A stretch of 64,000 nt of DNA from contig NZ_AP023360.1 in assembly GCF_018326265.1 (NCBI RefSeq), positions 1,169,501-1,233,500 on the forward strand, given 5' to 3'. The stretch is from Catellatospora sp. IY07-71. GTDB lineage: Bacteria > Actinomycetota > Actinomycetes > Mycobacteriales > Micromonosporaceae. The notes under the pieces are model-generated. The model worked only from the letters and a program-made list of their open reading frames with translations, made no database searches and was not told the DNA's origin. The translations under genes and the position numbers were made by a program. This document shows, piece by piece, positions 1-64,000 of this stretch (the first letter of the stretch is position 1; each line of letters starts with the position of its first letter).

Positions 1-1
1 C

Positions 2-3000
2 GCGCGCAATGCGCCCGTCGGGGCGGGGCCACGTGGCCCACAGGCAGGCGGTCGCGCGGGTGACCCGCCCACCGGTGGCGGCCCGCGCAGCCCGCAGGCC
101 GATGGTTTCGTCGATGACGCGATTGCCGGTGACGGTCCGCGCAACCGTCCGGTGAGCGGCATGCCGCGTAACGCGCCCGTCAGCGGCGTGCCACGTAGCG
201 CTCCGGTCAGTGGCGGGCCCCGTAGCGCCCCCGTCAGCGGCGTGCCACGTAACGCGCCCGTCAGCGGTGTCCCGGTCAGCGGGGTGCCGATGCGGCCCGC
301 GGCCGAGCCGCGCAACCGGCCGGTCAGCGCCATGCCCGTCAGCTCGGTGCCGGTCAGCACCGTGCCGCTGAGCAGCCGTCCCCTGCCACCGCGCGGGACG
401 CCCCAGGCCGCGCCGCGCTCGGCCCCGCCGGACCCCGGCCGCCGCCAGACGCCGCCGAAGAGCCGCGGCAAGCAGGTCAAGCCGGCCGCGCCACCGAAGA
501 CCGGCAAGGACCGCGACGCCGCGCAGGAACTCGAGATCACCGAGATCGCCGGTCATCTCACGTTCACTCCGCACGCCGTCACCGCCTGGTACGTGCTGCC
601 CGAGGTGCGCTGGGCGTTCCGCCCCGACGCCGAACGCGAGGCGCTGCTCTCCGCCATCAGCGAGCAGTACGCCGGCCTCGCCGGCTTCCGCCTGCACCTG
701 CGGCGTACCACCCGGCCCTTCCCGGCCGACCAGTGGGCCGCACAGCTCGACCAGCTCACCGCCCGCCCGCTGCCGCCCGTGCCCGGCGCTCCCGGCTGGG
801 GCGACCACCTGGTCGCCGCCCAGCGCCACCTGCGCGAGATCAACCACAGCGAGGGGCAGACCTTCCTCGGCGTCACCTTCGCCCGCCGCGCCCTCGGCGA
901 CTCGTTCAGCGAGAAGCTGCTGCGCGCCTTCGGCAAGGGCACCGCCGACTCCGAACGCCGCAAGCTCGGCAAGCAGGTCGAACAGTTCGACGAGGTGCTC
1001 GCCGCGTTCGGCATGCGCGGCCAGCGCGCCGCCGCCGGCGAGCTGGAATGGCTGCTCTACCGCTCCGTCGCGCTCGGCATGAGCCCGCCCGACCTGATCG
1101 GCGCCGTCGGCCACGGCCGCTGGGACAGCGGCGACCTGCTCGCGCTCACCGAGCACATCGAGCGCTACCGCACCCCGTACGGCAGCACCGTCAAGCTCGT
1201 CAACCGGATGACCGGCGAAGAGCGGCACGTCGCCGTGCTGACCGTCGGCCGCATGGAGCCGCTCGACATCCCCGAGCGGCACGAGCCCTGGCTGCACTTC
1301 CACGAGCGCCTGCCCTGGCCCATGGAGCTGTCCTCGCGGGTCGACATCCTCGGACCCGGCGACAGCTTCCGCAACCTCGAACACCGGCTGCGCATGATCC
1401 GCTCGCAGCAGCTGGACTACCTCGAGCACGGCATGGACGCCCCGCCCGAGCTGGAGCGCCTGGCCAGCCGCGCCCTCGTCATGGGCGACGAGATGACCAC
1501 CGGCCTGCCCGTCGACTCCGCCCGCGCGCACGGCTGGCACCGCATCGCCGTCAGCGGCGCCAGCCGCGAGGAATGCCTCGAACGCGCCCGCTCCGTCGTC
1601 GCCACCTACAGCCGCGAGCTGCGCATCTCGCTGCAGCACCCCAAGCAGCAGGACCAGCTCGCCCGCGAGTTCATCCCCGGCGAGCCCGTCGCCAACACCG
1701 GCTACCTGCGCCGCATGCCGGTACGCCTGCTCGCCGCCGCGCTGCCCCAGGCCGCGTCCGTCGTCGGCGACCGCCGCGGCGACCTGATCGGCCGCACCGC
1801 CGGCACCTGCCGCCGCCCCGTCTTCCTCGACCCGCACTTCCCCATGGAGGTGCGTGAGCGCTCCGGCCTGTCGGTCATGGTCGCCGAACCCGGCGGTGGC
1901 AAGTCCACCCTGCTCGGCGCCATGGGCTACCTCAACGCCCGGCGCGGCGTGCAGGTCACCCTGCTCGACCCGTCCGGCCCGCTCGCCCGCCTGGCCACCA
2001 TGCCGGAGCTGCGGCCGTACTCGCGCGTGCTCAACCTGACCGGCGGCGAGCAGGGCACCCTCGCGCCGTACTCGCTCATCCCGACGCCGCAGCGGGCCGA
2101 GTTCCCGCCCGGCCCCAACGGCGACCGCGAATACGAGATCTCCGTCAGCAACGCCCGCGCCGAACGCCGCATGCTGGTGCAGGACATCTGCTCCATGCTC
2201 ATGCCGCCACAGGTCGCCCGCGAAGCCTCCACCGCGACGCTGCTGCGTCACGCGGTGCGCACCGTGCCCGCGGAGGAGACGGCCACCCTCGACGACGTCG
2301 TACGCTGCCTCGCCGGCATCGACGACACCGGCCGCGAGCTGGCCAACCTGCTGCTCGACACCGCCGAGATGCCGCTCGCCCTGCTGTTCTTCGGCAGCCC
2401 GCCCGGCGACCTGCTCAGCACCGACGCCGCGCTCACCGTCATCACCATGTCCGGGCTGCGCCTGCCCGACCTGAAGATCGAGCGCGAGTACTGGTCCGCC
2501 GAGGAGGCGCTCGCCCTGCCGATGCTGCACACCGCGCACCGGCTCGCCGTACGCCGCTGCTACTCGGGCGACATGCACCAGCGCAAGCTCGTCGGGCTCG
2601 ACGAGGCGCACTTCATGGAGGGGTGGCGGTCGGGACGGTCGTTCCTGGTCCGGCTCGCCCGGGACAGCCGCAAGTGGAACCTCGCGGCCCTCGTCGCGTC
2701 GCAGAACCCGAAGGACATCCTCGGGCTCGACGTGCAGAACCTCGTCTCCACCGTGTTCGTGGGGCGTATCGCGCAGGACCCGGAGATCGCGTCGGAGGCG
2801 CTGCGGCTGCTGCGCGTGCCGACCGACGTGGGGTATGAGGCCGTGCTCGCGTCGCTGTCCGCGCCCGACGCCAACAGCTCCGGGCGGCTCGGGTATCGCG
2901 AGTTCGTGCTGCGGGATGTCGACAGCCGGGTGCAGCGGGTGCGGGTCGACGTGTCGTACGTGGCGGGGCTGCTGGAGACGCTCGACACCACCCCGACGGG

Positions 3001-3031
3001 GCAGGCCGCCGGTCAGGGAGGCAAGCGGTGA
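2..3031 (+). CDS. VirB4/TraC-like secretion ATPase (5' partial)
   Basis: The frame is open from base 2 and repeat units are already present there, so the true start lies upstream; the GTG at 152 is probably internal. The product resembles VirB4/TraC ATPases, which energise type IV secretion or conjugation channels from the cytoplasmic side. Counted from 152, about 75 residues are tandem copies of a PVSG-V/M-P-R-N/S-A unit, then a Pro/Lys-rich linker. A P-loop (AEPGGGKST) lies near residue 580 and a Walker B (LVGLDEAH) near 814. The stop overlaps the next gene by four bases (GTGA), so it leads a coupled operon. Family is judged from motifs and gene order; chromosomal actinobacterial copies need not be self-transmissible. 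Confidence 0.85.
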   Translation, partial: ARNAPVGAGPRGPQAGGRAGDPPTGGGPRSPQADGFVDDAIAGDGPRNRPVSGMPRNAPVSGVPRSAPVSGGPRSAPVSGVPRNAPVSGVPVSGVPMRPAAEPRNRPVSAMPVSSVPVSTVPLSSRPLPPRGTPQAAPRSAPPDPGRRQTPPKSRGKQVKPAAPPKTGKDRDAAQELEITEIAGHLTFTPHAVTAWYVLPEVRWAFRPDAEREALLSAISEQYAGLAGFRLHLRRTTRPFPADQWAAQLDQLTARPLPPVPGAPGWGDHLVAAQRHLREINHSEGQTFLGVTFARRALGDSFSEKLLRAFGKGTADSERRKLGKQVEQFDEVLAAFGMRGQRAAAGELEWLLYRSVALGMSPPDLIGAVGHGRWDSGDLLALTEHIERYRTPYGSTVKLVNRMTGEERHVAVLTVGRMEPLDIPERHEPWLHFHERLPWPMELSSRVDILGPGDSFRNLEHRLRMIRSQQLDYLEHGMDAPPELERLASRALVMGDEMTTGLPVDSARAHGWHRIAVSGASREECLERARSVVATYSRELRISLQHPKQQDQLAREFIPGEPVANTGYLRRMPVRLLAAALPQAASVVGDRRGDLIGRTAGTCRRPVFLDPHFPMEVRERSGLSVMVAEPGGGKSTLLGAMGYLNARRGVQVTLLDPSGPLARLATMPELRPYSRVLNLTGGEQGTLAPYSLIPTPQRAEFPPGPNGDREYEISVSNARAERRMLVQDICSMLMPPQVAREASTATLLRHAVRTVPAEETATLDDVVRCLAGIDDTGRELANLLLDTAEMPLALLFFGSPPGDLLSTDAALTVITMSGLRLPDLKIEREYWSAEEALALPMLHTAHRLAVRRCYSGDMHQRKLVGLDEAHFMEGWRSGRSFLVRLARDSRKWNLAALVASQNPKDILGLDVQNLVSTVFVGRIAQDPEIASEALRLLRVPTDVGYEAVLASLSAPDANSSGRLGYREFVLRDVDSRVQRVRVDVSYVAGLLETLDTTPTGQAAGQGGKR

Positions 3032-4899
3032 GGCGGCTCGCTTCCGCGACCCTCGCCACGATGGTGCTGGCGCTGGGGACGCTGTTCGCGGCGCCGGTGC
3101 AGGCCGCGGCGCCGGCTGGGGTCGGGGCGGTGGCGCCCGGGGACAAGCTGTGCTCGCTGGAGGAGTGGACCAAGCGGGGGATCGACGAGTGCGTCGGGCG
3201 GCTGCAGGAGGTGAGCGCGGCACGTATCCAGTGCGTCAGCGCCCCCAACCCGGCCGCCCCGGACTCCGGCCTCGGCGGCTGGTTCGTCAGCAAGCCCACC
3301 TGGACCACCGGCGCCGACGGAAGCAGCTACCTGCTCTACAGCGAGTACGGATACGCCGGGTACGACTACACGACCTACGACATCAACTGCGTACAGACCG
3401 TCATGCACCCGGACTACAAGCTGGAGAACACCATCGCGAACGGCGAGTTCATGCTCGCCGCCGGCATCGTCGGTGTGTCGAACGCGCTTCGGGAGCGAGC
3501 CTGGGCGCCCAGCGAAATGTGGGGTTGGGCGGACCCGCTGGTAGAGAAGGCGACGACGGCGCTTTATAAGCAGGTCTTCAGCGTCTTCGGCGTGATCACG
3601 CTCGCCGTCATTGGCGTTTACCTCCTCTGGCGCTCACGCCAAGCCCAGATGTCCATGGCGCTCACGACCGTGGGTTGGGCGATCCTTGTAATGGTCGGTG
3701 TCACGGCGATCGCCAGTTGGCCGGTCCAGTCGGCCAAGGTTGCCGACGGCACGCTTGTGGGTGTACTCAGCGTGGTACACGAGGCTGTCGGGCCAAAGAG
3801 TCAGCCTGCTCCCACAACTCCATGTAGCAACCCCGAACCCGGTGCGTGCGAAGATCACCGGCCGCCTGCTGTCCGCGCAGGCGACACAGCTGTCCAGGCA
3901 CTGCTATACCGCAACTGGCTCCGTGGTTCGCTGGGCTCTGCGGATAGCGAAACTGCAAAGAAGTATGGTCCGGCCCTCTATCGCGCCAAGTCGCTCAGCT
4001 GGAGCGATGTCGAAGCGATCCAAGACGACTCAAGCCGACGCGATGGCATCATCCGAGCCAAGCAAAGCGACTGGATGAAGGTCGCCGAGCAGATCAAGAC
4101 TGAAGACCCGGAGGCGTACCAATACCTGCAGGGTACGAAGGGTATGGAGCGGATCGGGGCAGGGTTCGTCGCCATCCTTTCGGCGCTCAGCTACGCGGCC
4201 TTCGACGTAGTCGCCTCCCTCTTGGTTCTGTTGGGCTTCCTCATCATCCGGTGGGCGGTTATCGCTGCACCCGCGCTTGGCACGATCGGCATGCTGCGTC
4301 CCGCCAGTGCCGGCCTGCGCCGCCTGGTGAACTCGGTTCTGGCAGCATTGTTCAATGTATTGATCTTCGGAACCGGTGCCGCGGTATATCTGTTCGCAGT
4401 CGACCTAATCATGAGCACCTCGTCTCTGCCCGGCTGGCTGCAGGTGACGCTCGTCCTCCTCTGTGGTGTGGTCGGATGGATCCTGCTGCGCCCGTATCGC
4501 CGGATAACGCAGCTCGGCGGCGGTAGCAGTGGCACCTCTCTACTCACCGCACGGCCGTCTGCGGCACCTGCGAACTCCGCATCAACCGATCGCTCCCCAG
4601 CCACCATGGTCGCTCCTGGCAGCACGACCCCTCCCACCGTGCCCGAGGCCCGGCCGGAACTCGCGGTTACCGCCGAGGATCCGGCGAAGGTAATACGGGC
4701 GGAGGTGCGCGGCGGCGGCGACCCGGTTCGCTCTGAAGCCTGGCGCTCGCCAGACGTCCCGGAGGGGTCGCCAAGCTACTCGGTATACCGACCCGCGTCG
4801 GTGCCTCAGCAGGCAACCGCGCGAGCTGAAGCCCGCTCGGAGACCCCTTCGGATACGCCTGCACCGAGCCGATCAGAGACCTGGGCGGAACGGAGTTAG
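3028..4899 (+). CDS. TrbL/VirB6-like polytopic membrane protein
   Basis: The 623-residue protein starts at a GTG overlapping the VirB4 stop. Residues 1-26 look like a cleavable signal peptide ending AAPVQA. A Cys-containing extracellular segment follows, then hydrophobic segments near 185-205, 210-235, 375-400, 400-425, 430-460 and 465-490, and a Pro/Ser/Thr-rich cytoplasmic tail. This matches the TrbL/VirB6 membrane component of type IV secretion channels, which would form the inner-membrane pore with the VirB4 ATPase. Codon use changes inside the gene: bases up to about 3480 are strongly GC-biased, whereas the rest uses many A/T-ending codons, hinting at recombination. Confidence 0.75.
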   Translation: MRRLASATLATMVLALGTLFAAPVQAAAPAGVGAVAPGDKLCSLEEWTKRGIDECVGRLQEVSAARIQCVSAPNPAAPDSGLGGWFVSKPTWTTGADGSSYLLYSEYGYAGYDYTTYDINCVQTVMHPDYKLENTIANGEFMLAAGIVGVSNALRERAWAPSEMWGWADPLVEKATTALYKQVFSVFGVITLAVIGVYLLWRSRQAQMSMALTTVGWAILVMVGVTAIASWPVQSAKVADGTLVGVLSVVHEAVGPKSQPAPTTPCSNPEPGACEDHRPPAVRAGDTAVQALLYRNWLRGSLGSADSETAKKYGPALYRAKSLSWSDVEAIQDDSSRRDGIIRAKQSDWMKVAEQIKTEDPEAYQYLQGTKGMERIGAGFVAILSALSYAAFDVVASLLVLLGFLIIRWAVIAAPALGTIGMLRPASAGLRRLVNSVLAALFNVLIFGTGAAVYLFAVDLIMSTSSLPGWLQVTLVLLCGVVGWILLRPYRRITQLGGGSSGTSLLTARPSAAPANSASTDRSPATMVAPGSTTPPTVPEARPELAVTAEDPAKVIRAEVRGGGDPVRSEAWRSPDVPEGSPSYSVYRPASVPQQATARAEARSETPSDTPAPSRSETWAERS

Positions 4900-4901
4900 T
4901 C

Positions 4902-5426
4902 ATGCTGTCCCGAATCCCTCTACGGCCCCGCACCGTGGTGGCGCTCGGGTTGGCTGCGGTGGTAGTGATCATCGTCGGAGTCGGAAAGCTGCTAGGTGGG
5001 CCTGCTGATCCGGTCGGATTCGGTGCGCAGCCGCAGTCAGCACCCAGCCATGTCGACCCGACCCACGGCGACGACGGCGTGGTCGAGCATGACCCGACGC
5101 CGAGCCCGGTGATCCCGACCAACGGCGCGCAGGCGATCGCTGTGGCGACGAAGTTCGCCCAGCAATGGATCAAACACGACCGCAGCGCCGCCGCCTGGCT
5201 GGACGCCCTACGACCGCACAGCACCGACACCCTGGAATCGGAGCTCGACGGCGTTGACCCGGCCGGTGTCCCTGCAGACCGCATTACCGGAGACGCCCGC
5301 CTTGAGGCATTCGCGATCACATATGTCGAGGTAATCATCCCGATCGACGCGGGACTGCTGCGGCTGCGCATGGTTACCGAACAGGGCCGCTGGCTCGTCG
5401 ACGGCATCGACTGGGAGCGAGGATGA
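4902..5426 (+). CDS. VirB8-like single-pass membrane protein
   Basis: This is a 174-residue protein with one N-terminal membrane segment (about 12-30), a Pro/Asp-rich spacer, and a C-terminal alpha/beta region (about 70-174) compatible with the NTF2-like fold of VirB8/TcpC periplasmic domains. The fold is an inference from length, layout and operon position; no diagnostic motif is visible. A CGGAG site lies just upstream of the ATG inside the end of the previous gene, and the stop overlaps the next ATG, so it is translated within the secretion operon. In such systems the protein would sit in the membrane and bridge channel and wall components. Confidence 0.65.
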   Translation: MLSRIPLRPRTVVALGLAAVVVIIVGVGKLLGGPADPVGFGAQPQSAPSHVDPTHGDDGVVEHDPTPSPVIPTNGAQAIAVATKFAQQWIKHDRSAAAWLDALRPHSTDTLESELDGVDPAGVPADRITGDARLEAFAITYVEVIIPIDAGLLRLRMVTEQGRWLVDGIDWERG

Positions 5427-6568
5427 GTGCCCTTCCGACGCTTACCGCACCCCTACGCGACAAGGGTCGCAAGCTCGTACGACCGGGCCTTGTCATCGCG
5501 GTGACGGCCGCCCTCGGTGTGCTCTGCTGCGGTGGCGCAGTCGTCGCCGTGGTCTTCGGCGACCTGGCCACGAACACCTCTCCCCTAGCCAACGCAATGG
5601 GATGTGGCACCACGAAGACCATCAGCGTCACCGGCGAATTTCCCCGCATCGGACCGTACAGCGAAGAAAAGATCCGTAATGCCGCGATCGTCATCAAGAC
5701 CGGGCAGGAGCTCAAGGTGCCCCCGCGCGGCTGGGTGATCGCGGTCGCCACGGCGATGCAGGAAAGCAGCCTCACCAACCACGGGCACCTCGGTGAACGA
5801 AACGACCACGATTCGCTGGGACTGTTCCAGCAGCGCCCCAGCCAGGGTTGGGGCACCCCAGAACAGATCATGGATCCCGTCTACTCATCGACAAAGTTCT
5901 ACAAAAAACTCGTGAAGATCAAGCAGTGGGAGTCCCTACCGCTGACGGTCGCCGCGCAGCGCGTGCAGATCAGCGCATACCCGAACGCTTACGCCAAGCA
6001 CGAGCCGCTCGCGACGAGAATCGTCAACGAGTTGGCCGACGGAGCCGCCCGCGCGGTAGTAGTCGGAAACGAGCTGAAGTGTGCCGAGTTCGGCCAGATC
6101 GCTGCCTCGGGCTGGACTGCGCCGGTCGGTGCGAACGTGGTGTCCGGATACCGCACCGCGTCCCGTCCCGGCCACAACGGCGTCGACCTGGGCGCCGCCC
6201 GACACACACCGATTCGCGCGGCCTCAGCAGGGGTCGTCATCGTCAGCAAGTGCGATGTCGGCGGCTGTGACCGTGACGGGTCGTTGTCCACTCCAGGCTG
6301 CGGATGGTATGTAGACATTCTGCACGCAGGACAGGTCATCACCCGCTATTGCCACATGCAGAGCCGGCCGCTTGTCCGGGTAGGCGAACGGGTCAGCGCC
6401 GGGCAACAGATCGGATTCGTGGGCAATAGTGGGCACTCCTCCGGCCCGCATCTACACTTCCAGGTCCACCTCAACGGCGACCGCAGGTCGCGAACCGGAA
6501 CGATCGACCCAGTGCCGTTCATGGCCAGCAAGGGCGCTGCGCTGGGGAAGGAGAACGACTCGGCATGA
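5423..6568 (+). CDS. Transglycosylase-like/M23 endopeptidase wall hydrolase
   Basis: The ATG overlaps the preceding stop (ATGA). A signal anchor spans about residues 20-45. Residues ~80-195 resemble actinobacterial lytic transglycosylase/lysozyme-like domains, with the catalytic-type Glu in AMQESSL and a GLFQQRP motif. Residues ~235-370 form an M23 peptidase (LytM type) with zinc ligands in HNGVD and HLHF plus a GHSSGPH segment. Two wall-cutting activities in one exported protein fit the VirB1-like role of opening peptidoglycan for a secretion or conjugation channel. The 381-residue length suits this architecture. Cleavage specificity cannot be read from the sequence. Confidence 0.88.
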   Translation: MSALPTLTAPLRDKGRKLVRPGLVIAVTAALGVLCCGGAVVAVVFGDLATNTSPLANAMGCGTTKTISVTGEFPRIGPYSEEKIRNAAIVIKTGQELKVPPRGWVIAVATAMQESSLTNHGHLGERNDHDSLGLFQQRPSQGWGTPEQIMDPVYSSTKFYKKLVKIKQWESLPLTVAAQRVQISAYPNAYAKHEPLATRIVNELADGAARAVVVGNELKCAEFGQIAASGWTAPVGANVVSGYRTASRPGHNGVDLGAARHTPIRAASAGVVIVSKCDVGGCDRDGSLSTPGCGWYVDILHAGQVITRYCHMQSRPLVRVGERVSAGQQIGFVGNSGHSSGPHLHFQVHLNGDRRSRTGTIDPVPFMASKGAALGKENDSA

Positions 6569-7179
6569 CCGAGGCAGACTTCGCGGCCTGGGCGGCCGAG
6601 TGGCGCACTCCGCCAGCGCCGATTGTCCCGGTCCCCGCGCTGACGGTGATCAGCTCTGGCGGTGTGCTACGCGGTGCACGGGTGATGATCGGGCTGCCAG
6701 GACACGGTTGGCGAACCGGCATGCGCGGCGATTCGATGGTTCGGCAGGGAGCCCGCAGTCTGATCCCCGTTCTGTCGGAGGCCGAATGGTACCGCGCCGA
6801 GCGTGAACGGGTGGAGGTCTTCGCGGCTCTTGTGCCAGTCGAGCGCGTATGGGTCGAGACGATCAGCACAACGGCTGAGCGCACCCCCGACATCGACGGG
6901 CTGAACCTCGTTTCGCTGGATTCTCCCCCTACCAGGATGGCCGTGCCTGCGGAGACCATCGCCTCTCAGGCTACCGGTCAGCTGATGGGAAGGCGTCTGG
7001 TTCAGACGGGCGCTGACGGAGAGCAGCGAGGGCTTAGAGCCGTAACCGAGGCGCATACCGGCCCCGAGGGCACGGCGCAAGTGAGAGTGGCTCAGGAGCA
7101 CGATTGGTACCGTTGGGCAGCGACAGGTCAGGCCCCAGCGACACGAGCTGTGCCTTTGTCCGAACTCTGGCTGGAGTAA
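6565..7179 (+). CDS. Unknown protein, last gene of the secretion operon
   Basis: This 204-residue soluble protein begins at an ATG overlapping the previous stop. I recognise no domain. It has no signal peptide or membrane segment, is rich in Arg and Trp (WAAEW, GHGWR, SEAEWYRAERER), and lacks an obvious nucleotide-binding or catalytic motif. Tight coupling suggests a cytoplasmic accessory role in the type IV-like apparatus, but that is inference. Its TAA stop directly abuts the stop of the convergent gene at 7180. Codon use is less GC-biased than in the window as a whole. Confidence 0.7.
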   Translation: MTEADFAAWAAEWRTPPAPIVPVPALTVISSGGVLRGARVMIGLPGHGWRTGMRGDSMVRQGARSLIPVLSEAEWYRAERERVEVFAALVPVERVWVETISTTAERTPDIDGLNLVSLDSPPTRMAVPAETIASQATGQLMGRRLVQTGADGEQRGLRAVTEAHTGPEGTAQVRVAQEHDWYRWAATGQAPATRAVPLSELWLE

Positions 7180-7686
7180 CTAGCTAACGCTGCTGGGCGA
7201 CGGAGCCGGCAAAGGGGACTTCGCCGACGAGCACACTCGCCAGCCGTCCTGATCGGAGAGGCCGAACTGCCAGCGTTCACGACTCCGGCTCTCCACCGCA
7301 CCCTGTTTGCGAGCGATGATCACGAGGTCAGTCGTGGCGAGCTGCGTCTGGGATTCACCGACCAGATCGATTGCACCCCAACTGACTTCTATCTCAACGG
7401 AGAAGTCCTTTTCCCTCTGATCCAGTTCGTTCCGGAAGTTTCGAATTGCGTTCAGCTGGCCGCCGTCCTCGCAGCTGTAGAGCTCCACCCCAACCGGGTC
7501 CTTTTCCACCATAATCGCTCTGAGGTACTCATCAAGGACGACCTTGGGATTACTACGGTCGATCTTCGTAGCCTCGTGGTAGGTCAGCACTGCGGTGACT
7601 GCGCCCCCGATACCGGCGACAGCAAGGACCGCCGCAACCACCAGCAAGATCTTCCGCCACTTCGACCACCGCGACATGAAGCCCAT
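7180..7686 (-). CDS. Single-pass membrane protein with NTF2-like layout
   Basis: This 168-residue protein has one N-terminal membrane helix (about 14-36) and an extracytoplasmic domain with conserved-looking W/D positions and two Cys (ELYSCEDGG and WRVCSS) that could form a disulphide. The layout resembles small NTF2-like or Mce-associated-type proteins, though I cannot assign a family. The start could be the second Met (MSRW). It lies 66 bases downstream of the mycosin gene on the same strand and probably belongs to that ESX-like operon, suggesting an accessory role at the membrane. Confidence 0.65.
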   Translation of the reverse strand: MGFMSRWSKWRKILLVVAAVLAVAGIGGAVTAVLTYHEATKIDRSNPKVVLDEYLRAIMVEKDPVGVELYSCEDGGQLNAIRNFRNELDQREKDFSVEIEVSWGAIDLVGESQTQLATTDLVIIARKQGAVESRSRERWQFGLSDQDGWRVCSSAKSPLPAPSPSSVS

Positions 7687-7752
7687 TCTCGCGCACGGTC
7701 GGCCCGGCGCCAGTCCTCGCCGGCATGTCGCAACATCGACGCGCCAGATCGC

Positions 7753-8859
7753 TCACCGACTCGTGCGGCGCGAACGCATCCCGATCCCCAGGACGAAAAC
7801 GACGACGACCACCCCGACGACGATCGGGACAAGCACCCGCGTCCACGGCACGTTCGTTTCCGGGTCTGGCTTGCCGGATGCTGCCGTCGCCGAGCTACGA
7901 CTCGGTGATGCCGATGGCGACATCGGTGGAACGTTCGCGGTCAGCGCGGCCACGATATCGATCACTCCGTGCCCGTACTCGCCGTCCGGCCCGCGGAAGC
8001 CCTTGTCCACGGCGGTAGCCGTCAACCGGTGTGCGACCTCTCTCGCGGGCAAATCCGGATACCGGGATCGGATCAGAGCCGCCGCCCCAGCGACCAGAGC
8101 CGTCGAGTTCGAGGTTCCCGTTGCCGTAGCCCACCGTCCATCCACGTACGTGCTCGATATGTCGTCGCAGGGAGCGGCAAGCGTGGTCTCGGCTCCGGAT
8201 ACGGAGATCTCTGAGTGGTCGCCCTTCTGATCCACCCCACCCACTGCGACCACCCCGGGGATCGTCGCCAGGTAGCTCATTCGTGTCGATTCACTGCGGT
8301 TGCCGGTCGCCACGACTACGACGATGTCCGCAGCAATCGCCCGCTCGACGGCCGTCCGAAGAACAGTGTCCTCGCTGCCTCCGACGACCATGCGAGACAG
8401 CGAGATGACGTCGACCTTGCGCTCAGTTGCGAATTCGATGCCGCGTACCAGGCTTCCACCCACGCTCGCATAAGTAACCGACGTGCGGATACTCATGATC
8501 TTCGCGGCGGGTGCCATCCCTGTGACCCGGCCGTGAGCTGCAATCAAGCCGGCCATCGCAGTGCCGTGTCCATCGCGATCAGCCAAACCGTCGCCAGGGC
8601 CCTCATCGGTGAAGTCTGCACCTGCAATCACCGAACCCACGAGATCCGGGTGATCTGCATCGACCCCGGAATCCACCAAGGCAACCGTCACTCCAGCGCC
8701 CTCGGTGATGCGGTGCGCTCCAGACGTCTTCAAGAACGAGTGGAACCACTGGCCGTCCCTGATTTCATCACGGCCAGCCGCCGCCGTCGGCCAGCCGACG
8801 ACGGCCGCCACAAGCACCGCCACGGTGCCGAACCTGACGATGGGACCGAACGCGCTCAT
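7753..8859 (-). CDS. Mycosin-type subtilisin protease with C-terminal anchor
   Basis: This S8 serine protease has 368 residues: a signal peptide (about 1-29), catalytic Asp in LVDSGVDADHPDL (~63), His in DGHGTAMAGL (~98) and Ser in GTSNSTALVAG (~250), a Ser/Pro linker and a C-terminal membrane helix (~340-362) followed by basic residues. That order is the mycosin (MycP) layout found in ESX/type VII secretion, where the protease faces outward and acts on secreted substrates or stabilises the complex. It overlaps the upstream PPE-like gene by four bases (ATGA), so enzyme and probable substrate are translationally coupled. No ecc gene lies beside it; the ecc genes at 27907-33491 have their own mycosin. 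Confidence 0.88.
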   Translation of the reverse strand: MSAFGPIVRFGTVAVLVAAVVGWPTAAAGRDEIRDGQWFHSFLKTSGAHRITEGAGVTVALVDSGVDADHPDLVGSVIAGADFTDEGPGDGLADRDGHGTAMAGLIAAHGRVTGMAPAAKIMSIRTSVTYASVGGSLVRGIEFATERKVDVISLSRMVVGGSEDTVLRTAVERAIAADIVVVVATGNRSESTRMSYLATIPGVVAVGGVDQKGDHSEISVSGAETTLAAPCDDISSTYVDGRWATATGTSNSTALVAGAAALIRSRYPDLPAREVAHRLTATAVDKGFRGPDGEYGHGVIDIVAALTANVPPMSPSASPSRSSATAASGKPDPETNVPWTRVLVPIVVGVVVVVFVLGIGMRSRRTSR

Positions 8860-10079
8860 GTGGTTCCTCTGCGAATCGTCACGATCGGTGCTTGCTCACC
8901 GGGTCCATTGTCAGAACGCCACGGCATGGCCGTCCCCGCGAACCACTCCCGAAACTCATCTGGATCCGGGTCGATGGACGGCAAAGGGGGAGCGTCCCCC
9001 GGCCCGGGTTCGATCAGCGCAGGTCCGCCCTTCTGCACCTCCCAACGTGTGGCTGCCACTGATCGAGAAAGTCCGTTCCCGCCCGCATTCGACGTATTCC
9101 CACCCATCTGCATGGGCATGGGCATCATGCCGGGTGGTGTGCCCCCGGAAGGGGCGAAGCCTTGACCGGCCGTCCTCGGCGTCGCGGGCATCGACACGAC
9201 ATAACCAGACGATCCGCTTCCGTTAGGCATGACGAATGCACCACCGCCCGGCGCATGGGGGCTTCCTGGGAAGATCGGCAATGCCGACGCCGTACCGGCT
9301 GAGAGGCCTGGCACTGGTTGCCCGGCGGGTGCCGGCCAGACTTCCTCAGGCGTCTCAACGCCCGCCGGAGGATTGTCGGCTGAAGGTGGTGTAACAACGT
9401 CGGCCGGTGACGGTCCTTTGGCGTTGACGACGCGGGGCGGCTTCTCCAAGCTACCCGTTCTCTTGGTCAGATCCTCGATCCGAGGAAGCGTGCTGACCTG
9501 CGCGTCGGTTCGAGCTGGCACGACAATGTTCGTTCGGTAGTCGCCGATCATGGCGTCAGCGGTCGACATGATCTCGCGAGCACGATTGTTGAGGGCGTCA
9601 GCTTTGGCCCGCCATCCCCTCGAGTCCGTTCTAGTGATGCCAAGCCATTGCGCAGCTATGGGCTCCATGGCACGCCGCGCCGACTTCATGGTGTCGAGCA
9701 CGCCGTCGACACCGCGTGCGGTCGTCGAAGCGGCCAATGCATCAGCGCGTAGTGCGCCGATCAACCAATCGATCTTCCCGAGCGCGGCGACCCCGGCCGG
9801 AGTCTGGCCGCCCGACCAGGCGTCCGCAAGCCGTTCCCGCAGCCGGACGAGTTCATCGGCCTGCGCGTTCAACGCCTCGGCCTGCCGAGCGATGACTCGG
9901 GCTTGCTCCCAGGTCTCTTCGTGGTCAATACAGCCGAGACTGTCCCACATACGGGGCACGTCGTAGTCGTTCCAGTCGACGGGTGGCGCCTCCCACTGAG
10001 ACTGCGGCGGCAGTCCCGCCGCCCCCGAGGGCCTGCGGGCGACGAACGTGTGCAGCACGTCGGGATCTGAACCGGCCAT
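8856..10079 (-). CDS. PPE/EspB-like ESX substrate with WxG motif
   Basis: This protein has 407 residues. The N-terminal half is helical and Ala/Arg/Glu-rich, with a WSG motif at residues 88-90 followed by a second long helical stretch to about 220, as in WXG100/PPE/EspB-type type VII substrates. The C-terminal half is low-complexity, Pro/Gly/Met-rich, ending in a short acidic/aromatic segment. It starts at an ATG overlapping the stop of the upstream YxxxD protein (TGATG) and overlaps the downstream mycosin start. In known systems one partner carries WxG and the other YxxxD/E; here the two are adjacent. Function beyond being a probable secreted partner is unknown. Confidence 0.7.
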   Translation of the reverse strand: MAGSDPDVLHTFVARRPSGAAGLPPQSQWEAPPVDWNDYDVPRMWDSLGCIDHEETWEQARVIARQAEALNAQADELVRLRERLADAWSGGQTPAGVAALGKIDWLIGALRADALAASTTARGVDGVLDTMKSARRAMEPIAAQWLGITRTDSRGWRAKADALNNRAREIMSTADAMIGDYRTNIVVPARTDAQVSTLPRIEDLTKRTGSLEKPPRVVNAKGPSPADVVTPPSADNPPAGVETPEEVWPAPAGQPVPGLSAGTASALPIFPGSPHAPGGGAFVMPNGSGSSGYVVSMPATPRTAGQGFAPSGGTPPGMMPMPMQMGGNTSNAGGNGLSRSVAATRWEVQKGGPALIEPGPGDAPPLPSIDPDPDEFREWFAGTAMPWRSDNGPGEQAPIVTIRRGTT

Positions 10080-10489
10080 CAGGCGTTCTCTCCCCGACCC
10101 TGCTGGTGACGCAGCTCAGCATGCTCGGCGCGCTGCGCCGCCGCCGCGATCTCGCGATCGATCACCTTGAGAGCGGCTGCGGCCAGATCGTCCGCTTCGG
10201 TGTAGTTGACCAGGACCTGCTCAAGCGCGGCGGCAAACGCCTGCCCGAGCCTCAACTGCTGCTCGGCGTTGTCGCGGTGGCGCCGCAGGGCGGCCCAGAG
10301 CGCATTGCGGGCGGCCCGGGCCTCACCACTGGGCGAAAACGTGCCGAAGAGCACGCCTCGCTCCAGTTCGCGGGCGAACCCGCCCAGCCCGGACGCCAGT
10401 CCGGTGTCAGCTTGGATCCGCAGATCTGCGGAGATCCGCCGAACCTCGACCAAATCCACGGCCAGCTGTTTTATCGGCGCTTCTGCCAT
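10079..10489 (-). CDS. Small helical ESX partner with YxxxD signal
   Basis: The start is the ATG at 10489, preceded by a strong GGGAGGTGAG ribosome site; a longer open frame reaching 10849 lacks such support. The 136-residue product is almost wholly helical with no signal peptide or membrane segment. YTEAD at residues 96-100 fits the YxxxD/E secretion signal of type VII substrates (EsxB, PE, EspC types). With the adjacent WxG protein it probably forms a heterodimer exported by an ESX machine. It is the first gene of the protease-containing operon. Assignment rests on motif, size and gene pairing. Confidence 0.7.
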   Translation of the reverse strand: MAEAPIKQLAVDLVEVRRISADLRIQADTGLASGLGGFARELERGVLFGTFSPSGEARAARNALWAALRRHRDNAEQQLRLGQAFAAALEQVLVNYTEADDLAAAALKVIDREIAAAAQRAEHAELRHQQGRGENA

Positions 10490-10580
10490 GCTCACCTCCC
10501 CATGAGCAGTGACGTACGTCAGCACGTCATGCGGCAGCGTAGCCGAACGAACACAGCTCGCACAGGCCTGCCGTGTCCCT

Positions 10581-10589
10581 TGTGGATAA
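10581..10589 (-). promoter_or_regulatory. Perfect DnaA-box 9-mer in intergenic DNA
   Basis: TGTGGATAA here is the reverse complement of the classical DnaA box TTATCCACA. It lies upstream of the ESX-partner gene. A single box is weak evidence for DnaA control, and chance occurrence is possible. Confidence 0.3.
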
Positions 10590-10644
10590 CCAGCACTCGG
10601 CGTCACCAGCGCAAGCCGGCAACGGCCAGGAGGAGATAGCCGTA

Positions 10645-10806
10645 TCAGACCGACCCGGTGTTGAGGTTGCCGAGGACCCACAGGCCGCAGCAGCAGCCGA
10701 GCACCAGCAGCAGGACCACCGCCCCGCCGGCCAGCGCGAGCATCATCGGCTTCTTGACCAGGCCGAGGATCGGATTCGGCCGCTTCGGCGGCGGGTTCTG
10801 ATACAC
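10645..10806 (-). CDS. Small single-pass membrane protein (53 aa)
   Basis: This is a short frame from a GTG at 10806. Residues 2-12 are Pro/Lys/Asn-rich (YQNPPPKRPNP), and residues 21-47 form one membrane helix that contains three consecutive Cys. The basic, proline-rich N-terminus and clean hydrophobic stretch are unlike random GC-rich shadow frames. A GGAGGGG sequence lies about 20 bases upstream of the GTG, farther than ideal, so the exact start is uncertain. It diverges from the small gene at 10912. Function is unknown. Confidence 0.45.
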   Translation of the reverse strand: MYQNPPPKRPNPILGLVKKPMMLALAGGAVVLLLVLGCCCGLWVLGNLNTGSV

Positions 10807-10911
10807 GCCGACGACGATATCGGTCCCCTCCGCCCGGATCGAGCGCCACGATGATCCGGCCAGGCGAGCCGAGTCCGGCCGTCCCGCCACCGCACCCCGT
10901 ACGCTGGTCGG

Positions 10912-11184
10912 GTGACGGACTTCGCCGAACTGGACGCCCTGACCACCGACGAGCTGCGCGAGCGCGCCTTCGCTAAGGCTCGCGAGCAGCGTGACCTCGG
11001 CTTCTTCTGGGACCTGTTCAAACACCTGCCGACCTCCCCGGAGACGGAGGAGCGCGAACTCGCCGACATCGGCGCCGCGATCGACGACACCGTGTCGCTG
11101 TGGCGCGAGTTCACCGGTCACAGGTACGGCGATCAGGAGCCTCTGATCAGGGCAAGGTTCATCGACTACCTTCTGCAGGATTGA
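10912..11184 (+). CDS. Small acidic conserved-looking protein (90 aa)
   Basis: A GTG-started 90-residue soluble protein, helical and charged, with an aromatic centre (GFFWDLFKHLP) and a C-terminal FIDYLLQD. No Shine-Dalgarno sequence precedes the GTG, and a TACGCT -10-like hexamer sits just upstream, so a leaderless transcript is plausible. No known domain is recognised. The next gene, an FtsK-like ATPase, starts about 100 bases downstream, so co-transcription is possible. Coding character (strong GC3, balanced composition) supports a real gene. Confidence 0.65.
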   Translation: MTDFAELDALTTDELRERAFAKAREQRDLGFFWDLFKHLPTSPETEERELADIGAAIDDTVSLWREFTGHRYGDQEPLIRARFIDYLLQD

Positions 11185-11283
11185 TCTGTCGGGTATACAC
11201 GGGAGTTGCTTCCGCGTAGTTGCGCCGGGTATCGGGCGCTCTGCGTTACCCTCCCCCGGGGAGGACGCAGCGGAGGTGTTCCC

Positions 11284-13236
11284 GTGCCCGGTTTGAATGC
11301 GCGGATCGACCAGGCCGCGAGCCTGCACCGGCACGCGTCGGCGGTGGCGCAGGCGGCCGCGTCCGCGTTGGACGGTTATCTTCCACCGCCCCGCACCGAC
11401 CTGGCCGAACAGCAGGCGCTGGCCGAGCGGCTGCGTGACGCGGCGGCCCGGCTGACGCCCGGCTGGCTGGGCACGCCGCTGGACGGGGTGCCGGCCGGCC
11501 TGGCGCTTGGCGAGCAGCGCCGTCCGGAGTTCGTGCGGGTCGGCACGGCGGCCGCGCAGGAGGATGCCGCCTTCCCCGCCGTGGTGCCGTTGCTGGGGAC
11601 GGGCCATCTGACGTTCAGCGCCGATTCCCGCGACCCCCGGGTCGCGGGGGTGCTGCGGGCGATCCTGCTGCGGCTGCTCGCGACGGCTCCGTCGGGCACG
11701 CTGGTGGTCCGCGCGGTGGACGCGGTCGGCGGGGCGCTGTTCGCGCCGTTCGGGGCGCTGGCCGATGCGGGTCTGATGCCGCCGCCGGTGACCGACCGGG
11801 CGGGTCTGCAGGCGGTGCTGGCGGAGGCGGAGCACTGGGTGCGCCCGAGCCGGCCGGAGGCGCAGCGGCGCCCGGCGGCTCGGCCGCGGCGCCGGGACTG
11901 CACGATGCTGCTGCTGATCGCGGCGCTCCCGTCGGCGGTGGACGGCTCGGACCTGGCCCGGATCACGGCGCTGGCGCAGGCCGGTCCGGCGACGGGGCTG
12001 CATCTGATCGTGGCGGGCTGGCCGCCGCCGCCGCTGACGCCGGACACGGCGCAGCCCGCGGCTCAGCAGCCGTTGCCGATGAGTACGCAGATCGCCCTGC
12101 GCAACCCGTTCGCGCTGCTGGGCGGCGCGCCGTTCACGGTGCTGGCCCAGGCCGAGCGGCGCCCGGCGGCGGGTGGCGCGCCGAGCCCGACGGCTTCGTG
12201 GCCGGGGCTTTCGGTGCCGGTGCGGCTCGACCCGGACCCGCCGGCGGAGCTGGTGCAGCGGGTGTGCCGCGAGCTGGCCGAGCGTTACGTGCAGTCGGGG
12301 CAGGTGCACCTGATGGACCTGCTGCCGGATCCGGACCACTGGTGGGCGGAGTCGTCGGCGGCGGGGTTGTCGACGACGGCGGGGCTGGCCGGGGAGACGC
12401 CGATCTCGCTGGTGTTCGCCGACCTGACGCCGCACTGGCTGATCGGGGGCCGGGCGGGGGGCGGCAAGTCGGCGTTCCTGGCGAATGTCCTGTACGGGTT
12501 GTGCACCCGCTACGACCCGGACGAGCTGGCGCTGTATCTGCTGGATTTCAAGCCGGGGCGGGGGCTGGCCCGGTTCGCGCCGGGGCCGGACGATCCGGCC
12601 TGGCTGCCGCACGCCCGGGTGGTGGGGCTGGAGTCGGGGCGTGAACACGGCCTGGCGGTGCTGCGGGAGCTGGACGGCGAGCTGGCCCGCCGGGAGGAGC
12701 TGTGGCGCGAGCTGCAGGTGAGCCGGTTCGTGCAGGCGCGGGAGCACCGGCAGCTGCCGCGGCTGGTGTGTGTGCTGGACGAGTTCCCGGTGCTGCTGTC
12801 GGGTGCCGATCCGATCGCGGCGGAGGCGCTGGGCCTGCTGGAGTCGATCGGGCGGCGGGGGCGCGGCTGCGGCGTACACCTGATTCTGGTTTCGCAGACG
12901 GTGCGCGGCATCGAGGCGCTGCATGCGCGGCGGGATTCGCTGTTCGGCCAGGTGCCGGTGCGGGTGGCGCTGCCGGGCGGCGGGGACGCGCTGGAGGCGA
13001 CGAACGACGCGGCGGCGACGCTGCCGCTGGGCTGCGCGGTGGTCAACACCGCGGGCGGCCTGGGCGGGCCGCGGGGCGCCACGCGCGGCCATGAGAAGAC
13101 GGTCCGGTTCCCGGACCCGGACGCCGACGCGCAGGTGCTGTCGGCGCTGCGGCAGCGCCTGTGGCAGGCCCGCGACCCGGACTCCGATCCGCCGCTGGTC
13201 CTCAGCACGGCTGAGCTGAGCCAGGGCCCGGCGTGA
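11284..13236 (+). CDS. FtsK/SpoIIIE-domain ATPase
   Basis: The start is chosen at GTG 11284, which has GGAGG seven bases upstream; a frame from 11206 lacks one. The product has 650 residues. The N-terminal ~180 residues are Ala-rich and probably helical; the C-terminal half is an FtsK/SpoIIIE-type motor domain with P-loop (GGRAGGGKSAF, ~390) and Walker B (LVCVLDEF, ~497). There are no FtsK membrane helices and no gamma DNA-reading domain, so this is not the septal translocase itself. It could move DNA or protein with the membrane protein encoded next. It is distinct from the three-ATPase eccC at 27907. Confidence 0.8.
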   Translation: MPGLNARIDQAASLHRHASAVAQAAASALDGYLPPPRTDLAEQQALAERLRDAAARLTPGWLGTPLDGVPAGLALGEQRRPEFVRVGTAAAQEDAAFPAVVPLLGTGHLTFSADSRDPRVAGVLRAILLRLLATAPSGTLVVRAVDAVGGALFAPFGALADAGLMPPPVTDRAGLQAVLAEAEHWVRPSRPEAQRRPAARPRRRDCTMLLLIAALPSAVDGSDLARITALAQAGPATGLHLIVAGWPPPPLTPDTAQPAAQQPLPMSTQIALRNPFALLGGAPFTVLAQAERRPAAGGAPSPTASWPGLSVPVRLDPDPPAELVQRVCRELAERYVQSGQVHLMDLLPDPDHWWAESSAAGLSTTAGLAGETPISLVFADLTPHWLIGGRAGGGKSAFLANVLYGLCTRYDPDELALYLLDFKPGRGLARFAPGPDDPAWLPHARVVGLESGREHGLAVLRELDGELARREELWRELQVSRFVQAREHRQLPRLVCVLDEFPVLLSGADPIAAEALGLLESIGRRGRGCGVHLILVSQTVRGIEALHARRDSLFGQVPVRVALPGGGDALEATNDAAATLPLGCAVVNTAGGLGGPRGATRGHEKTVRFPDPDADAQVLSALRQRLWQARDPDSDPPLVLSTAELSQGPA

Positions 13237-13324
13237 TCGGGACCGCACGAGCATTCGGCGACGTGGGCGGGCAGCCGACCGCGTGGATGGCGCGCACTGG
13301 GCGCGGCGGGCTGCGGGAGGCGGC

Positions 13325-13948
13325 GTGAGCGAGCGGAGTACGGCCTGGTCGGAGTACCTGGCGGCGGCTCACCGGCTGGACACGGTGCGCCGGGAGGCGG
13401 CGGACGCGGCGGCGGGCGAGGCGTCCGCGCTGGCGGCTGCCCGGGACGAGCTGCCGACCGTCCAGGCGCGGCTGACGATGCAGGCGGCCACGCTGGTCGA
13501 CGCGGCGGACCGGGCGGGCACGCCGGCGCCGGTGCTGCAACCGGGACCGGCGGAGATGCACGACGCCGCGCAGGCGGTCGCCGGCGGTCCGGCGGTGGCG
13601 CTGGCGGCGCTGCGGCAGGCGGTCGCGCACGTGGACGTCGCCGACGGTGCGCTGGCCCGGCTCGACGACGAGGGCACCGGCCCGCAGGCGCTGCGCAACC
13701 TGCTGGTGTACGGGCCGCTGGCGCTGGTCGCGATGCTGGTGCAGCTGGCGGTGGCGGGGCTGGCCGAGCCGGACGCGCAGCTGTTCTTCGCGGCGGTGTG
13801 CGGGCTGGTGCTGGCGCCGCTCGCGTTGGGCGCGGGCTGGCTGGTGACCGGCATGGTGTACCCGGAGCGGTCGCGCACCCCGCAGGTGGGCGCGCTGGTC
13901 TGCGTAGCCCCGGCGCTGCTGGTGGTGCTGCTGCTCGCGCTGCTGTGA
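13325..13948 (+). CDS. Coiled-coil protein with two C-terminal membrane helices
   Basis: GTG at 13325 follows a GGGAGG site; upstream extension to 13283 is less supported. The 207-residue product has an Ala/Arg/Asp-rich helical N-terminal part (about 1-125), then two hydrophobic segments (~128-155 and ~160-180) and a hydrophobic end. No family is recognised. It follows the FtsK-type ATPase by 88 bases on the same strand, so the pair may form a membrane-tethered motor complex (inference). Its TGA and the convergent folE stop together form TGATCA with no spacer. Confidence 0.65.
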   Translation: MSERSTAWSEYLAAAHRLDTVRREAADAAAGEASALAAARDELPTVQARLTMQAATLVDAADRAGTPAPVLQPGPAEMHDAAQAVAGGPAVALAALRQAVAHVDVADGALARLDDEGTGPQALRNLLVYGPLALVAMLVQLAVAGLAEPDAQLFFAAVCGLVLAPLALGAGWLVTGMVYPERSRTPQVGALVCVAPALLVVLLLALL

Positions 13949-14524
13949 TCAGCGGGAGTGGATGAGTGACATGGCCTCGGCGCGGGTCTTCGGATCCGTC
14001 TTGAGGATGCCGCGCACGGCGCTGGTGACGGTGCGGGCTCCGGCCTTACGGATGCCGCGCATCTCCATGCACATGTGCTCGCACTCCAGCACCACGATGA
14101 CGCCGCGCGCCTGCAGCCGGTCCTGGAGCAGGTCGGCGATCTGCGAGGTGAGCCGTTCCTGCACCTGCGGGCGGCGGGCGAACACCTCGACGAGCCGGGC
14201 CAGCTTCGACAGGCCGGTGATGCGGCCGTCGTCGCCGGGCAGGTAGCCGACGTGGGCGACGCCCTTGAACGGCAGCAGGTGGTGCTCGCAGAGGCTGAAC
14301 ACCTCGATGTCGCGGACCAGCACGAACTCGTCGTGGTCGGCCTCGAACGTGGTGGTCAGCACGTGCGCGGGGTCGACCCGCAGCCCGGCGAACAGCTCCG
14401 CGTAGGCCCGCGCCACCCGGGCGGGGGTCTTCTGCAGGCCGTCCCGGTCGGGGTCCTCGCCGAGCGCGAGCAGCATCTCGCGGACGGCCTTCTCGATACG
14501 CGCGAGGTCGACGGTCTCCTCCAC
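13949..14524 (-). CDS. folE: GTP cyclohydrolase I
   Basis: FolE converts GTP to 7,8-dihydroneopterin triphosphate, the first step of tetrahydrofolate synthesis. The 191-residue form from GTG 14524 contains the zinc Cys in [10 protein letters not shown] and in [12 protein letters not shown], and the active-site block [26 protein letters not shown] with GHV-type residues in GVAHVGYLP. That GTG has no clear ribosome site. The same frame is open upstream to a CTG at 14593 that overlaps the ftsH stop and has GGAGG seven bases before it, giving 214 residues and tight coupling to ftsH. The true start may be that CTG. Genes ftsH and hpt upstream match the known neighbourhood. Confidence 0.95.
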
Positions 14525-14589
14525 CGGAACACCGGTGAGGGAGCCGTCGACCAGGCGTGCGGCGAGGTGGTCGAGTTCCTGCTCGCGGT

Positions 14590-16593
14590 TCAGTTCGAGG
14601 CCTCCGCGGACGAGGAGACGGTGACCTCGCCGTCGGCGGACTCGCGCTGCTTCTCCACCTCGGCCGGGGTCAGCACCGGCGGCTGGGTGGAGGGCGTGCG
14701 CTTGCCGAAGCCGTTGAACGGGGCCATCGGCGGCCGCTTGACGACGCGGGCGCAGATGCGCGCCATGTCGGCGGTCGAGATGGTCTCCTTCTCGATCAGC
14801 TCCAGCACGATGCTGTCGAGCACGTCCCGGTACTCGACGAGGATCTCGTACGCCTCGTCGTGGGCGGTCTCGATCAGCGAGCGCACCTCGGCGTCGATCT
14901 CGGCGGCGATGGCGTCGGAGTAGTCGCGCTCGTGCCCGTAGGACCGGCCCAGGAACGGCTCGTCGCCGCTGGTGCCGTACTTGACCGCGCCGAGCTTCGA
15001 GCTCATGCCGTACTGGGTGACCATGGCACGGGCCAGCGCGGACGCCTTCTCGATGTCGTTGCCGGCGCCCGTGGTGGGCTCGTGGAACACGAGCTCCTCG
15101 GCCGCCCGGCCGCCCAGCGCGTACGCCAGGGTGTCGATCATCTCGGCCCGGGTCTGGGTGTACTTGTCCTCGGTCGGCAGCACCAGGGTGTGGCCGAGCG
15201 AGCGGCTGCGGGACAGGATGGTCACCTTGTGCACCGGCGCGGAGTGCGGCAGCGCCCAGGCCACCAGGGCGTGCCCGCCCTCGTGGTACGCGGTGATCTT
15301 CTTCTCGTGCTCCGACATGACCCGGGTGCGCCGCTGCGGGCCGGCGACCACGCGGTCGATCGACTCCTCCAGCGACTCGTTCGAGATGGCGCGCTTGTCC
15401 TGACGCGCGGTCAGCAGCGCGGCCTCGTTGATCACGTTGGCCAGGTCGGCGCCGGTGAAGCCCGGCGTGCGCCGCGCCACCGCGTCCAGGTCCACGTCGG
15501 GCGTGAACGGCTTGCCCTTGGCGTGCACCCGCAGGATCGACTTGCGGCCGACCATGTCCGGGGTGTCCACCGCGATCTGGCGGTCGAAACGGCCCGGGCG
15601 CAGCAGCGCCGGGTCGAGGATGTCGGGACGGTTGGTCGCGGCGATCAGGATGACGCCGCCCTTCGCGTCGAAGCCGTCCATCTCGACGAGCAGCTGGTTG
15701 AGGGTCTGCTCGCGCTCGTCGTGACCGCCTCCGAGACCCGCGCCGCGGTGGCGGCCCACCGCGTCGATCTCGTCCACGAACACGATCGCCGGCGCGTTCG
15801 CCTTCGCCTGCTCGAACAGGTCACGAACACGCGACGCACCGACACCAACGAACATCTCGACGAAGTCGGAACCCGAGATCGAGTAGAACGGCACTCCGGC
15901 CTCACCCGCGACAGCCCGCGCGAGCAGCGTCTTACCCGTTCCGGGCGGCCCGAACAGCAGCACACCCTTCGGGATCTTGGCACCGAGCGCCTGGTACTTC
16001 GCCGGGTTCTGCAGGAAGTCCTTGATCTCGTGCAGCTCCTCGACGGCCTCGTCGGCACCGGCCACGTCCGCGAAGGTCGTCTTCGGGGTGTCCTTGCTGA
16101 CGAGCTTCGCCTTCGACTTGCCGAAGTTCAGCACCCGCGAGCCGCCGCCCTGCATCTGCGACATGAACAGCAGCAGCAGGATCACCAGCACGGCGATCGG
16201 CAGCAGGCTCACCAGCAGCGACAGGAACACCGACTCCTCGGTGACCTCGGTGTCGAAGTTCCCCGAGATCTTCCCCGCCGTCTTGGCGGCATCAACCTCG
16301 TTGAACACCTCAAGACCCGCATCAGCCGGATACTGAGCCTCGATCTTGTCCGTCTCGACATCGTCGAACTTGGCCTTGTTGGCCAGATCGATCCGGATCG
16401 TCTGCTCCTTGTCCCGGATCTGCACTTCCTTGATCGCCCCCGGCCCAGCATTCTTCAACTGGGCGAGCGCCACCGAGGTGTCCACGGGCTGGTAGCTCGG
16501 GCCGCTGGTGAAGAGCTGGCTGAGCAGGATCGCGCCGATGGCCACGATGAAGATCCAGAAGATCGGCCGGCGGAAGAAACGCGTACGCTCCAT
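14590..16593 (-). CDS. ftsH: ATP-dependent zinc metalloprotease FtsH
   Basis: FtsH is a membrane-bound AAA protease that degrades misfolded membrane proteins and some regulators. The ATG at 16593 gives the usual actinobacterial [10 protein letters not shown] start; the frame continues to 16722 without support. The 667-residue protein has membrane helices near 10-28 and 120-145, Walker A GPPGTGKT (~219), Walker B VFVDEID (~272), the second region of homology [19 protein letters not shown], and the zinc motif HEGGH (~438). The C-terminal ~60 residues are Pro/Ser/Glu-rich. folE follows immediately or overlaps. A 630-base gap with hairpins separates it from hpt, so it probably has its own promoter. 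Confidence 0.97.
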
Positions 16594-16832
16594 GCTGTTA
16601 CCGGACGCTTTGTGCGCGCCCGTGTCCTCCTGATCGATAGAGGCGGTCAGCTCACCGGGCGCGGCCCGGTCACTCGACGGTACACCGTACAAACACTCGG
16701 GTGGCCCATGCGTGTCCCCCATCGCACAACGTTCAGCCTTTTCTCAGCTCCAGCAGCCCCGAATCTACCCAAATCCCCCTGGTGTTCGCTCTGGGCTGAC
16801 TCGGTTCGTCCCGGGCGTCGTGGGGTCGCTCC

Positions 16833-16906
16833 GCGGGGTGGTCGGCCGGTGCCGCTGGGGCCGCAAAAACCGCGGCCTTTTACGCGGCCCCGTCCGACCA
16901 CCCCGC
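16833..16906. repeat. Nested inverted repeat upstream of ftsH
   Basis: Outer arms GCGGGGTGGTCGG (16833-16845) and its exact complement (16894-16906) enclose inner arms GGGGCCGC (16857-16864) and GCGGCCCC (16884-16891). It could be a terminator, an RNA structure in the ftsH leader, or a dispersed palindrome. Confidence 0.5.
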
Positions 16907-17128
16907 TCCGCTCGACTGATACCAAGGGCAAAGTTCCAAATGCCTGCACGGTTACCAAATCACAAGAAGTAACCAGGAACGGCTCCCATGGCCCCCCAGT
17001 GGTCCGGTGACCCACAAACCCGACCACGGCACCCCAACCTCGTAGGAGCCAATATGGGGCGTTACCCGTGTGCTGCCCCTAAAAATGCTGCACGCCCCCA
17101 CCCAACCCAGCCACCCGGACCTAGCGGA

Positions 17129-17206
17129 GCAGGGGGTGTCGACGGGAAAAGCGTAAAGGGCCGCCCGTTCTTGGCGGCCCCCAGCGTTCCCGGCGACACC
17201 CCCTGC
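17129..17206 (-). terminator. Nested hairpin terminator after hpt
   Basis: Outer arms of 13 bases (17129-17141, 17194-17206) are perfectly complementary, with inner arms GGGCCGCC/GGCGGCCC at 17158-17165 and 17173-17180. It follows the hpt stop in the reading direction and includes short T runs, so it probably ends hpt transcription and separates it from ftsH. Confidence 0.55.
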
Positions 17207-17223
17207 GGAGCGAAGCCACGACC

Positions 17224-17787
17224 TCAGCGCTGATAAACCTCAGGCTTCAAAATCCCCACATACGGCACCTCACGGTACCGCTCCGAGTAATCCAGCCCGT
17301 AACCCACAACAAACTCAGTCGGAATATCAAACCCGACATACTTCACCGGAACCGGCACCTTGATCGCCTCAGGCTTCCGGAACAGAGCCACCACATCGAC
17401 CGACTTCGCCGACCGCGACTCGAGGTACTTCAGAAGCCACGAGAGCGTGAGACCGGAATCCACGATGTCCTCGACGACGATCACGTGCTTGCCCGCGATG
17501 TCCCGGTCGAGGTCCTTGAGGATCCGGACGACGCCGGAGGAGGTCGTCCCCTGGCCGTACGACGAGACCGCCATGAATTCGAGTTCCGCCGGCGGTGCGC
17601 CCACCTTGCCGAGTTCGCGGGAGAAGTCGGCCATGAACATGACCGCGCCCTTGAGTACGCATACGAGCAGGAGGCTGTCGACCGACGCGTAGTCGGCGGC
17701 GACCTGCTTGGCGAGCTCGGCGGTTTTGGACCGCAGCTCCTCTTCAGTGATGATCACACGGTCGATGTCCGCGTCGTACCAGCCCAT
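17224..17787 (-). CDS. hpt: Hypoxanthine phosphoribosyltransferase
   Basis: Hpt salvages hypoxanthine (and guanine) to IMP/GMP using PRPP in the cytoplasm. The 187-residue protein shows the PRPP-binding motif VIVVEDIVDSGLT, the early LLLVCVLKGAVMF loop and the flexible loop around SYGQGTTSSG, and its length is normal. ATG 17787 gives the expected MGWYDADI start. In Mycobacterium and Streptomyces tilS lies directly upstream; here that place is taken by a secreted protease and tilS is about 7 kb away in inverted orientation. Confidence 0.95.
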   Translation of the reverse strand: MGWYDADIDRVIITEEELRSKTAELAKQVAADYASVDSLLLVCVLKGAVMFMADFSRELGKVGAPPAELEFMAVSSYGQGTTSSGVVRILKDLDRDIAGKHVIVVEDIVDSGLTLSWLLKYLESRSAKSVDVVALFRKPEAIKVPVPVKYVGFDIPTEFVVGYGLDYSERYREVPYVGILKPEVYQR

Positions 17788-17880
17788 GTGCTTAAGACTG
17801 CCCGACTGTCGGTGCTTTGCGCACGCCGGGGTCGGAATTGGTGACGATCATCCCGAGGGCTGGTCAAGGGCTGGTCAGGA

Positions 17881-17930
17881 CGTTAAGAAGGGCACCTTCT
17901 TCTACGCAAAGCGTTAAGAAGGTGCCCTTC
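17881..17930 (-). terminator. Hairpin terminator and repeat after the large subtilase
   Basis: Perfect 15-base arms (17887-17901 and 17916-17930) flank a 14-base loop just beyond the subtilase stop. CGTTAAGAAGG occurs twice in direct orientation (17881-17891, 17912-17922). It probably ends the protease transcript and may also be a copy of a dispersed palindrome. Confidence 0.6.
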
Positions 17931-17939
17931 CTTCCCCCG

Positions 17940-20900
17940 TCAGGGGGTGATGGGGATCTTGGTACGGACGACCGTGGTGCCGGGAACTTCGGGGCTGGTC
18001 ATGCTCGTGGTGACGCGGGCGGCTGCCGGGAGCAGGGCGCGCAGGTGCACGGTGTAGGAGGCCGTGCCGCCGGGTTTGCCGTCGGTGGTGCGTACGCGCA
18101 GGTCGGGACCGGGCTTGGTGGTGCGCAGCTCGCCCTTGCCGAGGGCGTTCTCGGCGCCGACGGCGAAGACCTTGGCGCCGCCGGGCAGGTCCTTGCGGTC
18201 GTAGGCGAAGCGGATGTCCTCGTCGGGGCCGGTGGCCAGCCAGACCTGGAAGCGCTGGCCGTCCTTGGTGCCGAAGCGGTTGACCCGCCACTCGATGACG
18301 ATCCACTCGATGCCGCCGCCCTTGACGGTGGCGGCGCGCACCCCTTCGGCCTGGGTGCCGTCGAGGTCCGCCCAGTACGGGGCGAGCAGGTTGTTGGGCC
18401 GGGCCGGGTCGTGCTTGGGCGCGCCGTCGGCGGTGGGCGGCTCGAAGCGCACGTCCTGGCCGGTGCCGCCGCCGACGACGAGGTAGCCGTTGGAGACGAC
18501 GCCGAGGCGGGTGTACGTCTGCCCGGCGTAGCCGAACTCGGGCACCTCGTAGTTGATGATCTCCTCGTCGCCGATGGGGTCGGCCGGCACGGTGAGCGGG
18601 CGCCAGACCCGGTCGTCGAGGTCGGCCAGGCCGGGGCGGCCCGGTTCGATGCCGCGCAGGGTGCCGGTGTGCCGGATCTCGCGCGGCCCGGCGGCACGGG
18701 CACTGCCGTCGACGCCGGTCAGCGCGAGCGCCGGGTCGAGCCGGGTGACCAGGTCGACGGGCGCGTCGTCGTAGCCGGTGTTGGCGGCGGTGACGGTGCA
18801 CTGGGCGGTCCCGGCGAGCGGCACGGCCTCGGCGGTGCAGGTGCTGGCGAGGGTGACCTGGCCCTGGCCGGGCTTGAACGACACGGGCAGGTGCAGGGCC
18901 CGGCCGCCGCCCTGCGGGGTGAGCCTGACCTCGCCGGACAGGTAGGCGTCGCCGGTGGCGCGGGAGCTGACGGCGATCGGCAGGGTGGCGGTGCCGCCCG
19001 CGGGGACGACGACGACCGGCGGCACGCTGATCGCGCTGTCCCGCGGCGCGGTGGTGGTGACGTCGTACGCCGTGGTCCGGCCGGTCATGTCGCGCAGGGT
19101 CCGCACGGTGGCCAGGCGGCCCGGCATGACCGGAGCGTTGATCGACGGCAGGTTGAGGTCGACGGCGCGCACCTCGTCGCCGGCCAGCGCCATCATGCGG
19201 TCGGCGGTGTCGGAGACGGTGAGGGTGACCTCGTCGGCCCGGTCGACGGCGATCCGGCCCGCGCCCATCTCCTGCGGCCCGGCCTTGGTCTTGCCGTCCT
19301 CGGTGACCACGTCGGTCACCGCGCTGGTCATCAGCGCGGACTTGAGCTCGCCGGGGGTCCAGCCGGGGTGCCGGGCGGCCAGCAGCGCGGCCGCGCCCGC
19401 CACGTGCGGCGAGGACATGGAGGTGCCCGCGATGGCCTGGAACAGCTCACCCTTGGGGCCGCCCGCGGCCTCGTCCGGGGTGGGCGTGTGCCCGGCCAGG
19501 ATCTGTACGCCGGGGGCGGTCACGTCGGGCTTGAGGGCGAGGCCGCCCGGCCCGCGCGAGGAGAACGCCGCCATCACGTCGCCGGTGCCGGCGTCGGCCT
19601 GACCCGCGCCGATGGTCGCGGTGATCCCGGTGTTCGCGTCGAGGAACTCCAGCAGGGCCGCGTCGGGCAGGTGCACGGTGGGCAGCCAGTGGTTGTCGGT
19701 CTCCACGTCCTGCAGCTCCGGGTTGTAGAGGACCATGCCGAGGGCGCCGCCCTGCAGCACGTTCCAGCCCTTCTCGACCCGGGGGTTGACGCCGCGCTCG
19801 CAGACCACGATCTTGCCGGCGAACAGGCCCTTCTTCGCGGGCTTCTCGCAGGTCATGCCGCCCTTGTAGCCCTTGGTGTCACCGGCCCGGACCACGGGCG
19901 CCGGACCGGCGGCCCCGGTCAGCGAGGCACCGTGCAGCACCTTGCTCACCGCACCGGCCTGCAGGGTCAGCGCGGAGCGGAACTCGCGGCGCTGCGTCGA
20001 CGCGGCCACCGTGGTCACCCACGGGGACAGGTGGTTGACGGTGCCCGCCTCGGGGCCCGAGTTGCCCGCCGAGGCGGCGACGAAGACCCCGGCGGCGTAC
20101 GCGTCCAGGAAGGCCATCTCGACCGGGTCGCTGAACGGGTCGGTGCCGCCGGAGATGGAGAAGTTGACGACGTCCACGCCGTCGCGCACGGCCTGCGCCA
20201 CCGCCGCCGCCGAGTCCGACGACATGCAGCCCTGCTTGCCGCACACCTTGTAGACGCTGATCCAGGAGCCGGGGGCGACACCGTGCACCGGCCCGCGCTC
20301 GACGCCGAACACCTTCGCCGAGGTCACGACGTTCCCGGCGGCGGTGGAGGCGGTGTGCGTGCCGTGCCCGTCGCTGTCCCTTGCCGTCTTGTACGTCTCG
20401 TCCGGGAACGACTCCAGGTACGCGTCCAGGAACGGGGCGCCGCCGATCAGCTTGTTGTTGCAGCGGAACACGTCCCGGGCCGGGGTCAGCGGGTTGTCGC
20501 CGAAGTCGCAGCGGCGTGCCGAGCCGTCGGTCTTCGCCGGGGGCGCGGCGAGCACGCCCTGGTCGGCGAAGGACGGGTGCTCCGGCCAGGCGCCGGTGTC
20601 CAGCACGCCGACGAGGACGCCCTTACCGGCCTGGCTGGTCGGGGCGCCGTTCGCCGCCGCGCCGCTCTGCAGCACGTCCGCGCCGATGAACGAGCTGGAG
20701 GCGTCGGTCAGCGGCTCGCGCAGCTCGTCCCGCTGCACGGCGACCACGCCCTCGACCGCGAGCAGTTGCTTGACCTGGTTCGCGGGCAGGGTGAGGGCGA
20801 CGCCGCCGTACACGGTGCGCAGCCGCTGCCCGACCCGGGCCTGCGGCACCCGCGCGGCCAGCGCCGTGGTGAAGCTGCGTTCGCGCTCGGCAAGGTACTG

Positions 20901-21233
20901 CTCGTACGCGCGCTCGGCGTCGCCGCTGCGCAGCCGCGCGCCGGTGACCGCCGGGCTGGTCGCCGGGAGCCCCGGCAGGCCGCCCGCGTAGCTGGCCACC
21001 GCGTCGTAGTCGAGCTTCACCAGCACCGGGATGCGCTCGCCGTCGCTGCGATCGAGCAGGCTCCGGTCGGTCCTGGCCAGCCTGCTGGTCGGGGCCTTGC
21101 CGACCGTGGTCCGCGAGGCCGGTCGGAGTTTGCGCGGGCCGTCGTCCGGCGCGGCCGCGCCGCCGCCGGCCGGTATCACCGCCGCGCCTGCCACCAGGGC
21201 CAGCCCGCAGCTGATCCGGACAAAAGTAGCCAT
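17940..21233 (-). CDS. Large secreted S8 subtilase with PA domain
   Basis: This exported serine protease has about 1097 residues from ATG 21233; a GTG start at 21257 is possible. A signal peptide (about 1-28) and an I9-like propeptide (~50-170) precede the catalytic domain: Asp in VLDTGAWPEHP (~212), His in DGHGTHTAS (~291), Ser in GTSMSSPHVAG (~605). A PA-type insert lies between His and Ser (~400-520). The C-terminal ~450 residues contain Fn3-like and beta-rich segments with no anchor. It is likely a wall-associated or secreted degradative enzyme. It sits between hpt and the ggt-like gene, where tilS would be expected, and is probably an insertion into that neighbourhood. Confidence 0.92.
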   Translation of the reverse strand: MATFVRISCGLALVAGAAVIPAGGGAAAPDDGPRKLRPASRTTVGKAPTSRLARTDRSLLDRSDGERIPVLVKLDYDAVASYAGGLPGLPATSPAVTGARLRSGDAERAYEQYLAERERSFTTALAARVPQARVGQRLRTVYGGVALTLPANQVKQLLAVEGVVAVQRDELREPLTDASSSFIGADVLQSGAAANGAPTSQAGKGVLVGVLDTGAWPEHPSFADQGVLAAPPAKTDGSARRCDFGDNPLTPARDVFRCNNKLIGGAPFLDAYLESFPDETYKTARDSDGHGTHTASTAAGNVVTSAKVFGVERGPVHGVAPGSWISVYKVCGKQGCMSSDSAAAVAQAVRDGVDVVNFSISGGTDPFSDPVEMAFLDAYAAGVFVAASAGNSGPEAGTVNHLSPWVTTVAASTQRREFRSALTLQAGAVSKVLHGASLTGAAGPAPVVRAGDTKGYKGGMTCEKPAKKGLFAGKIVVCERGVNPRVEKGWNVLQGGALGMVLYNPELQDVETDNHWLPTVHLPDAALLEFLDANTGITATIGAGQADAGTGDVMAAFSSRGPGGLALKPDVTAPGVQILAGHTPTPDEAAGGPKGELFQAIAGTSMSSPHVAGAAALLAARHPGWTPGELKSALMTSAVTDVVTEDGKTKAGPQEMGAGRIAVDRADEVTLTVSDTADRMMALAGDEVRAVDLNLPSINAPVMPGRLATVRTLRDMTGRTTAYDVTTTAPRDSAISVPPVVVVPAGGTATLPIAVSSRATGDAYLSGEVRLTPQGGGRALHLPVSFKPGQGQVTLASTCTAEAVPLAGTAQCTVTAANTGYDDAPVDLVTRLDPALALTGVDGSARAAGPREIRHTGTLRGIEPGRPGLADLDDRVWRPLTVPADPIGDEEIINYEVPEFGYAGQTYTRLGVVSNGYLVVGGGTGQDVRFEPPTADGAPKHDPARPNNLLAPYWADLDGTQAEGVRAATVKGGGIEWIVIEWRVNRFGTKDGQRFQVWLATGPDEDIRFAYDRKDLPGGAKVFAVGAENALGKGELRTTKPGPDLRVRTTDGKPGGTASYTVHLRALLPAAARVTTSMTSPEVPGTTVVRTKIPITP

Positions 21234-21257
21234 CTTCACAGTGGCGTCAACGACCAC

Positions 21258-21471
21258 CCCACAGCCCGGGACTTGCCACGCCGATATCTGCCCAGCTCAG
21301 ACCCCCTCCCACCCCCACCTCCAGCCCCCACCCCGCCCGGCCACCGGCCACCGGCCACCGCGATGATCGGAGTTTCGTGTCAAGATCTGCGGTTACACCG
21401 CACCTTTTGACACGAGACGCCGATCATGGGCGGGTCGGCGGCCGCTGGGCGGGCGGAGTCCGCGGGTGGGG
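21258..21471. other. Intergenic region with a palindromic element
   Basis: This stretch between the subtilase start and the ggt-like stop holds a C-rich segment and a 65-base imperfect palindrome (21363-21427). No gene is seen. Confidence 0.5.
21363..21427. repeat. 65-base imperfect palindrome (REP/MITE-like)
   Basis: The outer arms, about 23 bases each, match with two mismatches (both begin ATGATCGG when read inward). The centre TGCGGTTACACCGCA is itself an inverted repeat. The form suggests a small dispersed palindromic element; copy number cannot be tested here. Confidence 0.55.
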
Positions 21472-23055
21472 TCAGTAGGCGGCGGCCTGGCCGTCGGCGC
21501 GGGGTTCGGAGCCGGCGACGTAGCCGCCGGGGATACGCCAGATGGCCTGGCCCATGCCGAAGGTGGAGCGGTCGGTGGCCACGGTGACCTCATGGCCCCG
21601 GGAGCGCAGCTCCTCGACCAGCACCGGGTCGAACTCGACCTCGACCTCGACCTTGCGGCCCGCGTGCCAGTACCAGCGCGGCCGGGTCAGCGCCTCCTGC
21701 GGCCCGAGCCCGCCGTCCACGGTGGCCAGCACCAGCTGCAGGTGCCCCTGCGGCTGCATGTGCCCGCCCATCACGCCGAACGGCCCGACCGGCTCCCCGT
21801 CCCGGAACAGGAACCCGGGGATGATCGTGTGGAACGGGCGCTTGCCCGGCGCGGCCACGTTCGGGTGGGCCGGGTCGAGGCTGAACCCGGCCCCCCGGTT
21901 CTGCAGGCCGAAGCCGTATCCGGGGAGCGTCACGAACGAGCCGAAGCCCATGTAGGTGGACTGGATCAGGCTGACCATCATGCCGTCGGCGTCGGCCGCG
22001 GCCAGGTAGACGGTGCCGCCGCGCATCGGGTCGCCGGGCGCCGGGTCCCCGGCCCGGTCCGTGATCAGCGCCCGGCGCGCGGCCAGGTAGGACGGTTCCA
22101 GCAGGTCGGGCACCGCGGCCACGTCGGGATCGGCGACGTACGCGTGCGCGTCGGCGAAGCCGAGCTTCATCGCCTCGATCTGCTCGTGCAGCCCGTGCCC
22201 GTCCAGCCCGTCGAGCAGCGCGAACGCCTGCAGCGCCGCGACGCCCTGCCCGTTGGGCGGCAGCTCGTACACGGTGTGCCCGCGATAGCCCGCGGCGGCC
22301 GGCTCGACCCAGGTGCTGGTGTGCGCGGCCAGGTCGGCTGCGGTGAGCAGGCCCCCGCTGCTCGCCGCGTACGCGTCCAGTGCCGCGGCGATCTCGCCGT
22401 GGTAGAAGGAGTCGGCGTGACTGCCGCCGATCAGCCGCAGCGCCCGCCCCGCGCCCGGGTTGCGGAACCGCTCGCCGACCCGGGGCGCTCGCCCGCCCGG
22501 CGCGAACACGTCGGCCCAGCCGCGGCACTCGGGCTGGGTGAGCGAGCGGTGCAACTCCACCGAGCGCGCCCAGCCCGCGGCGACGGTCGGCGACACGGTC
22601 CAGCCCTGCTCGGCGTAGTGCACCGCGTCGGCGAACAACCGCTCGAACGGCAGCCGCCCGAATCGGTCGTGCAGGTCCCGCCAGCCCGCTGGGGCGCCGG
22701 GCACGGTCACCGGCAGCCAGCCGCGGTCGGGCGGGGCCAGCTCGGCGTGTGCCTGCCCGCCGCCGAGGGCGAGGGACGGCGCCCTGCCGGAGGCCCGCAG
22801 TGCGTCGAGGGTCAGCGCGGCCGGAGCGCGGCCGGAGGCGTTCAGGCCGTGCAGCCGCTGCCCGTCCCAGACCAGGGCGAACAGGTCGCCGCCGATGTCG
22901 TTGGAGGCCGGCTGCACCTGGGTCAGGGTCACCGCGGCGGCGACCGCCGCGTCGACCGCCGAGCCGCCTTCGCGCAGCATGGCCAGGCCCGCCTGGGCCG
23001 CGAGCGGCTGGCTCGTGGCCACCACTCCCTGGGGCGCGTACACCGCCTGTCGCAT
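21472..23055 (-). CDS. Gamma-glutamyltransferase family protein (YwrD-like)
   Basis: This N-terminal nucleophile hydrolase family protein has about 527 residues from ATG 23055; a TTG at 23067 is also possible. The autoprocessing site is GGTVYLAAADADG, with the nucleophile Thr near residue 346, followed by SLIQSTYMGFGS and, later, the FHTIIPGF and GVMGGHMQPQGH blocks typical of the family. There is no signal peptide, so the enzyme would be cytoplasmic and more like YwrD than the periplasmic glutathione-degrading Ggt. Substrate is unknown; hydrolysis or transfer of gamma-glutamyl groups is inferred from family. It is divergent from the metalloprotease gene at 23110. Confidence 0.9.
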   Translation of the reverse strand: MRQAVYAPQGVVATSQPLAAQAGLAMLREGGSAVDAAVAAAVTLTQVQPASNDIGGDLFALVWDGQRLHGLNASGRAPAALTLDALRASGRAPSLALGGGQAHAELAPPDRGWLPVTVPGAPAGWRDLHDRFGRLPFERLFADAVHYAEQGWTVSPTVAAGWARSVELHRSLTQPECRGWADVFAPGGRAPRVGERFRNPGAGRALRLIGGSHADSFYHGEIAAALDAYAASSGGLLTAADLAAHTSTWVEPAAAGYRGHTVYELPPNGQGVAALQAFALLDGLDGHGLHEQIEAMKLGFADAHAYVADPDVAAVPDLLEPSYLAARRALITDRAGDPAPGDPMRGGTVYLAAADADGMMVSLIQSTYMGFGSFVTLPGYGFGLQNRGAGFSLDPAHPNVAAPGKRPFHTIIPGFLFRDGEPVGPFGVMGGHMQPQGHLQLVLATVDGGLGPQEALTRPRWYWHAGRKVEVEVEFDPVLVEELRSRGHEVTVATDRSTFGMGQAIWRIPGGYVAGSEPRADGQAAAY

Positions 23056-23109
23056 TCCTAGATCCAAGCACGCCGTGGTTTCTCGCTACGGGGGAGTAGG
23101 TTCTTAGGC

Positions 23110-24165
23110 ATGGCTCTCGTGGACTGGGATCTCGCCTCGACCACCGCCGCGCGCTTCGGCCCCACCGGGCCGTCCGTGACGCTCGAGCAGGCCACGGAGG
23201 TCGTCGCCGACCTGCGGCGGCTGGCCGACGAGGCGGTGGGCCACGTCGCGGAGTACACCGGGATGACCCCGCAGCTCGCGGACGGGCCGGTGCGCGTGGT
23301 GGACCGGCGCACCTGGGCCGAGGTCAACGTGCAGGGCCTGCGTACGGTGATCAGCCCGCTGACCGACAAGCTCGAGGAGAAGGTGGGCTTCCTCGGCAAC
23401 GTGGTCGGCGCGAAGGTGACCGGCGTGGAGGCCGGTGCCGTGCTGGGTTACCTGTCCGGCAAGGTGCTCGGCCAGTACGACATCTTCGGTGCGCCCGTGG
23501 GCCAGCTGCTGCTGGTCGCCCCGAACATCGTGGGCATGGAGCGCCGGATCAAGGCCGACCCGCGCGACTTCCGGCTGTGGGTGTGCCTGCACGAGGTCAC
23601 CCACCGCACCCAGTTCACCGCGGTGCCGTGGCTGCGGGAGCACTTCCTGGCAGAGGTGCGCGCTTTCGTCGAGGCCACCGAGCCGCCCTCGGCGAGCCTG
23701 CTCACGCAGGCGTACCAGCAGATCGCCGCGGCGATCAAGGCCGCCCGCGAGCCCGACGACGCCCGCGGCACGTCGCTGCTGGAGGCGGTGCAGAGTCCCG
23801 AGCAGCGGGCCGTGCTGGACCGGCTCACCGCGGTGCTGACGCTGCTGGAGGGGCATGCCGAGGTGGTCATGGACGGGGTCGGCCCGCAGGTCATCCCGTC
23901 GGTGGCCCGCATCCGCGCCGCGTTCGACAAGCGCCGCAACCCGAGCAACCCGGTGGAGCAGTACCTGCGCAAGCTGCTCGGCATAGACATCAAGATGCGG
24001 CAGTACGCCGAGGGCCGGCGCTTCGTGCAGGCGGTCCTGGACCGGGTGGGCATGGACGGCCTGAACCGGATCTGGACGTCGCCGCAGACCCTGCCCACCC
24101 TCGACGAGATCGCCGACCCGGACGCGTGGGTGACCCGCGTGGTCACCGCCGCCGCCCCCGGATGA
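23110..24165 (+). CDS. Zinc-dependent metalloprotease (DUF2342 type)
   Basis: This 351-residue soluble protein is of the actinobacterial zinc-metalloprotease family (DUF2342, sometimes labelled F420-associated). The metal site is HEVTH (~163-167), with a second Glu-containing motif LLEGHAEVVMDG (~245). A GWL-free helical bundle makes up the rest. In Mycobacterium it lies between dacB and tilS, all on one strand. Here it is followed by tilS with a four-base ATGA overlap, but the pair is inverted relative to dacB and hpt. The physiological substrate is unknown. Confidence 0.9.
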   Translation: MALVDWDLASTTAARFGPTGPSVTLEQATEVVADLRRLADEAVGHVAEYTGMTPQLADGPVRVVDRRTWAEVNVQGLRTVISPLTDKLEEKVGFLGNVVGAKVTGVEAGAVLGYLSGKVLGQYDIFGAPVGQLLLVAPNIVGMERRIKADPRDFRLWVCLHEVTHRTQFTAVPWLREHFLAEVRAFVEATEPPSASLLTQAYQQIAAAIKAAREPDDARGTSLLEAVQSPEQRAVLDRLTAVLTLLEGHAEVVMDGVGPQVIPSVARIRAAFDKRRNPSNPVEQYLRKLLGIDIKMRQYAEGRRFVQAVLDRVGMDGLNRIWTSPQTLPTLDEIADPDAWVTRVVTAAAPG

Positions 24166-25151
24166 CCCGGCTCGACCCATCGATCGCCGCCATCCGCGCC
24201 GCGATCCGCACCGCCCTGCCCACCCTCCCTGAGGGTCCCGCGCGAATGGTGCTCGTGGCGTGTTCGGGTGGGGCGGATTCGCTGGCGCTGGCCGCGTGCA
24301 CCGCGTTCGTCGCACCGCGGGCCGGGTGGCGGGCGGGGCTGGTGACGGTGGACCACGGGCTGCAGGACGGGTCGGCGGAGCGGGCCGGGCAGGTGGCGAG
24401 CTGGGCCCGCACGCAGGGGTTCGAGCCGGTCGAGGTGGCCGCGGTCGAGGTCGGGACGGACGGCGGGCCGGAGGCGGCGGCGCGGGAGGCGCGGTATGCC
24501 GCGCTGGCCGACGCGGCACGGCGGCACGGCGCGGCGGCGGTCCTGCTCGGACACACCCGCGACGACCAGGCCGAGACGGTGCTGCTGGCGCTGGCGCGCG
24601 GTGCAGGGCCGCGCGGGCTGGCGGGCATGCCGGTGCTCCGGGAGCACCTGGGGGCACGGTTCGCCCGGCCGCTGCTGGACGTGCCGCGGGACGCGTGCCG
24701 GGCGGCGTGCGCCGCGCTCGGGCTGACCCCGTGGGACGACCCGCACAACACCGACCCGTCCTACGCCCGCGCGCGGGTGCGGGCGGACCTGCTCCCGGCG
24801 CTGGTCACGGCGCTCGGCGAGGGTGTGGTGGCGAACCTGGCCCGGACCGCGAGCCTGCTGGCCGACGACACGGCCCACCTCGACGAGCTGGCGGAGGCGG
24901 CGCTGGCGCGCTGCCGTACCCCCCATGGGTTGTCCACAGCCGAGCTGGGAAAGCTGCCCGCGGCGCTGCGCACCCGGGTGCTGCACGGGTGGGCCGCGGA
25001 GCTGGGGGCGTCCCGCGCGGCGCTGTCGCACCGGCACGTGGCGGCGCTGGACGCGCTGGTCACCACGTGGCACGGGCAGGGTCCGACGCTGCTGCCCGGC
25101 GGGATCGCGGTGGCCCGGCGCGGCGGCGAGCTGGCCGCCGCACCGGGCTGA
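24162..25151 (+). CDS. tilS: tRNA(Ile)-lysidine synthase
   Basis: TilS modifies the CAU anticodon of tRNA-Ile to lysidine, changing decoding from AUG to AUA; it is essential in most bacteria. ATG 24162 overlaps the metalloprotease stop. The 329-residue protein has the PP-loop SGGADS (~36-41), then GHTRDDQAETVLLALARGAG and the conserved DPHNTDPSYARARVR segment; the C-terminal part is short, as in other actinobacteria. It converges on dacB with only four bases between the two stops. Its usual downstream partner hpt is displaced. Confidence 0.93.
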   Translation: MTRLDPSIAAIRAAIRTALPTLPEGPARMVLVACSGGADSLALAACTAFVAPRAGWRAGLVTVDHGLQDGSAERAGQVASWARTQGFEPVEVAAVEVGTDGGPEAAAREARYAALADAARRHGAAAVLLGHTRDDQAETVLLALARGAGPRGLAGMPVLREHLGARFARPLLDVPRDACRAACAALGLTPWDDPHNTDPSYARARVRADLLPALVTALGEGVVANLARTASLLADDTAHLDELAEAALARCRTPHGLSTAELGKLPAALRTRVLHGWAAELGASRAALSHRHVAALDALVTTWHGQGPTLLPGGIAVARRGGELAAAPG

Positions 25152-25155
25152 GCCC

Positions 25156-27198
25156 TCAGTGGCAGCCGCAGGCCGCCATCGCGGCGGGGATCTTGTCGAG
25201 CAGCTCCTGCGCCGGGTACATGCCGATCGGGACCTTGTCGGCGAGCACGGCGAAGGCCAGCAGCCGCCCGTCGGCGGTCTCGACGACGCCGGACAGCGAG
25301 TTCACGCCGTTCAGGGTGCCGCTCTTGGCGCGCACCACGCCGAAGGCGCTGGTGGACTTTCCGAAGCGCTCGGTCATCGTGCCCGACCAGCCGCCGACCG
25401 GCAGGCCGTTGAAGAAGTCGCCGAGCACGGCGCCGTCGCCGTACGCCTTGACCAGCAGGCTGGTGAGGATGCGCGGGGTGAGCTTGTTGCCGGCCGACAT
25501 GCCGGAGCCGTCGTGCAGGGTGCTCTGCGCGGGGTCGAGGCCGAGCTCGGCCACCACCTCCTCCAGCGCCTCGGCGGCGCCGGCGAACGAGGCGGGCTTG
25601 CCCTTGGCTAGGGCGACCTGCCGGGCCAGCGTCTCGGCCAGGGTGTTGTCGCTCTCGATGAGCATCTGCTCGACCTGGCGCAGCAGCGGCGCCGAGCGCA
25701 CCGCGCCCAGCTCGGTGCCTGGGGCGGGCGGCCCGGCGGCCGCGCTCGGCGCGGCCGAGGCGCTGGCGGCGACCTGGCCGCCGCCGCTGCCCGCGGGCGC
25801 CTTACCCTTCGCGACCGCGCTGGTCGGCACGCCGAGCAGCTTCGCGAACGCGTCGCCGGCCGCACGTTCCGGGTCGTTGTAGCGCTCGAACGGGGTCTTG
25901 CGGTCCTTCAGCCCGGTGCGCGCCCCGTTGATCATCAGGGCGGGGATCTTCGAGACGTTGCCCTCCTTGGCCGCGTTCGGCGACCAGGTGGGGGCCGTGA
26001 CCGGACCGGGGAACAGCGAGCCGTCGAGGATCACCTTGGTGATCGGGGTGTCCCCCATCGCCTTCTTGACCTGCGCCGCGAGGTCGTCGAGCTGAGGGGC
26101 GCCCGCGTAGTACTTCTCCTTGGTGACGCCCAGCGTGGCGTCACCGGCGCCGATCAGCACGACCTCGCCCGGGTTCGCCCCGGCCACGACCCGGGTGGTG
26201 ATCCGGTAGTCGGGCCCCCGGGTGGACAGCACGGCCGCGGCCGTGACCAGCTTCGTGTTGGACGCCGGGGTGAGCATCTCGGTGGGCGCCCGCTCGTAGA
26301 GCACCTGCCCCGTCCCGGCGTCGACCACCGACACGCTCACCTGGTCGCCCAGCTGGGTGCCGGTGACCAGCGGATCTAGCAGTATCTTCAGCTGCTGCGG
26401 GTCCGGCAGCGGGGCGTCGGCCAGCTTGGCGAGCACCGGCGCCGCGGCCGGCTCGGCGGGCGGGGCCGCGCTGGGCGTCTCCCAGCCGGGGCTCGCCAGC
26501 AGATCGGACAGTAGGCCGGGTTTCAGCACGGCGACGCCGACCAGGCCCGCGCCGAGCGCCACCACCAGTGTGAGCACCGTCACCAGCACGCCGCGCCTGC
26601 GCTTCCTCGGCTTGCCGGCGGCGCTCCCCTCGGGACGCGCGGGCGGGCGGACGGGGGCGCTCGGGCGGGCGCCCGGCGGCGGACCGGTCACCGCAGGCTG
26701 GGTCTGGGTCGGCTCGTCCTGGCCCGGGGCGCCGTAGCCGTAGCCGGGCGCGCCGCCGTAGGGCTGGGTCTGCGGGTAGCTCTGTCCGTAGGGCTGTGGA
26801 TATCCAGGGTGTCCCATACCCGACTGATGTCCACCGGGGCCGTGGTCGCCCTGTGGATATCCCCCCTGGTCAGGAGTGGTCTGTGGATAGCCGGCGGGAT
26901 TCGGGCCCGGCTGGGGATAACCGCCGTGACCAGGGGCGTTCTGTCCGTACGCACCGTATCCGGGCGCGTACTGCGGGTCATGGGGCGAGCTGTGCACATC
27001 CTGTGGATAACCGCTCGGTCCCGGGCTTGCGGCCTGTGGATAAGACGGTGGATACCCGCCAAGTGCCTGGTCCGCGGGCTGTGGATAACCACTGTGGGGG
27101 TGCCACACCCACTCCCGGCCGCTCCACACCCACTCGCCCGGCGTGGAACCCCCGCCATCTGCGGGTTCGGCCCCGTAGTGTGAACCTTGCCTCCCCAA
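25156..27198 (-). CDS. dacB: D-alanyl-D-alanine carboxypeptidase/endopeptidase (PBP4 type)
   Basis: DacB is an S13 serine peptidase trimming peptidoglycan stem peptides outside the membrane. From TTG 27198 it has 680 residues; the start is uncertain because no ribosome site is seen and in-frame GTGs follow. Residues ~1-190 are a cytoplasmic Gly/Tyr/Pro/Gln-rich tail with repeated GYPQ. A membrane anchor lies near 205-228. The S13 domain has SNTK (~316), SDN (~516) and KSG (~624). The GYPQ repeats use TAT and CCA, codons rare elsewhere here, and create DnaA-box-like 9-mers. It is divergent from ppa, as in Mycobacterium. Confidence 0.92.
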   Translation of the reverse strand: MGRQGSHYGAEPADGGGSTPGEWVWSGREWVWHPHSGYPQPADQALGGYPPSYPQAASPGPSGYPQDVHSSPHDPQYAPGYGAYGQNAPGHGGYPQPGPNPAGYPQTTPDQGGYPQGDHGPGGHQSGMGHPGYPQPYGQSYPQTQPYGGAPGYGYGAPGQDEPTQTQPAVTGPPPGARPSAPVRPPARPEGSAAGKPRKRRRGVLVTVLTLVVALGAGLVGVAVLKPGLLSDLLASPGWETPSAAPPAEPAAAPVLAKLADAPLPDPQQLKILLDPLVTGTQLGDQVSVSVVDAGTGQVLYERAPTEMLTPASNTKLVTAAAVLSTRGPDYRITTRVVAGANPGEVVLIGAGDATLGVTKEKYYAGAPQLDDLAAQVKKAMGDTPITKVILDGSLFPGPVTAPTWSPNAAKEGNVSKIPALMINGARTGLKDRKTPFERYNDPERAAGDAFAKLLGVPTSAVAKGKAPAGSGGGQVAASASAAPSAAAGPPAPGTELGAVRSAPLLRQVEQMLIESDNTLAETLARQVALAKGKPASFAGAAEALEEVVAELGLDPAQSTLHDGSGMSAGNKLTPRILTSLLVKAYGDGAVLGDFFNGLPVGGWSGTMTERFGKSTSAFGVVRAKSGTLNGVNSLSGVVETADGRLLAFAVLADKVPIGMYPAQELLDKIPAAMAACGCH
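26795..27088. repeat. Cluster of DnaA-box-like 9-mers inside dacB
   Basis: Exact TGTGGATAA occurs at 27002-27010, 27035-27043 and 27080-27088. TGTGGATAT lies at 26795-26803 and 26852-26860, TGTGGATAG at 26882-26890 and TGGGGATAA at 26912-26920. All have the same orientation and coincide with (G/S)YPQ codons. Confidence 0.7.
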
Positions 27199-27247
27199 CG
27201 CGGCCCTCCTCCGAAGCCCCGAACCAGCCAGGCGAGACTAACTAAAA

Positions 27248-27265
27248 TTCGCCAACGTCGGCGAA
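27248..27265. promoter_or_regulatory. Operator-like palindrome between dacB and ppa
   Basis: TTCGCC and GGCGAA (27248-27253, 27260-27265) are separated by AACGTC in the 91-base divergent promoter region. It may bind a regulator of either gene; no binding protein is identified. Confidence 0.35.
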
Positions 27266-27289
27266 CTAACAGGCCAATGGGAGTGTGAA

Positions 27290-27784
27290 ATGGATTTCGA
27301 CGTCACGGTTGAGATCCCCAAGGGGCAGCGGAACAAGTACGAGGTCGACCACGAGACCGGGCGCATCCGGCTGGATCGCACCCTTTTCACCTCCACGCAG
27401 TACCCGGCCGACTACGGCTTCATCGAGAACACGCTGGGCGAGGACGGTGACCCGCTCGACGCCCTGGTGCTGGTGCAGGAGCCGACCTTCCCCGGCTGCC
27501 TGATCCGGTGCCGGGCCATCGGCATGTTCCGCATGCGCGACGAGAAGGGCGGCGACGACAAGGTCCTCTGCGTCCCGGCCGACGACCCGCGCCTGGAGCA
27601 CCTGCGTGACATCCATCACGTGGCCGAATTCGACCGCCTGGAGATCCAGCACTTCTTCGAGGTCTACAAGGACCTCGAGCCCGGCAAGAGCGTCGAGGGC
27701 GCGACCTGGGTCGGCCGCACCGAGGCCGAGGCCGAGATCGTGCGCTCGTTCGAGCGCGCCAAGGAAACCCCGCACGAGCACTGA
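27290..27784 (+). CDS. ppa: Inorganic pyrophosphatase
   Basis: Ppa is the soluble family I pyrophosphatase, hydrolysing PPi to drive biosynthetic reactions. The 164-residue protein has the family signature around [11 protein letters not shown], plus the active-site blocks [17 protein letters not shown] and the late [17 protein letters not shown] 27290 has GGGAG six bases upstream. Gene ppa next to divergent dacB is the usual actinobacterial order. A perfect 19-base hairpin follows the stop. Confidence 0.96.
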
Positions 27785-27792
27785 CGCGGGCT

Positions 27793-27834
27793 ATACGCGA
27801 AAGGGCCGCCCGTCGGGGCGGCCCTTTCGCGTAT
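27793..27834 (+). terminator. Perfect 19-bp hairpin terminator after ppa
   Basis: Arms 27793-27811 and 27816-27834 are fully complementary around a GTCG loop, nine bases after the ppa stop. The right arm includes CCCTTT. This is a strong structure and probably acts as a terminator in both directions. Confidence 0.8.
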
Positions 27835-27840
27835 CCGTTC

Positions 27841-27900
27841 GCAGTTTCGGGGAAACTGCGCCTTCGGCTCGCCCGACGGCTGCACTTTCCCCGAAACTGC
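27841..27900. repeat. 60-base inverted-repeat element, copy 1
   Basis: Arm 27841-27859 (GCAGTTTCGGGGAAACTGC, itself palindromic) and arm 27882-27900 (GCACTTTCCCCGAAACTGC) are inverted, with a 22-base centre. A copy with the same geometry is at 37485-37544. It lies between the ppa terminator and the eccC stop. Confidence 0.65.
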
Positions 27901-27906
27901 AAGCGG

Positions 27907-30900
27907 TCAGTACGCCGGCAGCTCCGCGAGCTGGACGAGCCGGCCGCCGCGGCGGGTGATGAGGCGGCCGCGGCCGGGAGGCATGCGCTCGTACTTGATG
28001 CGGGCGCCGAACGGGGCGGTCGCGCTGCTCTCCGCCGACAGCATCAGGAACGGCGCACCCGCCGAGGCCAGCCTCGTCAGCGCCACGTCGCTCGACGAGC
28101 GGTAGCCGCCCCAGTTCGCGTTGGACGACGTGATCAGGTGCAGACCGACGTCGCGGGCCTGGAACAGGAACTCGCTCAGCGGCTCCAGCGGGTGGCCCAT
28201 CGACGCCCCGACCACGATGTCGTAGTCGTCGATGATCAGGAAGAACTCGCCGCGCCCGGCCAGCCAGGGCCGCCGCGGGATGTCCTGCGGGCGCACGTCG
28301 TCCGGCGGGCGCCGCTCGTCCATCTTCTGCCGGATCGCCTCGGCGTAGTCGCGCAGCTGGGCGGGGTTGCTCAGGTACGCGAGCTGGTGCTCGGTGGTCA
28401 CCGCGCCGAGCAGGCTGCGCTTCGGGTCCATGATGATCATCTTTGCCTGGTCCGGCGTGTACCGGCGGGCGATCGAGGTGGCGATCTGCCGCAGCAGGGT
28501 CGACTTGCCGCTCTCGCTCTCCCCGAACGCGCTGAGGTGCACGTCGGCGAAGAAGTCGACGGTCGCCGGGGTCAGGTCGTCGGCGATGCCGATCGGCAGC
28601 GTCCACTCCCCGCCCGTCTCCAGGTTCATCCGCTCGTACGCGTACACCGTGGGCAGCATGCGCACCCGCGGCGCGGGCTGGCCCGTCCAGTGCTTCGTGA
28701 TGTGCTGCAGCAGCGCGTCGCGGTCGCCGACGGCGTCCATGTCCGGCCGCAGCGCCAGCGTGAACAGGCCGTCCACGGTGACACCGAACCCGGGGCGGGC
28801 CGGCACCTGCGGGGCGATCTTGCGGACCCGGCAGATGCTGTCGCTGGCGTCGCCCAGCTTCAGCTCCAGCTTGCTGCCGAACTGGTCGGCGATCGCGGGC
28901 CGGAAGTCGCGCCAGCGCAGCGTGGAGGCGATCAGGTGCACGCCGTACGCCAGGCCCCGGGTGGCGAAGTCGGTGAGCACCGGCTCCAGGTCGTCGTAGT
29001 TCTCGCGCAGCGTGGTCCAGCCGTCCACGACCAGGAACACGTCGCCGTACGGGTCGTCGGTGAACCGGCCCGCCGCGCGCAGCCTGCGGTAGGCCGCCAT
29101 CGACTCGATGCCGTGCTCGGCGAACCGGGCCTCGCGGGCGTTGAGCAGCTGCGCCACCTCGCTCACGGTGCGCCGCACCATCAGCGCGTCCTGCCGGCCC
29201 GCGACGCCGCCGACGTGCGGCAGGTCGCGCAGCGCGCCCAGCGAGCCGCCGCCGAAGTCCAGGCAGTACACCTGCACCTCCTGCGGGGTGTGGGTGAGCG
29301 CCAGGCCGGTGATGATGGTGCGCAGCAGCGTGGACTTGCCGCTCTGGCCGCCGCCCGCGAGCGCCACGTGCCCCGCCGCGCCGTCGGCCAGCCGCAGCCA
29401 CTGCAGGTCGCGCAGCTGCTGGGCGGGCTTGTCGATGATGGCGACCGGCACCCGCAGCGCGCCGCGCAGCTCCGGGTTGGCGACGGTGAGGCCCCGGCCC
29501 TCGACCAGGCCGAGCTGCCCGAAGGCGAGGTCCAGCGGGTCGGAGATGTCCAGCGGCGGCAGCCACACCTGGTGCGCGGGCGGGCCCTGGCCCACCATGC
29601 GCTCGATCATGACGTCCATCAGGCTCTCGCCCGGCTTGACGTCCCAGTTGACCTCGGGCTCGGCGTTGGCGGGCTTCTTCGGCACCGGCACGAAGTGGTT
29701 GCTGAAGTCGTACACGACCTGGCGGCCGTCGTCCTTGCGGCGGGTCGCGGTCTCCCCCGCCCGCTTGAACGAGCCGGACACGTACGCGCCCTTGAACCGC
29801 TGCAGCGGCTCCGAGCCGAACTTCAGGTAGCCGTGGCCGGGCGCCTTGGGCAGGTCGTACGCGTCGCCGACGCCGAGCACCGCGCGCGACTCCATCGCGG
29901 AGAAGGTGCGCAGGCCGATCCGGTACGACAGGTGCGTGTCCAGGCCGCGCAGCCGGCCCTCCTCCAGCCGCTGGCTGGCCAGCAGCAGGTGCATGCCGAT
30001 GGACCGGCCGACCCGGCCGATCTGCACGAAGATCTCGATGAAGTCCGGGTTGGCGGTGAGCAGCTCGGAGAACTCGTCGCAGACGATGAACAGCGAGGCC
30101 AGCGGGGCGATCGCGGCGCCGCCCGCGCGCGCCTTCTCGTAGTCCTTGAGGTTGGCGAAGTTGCCCGCCGCCCGCAGCAGCTCCTGGCGGCGCAGCACCT
30201 CGCCGGTGATCGCGTCGCCCATGCGGTTGACCAGGTGGCTCTCGCCCTCCAGGTTGGTGATGACCGCGGAGGTGTGCGGCAGCCGGTCCAGCGAGGCGAA
30301 CGTCGCGCCGCCCTTGAAGTCGACCAGCACGAAGTTGAGCTGCTCCGACGAGTGCGTCGCGGCCAGGCCGAGCACCATCGTGCGCAGCAGCTCGGACTTG
30401 CCGGAGCCGGTCGCGCCGACGAGCAGGCCGTGCGGGCCCATGCCGTCCTGCGCCGACTCCTTGATGTCCAGCTCGACCGGCGAGCCGTCCGGGCCCACGC
30501 CCAGCGGCGTGCGCAGCATGTTGCGGCTGCTGCGCGGCGACCATCCGTACGCCACGTCGAAGCGCTCCGGGTCGGGGATGCCGAGCAGGTCGGCCAGGCC
30601 CTTCTCGGTGGTCATCGCGGTGGAGCTGGTGACCGTGGTGGCGGACAGCCGCAGCGGGGCCAGCCGCCGGGCCAGCGCCTCGGCCTCGACGACGCCGAGC
30701 CGGTCCGCCGCGCCGACCTCGGCGACGGAGGTCGCGGTGGTGGTGTGCAGCTCGCGCTCGCGGCCGCGCACTTCGAGCGTCAGCATGCCGCGCTCCAGCA
30801 GGCGCGGCGGCGCGGTGTCCAGGTCCAGGATGGTCATCCCGGACAGGCCCTCCGGCACGGCCAGCAGGTTCGCCCCGGCCATGTCGGCGCCGTCGAGCAC

Positions 30901-31905
30901 CACGACCACGTGCGGGCCCGCGCCCTCGCTGCCGCCGAACCGGGGCCGCCCGGCGAGCAGCTCGGTCAGCAGCTCCTCCAGCTCGGGGGCGGAGGTGGCG
31001 TAGAGGCGCATCGGGCCGAGCGCGTCGACCCGGCTCGGGTGCTGGTGGTGCGGCAGCCACTTGGCCCAGTCCCAGGCGTCGCGGCGGTAGGACGAGCCGC
31101 ACACCGCGATGACCAGGTCGTCCGGGGCGTGGAACACGGCGAGCTGGGCCAGCATCGCGCGGGCCAGGCCGTGCGCGTCCGAGCCGTCACGGTGGTCGCG
31201 CTCGCCCGAGCTGGTGTACATCCCCTCGGTGCGCGGTGCGGCGTCGCCGCGCAGGAACACCCGGCCGAAGCCGCGCATGGACAGCGCCACCGGCAGGTCC
31301 GGCACGACGGAGTACGCGTCCAGGAAGCGCCGCAGCGCCCCGGCCGTCATCGGCTCCAGCTCCTCCAGCGGCCGGGTCTCCGGCGGCACCAGGGGCGTGG
31401 CCAGCGACTGCGGGCCGATGCCCACGCGCACGATGCCGAAGTCGGGGTCGTGCCCGCGGCGCTCCCAGAGCCGGTGGCTGTCCACCGTGGACCACAGCCG
31501 CTGCGGGTCGGGGTGGCGGTAGAACAGGCCGGTGCGCTGCGCCTGCACCGCCTGGCGGGCGCGCCGCCGCAGGCTGGCGAGGTGGCGCAGGTATTCGCGG
31601 CGGGCCGCCATCATCTCGGCCTTCTTCGGCTGGCCGGCGCCGTTCATCAGGCTCGCGGCGATCATGCCGAGGCTGGACACGCCCATCATGCCGCCGGCCA
31701 GATAGGACATCTTGTCGCCCTGGCCGCGGCCCACCATCATCGCCATGCCCAGGCCGCTGCCCAGCATCGGCAGGATCATCATGGCCTGCTGCCAGCGCCC
31801 GCCCGCGGCCTGCGGAATCTCCGGCGGCGCGTCGATGACGAGTTCCCCCGCCGGGATCTCCGGTGCGGGGCGACGTGGCGCCCGCTTGACGATCACCGTA
31901 CCCAT
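27907..31905 (-). CDS. eccC: Type VII secretion ATPase EccC
   Basis: EccC is the FtsK/SpoIIIE-type motor of ESX secretion, binding substrate signal sequences and powering export. ATG 31905 gives the typical MGTVIVKRAPRRPAPEIP start; the frame reaches 31929. The 1332-residue protein has two membrane helices (~45-95) and three ATPase domains with P-loops GATGSGKS (~498), GGQSGKST (~851) and ESESGKST (~1130), so EccCa and EccCb are fused as in non-split orthologues. It is divergent from eccD, with about 140 bases between starts. No esx, eccB or eccE gene lies nearby. Confidence 0.93.
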   Translation of the reverse strand: MGTVIVKRAPRRPAPEIPAGELVIDAPPEIPQAAGGRWQQAMMILPMLGSGLGMAMMVGRGQGDKMSYLAGGMMGVSSLGMIAASLMNGAGQPKKAEMMAARREYLRHLASLRRRARQAVQAQRTGLFYRHPDPQRLWSTVDSHRLWERRGHDPDFGIVRVGIGPQSLATPLVPPETRPLEELEPMTAGALRRFLDAYSVVPDLPVALSMRGFGRVFLRGDAAPRTEGMYTSSGERDHRDGSDAHGLARAMLAQLAVFHAPDDLVIAVCGSSYRRDAWDWAKWLPHHQHPSRVDALGPMRLYATSAPELEELLTELLAGRPRFGGSEGAGPHVVVVLDGADMAGANLLAVPEGLSGMTILDLDTAPPRLLERGMLTLEVRGRERELHTTTATSVAEVGAADRLGVVEAEALARRLAPLRLSATTVTSSTAMTTEKGLADLLGIPDPERFDVAYGWSPRSSRNMLRTPLGVGPDGSPVELDIKESAQDGMGPHGLLVGATGSGKSELLRTMVLGLAATHSSEQLNFVLVDFKGGATFASLDRLPHTSAVITNLEGESHLVNRMGDAITGEVLRRQELLRAAGNFANLKDYEKARAGGAAIAPLASLFIVCDEFSELLTANPDFIEIFVQIGRVGRSIGMHLLLASQRLEEGRLRGLDTHLSYRIGLRTFSAMESRAVLGVGDAYDLPKAPGHGYLKFGSEPLQRFKGAYVSGSFKRAGETATRRKDDGRQVVYDFSNHFVPVPKKPANAEPEVNWDVKPGESLMDVMIERMVGQGPPAHQVWLPPLDISDPLDLAFGQLGLVEGRGLTVANPELRGALRVPVAIIDKPAQQLRDLQWLRLADGAAGHVALAGGGQSGKSTLLRTIITGLALTHTPQEVQVYCLDFGGGSLGALRDLPHVGGVAGRQDALMVRRTVSEVAQLLNAREARFAEHGIESMAAYRRLRAAGRFTDDPYGDVFLVVDGWTTLRENYDDLEPVLTDFATRGLAYGVHLIASTLRWRDFRPAIADQFGSKLELKLGDASDSICRVRKIAPQVPARPGFGVTVDGLFTLALRPDMDAVGDRDALLQHITKHWTGQPAPRVRMLPTVYAYERMNLETGGEWTLPIGIADDLTPATVDFFADVHLSAFGESESGKSTLLRQIATSIARRYTPDQAKMIIMDPKRSLLGAVTTEHQLAYLSNPAQLRDYAEAIRQKMDERRPPDDVRPQDIPRRPWLAGRGEFFLIIDDYDIVVGASMGHPLEPLSEFLFQARDVGLHLITSSNANWGGYRSSSDVALTRLASAGAPFLMLSAESSATAPFGARIKYERMPPGRGRLITRRGGRLVQLAELPAY

Positions 31906-32045
31906 AGCGATTGCCCTCCCCACGACCATCGACCGCCCGTCATGCTAAGTCATGTGAGAACCGCCCGCGTTCGGCCGCCTGTGACAAACATGTCCGCGAT
32001 CGATGCGGGGTGACGCGTTCCTCCGGAACGTGGTAGACGTACCGG

Positions 32046-33491
32046 GTGAGCTACCCCGCCGCGACGACCGCGTCCCCCACCGGCCTGGCCCGCATCTCGC
32101 TGCAGACGCCGCAGCGCCGCGTCGACGTGGCGCTGCCCGAGCAGGTGACGCTGGCGGATCTGCTGCCCGACCTGCTGCGCCACGCCGGGGTCGGCCTGGC
32201 CGACGACGGCGAGCAGCACGGCGGCTGGGTGCTGCGCCGCACCGACGGCAGCCCGCTCGCCGAAGGCATGTCGCTGCAGCAGCAGTCGGTGCGCGACGGT
32301 GAGATCCTGCACCTGGTGCCGGCCCAGGAACACTGGCCCGAGCTGGAGTACGACGACGTCGTCGAGGCGATCGCCGAGGGCGCGCGCCGCCGGGGCACCC
32401 TGTGGACGCCCGCGGCGACGCGGATGTCCACCCTGGTCGGTTCCGGCATCCTGCTCGCCGCGGGCGTGCTGTCGCTGGTGCACGGCGGTCCGCAGTGGAC
32501 GCCGGGCGGATACCTCGGGCTGACCGTGGCGGTGCTGCTGCTGGTCGGCGGCGTGCTGGCGTCGCGGGCGTACGGCGACGGCGTCACCGGCAGCGCCCTG
32601 GCCGGCTTCGCGCTGCCGTACGCGTTCGCGGGCGGCGCGCTGGTGCTCGGCGGCGCGGAGGGCGGCCCGGCGCCGCTGGCCCCGTGGCTCGGCGAGCCGC
32701 AACTGCTGGTCGGCTGCGTGGCGGTGCTGCTGTTCGCGATGCTCGGCGCGGCCGGTGTCGGCCACGGGCTGCGCATCTTCACCGCCGGTGGCACGGCGGG
32801 CCTGCTCGGCGCGCTGACCGCGCTGCTCGGCGGGCTCGGCGCGGCCGGCGCCGCGGCGGTCCTGGTGAGCGCGCTGGTGTGCGGCATCGGCCTGGTGCCG
32901 GTGCTGGCCATCCGGTTCGGCAAGGTGCCGGTGCCGTCGGTCACCCCGCCGCGCGGCCCGGCCGGCGAGAACGCCTTCGCGGCCGTGCCGGCCAACCGGG
33001 GCGCCTCGGACCTGCCCGACCGCTCCCGCGTCTTCGCCGCCGTGGCCCGCTCCGAGGAGCTGCTCACCGGCATGCTCATCGGGTACGCCGTGCTGACCGG
33101 CGCGGCCGGGCTGATCCTGGTCGGCTCGGGCGGCACCGCGGGCCGGGTGCTGGTCGCGGTGTGCGCGACGGCGCTGCTGCTGCGCTCGCGGCTGTTCGTC
33201 ACGGTCCGGCAGCGGGTGCCGCTGGTGATCGCGGGCCTGTTCGGCTGGGTGCTGCTGCTGGGCGCGGCGGTCTTCCTCACCGACGGCGGCACCCGGGCCT
33301 TCTTCGCGGTCGGCACCGTGGTGCTCGCGATGATCATCGCGCTGGCCGGGCAGACCTGGTCCCGTAAGGCCCCCTCGCCGTACGTCGGCCGCGCCGCCGA
33401 CCTGTTCGACCTGCTCGTCGTCGTCTCGGTGGTGCCGGTCGCGGCCTGGGTGCTCGGGGTCTACGGCATGATCCAGGGCTGGGCCGCATAG
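32046..33491 (+). CDS. eccD: Type VII secretion membrane protein EccD
   Basis: EccD is the polytopic channel component of ESX complexes. The 481-residue protein begins at GTG 32046. Residues ~10-95 resemble a ubiquitin-like (YukD) domain, with GDGEI-type turns (SVRDGEILHLVP). From ~130 onward there are about ten or eleven hydrophobic helices. Orientation and order (eccD then mycP on the plus strand, eccC divergent) are compatible with an ESX locus but the cluster is reduced. It probably assembles with the adjacent EccC; partners EccB and EccE must be encoded elsewhere or be absent. Confidence 0.88.
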   Translation: MSYPAATTASPTGLARISLQTPQRRVDVALPEQVTLADLLPDLLRHAGVGLADDGEQHGGWVLRRTDGSPLAEGMSLQQQSVRDGEILHLVPAQEHWPELEYDDVVEAIAEGARRRGTLWTPAATRMSTLVGSGILLAAGVLSLVHGGPQWTPGGYLGLTVAVLLLVGGVLASRAYGDGVTGSALAGFALPYAFAGGALVLGGAEGGPAPLAPWLGEPQLLVGCVAVLLFAMLGAAGVGHGLRIFTAGGTAGLLGALTALLGGLGAAGAAAVLVSALVCGIGLVPVLAIRFGKVPVPSVTPPRGPAGENAFAAVPANRGASDLPDRSRVFAAVARSEELLTGMLIGYAVLTGAAGLILVGSGGTAGRVLVAVCATALLLRSRLFVTVRQRVPLVIAGLFGWVLLLGAAVFLTDGGTRAFFAVGTVVLAMIIALAGQTWSRKAPSPYVGRAADLFDLLVVVSVVPVAAWVLGVYGMIQGWAA

Positions 33492-33538
33492 CCGGGTTTC
33501 TTTGCCCGCGCGGGTGAGCGTGTGAGAATGGCGGAACT

Positions 33539-34783
33539 GTGCCTGGGTTCCGGTCATTCCGCCGCAGCGCCGTCCCGCGTAAGAACGCGACGGCGCTGCC
33601 TCGCGTGACCGCGGCGCTGGCGCTGGCCGTGGCGGGCAGCATGGCCGCGACGACCCCGCCGCGGACGCCCCTGGCGGACACCGCCGGGCTGCGGGCCGAG
33701 GTCGGCGCGCAGCGGGTCTCCCGCGACGCCGAGCGCAGCGGGCAGTGGCAGCTGACCACCCTCCGCGCCACCCGCGCCTGGGATCTGGCCACCGGCGACG
33801 GCGTCGTCGTCGCCGTGATCGACTCGGGGGTCGCGCCGCACCCGGACCTGACCGGCCGCGTGCTCTCCGGGCTGGACCTGGTGGACACGACCGGCAACGG
33901 CAGCAACGACCAGGTCGGGCACGGCACCACGGTGGCCGCGCTGATCGCCGGCCAGGGTGACGGCCGGCACGGGGTGGCCGGGCTGGCGCCGCGCGCGAAG
34001 ATCCTTCCGGTGCGCGTGCTCGACGCGGAGAACCGGTACGACGACGCGCGGGTGGTCGCCGAGGCGGTCCGCTGGGCCGTCGACCACGACGCGAAGGTGA
34101 TCAACCTCTCTCTCGGCGGCCCGGTGAGCAGCGAAGCGCTGGCCGAGGCGATCGACTACGCGTTCGCCCGCGACGTGGTGGTGGTGGCCTGCGTCGGCAA
34201 CGTGAGCGCGGGCGGCAGCACCGAGATCTGGTATCCGGCCCGCGAACCCGGTGTGCTCGCGGTGACCGCGATCGCCCCCGGCCAGCGCCACCAGCGCTGG
34301 CAGGGCTCCCTCACCGGTGAGCAGGCCGTGCTCGCCGCGCCGGGCACCGACCTGCTCGGCGCGAAGCCGGGCGGCTACTGGCGGGTGCAGGGCACGAGTT
34401 TCGCCGCGCCGCTGGTCTCGGCGACCGCCGCGCTGGTCCGCTCCCGCTTCCCGGGCATGTCCGCCGCGGACGTGGTGCAGCGGCTGATCAGCACCGCACA
34501 GGACCTCGGCCCGGCCGGGCGCGACGACGAGTTCGGCTTCGGCCTGGTCGACCCGGTCGCGGCGCTGACCGCCGAGGTGACCCCGGTCCGGGCCAACTCG
34601 CTGGACGTCCTGCCGCCGCCGGGACGCGCCGGCTTCGGGCCCGCGCCCGAGCCGTCCCCGGCCGCCGCGGCCACGCCCACCCCGGCCGCCGGCACCCGGC
34701 CGGCGCCGACTCCGCAGCGGGTCAACGGCGGGCTGCAGCTGGCCCTCGACGGCGCCCCGCTGCTCGCGCTTCCTCTTTCCTGA
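33539..34783 (+). CDS. mycP: Mycosin-type S8 protease lacking a clear C-terminal anchor
   Basis: This subtilisin-family protease has 414 residues, starting at GTG 33539. A signal peptide or signal anchor lies near 20-40. The catalytic triad is Asp in VIDSGVAPHPDL (~97), His in VGHGTTVAAL (~127) and Ser in GTSFAAPLVSATAAL (~287). The C-terminal ~70 residues are Pro/Ala-rich and end in a short weakly hydrophobic stretch (LALDGAPLLALPLS), without the membrane helix that normally anchors mycosins. Position after eccD supports a role in ESX secretion. Unlike the mycosin at 7753, it might be released or bound through its N-terminus. Its stop abuts the marP stop. Confidence 0.85.
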   Translation: MPGFRSFRRSAVPRKNATALPRVTAALALAVAGSMAATTPPRTPLADTAGLRAEVGAQRVSRDAERSGQWQLTTLRATRAWDLATGDGVVVAVIDSGVAPHPDLTGRVLSGLDLVDTTGNGSNDQVGHGTTVAALIAGQGDGRHGVAGLAPRAKILPVRVLDAENRYDDARVVAEAVRWAVDHDAKVINLSLGGPVSSEALAEAIDYAFARDVVVVACVGNVSAGGSTEIWYPAREPGVLAVTAIAPGQRHQRWQGSLTGEQAVLAAPGTDLLGAKPGGYWRVQGTSFAAPLVSATAALVRSRFPGMSAADVVQRLISTAQDLGPAGRDDEFGFGLVDPVAALTAEVTPVRANSLDVLPPPGRAGFGPAPEPSPAAAATPTPAAGTRPAPTPQRVNGGLQLALDGAPLLALPLS

Positions 34784-35962
34784 TCAGGCGCACTTGCCGG
34801 TCGGGACGGCGCTGGTGCGGGTGCGGCCCATCAGGGCGATCGTCGAGGCCTCGTCCGCGGTGACGGCGTAGCCGACGTTCGGGTCGTCGGCGGCCGCCGC
34901 GAAGATCACGCCCAGCACGGTGCCGTCCGCCGAGACCAGCGGGCCGCCCGAGTTGCCGCTGCGGACCAGGCCGCGGATGGTGTACACCTCGCGGGTCACC
35001 GTGCCGTCCTCGTAGATGTCCGGGCCGGTGATGTCGCCGACGTCGCGGACCCGGGCGGACTGGGCGTTGTAGGGCCCGTCCAGCGGGAAGCCCAGCACGA
35101 TGGCGTCCGAGCCGCTCTTGGCGGGCGAGTTGGCAAACCGCATGACCGGCGCCTTCAGCGACGGCACGTGGATCACGGCGAGGTCGCGCTCCGGGTCGTA
35201 CACCACGACCTTGCCGGACATCAGGTTGCCGTTGAGGTTGATCCGGACGCTCTGGGTGCCCGCGACCACGTGCGCGTTGGTCATCACGTGCTGCTCGGCG
35301 AACACGAACCCGGAGCCCTCGATGCGGCGGCTGCAGCTCGGCGCGTTGCCCAGCACCTTGACCACGGACTTCTTGGCGTTCAGCACGACCTGCGACCCGG
35401 CCAGCTTGGGGTCCGGCGCGGGGACCTCCTTGACCTCGGTCGGCACCAGGTCGCCGAAGACCTCCGGGAAGCCGTTGGTGTCGACGGTCTCGCGCAGCGC
35501 CTCGGTGAGCGACTTCGCCTCGCCCGGCATCACCTTGTCGATCGCCGCGAGCATGCTGCTGTTGCGCACGGCACGGGCCAGCCAGGGCTGGTCGGAGTCG
35601 CTCAGCGGCACCGCGACCAGCCAGGCGACCACGGTCACCGCGAGCACGGAGACGACGGCGCCACCCAGGTCGTCGGCGATCTGCCCGGTGCGGTTCGTGA
35701 TGGCGCGCCGCAGCCTGCTGCCCCACCAGCCGGCCAGCGACTGGCCGAGCACGGCCAGGCCGAAGATCGCGATCAGCGACACCACCAGCTTCAGCACCGG
35801 GTCGGTGATGAGACCCGCGAGCAGCGGGCCGAGCTGCAGTCCGATCAGGGCGCCCCCGAAGAAGCCGGTGAACGAGAGCACGCCCACCACGAAGCCCTGC
35901 CGATAGCCGCTGACCCCGAAGAGCAGCAGCAGGAGCAGGAGGACACCGTCGACGATCGACAT
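34784..35962 (-). CDS. marP: Membrane-anchored serine protease, MarP type
   Basis: The 392-residue protein combines an N-terminal CvpA-like membrane domain (four helices within ~1-130) with an extracytoplasmic trypsin-like protease domain (~180-385). The triad is His in TNAHVV (~230), Asp in ERDLAVI (~261) and Ser in GNSGGP (~340). Two Cys (SCSRR and GKCA) may form a disulphide. In Mycobacterium the orthologue (Rv3671c) protects against acid and oxidative stress by activating a wall hydrolase. Here the downstream conserved order NUDIX-TlpA-nth is retained, all on this strand. Confidence 0.9.
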   Translation of the reverse strand: MSIVDGVLLLLLLLFGVSGYRQGFVVGVLSFTGFFGGALIGLQLGPLLAGLITDPVLKLVVSLIAIFGLAVLGQSLAGWWGSRLRRAITNRTGQIADDLGGAVVSVLAVTVVAWLVAVPLSDSDQPWLARAVRNSSMLAAIDKVMPGEAKSLTEALRETVDTNGFPEVFGDLVPTEVKEVPAPDPKLAGSQVVLNAKKSVVKVLGNAPSCSRRIEGSGFVFAEQHVMTNAHVVAGTQSVRINLNGNLMSGKVVVYDPERDLAVIHVPSLKAPVMRFANSPAKSGSDAIVLGFPLDGPYNAQSARVRDVGDITGPDIYEDGTVTREVYTIRGLVRSGNSGGPLVSADGTVLGVIFAAAADDPNVGYAVTADEASTIALMGRTRTSAVPTGKCA

Positions 35963-35966
35963 CGGT

Positions 35967-36671
35967 TCAGCCTACGGAAGGGACATCGGAGGTGCCACTA
36001 AGCGTGGCGGGCGGCGTGGGCAGCGCCTCGATCCGGTCGGTGTTCCACGGCCGGGCCCAGCCGCCCAGGTCCAGCAGGGTGCTGAGCACACCGGCGGTGA
36101 AGCCCCAGACGAGCATCCCCCGGGAGTGGAAGGCGGGGCCGATCCAGCCGCTCGAGTGACGCACCCGCAGCCGGTGGGCCGGGTCGGCCAGCTCCGCCAG
36201 CGGCAGCCGGGCGACGTGCGCGACCTCGCGCGGATCGTGCGCGCCGACCGGGTGCGGCGCGTGCCACCAGGCCAGCACGGGGGTGACCAGGAAGTCGGTG
36301 ACCGGGATCCACAGCGTGGGCAGCTGCGCCAGCACGGTGACGCTGGCCGGGTCGAGCCCGACCTCCTCGTTCGCCTCGCGCAGCGCCGTCGCGGTCAGAT
36401 CCGCGTCCTGCGGCTCCACCGCGCCGCCGGGAAAGGCGGGCTGACCCGCGTGGGTACGCAGGGTCGCGGCACGCTGCATGATCAGCACGTCGGGCCCGTG
36501 CTCGCCCTCGGCCAGCAGGATGAGCACGGCGGCGGGGCGGCCGCCCTCGTCAGGGGTGGGGATGCGGGTGAAGTCCACGGCACGCGCGTCGCGCACCCGG
36601 GTCAGCAGCGGCTCGAACCAGCCGGGCAGCCGCCCGTCGGCCCGCTCGGTCGTCCCGACCTGCTCGCTCAT
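35967..36671 (-). CDS. NUDIX hydrolase, CoA pyrophosphatase-like
   Basis: This 234-residue soluble protein contains a complete Nudix box GGAVEPQDADLTATALREANEEVGL (first half at ~80, REANEEVGL at ~97), with a PAFPGG lead-in. Orthologues beside marP are usually annotated as CoA or ADP-ribose-type pyrophosphatases; the conserved LLTxRxxxLRxHxGQ-like segment here reads MQRAATLRTHAGQPAFPGG, which supports the CoA class. It lies four bases upstream of marP on the same strand and is likely co-transcribed. Confidence 0.85.
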   Translation of the reverse strand: MSEQVGTTERADGRLPGWFEPLLTRVRDARAVDFTRIPTPDEGGRPAAVLILLAEGEHGPDVLIMQRAATLRTHAGQPAFPGGAVEPQDADLTATALREANEEVGLDPASVTVLAQLPTLWIPVTDFLVTPVLAWWHAPHPVGAHDPREVAHVARLPLAELADPAHRLRVRHSSGWIGPAFHSRGMLVWGFTAGVLSTLLDLGGWARPWNTDRIEALPTPPATLSGTSDVPSVG

Positions 36672-36758
36672 ACCCTCTCCCTGCTCCCGTCGCGACCGGC
36701 CGCGGCCGCTCCCGGCCCACCTGCCCGCGCGTTCATGCCCGCTGCGCGCCCTGCCCGC

Positions 36759-37598
36759 TCATGCCCCAGCCAGGTGCTGGTCGACAAGCCGGGACAGGGT
36801 CTCATCGGTGAGCGCGACGTCGCGGTAGACGGCGGCCCGGCCGTCCGGCCCGACGAGCAGCGTCATCGGCAGCAGCTTCTCCCCGAGCGCGGCCTGCAGT
36901 GCGCCACCGCGGTCGTACACGGCGGGCATGCCGATCCTCAGCTCATCGGCGAGCCAGGCGGCGGCGGCGCGGTCGTCCCTGGTCACCACACCGAGCACCG
37001 GCACCCGGCCGCTGTCGGCCAGCCGCTGCAGCGCGGGCAGCTCCGCCCGGCATGGCTCGCACCAGGAGCCCCACAGGTTGATCACGAGCGGCCCGCGCAG
37101 CTCGCCGACACGCACGTCGTCGCCCCCGGCCAGGCACGGCAGCGACAGCTCAGGAAGATCCACAACGCGCAGCCTCGCCACCGGCCGCGCGTCGGCTGAA
37201 GCCGCCGGGCCAGGGCCGGTGCCGGTCGCCGGGCTCGGCGCAGGCGGGGTCGCCGCGCTGCCGGTCAGCGGAGCGCAGGCGGCGAACGGCTGCGGCACCT
37301 TCTCGTCCGGGCCGGGCGCGCCCGGCCCGCAGCCCGCCGCGAGCACGGCGACGAGGGCAGTCAGCGCCGCCGCGAGGCGTCCGCTTCGAGGGCTGCCCGT
37401 GGCCCGCCGCAGCGGTGACCGCCATCCCCCGGAAACTGCCGGCGATGCCGCGTCGACTGTCGCCGGCAACGCTGCGGCGACCCCCCTCTTTCGGGGAAAC
37501 TGCGGGTTCGCGGCGGCAGGTCGCTGCACTTTCCCCGAAACTGCGGGCACGTCAGGGTGCGCGGCCCCGCCGGGGGACGCGAGGGAGGGACGGGTCAT
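36759..37598 (-). CDS. TlpA/ResA-like thioredoxin lipoprotein
   Basis: The protein is a membrane-attached thiol-disulphide oxidoreductase facing outward, with the redox motif [13 protein letters not shown] (~175-185). A lipobox LAAGC (Cys ~87) follows a hydrophobic stretch. ATG 37598 overlaps the nth stop (ATGA), giving 279 residues, but that puts ~75 Pro/Ala/Arg residues before the signal sequence, which is abnormal. Part of this extra region is a copy of the 60-base inverted repeat. Either the element inserted into the 5' end or an unrecognised internal start is used (in-frame GTGs exist). Position matches Rv3673c in the conserved string. Confidence 0.85.
37485..37544. repeat. 60-base inverted-repeat element, copy 2 (in CDS)
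   Basis: TTTCGGGGAAACTGC (37489-37503) and GCACTTTCCCCGAAACTGC (37526-37544) are inverted, with the same 22-base centre spacing as the copy at 27841. It lies inside the N-terminal coding part of the TlpA-like gene. A partial related sequence (CCGGAAACTGCCGG) is at about 37430-37443. Confidence 0.6.
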
Positions 37599-38338
37599 GG
37601 GGTGACTCCGGCGAGGGCGGCGATCTCGGCGGTGCGAGGGCCCTTCAAGAGCTTGACGGCCTCGGCGGGGTTCGTCGGGCCGGTGCCGTAGGACGGGCAC
37701 ATGGCTGCCAGGGGGCAGGCGCCGCAGGCGGGCTTGCGCGCGTGGCAGACGCGGCGCCCATGGAAGATCACCCGGTGCGAGAGCATGGTCCAGTCGCGCT
37801 TCTCGACCAGCGCGCCGACCGCGTGCTCGATCTTGACCGGATCGCTCTCCGCGGTCCAGGCCCACCGGTCGACCAGGCGCTGGAAGTGGGTGTCCACGGT
37901 GATGCCGGGCACGCCGAAGGCGTTGCCGAGGATCACGTTGGCCGTCTTGCGGCCGATGCCGGGCAGGGTCACCAGCTGCGGCAGGGTGCGCGGCAGCTCG
38001 CCGCCGAAGCGGTCGACGAGCTGCTGGCCCAGGCCCATCAGCGAGGCGGCCTTGTTCCGGAAGAACCCGGTCGGCCGGATCATCTCCTCCAGCTCGACCC
38101 GGTCCGCCCCGGCGTACTCGGCGGCGGTGCGGTACTTCGCGAACAGCTTCGGCGTGGTCTCGTTCACCCGTACGTCGGTGCACTGCGCGGACAGGATGGT
38201 GGCGACCGCCAGCTCCAGCGGGTTGGTGAAGTCCAGCTCACAGTGCGCGTCCGGGTGGATGACGGCGAGTTCGCGCGCCATCCGCCGCACCCGCCGCTTA
38301 CGCGCCAGCGCCGTCTCGCCGTTCACCGTGACCGTCAC
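37595..38338 (-). CDS. nth: Endonuclease III (DNA glycosylase/AP lyase)
   Basis: Nth removes oxidised pyrimidines and cleaves the resulting abasic site in base-excision repair. The 247-residue protein has the helix-hairpin-helix [13 protein letters not shown] with the catalytic Lys, the catalytic Asp in TVDTHFQRL, and the C-terminal [4Fe-4S] ligands in [20 protein letters not shown] 38338 is chosen as start. The stop overlaps the start of the TlpA-like gene. It lies in the conserved marP-crp string, but a CapA-type gene separates it from crp. Confidence 0.94.
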
Positions 38339-38348
38339 GGCAGAGAGC

Positions 38349-39623
38349 CTACGTCGCGGGTGCGCCGATCGACCCGTCCGCGCTCACCACCGCGCCGTTC
38401 GCGCCGAAGTCCTCCTCGGTCATCTGCCGGAGCAGGCCGAGCGCGCGGTCCTTGGGGTCGGGCTGCGGGATGCCGTACGAGCCGCTGAAGTAGGTGGAGT
38501 GGAACCGCCCGGAGACGAAGCCGCCGTCCTTGCTCAGCGAGACCTGCAGCACGCCGCCCCAGCCGACCCGGCCGTTGCTGCTCAGCTGGCCGCCGCCGGC
38601 GAAGTTGCCCAGGCTGTACGCGATGAGCCGGCCCTTGTAGAACTCCAGGCCGCGGACCACGTGCGGGCCGTGCCCGATGATGAGGTCGGCACCGGCGTCG
38701 ATGACCGCGCGGGAGAAGGCGACCGGGTTGCCCCGGTTCTCGCCCAGGAAGGTCTCGGTGCCCGGCCGGACGTGGCTCTTGTCCGCACCCTCGGCGCCCA
38801 TGTGCACCTGGACCACCACGATGTCGGCCCGCTCCGCGGCCTTGGCCACGACCTTCTTCGCCGCGGTGAGATTGATCAGGCTGTTGTTGCCCGAGTACGA
38901 CGAGAAGCCGAGCACGGCCACCTTCACGCCCTTGACCTCGGCGATGGTGATCTGGCCGGTCTCCCCGGTGTGCTGCAGCCCGGCGGCCTCCAGCGCGCGC
39001 TGGGTGTTGGTGAACCCGGCCGTGCCGTAGTCGCGTGCGTGGTTGTTGGCCGTGTTGAGCAGGTCGAACCCGGCGTCCTTGAGATGCTGGGCGTAGCGCG
39101 GGGGCACCCGGAACTGGTGGCAGTTGTTCTTCGTCGGGCTGGCGCCGGGGCTGGGCGTCGCGTTCGGCACCGGGGACGGCTTCGGCGGGCACTTGCCCGA
39201 GCCGGTCTCCTCGGTGATGGGCTGCTCCAGGTTGCCCATCACCAGGTCGGCGGGCAGCAGCGCCTTGATCTTGTCGAAGTAACCCTTGCCGTCGCGCGGC
39301 GGCAGGTGCCCCGGCGCGTCGCCCATGATGATGTCGCCGGTCGCGGACAGGCTGATCGTCTCGCCCACCGGGGCCGGAGCCCCCTGCGACGGCTCGGCGG
39401 CCGCGCCCGCCGGCGGGTGCCACAGCGCCTCGGCGCCCTCGGCCGACGAGTTCACGGCGGTGAGCGCGACTCCGGCTACTGTGACAAGGAGCACGATCGC
39501 GCCCGCGGCGGAGACCCCCCGGCGCGCGCGCAGCGCTCCCACGAGCCGGTCCAGGGTGGAGCGGGGCGGGGTTTGGGCGGCGGGGGCGGGGGTATCGGCC
39601 GGGCTCAGGGGGTGTATGGACAT
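38349..39623 (-). CDS. CapA-family metallophosphatase-like membrane protein
   Basis: This 424-residue protein has a Pro-rich cytoplasmic start, a membrane helix (~40-60) and an extracytoplasmic CapA/PgsA-type calcineurin-like domain. Motifs include [35 protein letters not shown] and the metal-binding [13 protein letters not shown] with SLGNF. CapA proteins take part in poly-gamma-glutamate synthesis or attachment in some bacteria, but no capB/C genes lie here, so polymer involvement is uncertain. The Cys pair (GKCPP, NNCHQF) may be bridged. It is divergent from crp, 175 bases away, and interrupts the nth-crp pair. Confidence 0.85.
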
Positions 39624-39798
39624 CGCCGGGCACTCTACCCGGAGGCGGCGACGACCGGCACCGGTCGCCGATGCAGGATTCTGGGGGTTGGCGTCCGGTT
39701 GCCGCCTGTGTGCGCCTAGACTGACCTCGCGCGGCGTACGGGTAGCGACGAGTCAATCAACGGTGTGCCCACGCATCCGCGTCGATGGAGGGATGGCG

Positions 39799-40476
39799 AT
39801 GGACGAGGTGCTGGCTCGCAGCGGAATCTTCCAGGGTGTCGACCCGGAGGCCGCTGAAGCGCTCGCTCGTGAGATGGAGACGATCGAGATCCGCAAGGGC
39901 GAGATCGTATTCAACGAGGGCGAGCCGGGTGACAGTCTCTATATCGTACTCTCCGGCAAGATCAAGTTGGGACGGCGCGCCGCCGACGGCCGGCAGAACC
40001 TGGTCTCCGTGATGGGCCCGTCCGACATGCTCGGCGAGCTGTCGCTGTTCGACCCCGGCCCGCGCACCGCGACCGCCACCGCCGTCACCGACGTGCGCCT
40101 GGCCCGGCTGCGCAAGCAGGCGCTGCGGCCCTGGCTGAACAACCGGCCGGAGATCGCCGAGCAGCTGCTGCGCGTGCTGGCCCGCCGACTGCGCCGCACC
40201 AACGACGCGCTCGCCGACCTGATCTTCACCGACGTGCCCGGCCGCGTCGCCAAGAACCTGCTGCAGATGGCGGGCCGCTTCGGCACCCGCGACGGCGGCG
40301 TGCTGCGGGTGACGCACGACCTCACCCAGGAGGAACTGGCGCAGCTCGTCGGCGCCTCCCGCGAGACGGTGAACAAGGCCCTGGCCGACTTCGCCTCGCG
40401 CGGCTGGCTGCGCCTCGACGGCAAGAGCGTCATCATCCTCGACCCCGAGCGCCTCGCCCGCCGCGCCCGCGTCTGA
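39799..40476 (+). CDS. crp: Crp/Fnr-family transcriptional regulator
   Basis: This 225-residue regulator has an N-terminal cyclic-nucleotide-binding domain (~1-125, with [16 protein letters not shown] and the [17 protein letters not shown] phosphate-binding cassette) and a C-terminal winged helix-turn-helix (~165-215, [20 protein letters not shown]). ATG 39799 is preceded by GGAGGG at ideal spacing, better than the ATG at 39793. It is the actinobacterial cAMP receptor protein type (Rv3676/SCO3571 group) controlling carbon use and development. A strong hairpin terminator follows. A class III cyclase lies about 6 kb downstream on the other strand and could supply a ligand, which is inference. 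Confidence 0.94.
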
Positions 40477-40826
40477 CCCGGGGCCCCTTTCGGGCGCAAG
40501 TCTTGAAGAGTCGCGGCCTCAGGTGCTACCTGGGGCCGCGAGTCGTTAAGCGTTGCGGCAGAGAGCGTTAGAATGGGGCGAAACAGGACATAGCCGGGCG
40601 TTTTGCCTGGTCAAAGTGTCGGGAACCGGTCGCCGACATGTCAGCGGACCGAGGGCTTCGTTGGTCCGAGTGGTCGCGAACCTCGCAATTCAGGTGCGGC
40701 TAGACGTGTCCACAGTGACCGATCGTGCGGTGACCGAACGCCTGTGCCTGGGCGGATGGACACCTCTCGCACCGCCTCGATCGGTCGGTCGGAAGTCTCC
40801 GACGATCGAAAGAGGTCCCTACCACT
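40477..40826. other. crp-chaplin spacer, leader region
   Basis: This 350-base stretch has the crp terminator at its start and then, apparently, the promoter and leader of the chaplin-like gene. GTGACCGA occurs twice near 40717-40740, and an imperfect TCGATCG inverted repeat lies near 40777-40808, just before the ribosome site. No additional gene is convincing. Confidence 0.45.
40509..40543 (+). terminator. Hairpin terminator after crp
   Basis: Sixteen-base arms (40509-40524, 40528-40543) pair with two mismatches around a GCT loop, 33 bases after the crp stop, followed by CGTTAAG. It likely ends the crp transcript. Confidence 0.65.
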
Positions 40827-41930
40827 ATGAACACGTGGGTTCGACGCTCACTCAAGGCCGGCGCGCTCACCGCCGGCGCGGTCATGGCCACCGGCACCGC
40901 CGCGTACGCCGAGACCACCGTGATCAGTGCGGGCAACACCGGCGTGCTGAACGGCACCCAGGTCTTCGCTCCGATCCAGGCTCCGATCAACCTCTGCGGC
41001 GTGGCCGCGAGTGTGGGCGGCGACGCGATCGCCGGGTGCCAGGGCGGCAGCGCCGCCGAGCTGGAGGGCGTGTACGACGTCCGGATGCTGAGCACCGACA
41101 ACCACGGCATCCTCAACGGCACGCAGGTCTTCGCCCCGATCCAGGCCCCGATCAACGTCTGCGGCGTGGCCGCGGGTGTGCTCGGCAACGCCGCGGCGTG
41201 GTGCGAGGGCGGCGCGTCCGCCGAGATCGGCGGCAAGCACAAGCACAAGCCGAAGCACCACGGCTGCGACGACCACTGCGACCACGACGACAGCGACGGG
41301 TACAGCCGCGAGTCGGCCGAGTCGGGCGACCTGCTGGGCGGCCTGCCGCTGCTGGGCGGCCTCACCAACGGCGGCCTGCCGCTGGTCGGCGGCCTCACCA
41401 ACGGCGGCCTGCCGGTCGTCGGCGACCTCACCAAGGGCGGCCTGCCGGTGGTCGGCAGCCTGACCAAGGGCGGCCTGCCGGTCGTCGGCTCGCTGCTGGG
41501 CGGCCCGAGTGTGGCGCGCGGCGCCGACGCGATCGACCTCGACTCGATCGACGGCGTCGGCACGGTCGGCCGCTTCGACACCGAGAGCGACGACGCCGTG
41601 GACAACACCAGCACGGGCGGCACCGGCGGCGGCAGCGAGCACAAGTGCAACACCGGCTGCGGCGGCAACGGCGGCGGCGGCGGCCACAACCACCACCCGC
41701 GCCCGAAGCCGAAGCCGCGCCCGCAGCCCTGCCCGGACCACGGCCACTCGCACGGCCACCACGGCCACGGCAAGGACGTGACGCTGATCAGCGCCGGCAA
41801 CTCCGGCATCCTGAACGGCACCCAGGTGTACGCGCCGATCCAGATCCCGGTCGACGTCAGCGGCGTCGCGATCGGCGTGCTGGGCAACGCGGCCGCGTGG
41901 AGCACCGGCGGCGCCTCGGCGCAGCAGTAG
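40827..41930 (+). CDS. Three-domain chaplin-like surface protein
   Basis: This secreted protein has 367 residues with a signal peptide ending AAYA (~28). Chaplin-like units follow at ~32-75, ~90-135 and ~318-366, each built on SAGN-GxLNGTQVxAPIQ-PI(N/D)-GV-GNA. The first two have the Cys pair seen in chaplins; in the third both are replaced by Ser. Between units 2 and 3 are a His/Asp-rich stretch (KHKHKPKHHGCDDHCDHDD), five copies of a GGLP-(L/V)VG-LT(N/K) repeat, a Gly-rich part and a second His-rich stretch (HGHSHGHHGHGK). Chaplins coat aerial hyphae as amphipathic amyloid; metal binding is inferred. There is no LPXTG signal. Confidence 0.8.
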   Translation: MNTWVRRSLKAGALTAGAVMATGTAAYAETTVISAGNTGVLNGTQVFAPIQAPINLCGVAASVGGDAIAGCQGGSAAELEGVYDVRMLSTDNHGILNGTQVFAPIQAPINVCGVAAGVLGNAAAWCEGGASAEIGGKHKHKPKHHGCDDHCDHDDSDGYSRESAESGDLLGGLPLLGGLTNGGLPLVGGLTNGGLPVVGDLTKGGLPVVGSLTKGGLPVVGSLLGGPSVARGADAIDLDSIDGVGTVGRFDTESDDAVDNTSTGGTGGGSEHKCNTGCGGNGGGGGHNHHPRPKPKPRPQPCPDHGHSHGHHGHGKDVTLISAGNSGILNGTQVYAPIQIPVDVSGVAIGVLGNAAAWSTGGASAQQ

Positions 41931-42085
41931 CCGTCCGGCCTGCCGGCGGGCACGGCCCACGATGACTTTCCCCGTCACCCGCGGACCGGAACCGGCGAAA
42001 CACTGCACCCGCCTCACCCGCCGACAGGCCGGCACCAGCGCGAAACCCTTTCGCTGACGACCCTCGCGCTGGCCCAGCACCACCA

Positions 42086-42137
42086 GGACGTCCCCCGGGA
42101 CCGGGCACCCATCCAGCCCACCGCCCGGGGGACGTCC
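42086..42137 (+). terminator. Terminator after chaplin-like gene
   Basis: Perfect 14-base arms GGACGTCCCCCGGG (42086-42099) and CCCGGGGGACGTCC (42124-42137) are followed by CTTTTCG. It is an intrinsic terminator for the plus-strand gene. Confidence 0.75.
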
Positions 42138-42182
42138 CTTTTCGTCCCCGTCCCGTCGTCATCCTGAGGGGTGGCGTTCAAC

Positions 42183-42219
42183 GACCCGCGCCCTCAGAGC
42201 TGCTCCGAGGGCGCGGGTC
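42183..42219. terminator. Second, probably bidirectional terminator
   Basis: Perfect 13-base arms GACCCGCGCCCTC (42183-42195) and GAGGGCGCGGGTC (42207-42219) flank an 11-base loop and are followed by TTT. It lies 29 bases beyond the stop of the minus-strand biotin carboxylase gene. Confidence 0.7.
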
Positions 42220-42248
42220 TTTGCGAGTCTGGGGCAGAAAAGGGCAGG

Positions 42249-44266
<2,018 letters not shown>

Positions 44267-44270
<4 letters not shown>

Positions 44271-45574
44271 GACGCCACCTCCCGTTCGGCCACGTGACCC
44301 GGCACGCCGCGGCGGGCCGCCGACGCGCTCACCGACAGGCAGATGCCCAGCACGGTACGGGTGTCACGCGGGTCGATCACGCCGTCGTACGGCTCGTTGG
44401 TCAGATCCCCCACCGGCCAGGCGAACCGGAAGCCCGGCCCGGCCAGCGTCCAGGCGCCCGGGTCCACGCCGAGCACCAGCGTCATCCGGTCGGCCTGGGA
44501 CAGCGCGCGCAGCAGCGGCGCGGACGCGTCGGGCGCGGTCTCCACCACCGGGTTGGCCAGCACCAGCACCGGCACGCCCGCGTTGGCGGCCAGCCGGGCC
44601 AGCTCCACGCCCTTGTCCGCCGACTCGGCGTCGACGGCGAGGCCGGTCGCGGCAAGCACCGCGACCCGGTGCCCGTGCACCGCGCCGAACCCGGCCAGCA
44701 CCGCCGGACCCCGCTGCGGCCGGAACTCGTCCAGGTCGGACCCGTCGAGCACGCGTGCCAGCACCTCTCGCGGCTCGGTCACCCCGCGCGGGTCGGCGCT
44801 GGCCACCGCGAGCAGCTCCTCGGCCTCGAAGCGCGGCGGCGCGTCCGGCCGGGCGGCTCCGGCCGGCGGGCTCTCGGCGGGACGCGGCCCGTGCCGGAAC
44901 GTCACGAGCTGCCGTACGGTCTGCCGGAGCAGGCGCAGCGCGTCCCGCTCGTCCTCGGCGACCACGTCCACCCGGGTCGCGTCGCCGCGCCCGCGCACGG
45001 TGAGCGCATGGTCGGCCAGGTCGGGCAGCGGGGCGAGCCAGGCGTCCAGCGGGCCGAACACGGCGCAGAGCACCGGCGCCGCCATCCGGCTCAGCCGCGC
45101 GAAGCTCGGGTCGGGCGCTCCGGTGCCGCGCTCGTCGTCGGCGGTCGACTCCAGCAGCAGCACCAGCGGCAGCAGGTGGCGTGCGGCCAGCTCGACCGCG
45201 CGCGCGAACTTGCGCCGGCCCGCCGTGGACGGCCCGCCGACCCGTACGGTCGGATCGTTGGCGATCAGCATGCACTCGATGCCGTCGACGACGCCGAGCG
45301 CCGTGACGAGACCGGCCCCGGCGGGCTCGCCGGTCTCCCGGCCGGCCGTCGCGGCGAGTTCCAGCAGCGCCGTGTCGGTGTCCACGAGCAGCTCGATGCG
45401 CTCGCGCGGCAGCAGCTTGCCGCGGGCGTGGTGGCGGGTCACCTCCTTCTCGCCGCCGCCGTCACGGGCTTGCCCGTGCGCGTGGTCCAGCGCGCGCAGC
45501 GCCGCCTGGGCGGTGCTCCGGTTGTCGAGGAAGGAGGGCGCGCGGGGATCCAGCGCGGTGTCGAGAGTCGCCAT
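44267..45574 (-). CDS. Divergent acyl-CoA carboxyltransferase-like subunit
   Basis: This 435-residue protein is shorter than the usual ~510-540 for a propionyl/acetyl-CoA carboxylase beta subunit. The start region RHHARGKLLPRERIELLVD and the end DGVIDPRDTRTVLG are typical, so homology is clear. The glycine-rich N-domain segments that form the oxyanion hole and CoA site (SGGAR-like and AGGAY-like) are missing: the matching areas read ESTADDERGTG and FGPLDAWLAPLPD. Part of the C-domain is also shortened. It could be a non-catalytic partner or have changed activity. It sits upstream of and overlaps the intact alpha subunit. Confidence 0.75.
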
Positions 45575-45672
45575 GGTGAACCTGCTCTCCGTGCTCCACC
45601 GCTTGTTGACACCAGAGCAACGAGTGGTTCAAGGAGCGCGACACGCACCCGGCGGCGCGTCGTGGGCGACCG

Positions 45673-46596
<924 letters not shown>

Positions 46597-46599
46597 GCG

Positions 46600-49500
46600 C
46601 TAGACGGTAGCGCCTCGCCCTTCGGTCACGGCACCCCATGTCGCCAATGCAACGGCACGTTCGCTCGCCTGCTGCGTGCCCTCCGCGATCGAGCGGGCTC
46701 GCTCCGCCGCGACCAGCGCCTCCGCGTCTCGCCCGGCCGCGGCGAGGACCCGGGCGTACGTGGCGGCGGACCGCACCCGGCTGCGCACGTCCACCGCGGG
46801 CAGCGACTCGGCCAGCTCCGCGGCGGTCAGCGCTTCCTCGACCTGCCCGGCGGCCAGCAGCGCGTCGGCGTACAGCGCCACGCCCTGGCGGCGCGAGTAG
46901 AGCATCGACGGCGCGTGCGGGGCGGCCGCGACCGGGGTGAGCAGCCGGACCGCCATCGCCGTGTCGCCCGCCGCGAGCCGGGCCGCGCCCAGCAGCGCGC
47001 GCGGTCCCACCCGGGCCGGGTCGAGCACGCCGTACGGCGAGACCATGGTCAGCACCGAGCGGGCGTCCAGCTCGGCCGCCTCCGGGTCGCCCCGGTCCAG
47101 CGCCACGAAGCCGCGCACCGTGCCGGCCATGCCGACCAGCAGCGGGTGCCCGACCTTCTCCCCCTCCTGCAGGGCCTCGCCGAGCAGGTCCTCGGCGTGG
47201 CCGTACTCCCCCAGCCCGCGCGCCACCACCCCCCGGGCGACCAGGGCGAACCCGCGTCCCCAGGTGTCCTTCGCGGCGGCGAAGTCGCGGTAGGCGCGGC
47301 GCGCCTCGCGGTCGGCCTCGCCCAGCTCGCCCAGCTCGGCGGCGGCGAACGCGGCCACCGCGCGCAGCGTGCCCACCGCCCACGCCTCGCCGACCCGCTC
47401 GCCGAACGGCAGGAACACGTGCGCCAGCCGCAGCGCCTCGGTCAGCCGGCCGGACAGCAGCCGGGCGAACGCGGAGGTGCCGCGCAGCCAGGCCCGGCCC
47501 ACCGGGTCCTTGGTCTCGGCGAACAGCCGCGCCGCGCGGGCCAGCGCCGCGTCGGCCCCGGCGAAGTCGCCCCGGGTGGTGGTCACCCAGGCCAGGTTCT
47601 GCAGCGACCAGGCCTGCGACTTGCGGTCGCCCGCGGAAACCGCGATCTGGTACGCCCCGGCGAAGCGGCTGGACGCGTCGCCCAGCCGCCCGCCCAGGAA
47701 GTCGGCCATGCCCAGGCGGCGCATCGCCTCCGCGCGCTCCCCCGGCAGCTCGGCGTCGGTGGCCGTGGTCAGCGCCTCCGACCACAGCCGGTAGGCGTGG
47801 CCCGGGTCCCCCTGCGCCACGTGCGCCCGCCCGGCCAGCAGCAGGCCACCGGCCCGGGTGCGCGGATCGTCGGTGGCGTCGGCGACCAGCTTCTCGGCGT
47901 CGTGCAGCGCCTCGGCGATCCGGCCGTATTGCAGCAGCGACCGGGCATGGACCAGCCGGTCCGGCAGGGGCAGCGCGCCGGGAGCCAGCCGGGCCGCGCG
48001 CTCGCCGTAGCCGACCGCCTCGGCGGGCTCGCCGGCCTGGCCCGCGCGCCGGGCCGCCCGGCCCAGCGCCGCCACGCCCAGCGGCCCGACCTGCCGCGCG
48101 GGCACGTCAGGGCGCAGCCGGACCGCGTCGGCCAGCCGGGTGGCGCGCTCGGCATGCTCGGCCACGAACGCGTCGCGCACGGCGTCGGTCACCCCGGACA
48201 GGCCCGCCACGGTCCGTCCCGACGACACCGCCAGCGGCGGCTGGCCGGGCGCGGCCCAGCGGGCCAGGAACGCGTGCCGGTCGGCGAGGTCGGCCTTGCC
48301 CACGCCGCCGTACGCGGCCTCGCGCAGCAGCGGGGTGGCGAACGCGAAGCCGCCCCGCACCCGGCGCAGCATGCGGCGCTGCAGCAGCTCGTCGATCGCC
48401 CGCTCCAGCTCGACCGCGACCACGGCGGCCGGGCGGCCGTCGCGGGTGGACCGCCGCTCGCGCAGCGCCTCCAGCGCCCCTGCGGGCACGGTGTCGCCGA
48501 CCACGGCCGCGTCGCGCAGCACCGCGCGCGCCTCGACGGGCAGCGCGTCGATGCGGGCCGCGAGCACCGCGGCCAGGTCCCGGGACAGCAGCTGGTTGCC
48601 CAGCGAACCGGGCGTCAGCCGCCACTGCGCGCCCGCCTTCACCAGCGCCCCGCGCTCCATCAGCAGCGTGGTCAGCTCGGCGAGGTAGAACGGGTTGCCC
48701 TGGGCGGTGGTGAGCAGCCGGTCCTCGTCGGCCTGCGGCAGCCGGCCGCCCTTGAGGTATGCGGTGAGCAGCCGCGCCGCGTCCGCGCCGCGCAGCGGCG
48801 GCAGGGTGAGCGCCTCGGCGTCGGCGACCCGGGTCAGCTGGCCCGCCCGGCGCACCAGCTCGGGGCGGCCCAGCAGCAGCACCAGCACCGGCCCGGTCAG
48901 CTCCTCCAGCGCGACGCCGAGCGCGTCCAGCGTCTCCGGGGTGCCGTCGTGCAGGTCGTCCACGATCACGGCCAGCGGCGACTCGGTGGCCAGCGCGTCC
49001 AGCAGGCGCGCCACGGCCACCGCGAGCGTCGCGGTCTCCCGGCCCGGCTGCTCCGGGTCGTCCCCGGACATGCCGTGCCACTGCGCCAGCTCGGTCGGGT
49101 CGGCGTAACCGAGCAGCGACAGCAGCGCGTCCACGTCCACGCTGACCGGCTTGCCGGGCTCGCTGCGCTGGGTCAGCCGGGTGGTGAGGCGGCGCAGCCG
49201 CTCCTCGGCGACCGCCCTGGTGACCGCCGTCGAGCTGTCCGCGGGCAGGCCGACGGCCAGCCGGACCAGGTCGGACAGCGGCGCCAGCCGGCGGCGCTCG
49301 CCGTATGCGGCACAGCGCACCGACAGCACACGCGCCTGCGTACGCGCCGCGAAGCGGCCCGCGCTGACCTCATACCCGTTGGCGAAGCGCTCGACCTCGG
49401 ACGCGAACCTGGTCTTGCCGATGCCCGCCTCGGCCGTGAACACCAGCACCCGCGGCTCGTCCCGGTCGACGACCTCGGCCAGGCGGCCGGCGACCCGGCC

Positions 49501-50211
49501 CAGCTCGGCCTCGCGGCCCACGAACGGGCCCTCCTCGCCCAGCCCCGCCCGGCTGCCCCGGGCGTCGTGCAGGCCCAGCAGCTCGTACGTCTCGACCGGC
49601 TCGCGCTTGCCCTTGAGCCGCAGCGGCCGCAGGTTGCGCCAGCCCGCCACCGACCCGGTCGCCGCGACGGTGCGCGCGCCCGCGTAGACCGCGCCCACCG
49701 CGGCCGCGTCGGCCAGCCGGGCGGCGGTGTTCACCGTGTCGCCGATGACCGTGTACTCCAGGCCCGCCTGCACGCCCGCGACCACCGGCCCGGTGTTGAT
49801 GCCCAGCCGCAGGCCGGTCGGGGCGCTGCCGCCCCGCTCGTCGTCCAGCACCCGGCGCACCGCGCGCTGCATCGACAGCGCCGCCCGCACCGCCCGCTCG
49901 GCGTCGTCCTCGTGCGCGACCGGCGCCCCGAACACCGCCATGATGCCGTCGCCGGTCAGCTTGTCCACGTGCCCGCCGAACGTCTTCACCGCCCCGGCCA
50001 GCGCGGACAGCACCCGGTCGGTCACCGCGCCGACCCGCTCCGGGTCCAGCTCCTCCGACCACGAGGTGAAGTCCGACAGGTCGCCGAAGAGCACGGTGAC
50101 CACGCGGCGCTCGGTCGCGGGCAGCGTCGCCGCCGCGGGCAGCGCCGCGCCGCAGTGGTGGCAGAAGCGGGCCGCCGGCACCGGGACGGTCCCGCAGACA
50201 GGGCAGGTCAT
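46600..50211 (-). CDS. Class III cyclase - AAA ATPase - TPR regulator
   Basis: This 1203-residue protein is built as follows: zinc ribbon (CPVC...CHHCG, residues 3-20); class III nucleotide cyclase domain (~35-205) with metal Asp in FGDLSDFT and in GDGIMAVFG, and the transition-state region GDTVNTAARL; an AAA/STAND-type ATPase (~225-540) with P-loop EAGIGKTRF and Walker B LAVIVDDLHD; and a C-terminal helical TPR-like array (~690-1180). Such proteins couple a cyclase to a ligand-sensing scaffold. Catalytic residues look intact, so cAMP production is plausible, but activity is inferred. A kinase gene follows by three bases and an MBL gene precedes. Confidence 0.9.
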   Translation of the reverse strand: MTCPVCGTVPVPAARFCHHCGAALPAAATLPATERRVVTVLFGDLSDFTSWSEELDPERVGAVTDRVLSALAGAVKTFGGHVDKLTGDGIMAVFGAPVAHEDDAERAVRAALSMQRAVRRVLDDERGGSAPTGLRLGINTGPVVAGVQAGLEYTVIGDTVNTAARLADAAAVGAVYAGARTVAATGSVAGWRNLRPLRLKGKREPVETYELLGLHDARGSRAGLGEEGPFVGREAELGRVAGRLAEVVDRDEPRVLVFTAEAGIGKTRFASEVERFANGYEVSAGRFAARTQARVLSVRCAAYGERRRLAPLSDLVRLAVGLPADSSTAVTRAVAEERLRRLTTRLTQRSEPGKPVSVDVDALLSLLGYADPTELAQWHGMSGDDPEQPGRETATLAVAVARLLDALATESPLAVIVDDLHDGTPETLDALGVALEELTGPVLVLLLGRPELVRRAGQLTRVADAEALTLPPLRGADAARLLTAYLKGGRLPQADEDRLLTTAQGNPFYLAELTTLLMERGALVKAGAQWRLTPGSLGNQLLSRDLAAVLAARIDALPVEARAVLRDAAVVGDTVPAGALEALRERRSTRDGRPAAVVAVELERAIDELLQRRMLRRVRGGFAFATPLLREAAYGGVGKADLADRHAFLARWAAPGQPPLAVSSGRTVAGLSGVTDAVRDAFVAEHAERATRLADAVRLRPDVPARQVGPLGVAALGRAARRAGQAGEPAEAVGYGERAARLAPGALPLPDRLVHARSLLQYGRIAEALHDAEKLVADATDDPRTRAGGLLLAGRAHVAQGDPGHAYRLWSEALTTATDAELPGERAEAMRRLGMADFLGGRLGDASSRFAGAYQIAVSAGDRKSQAWSLQNLAWVTTTRGDFAGADAALARAARLFAETKDPVGRAWLRGTSAFARLLSGRLTEALRLAHVFLPFGERVGEAWAVGTLRAVAAFAAAELGELGEADREARRAYRDFAAAKDTWGRGFALVARGVVARGLGEYGHAEDLLGEALQEGEKVGHPLLVGMAGTVRGFVALDRGDPEAAELDARSVLTMVSPYGVLDPARVGPRALLGAARLAAGDTAMAVRLLTPVAAAPHAPSMLYSRRQGVALYADALLAAGQVEEALTAAELAESLPAVDVRSRVRSAATYARVLAAAGRDAEALVAAERARSIAEGTQQASERAVALATWGAVTEGRGATV

Positions 50212-50218
50212 AGGGCGT

Positions 50219-50920
50219 TCACAGCTCGCTCAACGTTTCGAGGTAGGCGAGTTGTGCCCGCACGGTCCACTCCGCCGCGAACCTGATCGCCGGGTCGACG
50301 TCGGCGTAGACCACGTTCACCACGTCCTCGGGGGTGCGTGCGCCCTGCTTCAGCGCGGCGCGCACCTGGTCGAGGCGCTCCAGCCGGTGGTCGCGCAGCC
50401 AGCGGGCCGCCGCCGCGCAGTCGGGCAGCACCGGCCCGTGCCCCGGCAGGCCCGGCACGTCGTATCCGGCCAGCACGTCCAGGCTCGCCAGATACGCCGC
50501 CACGTCGCCGTCGGGCCACGCCACCACGCTGCTGCCGCGGCCGAGGATGGTGTCCCCGGTGAAGACCACGCGCTGCCCGTCGCGCTCGGCGACGAAGCAG
50601 ACGGAGTCCGTGGTGTGCCCCGGTGTGGGCAGCTCGGTCAGCCAGTCGGGCACCTCGCCCACGCTCGCCCCGGTCAGCGCGAGCAGCGTGGTGACGCCGT
50701 CCACGTGATCCGGGTGGCCGTGTGTGAACAGAATGCGGCGGACCGGCCCCGCCTCGATGATCGCCTCCAGGTGGGCGAGGTCGTCCGGCCCCGGGTCGAT
50801 GACGGTGCCGTCGTCCAGCAGCCAGGTGTTCGTGCCGTCGAGGGTCATCGGGCCGGGGTTGGGCGCCCGCAGCCAGGTCACCCAGCCGGGGAGAAGCTCG
50901 GAGTGCAGCCGCGCCGTCAT
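50219..50920 (-). CDS. Metallo-beta-lactamase-fold hydrolase
   Basis: ATG 50920 gives MTARLH and 233 residues; the longer frame to 51046 looks non-coding. The MBL metal motif THGHPDHVDG (~65-75) is intact, with TPGHTTDSV, GDTILG and PGHGPVLP supplying further ligands. Substrate is unknown; orthologues next to ridA and crp (Rv3677c in Mycobacterium) are often annotated as hydrolase or endoribonuclease-like. In the conserved string this gene follows ridA, but an IS110 element now lies between them. It ends seven bases before the cyclase regulator. Confidence 0.87.
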   Translation of the reverse strand: MTARLHSELLPGWVTWLRAPNPGPMTLDGTNTWLLDDGTVIDPGPDDLAHLEAIIEAGPVRRILFTHGHPDHVDGVTTLLALTGASVGEVPDWLTELPTPGHTTDSVCFVAERDGQRVVFTGDTILGRGSSVVAWPDGDVAAYLASLDVLAGYDVPGLPGHGPVLPDCAAAARWLRDHRLERLDQVRAALKQGARTPEDVVNVVYADVDPAIRFAAEWTVRAQLAYLETLSEL

Positions 50921-51057
50921 GCCGAGAACTCTACTGATCCACCGGCCGCCCACCACCTGCCGCCGCAGACCCGACTCCGGGCGCCGGCCGGTGCCGGATA
51001 CGCGTCGGCCCGCCCGGTTCACCCGGACGGGCCGAAGCGTTCGCAAGCGCGCGGGGA
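50921..51057. other. Short spacer between the IS110 element and the MBL gene
   Basis: No gene is seen. It probably carries the MBL gene promoter or the remnant of the ridA-MBL spacer on the right side of the insertion. Confidence 0.4.
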
Positions 51058-51071
51058 TGCTCCTATGGATG

Positions 51072-52142
51072 TCAAGCCACGACTTGAAGATCGTTTCGTG
51101 GAGCGGTAAGTATCGGGAAGATCTCGCGTGCGATATAGCGCTTGAGGCAGCGGATGATCTCTTTCTTGCTCAAGCCCTGCTTGGTGCGCTGGTCGGCGTA
51201 GGTGCGTGTGCGTGGGTTCCAGCGCAGGCGGCACATGGCGATGCGGTAGAGGGCGCAGTTGGCGTCGCGGTCGCCGCCGCGGTTGAGACCGTAGCGGCGG
51301 GTCTTGCCAGACGATGCCGGTAGTGGGGCGACGCCGCAGAGCATCGCGAACGCGGCGTCGCTGGTGAGCCGGTCGGGATTGTCGCCCGCGGTGACCAGCA
51401 ACTGTGCTGCGACGTCCGGGCCGACGCCGTTGACGGCCAGCAGCGCGGGGTTGATCGCGGCGACCAGGGGCTCGATCAGCGCGTCAAGGTCGGTGATCTC
51501 CGCGGACAGGTGCTGGTGGCGTCGGGCCAGGCCGCGTAGCGCGATCATGGCGGCGGTGGCGGGATCGGCCGCGGTGGCGGGGTCGGGGGTGAGCGCGGCG
51601 CAGGTGGTGATGAATGTGGCTGCGGTCAGGCTGCGCAGCTGCCGGCGCAGGATTTCGGGTGCGGTGACGACCAGGGTGCGCATCTGGGTCTGGACGGCGG
51701 CGCGTTGTTTGACGGCGCTGCGGCGGGCCACGTGCAGGGCGCGTAGGGCCTCGACGTGGCCGTCTCGGGTCTTGGGGGTGCCGGTGGCGCGTCCGGCCAG
51801 GGCGGCGCGGGCGGCGGCCTCGGCGTCGATCGGGTCGGATTTGCCTTGGAAGCGGCGGGTCTTGCGGTCGGGCCGGTCGACCTCGACCACCTTCACGCCT
51901 CGGGCGCTCAGGTGGCGGGCCAGGCCCGCGCCGTAGGCGCCGGTTCCTTCGACGCCGACCTCGACCAGGCGGCCGTGGCCGGTCAGCCAGTCCAGCAGTG
52001 CGGCGTATCCGTGCTGGTCGGCGGGGAACTGGGCTGACCCCAACAACCTGCCCGCGGAGTCGATCGCGGCGGCCACGTGGGTGTCGGCGTGGGTGTCGAC
52101 GCCACCGGTGACGTCGAGGGCTGCTTGTGCGATGGTGGACAT
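51072..52142 (-). CDS. IS110-family transposase (DEDD recombinase)
   Basis: This 356-residue recombinase has an N-terminal DEDD (RuvC-like) domain with GVDTHADTH (Asp ~16), EGTGAYG (Glu ~65) and KSDPIDAEAAA (Asp pair ~104-107). The C-terminal Transposase_20 domain contains the catalytic-Ser region LPASSGKTRRYGLNRGGDRDAN and the conserved RTYADQRTKQG and KEIIRCLKRYIAREIF. All blocks are present, so the enzyme looks functional. IS110 recombinases act with a bridge RNA encoded in the 5' non-coding end, which here is 52143-52392. No accessory gene is present. Confidence 0.93.
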   Translation of the reverse strand: MSTIAQAALDVTGGVDTHADTHVAAAIDSAGRLLGSAQFPADQHGYAALLDWLTGHGRLVEVGVEGTGAYGAGLARHLSARGVKVVEVDRPDRKTRRFQGKSDPIDAEAAARAALAGRATGTPKTRDGHVEALRALHVARRSAVKQRAAVQTQMRTLVVTAPEILRRQLRSLTAATFITTCAALTPDPATAADPATAAMIALRGLARRHQHLSAEITDLDALIEPLVAAINPALLAVNGVGPDVAAQLLVTAGDNPDRLTSDAAFAMLCGVAPLPASSGKTRRYGLNRGGDRDANCALYRIAMCRLRWNPRTRTYADQRTKQGLSKKEIIRCLKRYIAREIFPILTAPRNDLQVVA

Positions 52143-52392
52143 GTCCGTCCTTCCGTGCGACCGGGTGAGGGCGGCACGCGCCGGCCGGGCAGGCGGACAA
52201 GACAGTGATGGGGCCCCTCAGCCAGGCTCCTATGAGGTCACGAAGCCACGTCCGGCGGTGCACGAGCAGCCCTCCCGGCCACGGCCGACAGATCCCGTTA
52301 AGGACCCGAGGTCAGTCAGTCGCCGGGTCAGACCGGGCCGGAAGGGCTGCTACTCATCCTCACCGAAGCGAGGACTCACCAAACATCCTCAC
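52143..52392 (-). ncRNA. Candidate IS110 bridge RNA region
   Basis: Reading the minus strand from the left end to the transposase ATG: a 16-base stem (52351-52336 with 52280-52265, one mismatch) encloses a loop holding GCGACTGAC (52323-52315), identical to the left target flank at 52402-52394, and GGGAT (52296-52292), complementary to the right flank ATCCC. Closer to the gene lie CATAGGAGC (52234-52226), identical to the element's right end (51067-51059), and TCACTGTC (52208-52201), complementary to the left end (52396-52389). This is the expected order of target loop then donor loop. Confidence 0.65.
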
Positions 52393-52394
52393 TG

Positions 52395-52856
52395 TCAGTC
52401 GCGGACCTCGGCGATCAGCTCGACCTCGACGGGGGCGTTCAGCGGGAGCTCGCCCACGCCGACGGCGCTGCGGGCGTGCTTGCCGCTCTCCCCGAACACC
52501 GCGCCGAACAGCTCCGACGCGCCGTTGATGACGCCGGGCTGGCCGCTGAAGCCGGGCGCGGAGGCCACGAAACCGACGACCTTGACTATCCGGACGACCT
52601 TGTCCAGGCCGACCAGCCATTCAAGTGCGGCCAGGCCGTTGAGGGCGCATCGGGCGGCCAGCTCTTTCGCCTGCTCGGCGGTGATCTCGGCGCCGACCTT
52701 GCCGGTGGCGAGCAGCTTGCCGTCCGCCATGGGCAGCTGGCCGGATACGTACACGTGGTTGCCGGAGCGCACCGCGGGCACGTACGCCGCCACCGGCGGC
52801 ACCACCTCGGGCACCTTCAGGCCCAGCTCGGCGAGCTTCTCGTACGGGTCAGACAT
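52395..52856 (-). CDS. ridA: RidA/YjgF-family protein
   Basis: RidA-type proteins deaminate reactive enamine/imine intermediates from PLP enzymes. This 153-residue member is somewhat longer than the classical ~130. It shows the family beta-sheet segments (NHVYVSGQLPM, EVELIAEV) and a C-terminal GVGELPLNAPVEVELIAE. The Arg that binds carboxylates in active RidA is not clearly present, so it may belong to another subgroup of the family, and deaminase activity is uncertain. Gene order (DUF4177-ridA-MBL) follows the Mycobacterium string. An IS110 element lies immediately downstream of the stop without disrupting it. Confidence 0.88.
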   Translation of the reverse strand: MSDPYEKLAELGLKVPEVVPPVAAYVPAVRSGNHVYVSGQLPMADGKLLATGKVGAEITAEQAKELAARCALNGLAALEWLVGLDKVVRIVKVVGFVASAPGFSGQPGVINGASELFGAVFGESGKHARSAVGVGELPLNAPVEVELIAEVRD

Positions 52857-52893
52857 CTTTGTCTCCTTCGCCGCGGTCCCCCGCGGATCGCGC

Positions 52894-53055
52894 TCAGTCG
52901 GCCTTCGGCCGCTTCAGGTAGGCCACCAGCTGCTCGGGGTTGTTGGGGCCGGGCACGACCTGCACCAGCTCCCAGCCGTCGGCGCCCCAGGTGTCGAGGA
53001 TCTGCTTGGTCGCGTGGACCAGCAGCGGCACGGTGGCGTACTCCCACTTCGTCAT
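52894..53055 (-). CDS. DUF4177-like small protein (53 aa)
   Basis: This short gene (ATG 53055) encodes MTKWEYATVPLL... with DGWELVQVVPGPN and a C-terminal LKRPKAD. The KWEY-V-P-L start and the GWELV-V core are typical of DUF4177-like proteins. An equivalent small gene lies between ridA and the ArsA-like pair in Mycobacterium and Streptomyces. It is soluble with no known function. It is followed by ridA after 37 bases, so the two are probably co-transcribed. Confidence 0.85.
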   Translation of the reverse strand: MTKWEYATVPLLVHATKQILDTWGADGWELVQVVPGPNNPEQLVAYLKRPKAD

Positions 53056-53191
53056 GGGCATAACCTAACGTGCTCCCAAGATCTCGCAGGTCGATCCCTA
53101 CTGCGAGGTCGTGCCAGGTGCGGTTAAGCTGAGCCGCCGCGGGGGCAGCCAGGTGTGTCGCGGCTCCGTGAGAGGGACCAGGGGAGATCAG

Positions 53192-54031
53192 ATGACCCAG
53201 CCGACCGACGACCAGCAGCCCACGGCGCCGCAGACGCCGGGCCAGGCCGCGTACCCGCCGCCTGCCGACCCGTTCGCGTCCGCCGCGGTGACGCCGCCGA
53301 CCGCTCCGCAGCCGGCCGTGCCGCTGCCGCCGACCACCCCGGTGACGCCGCCGCAGGCCCCGGCCGAGCCGGCCCCGGCCGCGCCGGTGTCGGGCGCGCC
53401 GACCCCCGTCTCGGGCACTCCCGCCTTCACCACGCCCACGGCCGCGTACCCGACCTCGGGCCAGCCGGCCTACCCGACCTCGGGCCAGCCCGCCTACCCG
53501 GCCGCCGGTCAGCCGCCGTACGTGCCGGGACAGCCCGGCTACCCCGCCGCGCCGTACCCGGGCGCGCCCGGCTTCCCGCCCGCCCCGGTGAAGAAGAGCA
53601 AGGCGCCGCTGATCATCGGCATCGTGCTCGGCGTCCTGCTGCTGCTGTGCGGCGGCGGCATCACCGCGTACGTCCTGCTGACCCGTAACACCGAGGGGGT
53701 CGGCGCCGCGTCGGCGAAGGACGCCACGACCAGCTTCCTCACCGCCGTCTACAAGGACGGCGACGCCGCCGCGGCCGAGAAGCTGGTCTGCGGCGACGCC
53801 CGCGACCGCAAGGAGATCGACGCCAAGATCGCCGAGATCAAGGCGGAGACCTCCGCGCTCAAGGGCGCCGACTTCACCTGGGAGACCCCGAAGATCTCCG
53901 GCGAGTCCGCGACGGAGGCGACCGCCGAGGTCACCATCAAGCTCGTCACCAGTGACGAGAAGATGTCGGAGCAGCAGCTCACATTGATCCTCGTCAAGCA
54001 CGAAGGCTGGTTCGTCTGCGAGGTGAAGTAG
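53192..54031 (+). CDS. Proline-rich single-pass membrane protein
   Basis: ATG 53192 follows GGGGAGA. The 279-residue protein has a long cytoplasmic Pro/Ala/Thr-rich tail (~1-140) containing repeated AYPTSGQP units, a membrane helix (~145-168, IIGIVLGVLLLLCGGGITAYVLL) and a ~105-residue outer domain. That domain has the FLTAVYKDGDAAAAEKLVCGD and EGWFVCEV features of DUF4878/NTF2-like domains, with a probable disulphide. Its function is unknown. It is inserted between the DUF4177-like gene and the ArsA pair, relative to other actinobacteria. Confidence 0.75.
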   Translation: MTQPTDDQQPTAPQTPGQAAYPPPADPFASAAVTPPTAPQPAVPLPPTTPVTPPQAPAEPAPAAPVSGAPTPVSGTPAFTTPTAAYPTSGQPAYPTSGQPAYPAAGQPPYVPGQPGYPAAPYPGAPGFPPAPVKKSKAPLIIGIVLGVLLLLCGGGITAYVLLTRNTEGVGAASAKDATTSFLTAVYKDGDAAAAEKLVCGDARDRKEIDAKIAEIKAETSALKGADFTWETPKISGESATEATAEVTIKLVTSDEKMSEQQLTLILVKHEGWFVCEVK

Positions 54032-54051
54032 CCACCTGGCACCATCGAGGG

Positions 54052-55041
54052 GTGCTGAACGACGCGTACGACGGGCCGGCCCAGGATCGCGGTGCACGAG
54101 ACACCGCCTGGCCGGCCCGTCTGCATGTGGTCACGGGCAAGGGCGGGGTCGGCAAGACCACCGTCGCCGCCGCGCTGGCCTTCGCCCTGGCCGCGCAGGG
54201 GCAGCGGACGCTGCTCGTGGAGGTGGAGGGCCGACAGGGCCTGGCGCAGCTGTTCGAGCTGGAGCCGCTGCCCTACGCCGAGCGCCGCCTGCCCGACGCC
54301 GGGGTGGACATACGCCTGCTCGCGGTGGATCCGGAGGAGGCACTGCTGGAGTACCTCGAGCTCTTCTACCGGATGGGCGCTGCCGGGCGGGCGCTGCGCA
54401 AGCTGGGCGCGATCGACTTCGCCACCACGGTGGCCCCTGGCCTGCGCGACATCCTGCTGACCGGCAAGGTCAAGGAGGCCACCACCCGCACCGACGACAG
54501 CGGGCGCCGGGTATACCGGGCGGTGGTGCTCGACGCCCCGCCGACGGGCCGGATCGGGCGCTTTCTGAACGTGACCGCCGAGGCCGCGAAGCTGGCCAAG
54601 CTCGGCCCGATCAAGTCGCAGAGCGAGGGCGTGGCCGCGCTGCTGCGCTCGCCGATGACGTCGGTGCACCTGGTCACCCTGCTGGAGGAGATGCCGGTGC
54701 AGGAGACCGCGGACGCGCTGCGCGAGCTGGCCGCGCTGAACATCCCCGTCGGCAAGGTCATCGTGAACTGCGCCCGCCCCCCGCTGCTGGCCGGTGACCG
54801 GCTCACCCAGGCCGAGCTGAAGCGCGGGCTGGCCGCCGTGGGCCTGCCCGACGACCGGCGTACGGTCACCGCCCTGCTCGCCGAGGCGAAGGACCACCAG
54901 GCGCGCCATGCCCTGGAGCAGGAGCTGCGCGGCGAGCTGGCGGCGCTGCGGCGGCCGGTGATGGAGCTGCCGCTGCTGCCCGACGGCGTCGACCTGGCCG
55001 GTGTCCAGCACCTGGCCAAGCTGTTGAGCGCCGCCCCTTAG
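54052..55041 (+). CDS. ArsA/GET3-family ATPase, first copy
   Basis: This 329-residue P-loop ATPase starts at GTG 54052. The deviant Walker A GKGGVGKTT (~30) is typical of the SIMIBI group (ArsA/Get3/MinD). Further motifs are LLVEVEGR (A'), VVLDAPPTGR (switch II, ~162) and KVIVNCARPP. It lacks the arsenite-binding Cys of ArsA, and no ars genes are nearby, so a membrane-protein targeting or regulatory role is more likely. It stands in tandem with a second copy nine bases downstream, as in Rv3679-Rv3680, where the two proteins form a pair. Confidence 0.9.
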   Translation: MLNDAYDGPAQDRGARDTAWPARLHVVTGKGGVGKTTVAAALAFALAAQGQRTLLVEVEGRQGLAQLFELEPLPYAERRLPDAGVDIRLLAVDPEEALLEYLELFYRMGAAGRALRKLGAIDFATTVAPGLRDILLTGKVKEATTRTDDSGRRVYRAVVLDAPPTGRIGRFLNVTAEAAKLAKLGPIKSQSEGVAALLRSPMTSVHLVTLLEEMPVQETADALRELAALNIPVGKVIVNCARPPLLAGDRLTQAELKRGLAAVGLPDDRRTVTALLAEAKDHQARHALEQELRGELAALRRPVMELPLLPDGVDLAGVQHLAKLLSAAP

Positions 55042-55050
55042 GCTTGGCAC

Positions 55051-56175
55051 ATGCTCGACGTGGACGCCCTCCTGGCAGACCCCGGTGTACGGATCGTGGT
55101 GTGCTGCGGCTCGGGCGGGGTCGGCAAGACCACGACGGCCGCCGCGCTGGCGCTGCGCGCCGCCGAGATGCACGGGCGGCGCACGGTGGTGCTGACCATC
55201 GACCCGGCCCGGCGGCTGGCGCAGTCGCTGGGGCTCACCGAACTCGACAACACGCCCCGCCCGGTGGAAGGGCTGGCCGGGGACGGCGAGCTGCACGCCA
55301 TGATGCTGGACATGAAGCGCACCTTCGACGAGGTGGTGCTGACCCACACCGCGCCCGAGCGGGCCAGGGAGATCTTCGCCAACCCCTTCTACCAGGCTAT
55401 GAGCTCGACGTTCTCGGGCACGCAGGAGTACATGGCGATGGAGAAGCTGAGCCAGCTGCGGAACACCGACCGGTGGGACCTGATCGTGGTGGACACCCCG
55501 CCGTCACGCTCCGCGCTGGACTTCCTCGATGCGCCCGCCCGGCTGGGCCGCTTCCTGGACGGCAAGATGCTGCGGCTGCTGATGGTGCCCGCGCGGGCCG
55601 GCGGCAGGAGCATGTTCAACCTGGTGACCGCGTCGTTCGGGGTGTTCTCCAAGGCGGTGCAGCGCATCCTCGGCGCGCAGCTGCTCAGCGACCTGTCCGG
55701 GTTCGTCTCGGCGCTCGACTCGACGTTCGGCGGCTTCCGCGAGCGCGCCGACCGGACCTACCGCGTGCTGCAGGATCCGCAGACGGCGTTCCTCGTGGTG
55801 GCGGCCCCGGAGCCGGATGCGGTACGCGAGGCGGCGTACTTCGCCGAGCGGCTCGGTGCCGAGCGCATGCCGCTGGCCGGGCTGGTGCTGAACCGGGTGC
55901 ACCGCTCGGAGCTGCCGGAGCTGTCGGCCGCCGACAGCGCGGAGGCGGCCGAGAAGCTGACCGCCGAGCACGCCGAGCACGCGCTGACCGCCCAGGCGCT
56001 GGAGGTGCACGCGCTGCTGATGCGGCAGGTCGCCCGGGAGTCCGAGGTGTCGACCGGTTTCACCGACGAGTTCCCGCACGTCCCGGTGGCGTACGTGCCC
56101 GCCCAGCCGACCGACGTGCACGACCTCGCCGGCCTCCGCGAGATCGGCGGCGCACTGGCCGCGCCAGACGCGTGA
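55051..56175 (+). CDS. ArsA/GET3-family ATPase, second copy
   Basis: This 374-residue partner has Walker A GSGGVGKTTT (~21), the A' motif LTIDPARRLAQSLGL (typical of ArsA/Get3), LIVVDTPPSRSALDFLDAP (switch II) and LVLNRVHR. The central helical region (~75-215) could bind client helices. It is nine bases downstream of the first copy and probably co-expressed. In Mycobacterium the orthologous pair has been linked to glycerol metabolism and stress; that role here is inferred from position only. The stop is followed about 115 bases later by the convergent wblA stop. Confidence 0.9.
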   Translation: MLDVDALLADPGVRIVVCCGSGGVGKTTTAAALALRAAEMHGRRTVVLTIDPARRLAQSLGLTELDNTPRPVEGLAGDGELHAMMLDMKRTFDEVVLTHTAPERAREIFANPFYQAMSSTFSGTQEYMAMEKLSQLRNTDRWDLIVVDTPPSRSALDFLDAPARLGRFLDGKMLRLLMVPARAGGRSMFNLVTASFGVFSKAVQRILGAQLLSDLSGFVSALDSTFGGFRERADRTYRVLQDPQTAFLVVAAPEPDAVREAAYFAERLGAERMPLAGLVLNRVHRSELPELSAADSAEAAEKLTAEHAEHALTAQALEVHALLMRQVARESEVSTGFTDEFPHVPVAYVPAQPTDVHDLAGLREIGGALAAPDA

Positions 56176-56290
56176 TCAAGTCGCCCCCGCGTCGTTAGAC
56201 CAGCGTGAGGGCAGTTTCGATCATGACGAGCGATGCGCCGCCCGCGCCGTGGGAACGGCGCGAACGGCGCATCGGCTCGTCAATCGGACG

Positions 56291-56587
56291 TCAGGCCCGG
56301 ACCAGCTCCCGGCGGTCCTGCTCCTGCATGGCTACCTCGAAGGCGCGCTTCCAACTCGCCACGTGCGGGTGCCGGCGCAGCAGTGCGCGGCGCTCCCGCT
56401 CGGTCATACCGCCCCAGACCCCGAACTCGATGCGGTTGTCGAGTGCGTCCGCCAGGCACTCGTACCGCACCGGGCAGCCGCGGCAGACCCTCTTGGCGAT
56501 GTTCTGCTCCGCGCCCTGAACGAACAGCGCGTCCGGATCTCCGTTCCGGCACGCCGCGAGACTGGGCCAATCGTTGACCATGCCCAT
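56291..56587 (-). CDS. wblA: WhiB-family regulator, WblA/WhiB4 type
   Basis: This 98-residue iron-sulphur regulator starts at ATG 56587 (MGMVNDW), about nine bases after a G-rich ribosome site; ATG 56581 is the alternative. The four [4Fe-4S] Cys are in LAACRNGD and VCRGCPVRYEC. The turn GVWGGMTERERRALLRR and a basic C-terminus for DNA contact follow. Sequence and place beside the ArsA pair and a class A PBP match SCO3579 (wblA) and Rv3681c (whiB4). In Streptomyces WblA controls sporulation and represses antibiotic production; in Mycobacterium WhiB4 senses redox. Confidence 0.94.
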   Translation of the reverse strand: MGMVNDWPSLAACRNGDPDALFVQGAEQNIAKRVCRGCPVRYECLADALDNRIEFGVWGGMTERERRALLRRHPHVASWKRAFEVAMQEQDRRELVRA

Positions 56588-56734
56588 GTGTCCACGTCCC
56601 CCCTGACGTTCCCCCTCACCGCTCGCGACCTGCCCGAATCGCCGCAGGCCGAAGTCTGCGGAAGGCCGGGCACATCCCCCCGATGGTTCCCCCGAACCGA
56701 CGCGAACGGTGTGCGTTACTCGCCCGCCCATCAT

Positions 56735-57107
56735 GCTCCGTAGTCAGACGGTTACGCAACGTTGTGAGCCAAAATGGCGGAAAAAGGTCGTTAACTGCGC
56801 TGAGCCATACCTGAGCTGCGAGTACGCGCCGGAGGCAGCGATCACGCGGGAGGGTCGCGGACGGGGGTCCGCGACCCTCCACGGAGCGTCGCAATGCGAG
56901 TGACGGGGCGGCCGTGGCGTCCGGGGGGACAACTCACAGCCGGGCAACGCAACCACACGCCAGGGGTCGTGCGTCTTGGACAACGAACGTTCGCCGGGCA
57001 CGGTTGCGGGCATGGGAGAGGTCTTCCCCCGCGACCCCGAGCCGGGCGGCTCATACCCGGCACGGTGGGGTCCGCGAGGACGAAACCTGCTCACGTAACC
57101 TGAGGCG
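56735..57107. other. Intergenic region between wblA and the PBP gene
   Basis: About 370 bases without a convincing gene, upstream of divergent genes. It holds a perfect 14-base inverted repeat (56849-56880) and AT-rich DNA near 56755-56800 suited to promoters of wblA. Confidence 0.5.
56849..56880. repeat. Perfect 14-bp palindrome between divergent genes
   Basis: Arms GGAGGGTCGCGGAC (56849-56862) and GTCCGCGACCCTCC (56867-56880) are separated by GGGG. There is no T run on either side. It may be an RNA structure, the end of a small transcript, or a protein site. Confidence 0.5.
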
Positions 57108-59588
57108 GTGAATCTGATGCGTAAGCGCGACCACAACCTCCTGGCCAACGCCGCATCGCTCCTGATTTGCGGCTTGCTCGCCGGAGTGGTGGTCGCCGCG
57201 GCCGCCTTCCCCGCGGTGGCGATGTCCGGACTGGCCGCGAAGGCCGCGGGCGACGCGTTCGGCAAGCTCCCCGACGAGCTGACCGTCAAGCGCTCCCCCC
57301 AGATCAGCTACCTGTACGCGGCCGACGGCAAGACGCCGCTGGCCACCATGTACGACGAGAACCGGCGCGAGCTGCCGTTCGAGGAGATCCCGGAGGTCGT
57401 GCGCAAGGCCGTGCTGGCCGCCGAGGACCAGAAGTTCTACGAGCACAACGGCGTCGACGCGCTGGGCATCGCCCGCGCCTTCGTCGCGAACAAGCAGGCC
57501 GGCACCGTCCAGCAGGGCGCCTCGACGCTGACCATGCAGTTCGTGCGCCTGTCGATCTCGTACTCGGCGGACACGGCGCAGGAGGTCGTGGACGCCACCG
57601 AGGACACCACCAAGCGCAAGGTCCGCGAGATGCGCTACGCGATGGCCATCGAGCAGCGGATGACCAAGGACGAGATCCTCGCCGGGTACATCAACACCGC
57701 GTACTTCGGCAACCGCGCGTACGGCATCTACGCCGCCGCCAAGGTGTACTTCGACAAGGAGCCGAAGGCGCTGACCGCCGCCGAGGCCGCGTTCCTCGCC
57801 GCGCTGGTGAAGTTCCCCGGCGACTACAACGCCTCGACCGGCACGGGCAAGGACATCGCCATCGGCCGACGCGACTACGTGCTGCAGGAGATGGTGGGCA
57901 CCGGCGCGCTGACCCAGGCCGAGGCCGACCTGAGCAAGAAGGAAGAGCTCAAGGTCGTCGGCAAGGTCACCCCGAACGGCTGCGTGCAGACCGGCAACCC
58001 GAGCTGGGGCTTCTTCTGCGACTACTTCCAGCGCTGGTGGAACAAGCAGGAGGTGTTCGGCGCCACCGCGTACGACCGCGAGCGTGCCCTGAAGTCGGGC
58101 GGCTTCCGCATCGTCACCACGCTCGACCCGACCGTCCAGCTCGCCATGAAGAAGAACGTGGACAAGCGCCGCACCACCAAGGACGCCGAGGCGCTCATGC
58201 TGGCCGCCGTCGAGCCGGGCACCGGCTACGTGCGGGGTCTCGCGGTCAACCGCGTGTTCTCCATCGACGATTCGAAGAACCTGCTCTCCTCCGACCCGGC
58301 CAAGAAGCGCAAGGGCATCAAGGGCAGCCGGCCGAACACCACCAACCCGCTGCTCACCGGCGGTGACGGGTTCACCGGCTACCAGGCGGGCTCGGCCTTC
58401 AAGATCTTCTCGATCGTCGCCGCCCTGGAGAAGGGCTACCCGCTGGCCACCACGATCGACGCCAAGGACAAGTTCGTCACGAACTTCCCGATCAGCGGCA
58501 AGGACGCGAACTGCGGCGGCTACTACTGCGCCAAGAACGCCAGCGGCAAGGGCTACGGCCCGCTGAACATGTGGGAGGCGTTCGGAGCGTCGATCAACAC
58601 CTTCTTCGTGCCGCTGGCGATCATGGCCGGCGTGCAGAACACGGTGAACGCGGCCAAGAAGATGGGCATCACGTTCCACGACGAGCCGGGCACGAACCAG
58701 GACGACTTCTACTACTCCAACCACGCCGACCAGTGGGGCGCGTTCGTCCTCGGCGTCTCGGCGACCACGCCGCTGGAGCTGGCCAACGCGTACGCGACGC
58801 TGGTCGCCGACGGCAAGTACTGCGAGCCGACGCCGGTCGTCTCGATCCACGACAGCAAGGGCAACAAGCTGGCCGTCGGCGACCCCCGCTGCAGCCAGGT
58901 GATCAAGACGGACGTGGCGCGGGCCGCCACCGACGCCGCCCGCTGCCCCGGTGGCGACCGCTCGGCGTACAACGACTGCAACGGGCGCACCACCAACCAG
59001 GCCTCCCGCGGCATCGTCGGCAAGCCGATCATGGGCAAGACCGGCACCACCGACGGCTCGAAGTCGGTGACGCTGACCCTGTCCACCCGCCAGCTGACCA
59101 TCTCGGGCTTCCTCACCGACCCGGACTACGCGCACAACGGCGGCATGTCGCACAGCATCGTCAACCCGGCCGTGCAGTACGCGCTGCGCGACGCCATGAA
59201 GGGCAAGCCGACGATGCAGTTCGCCAAGCCGTCGAAGAAGATCGCGGACGGCGACCAGGTGTCGATCCCGAACGTGGAGTGCAAGCCCGTGGCGGAGGCC
59301 AAGAGCATCCTCAAGAACCGGGGCTTCGAGGTCAGCGTCGCGCCCGAAGAGGTCGCCTCCAAGTGCCCGAAGGGCACCGTGGCGGGCACCACGCCCTCGG
59401 GCCGGACCATCAAGGGCGGCGTGGTCGTGATCCAGGTCAGCAACGGCAGCGGCGCCGGCACACCGGGCAACCCGCCGGGCCCCGGCACCGGCGGCGGGCC
59501 CGGCAACGGTGGCAACGGCAACCGGGGCTTCCTCGACTGGCTGTTGCCCGCGGTGTTCATCACGGGCCGCGAGACCATCGGCGGCTGA
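57108..59588 (+). CDS. Class A penicillin-binding protein
   Basis: This bifunctional peptidoglycan synthase has 826 residues from GTG 57108. It has a membrane anchor (~12-40) and a GT51 glycosyltransferase domain with AAEDQKFYEHNGVD (catalytic Glu ~106) and QGASTLTMQF. The transpeptidase has GSAFK (~427), SIN (~496) and GKTGTTD (~644). One C-terminal PASTA repeat (~720-780) precedes a Gly/Pro-rich end. It acts at the outer membrane face, polymerising and cross-linking glycan. Position beside wblA matches ponA2 (Rv3682). A two-way terminator follows. Confidence 0.94.
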   Translation: MNLMRKRDHNLLANAASLLICGLLAGVVVAAAAFPAVAMSGLAAKAAGDAFGKLPDELTVKRSPQISYLYAADGKTPLATMYDENRRELPFEEIPEVVRKAVLAAEDQKFYEHNGVDALGIARAFVANKQAGTVQQGASTLTMQFVRLSISYSADTAQEVVDATEDTTKRKVREMRYAMAIEQRMTKDEILAGYINTAYFGNRAYGIYAAAKVYFDKEPKALTAAEAAFLAALVKFPGDYNASTGTGKDIAIGRRDYVLQEMVGTGALTQAEADLSKKEELKVVGKVTPNGCVQTGNPSWGFFCDYFQRWWNKQEVFGATAYDRERALKSGGFRIVTTLDPTVQLAMKKNVDKRRTTKDAEALMLAAVEPGTGYVRGLAVNRVFSIDDSKNLLSSDPAKKRKGIKGSRPNTTNPLLTGGDGFTGYQAGSAFKIFSIVAALEKGYPLATTIDAKDKFVTNFPISGKDANCGGYYCAKNASGKGYGPLNMWEAFGASINTFFVPLAIMAGVQNTVNAAKKMGITFHDEPGTNQDDFYYSNHADQWGAFVLGVSATTPLELANAYATLVADGKYCEPTPVVSIHDSKGNKLAVGDPRCSQVIKTDVARAATDAARCPGGDRSAYNDCNGRTTNQASRGIVGKPIMGKTGTTDGSKSVTLTLSTRQLTISGFLTDPDYAHNGGMSHSIVNPAVQYALRDAMKGKPTMQFAKPSKKIADGDQVSIPNVECKPVAEAKSILKNRGFEVSVAPEEVASKCPKGTVAGTTPSGRTIKGGVVVIQVSNGSGAGTPGNPPGPGTGGGPGNGGNGNRGFLDWLLPAVFITGRETIGG

Positions 59589-59600
59589 CCGCACAGACAC

Positions 59601-59636
59601 CGGAGGCCCCGTTCACCCAGGTGAACGGGGCCTCCG
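59601..59636. terminator. Bidirectional hairpin terminator
   Basis: Perfect 17-base arms (59601-59617 and 59620-59636) with a two-base loop lie between the converging PBP and YqeY genes. It probably ends both transcripts. Confidence 0.8.
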
Positions 59637-59655
59637 CCGTATCCGGGGCCGGGAC

Positions 59656-60111
59656 TCAGCCGGCCAGCTGGCGGCGTACCTCCGCGGAGACCTTGCCGCC
59701 CTCGGCCCGGCCGGCCACCGCCGCCTGGACCGCCTTCATCGCCGGGCCCATCGACCCCATGCCGCTGAAGCCGCCCGCGGCCAGCGCCTCGGTGACGATC
59801 GTCACCAACTCCTCGTCGGTGAGCTGCTTGGGCAGGTAGCGGGCGAGCACCTCCTCCTCGGCGCGCTCCTTGGCGGCCTGCTCCGTGCGCCCGGCGTCGG
59901 CGAACGCGACCTCGGCCTCGCGGCGCTTCTTCGCCTCCTTGGCGATCACCGCCAGCACCTCGTCGTCGCTCAGCTCCCGCTTGGCCTTGCCGGAGACCTC
60001 CACCACCCCGACGGCCGCCAGGGCCATCCGCAGCGTGCTGGTCACGACCTCGTCGCGCGACTTCATCGCCGCGCGCATGTCCTCGGTCAGGCGCTCCTTC
60101 AGGGTGCCCAT
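59656..60111 (-). CDS. GatB/YqeY-domain protein
   Basis: This 151-residue soluble protein starts at ATG 60111, three bases after GAGGTG. It has the YqeY signature: MKSRDEVVTSTLRMALAAV at the start, an AEVAFADAGRT central helix, EEEVLARYLPKQLTDEEL, and a Gly-Met-rich GMGSMGPAMKAVQ end. The family resembles the tRNA-binding tail of GatB and is thought to bind RNA, but the role is unclear. It is divergent from the metallophosphoesterase gene, 69 bases away. Confidence 0.88.
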   Translation of the reverse strand: MGTLKERLTEDMRAAMKSRDEVVTSTLRMALAAVGVVEVSGKAKRELSDDEVLAVIAKEAKKRREAEVAFADAGRTEQAAKERAEEEVLARYLPKQLTDEELVTIVTEALAAGGFSGMGSMGPAMKAVQAAVAGRAEGGKVSAEVRRQLAG

Positions 60112-60180
60112 ACCCACCTCACTGTGTGCTCCGCACAACCACATCGTGTGCTTGCCTGCGAGGAAACTACTCTTAGCCGC

Positions 60181-61059
60181 ATGGGTCCGCTCGGGAAAAT
60201 CGCGTTGGCCACGATCGCGGTGGGCGCCGGCACGCTGGCGTACGGCACGCTCGTGGAACGCAACATGTTCACGCTCCGCCGGTACGACGTGCCGCTGCTC
60301 GCCCCCGAGGCCGAGCCGCTGCGCGTGCTGCACCTGTCCGACCTGCACCTGACCCCGAACCAGCGGCGCAAGCAGCGCTGGGTGCGGGAGCTGGCCGGCC
60401 TCGACCCGGACCTGGTCGTGGTGACCGGCGACAACATGGCCCACCCGGACGCGGTCCCCGGCGTGCTCGCCGCGTACGAGCCGCTGCTGGAGCTGCCCGG
60501 CGCCTTCGTCTTCGGCTCCAACGACTACACCGGCCCCGTGCTGAAGAGCCCGTTCAGCTACTTCCGCGACGACCGGGAGTACCAGCACGGCGTCGACCTG
60601 CCCTTCGAGGACCTGCGCGCGGCCTTCCTCGCCGCTGGCTGGGCCGACCTCAACAACAGCCGCGCCACGCTCAAGGCCGGCGGCCGTGTGATCGACCTGG
60701 TGGGCGTCGACGACCCGCACATCGGCCTCGACGTGTACCCGGCCGGCCCCGCCGACCGGACCGCCGCCGTGCGCATCGCGCTCAGCCACGCCCCCGAGCC
60801 GCGGGTCCTCGACGCGTTCGCCGCCGACGGGTTCGAGCTGCTGCTGGCGGGGCACACCCACGGCGGGCAGGTGCGCGTGCCGGGCGTAGGCGCGCTGGTC
60901 ACCAACTGCGGCCTGGACCGCAAACTCGCCCGCGGCCTGCACCGCTGGGGCGGCCGGTCCTGGCTGCACGTGTCGGCCGGGCTGGGCACCCACCCGACCG
61001 CCCCGGTGCGCTTCGCCTGCCGCCCCGAGGCGAGCCTCCTGACGCTCATCCCACGCTGA
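60181..61059 (+). CDS. Membrane-linked metallophosphoesterase
   Basis: This 292-residue protein has an N-terminal hydrophobic segment (~5-22) and a calcineurin-like phosphoesterase domain: SDLHLT (~57), GDNMAH (~86), GSNDY (~112, for the usual GNHD), LSHAPE and GHTHGGQ (~225). The set is complete apart from the altered GNHD, where Ser replaces His-adjacent residues; SND variants are known in this group. It matches Rv3683, the gene that follows ponA2. It probably acts on phosphoester lipids or nucleotides at the membrane. A tRNA gene follows. Confidence 0.88.
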   Translation: MGPLGKIALATIAVGAGTLAYGTLVERNMFTLRRYDVPLLAPEAEPLRVLHLSDLHLTPNQRRKQRWVRELAGLDPDLVVVTGDNMAHPDAVPGVLAAYEPLLELPGAFVFGSNDYTGPVLKSPFSYFRDDREYQHGVDLPFEDLRAAFLAAGWADLNNSRATLKAGGRVIDLVGVDDPHIGLDVYPAGPADRTAAVRIALSHAPEPRVLDAFAADGFELLLAGHTHGGQVRVPGVGALVTNCGLDRKLARGLHRWGGRSWLHVSAGLGTHPTAPVRFACRPEASLLTLIPR

Positions 61060-61073
61060 GGGGGATACCCGTT

Positions 61074-61102
61074 TTGGCGGAGCGACCCGGGTCAGCTACT
61101 AT
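61074..61102 (+). promoter_or_regulatory. Promoter of tRNA-Pro
   Basis: A -35 TTGGCG (61074-61079) and a -10 TACTAT (61097-61102) are 17 bases apart. The tRNA begins 15 bases further on. The spacing fits the housekeeping sigma factor. Confidence 0.65.
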
Positions 61103-61117
61103 TTCGAGGCACCGCTT

Positions 61118-61191
<74 letters not shown>

Positions 61192-61197
61192 CCGAGG

Positions 61198-61231
61198 AAG
61201 GCCCAGATCAGAGAAATCTGATCTGGGCCTT
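61198..61231 (+). terminator. Terminator after tRNA-Pro
   Basis: A perfect 15-base hairpin (61198-61212, 61217-61231) with GAAA loop lies seven bases past the tRNA. It likely ends the tRNA transcript. Confidence 0.8.
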
Positions 61232-61436
61232 CGGTGTATCCAGGGGTCTGCTCATCCGCCGGAGGCAGCGAAGGAGTGCAGGACCCTGCTGTCTCGGTCC
61301 CGCGACGGGTGACTTGGAGCGCTGACTACCGGGTGGGGCCGTCCCGCCCACCGCCGGCCCAGGTGGATGCCTACGCGGAACCTGGCCCGGCGTGCACGAT
61401 GGGTCGACGGCGGCCGGGACGGCAGGAGCGTCGCAC

Positions 61437-61823
61437 GTGTGGCAGATTCTGCGCGTGCCCTCTCAGATCAAGCGTGCACGGTCGTGGAACTGGCTGGGAA
61501 TCGTTCTCGGCCTAGTGCCCGGTGTCGTCTCGCTCGCTGTGGGAATTCTTGCTGTTCCGCCTCGCGTACTTCGCAGATACGACGAGTACGGCCAGGTCCT
61601 CCACTACGGCAACAACGACTACACCATGGACCGGCCGTTAGAGATGATCTTTCCGACGATCGTCGGTTACGGAATCTTTCTTACCGTGACATTGGTGATG
61701 GTGGCGCTTCGAATACAGCTTCGGTTCGTGCTGAACCTGGTCATTGGTCTTGTCGCCGGGATGGGTCTGCTCATGATCGGTTGCTTCGCTCAACGCTTCC
61801 TCGACGTATGGGTTCGGGTCTAG
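61437..61823 (+). CDS. Small membrane protein of unknown function
   Basis: This 128-residue protein is probably started at GTG 61437, which has GGAG about nine bases upstream; ATG 61392 in the same frame is possible. Three hydrophobic segments (~20-44, ~78-100, ~103-125) with basic residues between them suggest an integral membrane protein. Codon use is mixed, with many T-ending codons, unlike the neighbours. It lies within the segment bounded by tRNA repeats, so it is probably cargo. No family is recognised. Confidence 0.55.
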   Translation: MWQILRVPSQIKRARSWNWLGIVLGLVPGVVSLAVGILAVPPRVLRRYDEYGQVLHYGNNDYTMDRPLEMIFPTIVGYGIFLTVTLVMVALRIQLRFVLNLVIGLVAGMGLLMIGCFAQRFLDVWVRV

Positions 61824-61929
61824 GCCGTGGGGCACAAGCGGGCACCCGCTTCGACTGCATCAGGTGGTCGACGCCGGACAGGGCGGCCGGCGGGATCATG
61901 TCCGCGAAGAAGGGAATTGGTGTCCTGTG

Positions 61930-62169
61930 ATGGACTTCGGCGAGGGCCGCGACGAAGAGGGGCGGGTTGCTACAGACCCGCAAATTGCTGACAGGTTGCT
62001 CCTCGTGGAGACCATCGTGGCCGAAGATTGGTGCGTGGTACTTCCGCGGGTGATCGCGATCAAGTCGGGCACGGCCTATTGGATCGTGGGGTCGAGCCTG
62101 CATCTTCGAAGCGAAGATGGCGAGGTCAAGGTCATCGACGGCAAAGACTCCTACTGGCTCTGCCGATAG
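61930..62169 (+). CDS. Small hypothetical protein (79 aa)
   Basis: ATG 61930 is the favoured start; the frame opens earlier at 61864. The product is a soluble acidic protein with alternating hydrophobic residues (RLLLVETIVAEDWCVVLPRVIAIKSG) and a C-terminal GEVKVIDGKDSYWLCR, compatible with a small beta-rich fold. There is no ribosome site close by. It lies 106 bases after the small membrane protein in the element bounded by tRNA repeats. Function is unknown; a cargo or partner role is inferred from location only. Confidence 0.4.
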   Translation: MDFGEGRDEEGRVATDPQIADRLLLVETIVAEDWCVVLPRVIAIKSGTAYWIVGSSLHLRSEDGEVKVIDGKDSYWLCR

Positions 62170-62728
62170 CGGGGGATTCGGGGTGGGCGAGGCGGAGCAC
62201 GCCAGGCGGCCGCAAAGCGAGCCCGTCGAGCGCCAGCGGAAAGTCAGCGCGACGCTCGAGCGACCCGACACCGCACACACCTGCTGACAGGGTGATCACT
62301 GTTTGCAAGGCAGTGGCAGCTCAGCAGCCGGACCGTCAACCGATGACAGCAGGCGCTGTTCGTCAGCGGTCACCTGGGCGCTGCCGTAGCGGTCAAACAG
62401 CACGACCGAAGCCGACTGTCGCCTTCTGGGCGAAAAGGGCATCGGTTCAAATCCGGCTACCCGGAGTCGGGGGCGGCGCTTTCACGGACCGGTCGCCGCC
62501 GCCGGGGCAGCCCATCCGATCAAATGCTGTGACTGACATCACCTGGACCGTCGGTGCCAGGCCGAAATGTTTCGTATGGTCCGCCCGAACCCCGACGGGT
62601 ATCCACTCATCCGATGGTCACGCTGGGCGAACGATTTTCATAATGGCCGCTGAACGCGCCTACCGTGAGTAAGCTTGGGCGCCGTAAGCCCCCACACCCA
62701 CCCCTGAGCAAAGAGCGAAATCTGCCCC
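62170..62728. other. Gene-free segment around the attR-like repeat
   Basis: I see no convincing gene in these ~560 bases. It includes the second tRNA-derived repeat (62442-62462) and the upstream region of the GGDEF gene. AT content rises near 62560-62690, suggesting the promoter lies there. Confidence 0.5.
62442..62462 (+). repeat. Direct repeat, attR-like copy of tRNA-Pro 3' part
   Basis: Identical over 21 bases to 61168-61188. The preceding bases (GGGCGAAAAGGGCA) resemble the tRNA anticodon-stem side with a few changes. The last acceptor bases differ, so this copy is not a functional tRNA. Confidence 0.75.
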
Positions 62729-64000
62729 GTGCCCCTTCCTCGCATCGTTGATGATGTAACCGCAGCACTGCGAACCTCCCGCAGCGCGGTCGAAGCCTGC
62801 CACGCCACGGTCTCCGTGCTGAGCCGGCACACGCCCGCCCTGATCGAGGCGCTGCTGCATGTGAAGGACCAGCTCCGGTGCGTCTCCGCGAGCGGCGCGT
62901 GGCAGGTGTTCTCCGCGGTCCCCCTCGGGCACGGCGTGGTCGGCCGGGTGTACGCCAGCGGCAAGGCCGTGACCATCCCGAACACCGCCGACGACCCGGA
63001 CTACATCCGTCTCGGGCCCCCCATCACCGCCGAGATCTGCGCGCCGATCATCGACCGCACCGGGCACCCGGTCGGCGTGATCAACGCGGAGTGGGCCGAG
63101 CAGCAGCCGCTCGACGGCTGGGAGGAGACCCTCACCGAGGCCGGGCGGCTGCTCGGCGCGCGGCTGAGCGAGCTCGGCGGGCCGCCCGCGGAGACCCGCA
63201 GCGAGCAGCTGCTGCGGCACGCACTGGCTCTCACCAGCGCGGAGACCGACGCGGAGGTGCTGATCCGGGCCTGCCGCGCGGCCCGCGAGGTGACCGGCCT
63301 GGCCGCGGCCGTGCTGCTGCGTCCCGCCCCGGACCTGCTGCCCGAGGACGAGGAGCTGCGCGTCGTCATCGCGGCCAGCTCACCGGAGCCCCGCGACCGG
63401 CCGCTGGTCGCGCGGCTGGCGCAGATCGAGCCCGACCGGCTCGCCGCGCTGCTCGACGAGGCGTGCCGCTACGGTGCGTCGTACACGCTGGGCGATCCGG
63501 CGGTGCTGGACGCACGGGGGTTCGAGGCGCTGACCGCGGCGGGCGTACGCACCATGATCGCCGTCCCGCTCGGGGCGGGCACCGCGACGGTCTCCTCGTC
63601 GGTCGGGGCGCTGGTCGTGCTGGACGAGACCGCGATCGTGCCGGACAGCGCGCTGGTGAACCTGCTCGAACTGCTCGCCGCGCAGGCCAGCACCTGCCTG
63701 GAGAAGCTGACCACGCTGCGCCGGCTGCACCTGCAGGCCAACTCCGACCCACTGACGGGGCTGCGCCACGGCGGGCCGTTCGGCGACCGGCTGGCCGCCG
63801 CGACCCCGGGCCGGACGGCGCTGCTCGCGATCGACATCGACCAGTTCAAGACGGTGAACGACACGCTGGGCCACGCCGCAGGCGACCGGGTTCTGGTGCA
63901 GATGTCGGGCGCGCTCCAGCAGGCGTTGCGGCTCGGTGACGAACTGTTCCGGGTGGGCGGCGACGAGTTCGTGGCCGTGGTCGACGTACCGAGTGAGGCC
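62729..64000 (+). CDS. GAF-GGDEF signalling protein (3' partial)
   Basis: The frame from GTG 62729 runs open to the last base, 424 codons, so the gene continues beyond the window. An N-terminal helical and GAF-like part (about 1-150) contains LGHGVVGRVYASGKAVTIPNT and APIIDRTGHPVGVINAEW. A second GAF-like region (~160-335) has IAVPLGAGTA...GALVVLD. A GGDEF domain begins with DPLTGLRHGGPF (~350) and has LAIDIDQFKTVNDTLGHAAGD and an intact RVGGDEF (~409), so diguanylate cyclase activity (c-di-GMP synthesis) is likely. An EAL or other domain could follow. The start is uncertain, with no clear ribosome site. Confidence 0.88.
   Translation, partial: MPLPRIVDDVTAALRTSRSAVEACHATVSVLSRHTPALIEALLHVKDQLRCVSASGAWQVFSAVPLGHGVVGRVYASGKAVTIPNTADDPDYIRLGPPITAEICAPIIDRTGHPVGVINAEWAEQQPLDGWEETLTEAGRLLGARLSELGGPPAETRSEQLLRHALALTSAETDAEVLIRACRAAREVTGLAAAVLLRPAPDLLPEDEELRVVIAASSPEPRDRPLVARLAQIEPDRLAALLDEACRYGASYTLGDPAVLDARGFEALTAAGVRTMIAVPLGAGTATVSSSVGALVVLDETAIVPDSALVNLLELLAAQASTCLEKLTTLRRLHLQANSDPLTGLRHGGPFGDRLAAATPGRTALLAIDIDQFKTVNDTLGHAAGDRVLVQMSGALQQALRLGDELFRVGGDEFVAVVDVPSEA

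What the first reader, a model, noticed from the sequence alone, without database searches (positions are those of the whole stretch)
7180..10489. Self-contained ESX-like substrate pair with its own mycosin beside a type IV-like operon
A YxxxD protein, a WxG PPE/EspB-like protein and an anchored mycosin are translationally coupled (TGATG and ATGA overlaps), with a small membrane protein downstream. No ecc gene is adjacent, and the convergent neighbour is a VirB4/VirB6/VirB8/wall-hydrolase operon. A protease-plus-substrate cassette paired with a conjugation-like machine is not a standard ESX layout and could be a hybrid or hijacking secretion system.
Basis: partly seen in the sequence, partly recalled or inferred. 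Interest (0 to 1): 0.72.

Follow-up and report, generated by a model that had tools for sequence, protein, structure and literature searches.

The report
Detached ESX substrate–mycosin gene cassette
Three coupled genes encode a pair of helical proteins that look like type VII (ESX) secretion cargo plus their own membrane-anchored protease; the trio is one copy of a family scattered through Micromonosporaceae chromosomes, and its place beside a type IV-like operon is recurrent but optional, so a hybrid secretion machine is not supported.

Summary
In detail: esx-like (10489-10079), PPE-like (10079-8856) and mycosin-like (8859-7753) genes overlap as TGATG and ATGA. YxxxD is invariant in 20 relatives, the PPE-like model matches PPE41/PPE4/PPE15 best in the PDB, and the protease keeps its catalytic residues. 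Two corrections: the small membrane protein (7686-7180) belongs to the type IV-like locus, where it occurs without the trio; and a soluble FtsK/EccC-like ATPase (11284-13236) lies next door, although it is not a true EccC.

The hybrid reading is not supported. The VirB4 operon is a core locus of the family. The trio beside it is intact in 9 of 35 such loci, partial in 2, a relic in 2, inverted in three genera, and found elsewhere in many genomes. A related trio sits beside maf in this genome and other Micromonosporaceae, and next to eccC in another family. This genome has one EccC, 17 kb away.

Best explanation: a detached ESX substrate pair with its own mycosin, exported in trans (route inferred). 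Recurrent adjacency in five or six genera is unexplained (one ancestral insertion not rejected). Mycobacterial plasmids needing both T4SS and T7SS exist, so coupling stays possible (about 8%).

The parts
10079..10489 (-). esx/PE-like helical protein (136 aa) with invariant Y96xxxD100 signal motif; no signal peptide or TM segment
   Evidence: translation; alignment of 20; AlphaFold helices 13-44 and 55-130, mean pLDDT 83; Foldseek hits include EsxB, PE25, EsxEF
8856..10079 (-). PPE-like substrate (407 aa): helical N-domain ~34-190 with invariant W36 and W88, then a low-confidence Pro/Gly-rich tail with conserved C-terminal motifs (W346..G351..I356, PWR, VTIRRG)
   Evidence: model; PPE41/PPE4/PPE15 are Foldseek ranks 1-9, best E 2.2e-3, prob 0.99-1.00; no Pfam hit above cut-off
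7753..8859 (-). membrane-anchored mycosin-like S8 protease (368 aa), N-terminal hydrophobic stretch + S8 domain + one C-terminal TM segment, catalytic D63/H98/S250 and N187 intact
   Evidence: TIGR03921 253.4 bits, below the curated 278.75; alignment; hydropathy; PDB MycP1 matched
7180..7686 (-). one-TM protein (Rv0361-family-like, weak); belongs to the type IV-like locus, not to the cassette
   Evidence: NF051431, 27.4 bits vs 37; present beside P9 in nearly all family loci without the trio, not detected beside trios elsewhere
152..3031 (+). VirB4-like ATPase (the ORF begins upstream of the window, about 720 bases before base 1); neighbour, not part of the cassette
   Evidence: AAA_10 6.2e-20; TcpF 2.4e-18, below cut-off
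3028..7179 (+). rest of the type IV-like operon: VirB6-like (3028-4899), one-TM protein in the VirB8 position (4902-5426), M23 wall hydrolase with an SLT-like region (5423-6568), family-specific P9 (6565-7179)
   Evidence: conserved gene order in about 35 family loci
11284..13236 (+). soluble single-domain FtsK/SpoIIIE (EccC/EssC-like) ATPase with Walker motifs and no TM segment; conserved at the locus with or without the cassette
   Evidence: (EccCa 1.6e-22, 80 bits vs 509 cut-off)
27907..31929 (-). EccC, the only one over the family cut-off in this genome; candidate motor for export of the pair
   Evidence: (EccCa 952 bits, EccCb 702 bits)
32046..34783 (+). EccD (32046-33491) and the ESX-locus mycosin (33605-34783)
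   Evidence: both over cut-off; locus conserved in 8 other genera

Best explanation
The three genes are a detached type VII (ESX) substrate module. The YxxxD protein and the PPE-like protein would form a PE/PPE-type helical heterodimer, made in stoichiometric coupling by overlapping reading frames. The YxxxD signal is recognised in trans by the genome's single EccC, in the eccC-eccD-mycP locus 17 kb away (eccB lies in a second locus), and the pair is exported without a signal peptide. The dedicated mycosin sits in the membrane with its protease domain outside, either capping the ESX complex or trimming the tail of the PPE-like protein, as MycP1 does for EspB. The module is one of several copies: a native-composition copy beside maf, seen across the sampled Micromonosporaceae, and dispersed copies poor in GC3 at several fixed sites. 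The VirB4 operon is an older, separate core locus whose flank is one recurrent home of the module. Shown: gene content, coupling, motifs, folds, catalytic residues, copy distribution, losses. Inferred: heterodimer, secretion, use of EccC, cleavage.
For: YxxxD invariant in 20 sequences at 28-68% identity. PPE chains hold Foldseek ranks 1-9 with probability 0.99-1.00. No signal peptide or TM segment in either substrate. Catalytic residues invariant. The same coupled trio at over 20 loci and in diverged form in further genera. A family copy at the maf locus with GC3 0.90-0.96 in this genome and similar copies in other genera. In an outside family (G175) the order is eccC - YRDGD protein - PPE - mycP. 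One EccC over cut-off in the genome. EccB, two WXG100 proteins and a mycosin at a second locus. Operon intact where the trio is absent, partial or relic. Literature: MycP1 cleaves EspB (PMC5156307); the PE partner carries the C-terminal signal (PMC11217815).
Against: Foldseek E-values are above 0.001 (2.2e-3 for the PPE-like model; about 1 for the esx model). Neither substrate passes a Pfam cut-off, and the mycosin scores below the TIGR03921 cut-off. No complex could be modelled. The trio lies beside the VirB4 operon in several genera, more often than at most other sites. No secretion data exist.
Confidence: 0.75

Rival explanations
1. A chromosomal T7/4 hybrid: the VirB4/VirB6/hydrolase machine, perhaps driven by the EccC-like ATPase at 11284-13236, exports or needs the pair, as mycobacterial pRAW-type plasmids need both T4SS and T7SS.
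For: The trio is intact or partial beside the operon in up to six genera, including G039, G080, G061 and G015. An EccC-like ATPase flanks it on the other side. Other WXG-type genes occupy the same interval in G012, G022 and G042 (weak hits). The operon and the ESX locus lie about 20-33 kb apart in the sampled genera. Precedent: PMC13037476, PMC12803027, PMC5452490.
Against: 22 of 35 surveyed family operons have no trio; most trios are elsewhere; orientation is not conserved; relics show loss without loss of the operon; trio homologues occur where the P9 marker is not found; no relaxase or coupling protein in the operon.
Confidence: 0.08
2. The interval between the membrane gene and the FtsK-like gene is a neutral insertion hotspot, or the ancestral site of the dispersed cassettes, from which copies moved; adjacency has no functional meaning. 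This concerns the location only and can hold together with the best explanation.
For: Unrelated genes also fill the interval in other genera. Monophyly of the operon-linked trios is not rejected (AU p 0.087; p 0.326 for mycosins alone). One gain with three moves is as parsimonious as three gains (tree).
Against: Three operon-linked clades appear in the free tree, and other WXG-type genes also lie in the interval, which a purely neutral hotspot would not favour.
Confidence: 0.6
3. The S8 protease and helical pair act outside ESX, for example in signalling or defence.
For: PADLOC subtilase and IetS models match the protease weakly.
Against: All 20 aligned relatives match the T7SS mycosin model; no ATPase or effector partner is conserved with the trio; homologues sit next to eccC in another family.
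Confidence: 0.05

Closest known systems
Mycobacterial PE/PPE pairs and EspB with MycP1 (T7SSa/ESX)
   Same: Helical YxxxD partner plus PPE-fold partner with a long tail; subtilisin-like protease with a C-terminal membrane anchor; mycosin next to substrate genes
   Different: No PE or PPE motifs; no EspG/EccA seen nearby; sequence profiles do not reach cut-offs; substrate and protease genes are detached from the ecc genes and occur in several copies per genome
Stand-alone esxA-esxB-mycP cluster of Micromonospora lupini Lupac 08 (PMC4182475)
   Same: The same three-gene composition without ecc genes, in a genome that also has an eccC-eccD-mycP cluster
   Different: Not analysed there beyond listing; probably corresponds to the maf-linked family copy, but the identity was not tested here
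T7/4SS of mycobacterial conjugative plasmids (pRAW, pMAH135, pCBMA213_2)
   Same: T7SS and VirB4/VirB8-like genes in one neighbourhood
   Different: Plasmid-borne with a full ecc set, and relaxase and VirD4 in pRAW-type plasmids; here chromosomal, family-wide, without relaxase or coupling protein in the operon, and the T7 trio is optional
pCW3/TcpF-type Gram-positive conjugation operons
   Same: VirB4-like ATPase closest to TcpF, VirB6-like protein, wall hydrolase
   Different: No relaxase or mobile-element genes in the operon; conserved chromosomal position across the family

Membership tests
T7SS PE/PPE-type substrate pair | YxxxD/E export motif on the smaller helical partner | tested here: met
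   Y96 and D100 invariant in 20 sequences; YxxxD also present in the eccC-linked homologues
T7SS PE/PPE-type substrate pair | PPE fold in the larger partner | tested here: met
   Foldseek ranks 1-9 are PPE41, PPE4 and PPE15, prob 0.99-1.00, best E 2.2e-3
T7SS PE/PPE-type substrate pair | Pfam PPE or WXG100 profile over cut-off | tested here: not met
   Window protein 10.2 bits for WXG100 vs 27.3; 3 of 24 relatives match PPE, best E 0.0011. Resemblance is at fold and motif level; membership in the Pfam families is not claimed
T7SS PE/PPE-type substrate pair | WxG turn motif | tested here: inconclusive
   W88 invariant between two helices, G not conserved
T7SS PE/PPE-type substrate pair | ESX-dependent secretion as a heterodimer | not testable with these tools
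   Needs an experiment; only single chains could be modelled
Mycosin (TIGR03921 equivalog) | Score over the curated cut-off | tested here: not met
   253.4 vs 278.75 bits; called mycosin-like
Mycosin (TIGR03921 equivalog) | Intact S8 catalytic residues, N-terminal export signal and C-terminal TM anchor | tested here: met
Complete ESX locus | eccB, eccC, eccD adjacent to the substrates | tested here: not met
   eccC and eccD 17 kb away, eccB near 1.82 Mb
Conjugative T4SS | VirB4-like ATPase with VirB6-like and wall-hydrolase partners | tested here: met
   scores below the named equivalog cut-offs
Conjugative T4SS | Relaxase and VirD4-type coupling protein | tested here: inconclusive
   No such gene recognised in the operon or its immediate flanks; a genome-wide search was not run. 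The adjacent FtsK-like ATPase is closer to EccC/EssC than to any coupling-protein model
pRAW-type T7/4 hybrid | T4 and T7 genes inherited together | tested here: not met
   Trio beside the operon intact in 9, partial in 2, relic in 2 of 35 family loci. The ecc locus itself does keep a roughly constant distance of about 20-33 kb in the genera checked

The most novel reading that the evidence does not exclude
A chromosomal T7/4 hybrid in Micromonosporaceae: the VirB4 operon, the EccC-like ATPase beside it and the nearby eccC-eccD-mycP locus act together, and interchangeable substrate-mycosin cassettes plug into this machine at a preferred docking site.
Probability: 0.08. Interest if true: 0.8.

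Novelty: new variant of a known kind. Interest (0 to 1): 0.42.

Why it matters
If right, non-mycobacterial actinomycetes carry several exchangeable ESX substrate cassettes, each with its own mycosin, that must share one EccC. That makes a standing question testable outside pathogens: whether the mycosin is a fixed part of the ESX complex or a substrate-specific, swappable subunit. It also puts PPE-fold substrates, which one review calls unique to mycobacteria (PMC12209268, abstract), into soil Micromonosporaceae.

Tried and rejected
Hybrid by co-inheritance: rejected by the survey. My first view that adjacency was a one-off was also wrong: HMM re-scanning found it in further genera.

Shared low GC3 as a sign of joint acquisition: rejected, because the operon genes are equally low in GC3 in relatives without the trio.

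The membrane gene as part of the cassette: rejected.

Single versus repeated insertion at the operon: left open (AU p 0.326 and 0.087).

Defence-system reading: weak hits only.

Failed or uninformative: the genome search with VirB4 and VirB6 gave no usable answer, so the small P9 protein served as operon marker. The first genome-contig query had no conserved stretch. The solved-structure profile searches with the two substrates gave only chance-level hits. The PHROGs scan added only generic protease and endolysin hits.
Full report
What is in the sequence. On the minus strand three genes run 10489-10079, 10079-8856 and 8859-7753. The first pair overlaps as TGATG and the second as ATGA. They encode a 136-aa helical protein, a 407-aa protein and a 368-aa S8 protease. 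The protease matches the T7SS mycosin model with 253.4 bits, below the curated 278.75. A one-TM protein (7686-7180) follows after 66 bases. It ends next to the stop of a convergent operon that starts upstream of the window and includes VirB4-like, VirB6-like, one-TM, wall-hydrolase and P9 genes.

Identity of the trio. YxxxD is invariant in 20 aligned relatives of the small protein. Its model is a helical hairpin (helices 13-44 and 55-130). Among its Foldseek hits are EsxB, PE25 and EsxEF, though no E-value is significant. The PPE-like protein has a confident helical domain at about 34-190 and a low-confidence tail. Its first nine PDB matches are PPE41, PPE4 and PPE15 (best E 2.2e-3, probability 0.99-1.00), with EspB further down. 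W36 and W88 are invariant, but the G of WxG is not; the tail carries conserved C-terminal motifs. The protease keeps D63, H98, N187 and S250 and has an N-terminal hydrophobic stretch and one C-terminal TM segment, while the two substrates have neither. Pfam profiles do not reach cut-off for either substrate. The resemblance is therefore at the level of motif and fold.

Where else it occurs. In 151 family genomes a single-protein search finds the PPE-like protein in 65, many of them weak N-terminal matches. The loci inspected carry the coupled trio in the same order, at several chromosomal sites. The named relatives of the close form are Catellatospora, Rhizocola, Allorhizocola and Catelliglobosispora. 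The window's genome has three trios: this one, one at 521-523 kb, and one next to maf at about 2.09 Mb. The maf-linked copy has native GC3 (0.90-0.96 in this genome) and is found at the same site in the other Micromonosporaceae genomes inspected. The dispersed copies of the Catellatospora group have GC3 of roughly 0.53-0.85. In one genome of another family (G175) the order is eccC, a YRDGD protein, a PPE-like gene and a mycosin, with eccD and further genes alongside; a second such genome (G208) has the YxxxD and PPE-like genes next to eccC. This links the trio to ESX loci. A short cluster of esxA, esxB and mycP was listed for Micromonospora lupini (PMC4182475).

The machine. The genome has one EccC over the family cut-off, at 27907-31929 of the window, beside EccD and a mycosin over cut-off. 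EccB, two WXG100 proteins and another mycosin lie near 1.82 Mb. By established knowledge of T7SSa, the PE partner carries the C-terminal signal (PMC11217815). MycP1 cleaves EspB, and MycP1 as a whole is needed for ESX-1 secretion (PMC5156307). The simplest mechanism is export of the pair in trans by this ESX, with the private mycosin as cap or processing protease. Export, EccC use and cleavage are inferred, not shown.

The type IV-like neighbour. The operon, the convergent one-TM gene and a soluble single-domain FtsK/SpoIIIE ATPase at 11284-13236 form a conserved locus across most genera sampled. That ATPase is most similar to EccC/EssC (80 bits against a 509-bit cut-off) and has no TM segment. 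Of 35 family loci with the operon, 9 have an intact trio beside the one-TM gene, 2 a partial one, 2 a relic of the esx start, and 22 none detected, one of which ends at a contig edge. The relics (in G129 and G087) are short and supported at E 2.8e-4 and 0.002, with DNA-level similarity around them. Orientation is reversed in three genera. Operon genes are low in GC3 with or without the trio, so shared composition is not evidence of joint arrival. P9, the operon marker, was not found in eight genomes of other families that gave PPE-profile matches.

What remains open. The trio is beside the operon, intact, in five genera and in six counting fragments. The free tree gives three operon-linked clades, but one clade is not rejected (p 0.326 on mycosins; p 0.087 on the concatenation). 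Three gains, or one gain and three moves, are equally short on that tree. Other WXG-type genes lie in the same interval in G012, G022 and G042, by weak hits. The operon and the eccC-eccD-mycP locus keep about 20-33 kb between them in the genera checked, with housekeeping genes such as ppa, dacB and ftsH between. Mycobacterial conjugative plasmids do need both T4SS and T7SS (PMC13037476, PMC12803027, PMC5452490). A functional coupling is therefore possible, but nothing here supports it over common location.

Verdict. A new variant of a known kind: an ESX substrate pair and mycosin detached from ecc genes and dispersed. Interest is moderate (0.42). The hybrid reading is kept as the novel case at 8%.

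Noticed in passing
window 11284-13236: Soluble single-domain FtsK/SpoIIIE ATPase closest to EccC/EssC, conserved across Micromonosporaceae beside the VirB4 operon; function unknown.
   Followed up: partly
window 27907-34783 and 152-7179: The eccC-eccD-mycP locus and the VirB4 operon keep a distance of about 20-33 kb in the genera checked.
   Followed up: partly
L140:8051-11054: Trio with native GC3 next to maf, at the same site in other Micromonosporaceae genomes inspected; probably the vertically inherited copy.
   Followed up: partly
L149:7341-10803: eccB, two WXG100 genes and a mycosin lie far from eccC and eccD: the ESX core genes of this genome are split between two loci.
   Followed up: partly
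L085:9154-10264 and L092:8999-10485 (oriented with P9 on +): Other WXG-type or YxxxD genes (weak Pfam hits) fill the same interval beside the VirB4 operon in two further genera.
   Followed up: no
L058:3818-8038: A 1406-aa ORF lies just upstream of a dispersed trio; similar proteins flank the trio in L057 and L060. It looks like a WXG-type polymorphic protein, not tested.
   Followed up: no
L054:9338-10561: The PPE-like gene of G051 has a premature stop near its 3' end (384 aa instead of about 407).
   Followed up: no
L083:9175-11925 (oriented with P9 on +): In G015 only the esx gene of the trio remains beside the operon, followed by ORFs that look transposase-like.
   Followed up: no
window 3028-7686: Operon genes from VirB6 onward have GC3 0.71-0.78 while VirB4 has 0.95; the same contrast is seen in relatives. 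Unexplained.
   Followed up: partly

Follow-up and report, generated by a model that had tools for sequence, protein, structure and literature searches.

To our knowledge, the means by which actinomycetes restrain re-initiation of replication are poorly known. Smulczyk-Krawczyszyn and colleagues are said to have described in 2006 the DnaA-box clusters H69, H24, and D78 of Streptomyces coelicolor, and deletion of D78 reportedly raises initiation. Bacillus subtilis carries six DnaA-box clusters outside oriC, and deletion of the six leads to early initiation (Okumura et al. 2012, via PMC13220808), an effect read there as sensitivity to free DnaA. In Escherichia coli, DnaA boxes accumulate near oriC, which Olivi et al. 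2025 (PMC12371093) read as aiding titration. Short motifs can also be kept in reading frames, at places where they do the protein little damage, as is described for the uptake sequences found in Haemophilus and Neisseria DNA (PMC1939737).

Here we describe a group of DnaA-box-like sites at the 5′ coding end of the cell-wall gene dacB in Catellatospora sp. IY07-71. This array of likely DnaA sites, which is preserved in related soil bacteria, probably helps control the timing of replication start. Like the S. coelicolor clusters, it belongs to an actinomycete and to a set of clusters around oriC. It resembles the B. subtilis clusters in that DnaA boxes are grouped outside oriC, but it lies within coding sequence, shapes the peptide, and occurs in a different phylum. 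Whereas the E. coli boxes number in the hundreds and follow a relaxed consensus (PMC12371093), the genome studied here has few strict boxes, which are grouped and some of which sit at fixed spacing in coding tails. A comparison can also be made with the E. coli elements datA, DARS1, and DARS2, in which DnaA boxes in a set order, at a distance from oriC, act on DnaA; these elements are described as non-coding (PMC12371093), and the dacB array is coding. DNA uptake sequences differ in being spread genome-wide through uptake bias and in being neither DnaA sites nor ordered arrays. A literature search that covered few subscription journals turned up no publication describing DnaA boxes within dacB or within the coding tails of the genera examined. 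Origin-proximal clusters are known as such, but an ordered array that is kept in coding sequence and writes a protein tail was not found in print in this search.

DnaA boxes in the dacB coding region

The window, meaning the whole stretch of 64,000 nucleotides that was analyzed, comes from a chromosome of 8,595,826 bp assembled as a single contig. Among named relatives, Catellatospora bangladeshensis came out closest (97% in the DacB core). The features of the locus are as follows.

25156..27198, minus strand: dacB ORF, D-Ala-D-Ala carboxypeptidase (Peptidase_S13, PF02113, match 8e-74)
27290..27784, plus strand: ppa, inorganic pyrophosphatase (PF00719, 1.6e-58, and family search), divergent from dacB
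27080..27088, minus strand: core box 1, exact TTATCCACA, encoding part of GYPQ
27035..27043, minus strand: core box 2, exact TTATCCACA, 45 bp away from core box 1 and encoding part of the SYPQ within YPPSYPQ
27002..27010, minus strand: core box 3, exact TTATCCACA, 33 bp from box 2
26991..26998, strand not assigned: TGTGCACA palindrome adjoining core box 3, encoding VH
26912..26920, minus strand: variant TTATCCCCA, with none seen in the dacB tails of relatives
26882..26890, minus strand: variant CTATCCACA, with an exact box in a comparable position in genome G051
26852..26860, minus strand: variant ATATCCACA, with a similar variant in G051
26795..26803, minus strand: variant ATATCCACA, with a similar variant in G051

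The N-terminus of DacB is a low-complexity tail, roughly 200 residues long, that precedes a transmembrane segment, and the DNA encoding this tail contains the boxes. Within 294 bp (26795-27088) there are seven 9-mers with at most one mismatch to TTATCCACA: three are exact, three are altered at the first base, and one is TTATCCCCA, all of them on the minus strand, which is the coding strand of dacB. The sequence-only reading had reported these seven sites in one orientation, and the observation was confirmed. The gap between dacB and ppa measures 91 bp, and the array lies within the coding DNA of dacB instead. An inverted repeat in this gap (TTCGCC-N6-GGCGAA, 27248-27265) is a possible operator.

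Across the window, nine matches at no more than one mismatch were counted versus 1.41 expected from shuffles, and seven of the nine fall in the 294-bp dacB stretch. None of 100 shuffled windows reached nine matches, and in 40 further 20-kb samples of this genome two or more such sites never fell in a single 294-bp stretch. Elsewhere in the window are a lone exact TTATCCACA at 10581-10589 (minus) and a lone TTGTCCACA at 24930-24938 (plus). The TGTGCACA palindrome occurs once in the window and nowhere in an 800-kb sample of this genome; beside box 3, it is a possible weak DnaA site.

Codon choice and preservation across genera

The codons that write the boxes are scarce in this genome. In an 800-kb sample of 453 predicted genes, whose calls rest on a GC3 heuristic, TAT makes up 252 of the 4294 codons for Tyr, and CCA 402 of the 12188 for Pro. 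Because these counts are low, we consider both codons to be avoided, as the sequence-only reading had claimed; the nearby YPQ that it had noted as coded by TACCCGCAG is indeed present, at residue 140. In the dacB tails of 15 genomes, however, 60 YPQ triplets use TAT in 58 cases and CCA in 58, versus 16/102 (TAT) and 61/473 (CCA) outside YPQ in the same tails. The spelling TATCCACA[G/A] is found in 57 of the 60, the opposite of the TACCCGCAG coding in relatives that had been named as speaking against a DNA function. The codon before YPQ ends in T in 47/60 instances spread over ten residues (G, A, S, R, V, D, P, H, T, and L), and T-ending codons make up 281/1828 outside YPQ. General codon relaxation in low-complexity tails was considered and rejected: TAT and CCA outside YPQ are above the genome sample but far below their use within YPQ.

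When the window protein was held fixed and codons were drawn at genome frequencies, three exact boxes arose in 0 of 200,000 draws. A null built from each tail's own codons, which is conservative in that the usage tables include the boxes themselves, reached the observed exact count in 0 to 8 of 5000 draws for 14 genomes and in 52 of 5000 for G061. For the 8-mer TATCCACA, this conservative null discriminates less well where tails are short, giving 122 to 159 of 5000 draws in G009, G017, and G042.

To survey relatives we used ppa as an anchor and read 75 loci, window included, from 115 genomes with a ppa match; every genome with a ppa match from the six genera that carry boxes is among the 75. 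Those genera are g1 (Catellatospora, eight genomes), g39 (three), and g10, g17, g42, and g19 (one each). At least two exact boxes are present in the dacB tail in 15/15 of these related genomes and at least three in 14/15, with counts per tail of 2 to 5 and two exact boxes in G061. Each of the 60 other Micromonosporaceae lacked a box in the 800 bp preceding the ppa start. G091, G116, and G045, which lie beyond the 75 loci, had no box either. Since most Micromonosporaceae are without the dacB array, the family as a whole does not depend on it. A few scattered sites occur elsewhere near ppa in other genera: in g18 (L103-L108), for instance, six of six genomes have a single exact TTATCCACA beyond ppa, ~1.9-2.0 kb from its start.

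In a tree of Ppa and the DacB core (74 of the 75 loci), the genomes with boxes split into two clades, both with good support: g10+g39 and g1+g17+g19+g42. Since they fall in two clades, the 15 are not independent, and Fisher values treat relatives as independent. A single origin appears in 39% of bootstrap trees, and the box genomes may possibly share one origin.

Preservation over the six genera is seen at the level of DNA. A pair of boxes at 0/+45 is present in 11/15 genomes, and a third at +78 in 10/15; in 10/15, TGTGCACA follows the 0/+45/+78 array directly and at the same offset. Order and spacing are thus 45/33 in 10/15, and the remaining genomes have 33-bp steps or mixed spacing. The 33-bp step recurs in G080, G039, and G009; g39 and g10 have this step and extra boxes but lack the 45-bp step. 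In g19 the third box is absent, and one TTGTCCACA and two inverted boxes come next: its genome G019 carries inverted TTATCCACA twice, reading TGTGGATAA and encoding VDN. One inverted TTTTCCACA, encoding VEK, occurs in each of G017 and G042. What is conserved among relatives is limited to the three exact boxes and the following TGTGCACA; the four dacB variants have partial counterparts in G051, the nearest sister genome, and in no other. Outside the boxes, DNA identity between genera is 0.467 in an alignment of ten rows picked for three exact boxes at 45/33 (5/15 rows dropped), so that the box identity of 1.0 holds by construction and the flank values alone are informative. The dacB tail is conserved as DNA and not as peptide: the DacB tail's own sequence is not conserved, and its YPQ triplets are for the most part what the boxes encode. 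The sites are kept beyond chance and protein constraint, as is expected of an oriC-proximal DnaA-box cluster.

These data bear on the two origins that the sequence-only reading had proposed for the boxes, namely that repeat expansion froze a chance sequence or that the codons are kept for DnaA binding or titration. The latter is favored by the retention of a wobble T, the diverged flanks, and the inverted boxes, which support selection as DNA, with DnaA binding or titration as the putative function. Expansion of a peptide repeat with a frozen chance codon choice and no DNA function can draw on the recurrence of GYPQ tails in the genome, including a second such gene that is also boxed (see below). 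Nevertheless, the wobble T before YPQ is retained while the residue changes, and the flanks have diverged as far as noted. TATCCA is used in 0 of 8 YPQ triplets elsewhere in the 800-kb genome sample, all eight being coded by TACCCGCAG or TATCCGCAG. The inverted boxes in g19 encode another peptide, and a peptide-level cause would not yield one DNA word in two orientations. The frozen repeat was therefore ruled out on wobble-T retention, inverted boxes, and diverged flanks, and we assign it only a very slight probability.

The fixed spacing raises another alternative, in which the array would be an ordered switch of the DnaA nucleotide state, promoting ATP hydrolysis like datA or reactivation like DARS, and not a passive sink. 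The 45/33 spacing with TGTGCACA in 10/15 genomes suggests an ordered complex. However, spacing differs in g39 and g10 (33-bp steps), orientation differs in g19, and datA and DARS are described as non-coding (PMC12371093). We regard such a switch as unlikely.

Distance from oriC and other box groups

Only one DnaA domain IV was found in the genome (1,434,787-1,434,990, minus strand). It matches the DNA-binding domains of PDB entries 3pvp/3pvv (6.5e-34) and 1j1v (1.1e-20), which we take to be DnaA of Mycobacterium tuberculosis and of E. coli, respectively. Because this DnaA has a standard DNA-binding domain, its binding to TTATCCACA is very likely. Just upstream of dnaA, exact TTATCCACA occurs twice and TTGTCCACA once, along with variants, and this region is taken as oriC.

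The genome-wide count called for by the sequence-only reading gave 22 copies of TTATCCACA in 8.6 Mb, versus 2 for the reversed control. Seventeen of the 22 lie within 600 kb of oriC versus 3.1 expected (15 of 20 with the oriC sites excluded). The 600-kb radius was picked after viewing this genome (G000), and seven other complete family genomes serve as the test. TTATCCACA is enriched near oriC in all eight genomes (G000, G088, G090, and five others, with G009 and G118 left out as they comprise several contigs), although the strength varies: for clusters apart from oriC, the origin bias is not significant in G088 (8/35, p = 0.083) and weak in G090 (p = 0.011). The dacB array, ~240 kb from oriC, contains 3 of the 22 exact TTATCCACA and 6 of the 44 TATCCACA of the genome. 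It thus consists of several close DnaA boxes outside oriC in the origin-proximal part of the chromosome. The distance from ppa to dnaA is 202-251 kb in G118, G080, G009, G017, and G087.

A second gene with a GYPQ tail, unrelated to dacB, lies ~525 kb from oriC (G000:C1:911335-911502, L004, minus). Its tail, the limits of which were set by a crude pattern, has nine YPQ and five TATCCACA, with two exact boxes; the C-terminal part yielded no Pfam match. In the eight Catellatospora genomes this tail holds 2 to 4 exact boxes (8/8), and with the protein fixed, two boxes arose in 0 of 20,000 draws for each of the eight. Homologues outside Catellatospora had no boxes except for one TATCCACA in G061.

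Several other groups were observed. A 77-bp segment at an ORF's 5′ edge (G000:C1:1085372-1085448, L006) carries five sites within one mismatch of TTATCCACA, and three exact boxes ~314 kb from dnaA in G118 are perhaps the same locus. At 15 kb from oriC (G000:C1:1451220-1451395, L016), DnaA boxes are interleaved with two TTTCACGTGAAAC sites, which we presume to be parS-like. A box pair sits between adjacent ORFs that by eye resemble gyrB and gyrA (G000:C1:1426550-1426589, L012), and a box group with two TGTGCACA precedes a DnaB-like helicase ORF (1488140-1488216, L018).

Probable titration, possible gene regulation, and the DacB tail

The main rival to titration is control of dacB and ppa transcription, whereby DnaA on the array would act as a roadblock inside dacB, regulate ppa, or both, tying wall remodeling or pyrophosphate removal to the replication state. 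The location near the 5′ ends of both genes also fits gene regulation: in 15/15 genomes dacB has its first exact box 66 to 132 nt into the gene, and the boxes are ~150-400 bp from the ppa start. Moreover, other box groups of the genome occur in or near 5′ regions, such as those before the DnaB-like gene and between the gyrB- and gyrA-like ORFs. However, the array occupies the coding region and not the 91-bp gap, the second coding cluster is in an unrelated gene ~525 kb from oriC, and the density of the motif tracks proximity to oriC. We judge this explanation to be a minority possibility, with perhaps a one-in-five chance, and rank it above the nucleotide switch.

Because box clusters outside oriC are known from B. 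subtilis, and a density peak from E. coli, we chose titration as our reading. With some confidence, we favor the dacB array as an oriC-proximal DnaA-box cluster inside coding sequence that would titrate DnaA. The three consensus boxes at fixed spacing would bind DnaA in the cell. At ~240 kb from oriC, the array would be duplicated soon after initiation, and the duplicated boxes would therefore soak up DnaA, such that re-initiation may be damped.

More tentatively, the DacB tail, together with that of the second membrane protein in Catellatospora, could be mainly a coding-compatible carrier of an ordered DnaA array. Replication-control DNA would then have colonized and in large part written the protein, making the array a coding-embedded counterpart of datA, DARS, or the B. 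subtilis clusters in which box number is selected while positions, orientation, and peptide turn over.

The compact dacB array could be removed by synonymous recoding with the protein unchanged, which offers a clean test of a role in replication control. The finding also suggests that DNA serving chromosome control in bacteria can set the amino acid sequence of a protein tail, so that tails of this kind merit a look at the DNA first and at the peptide second.
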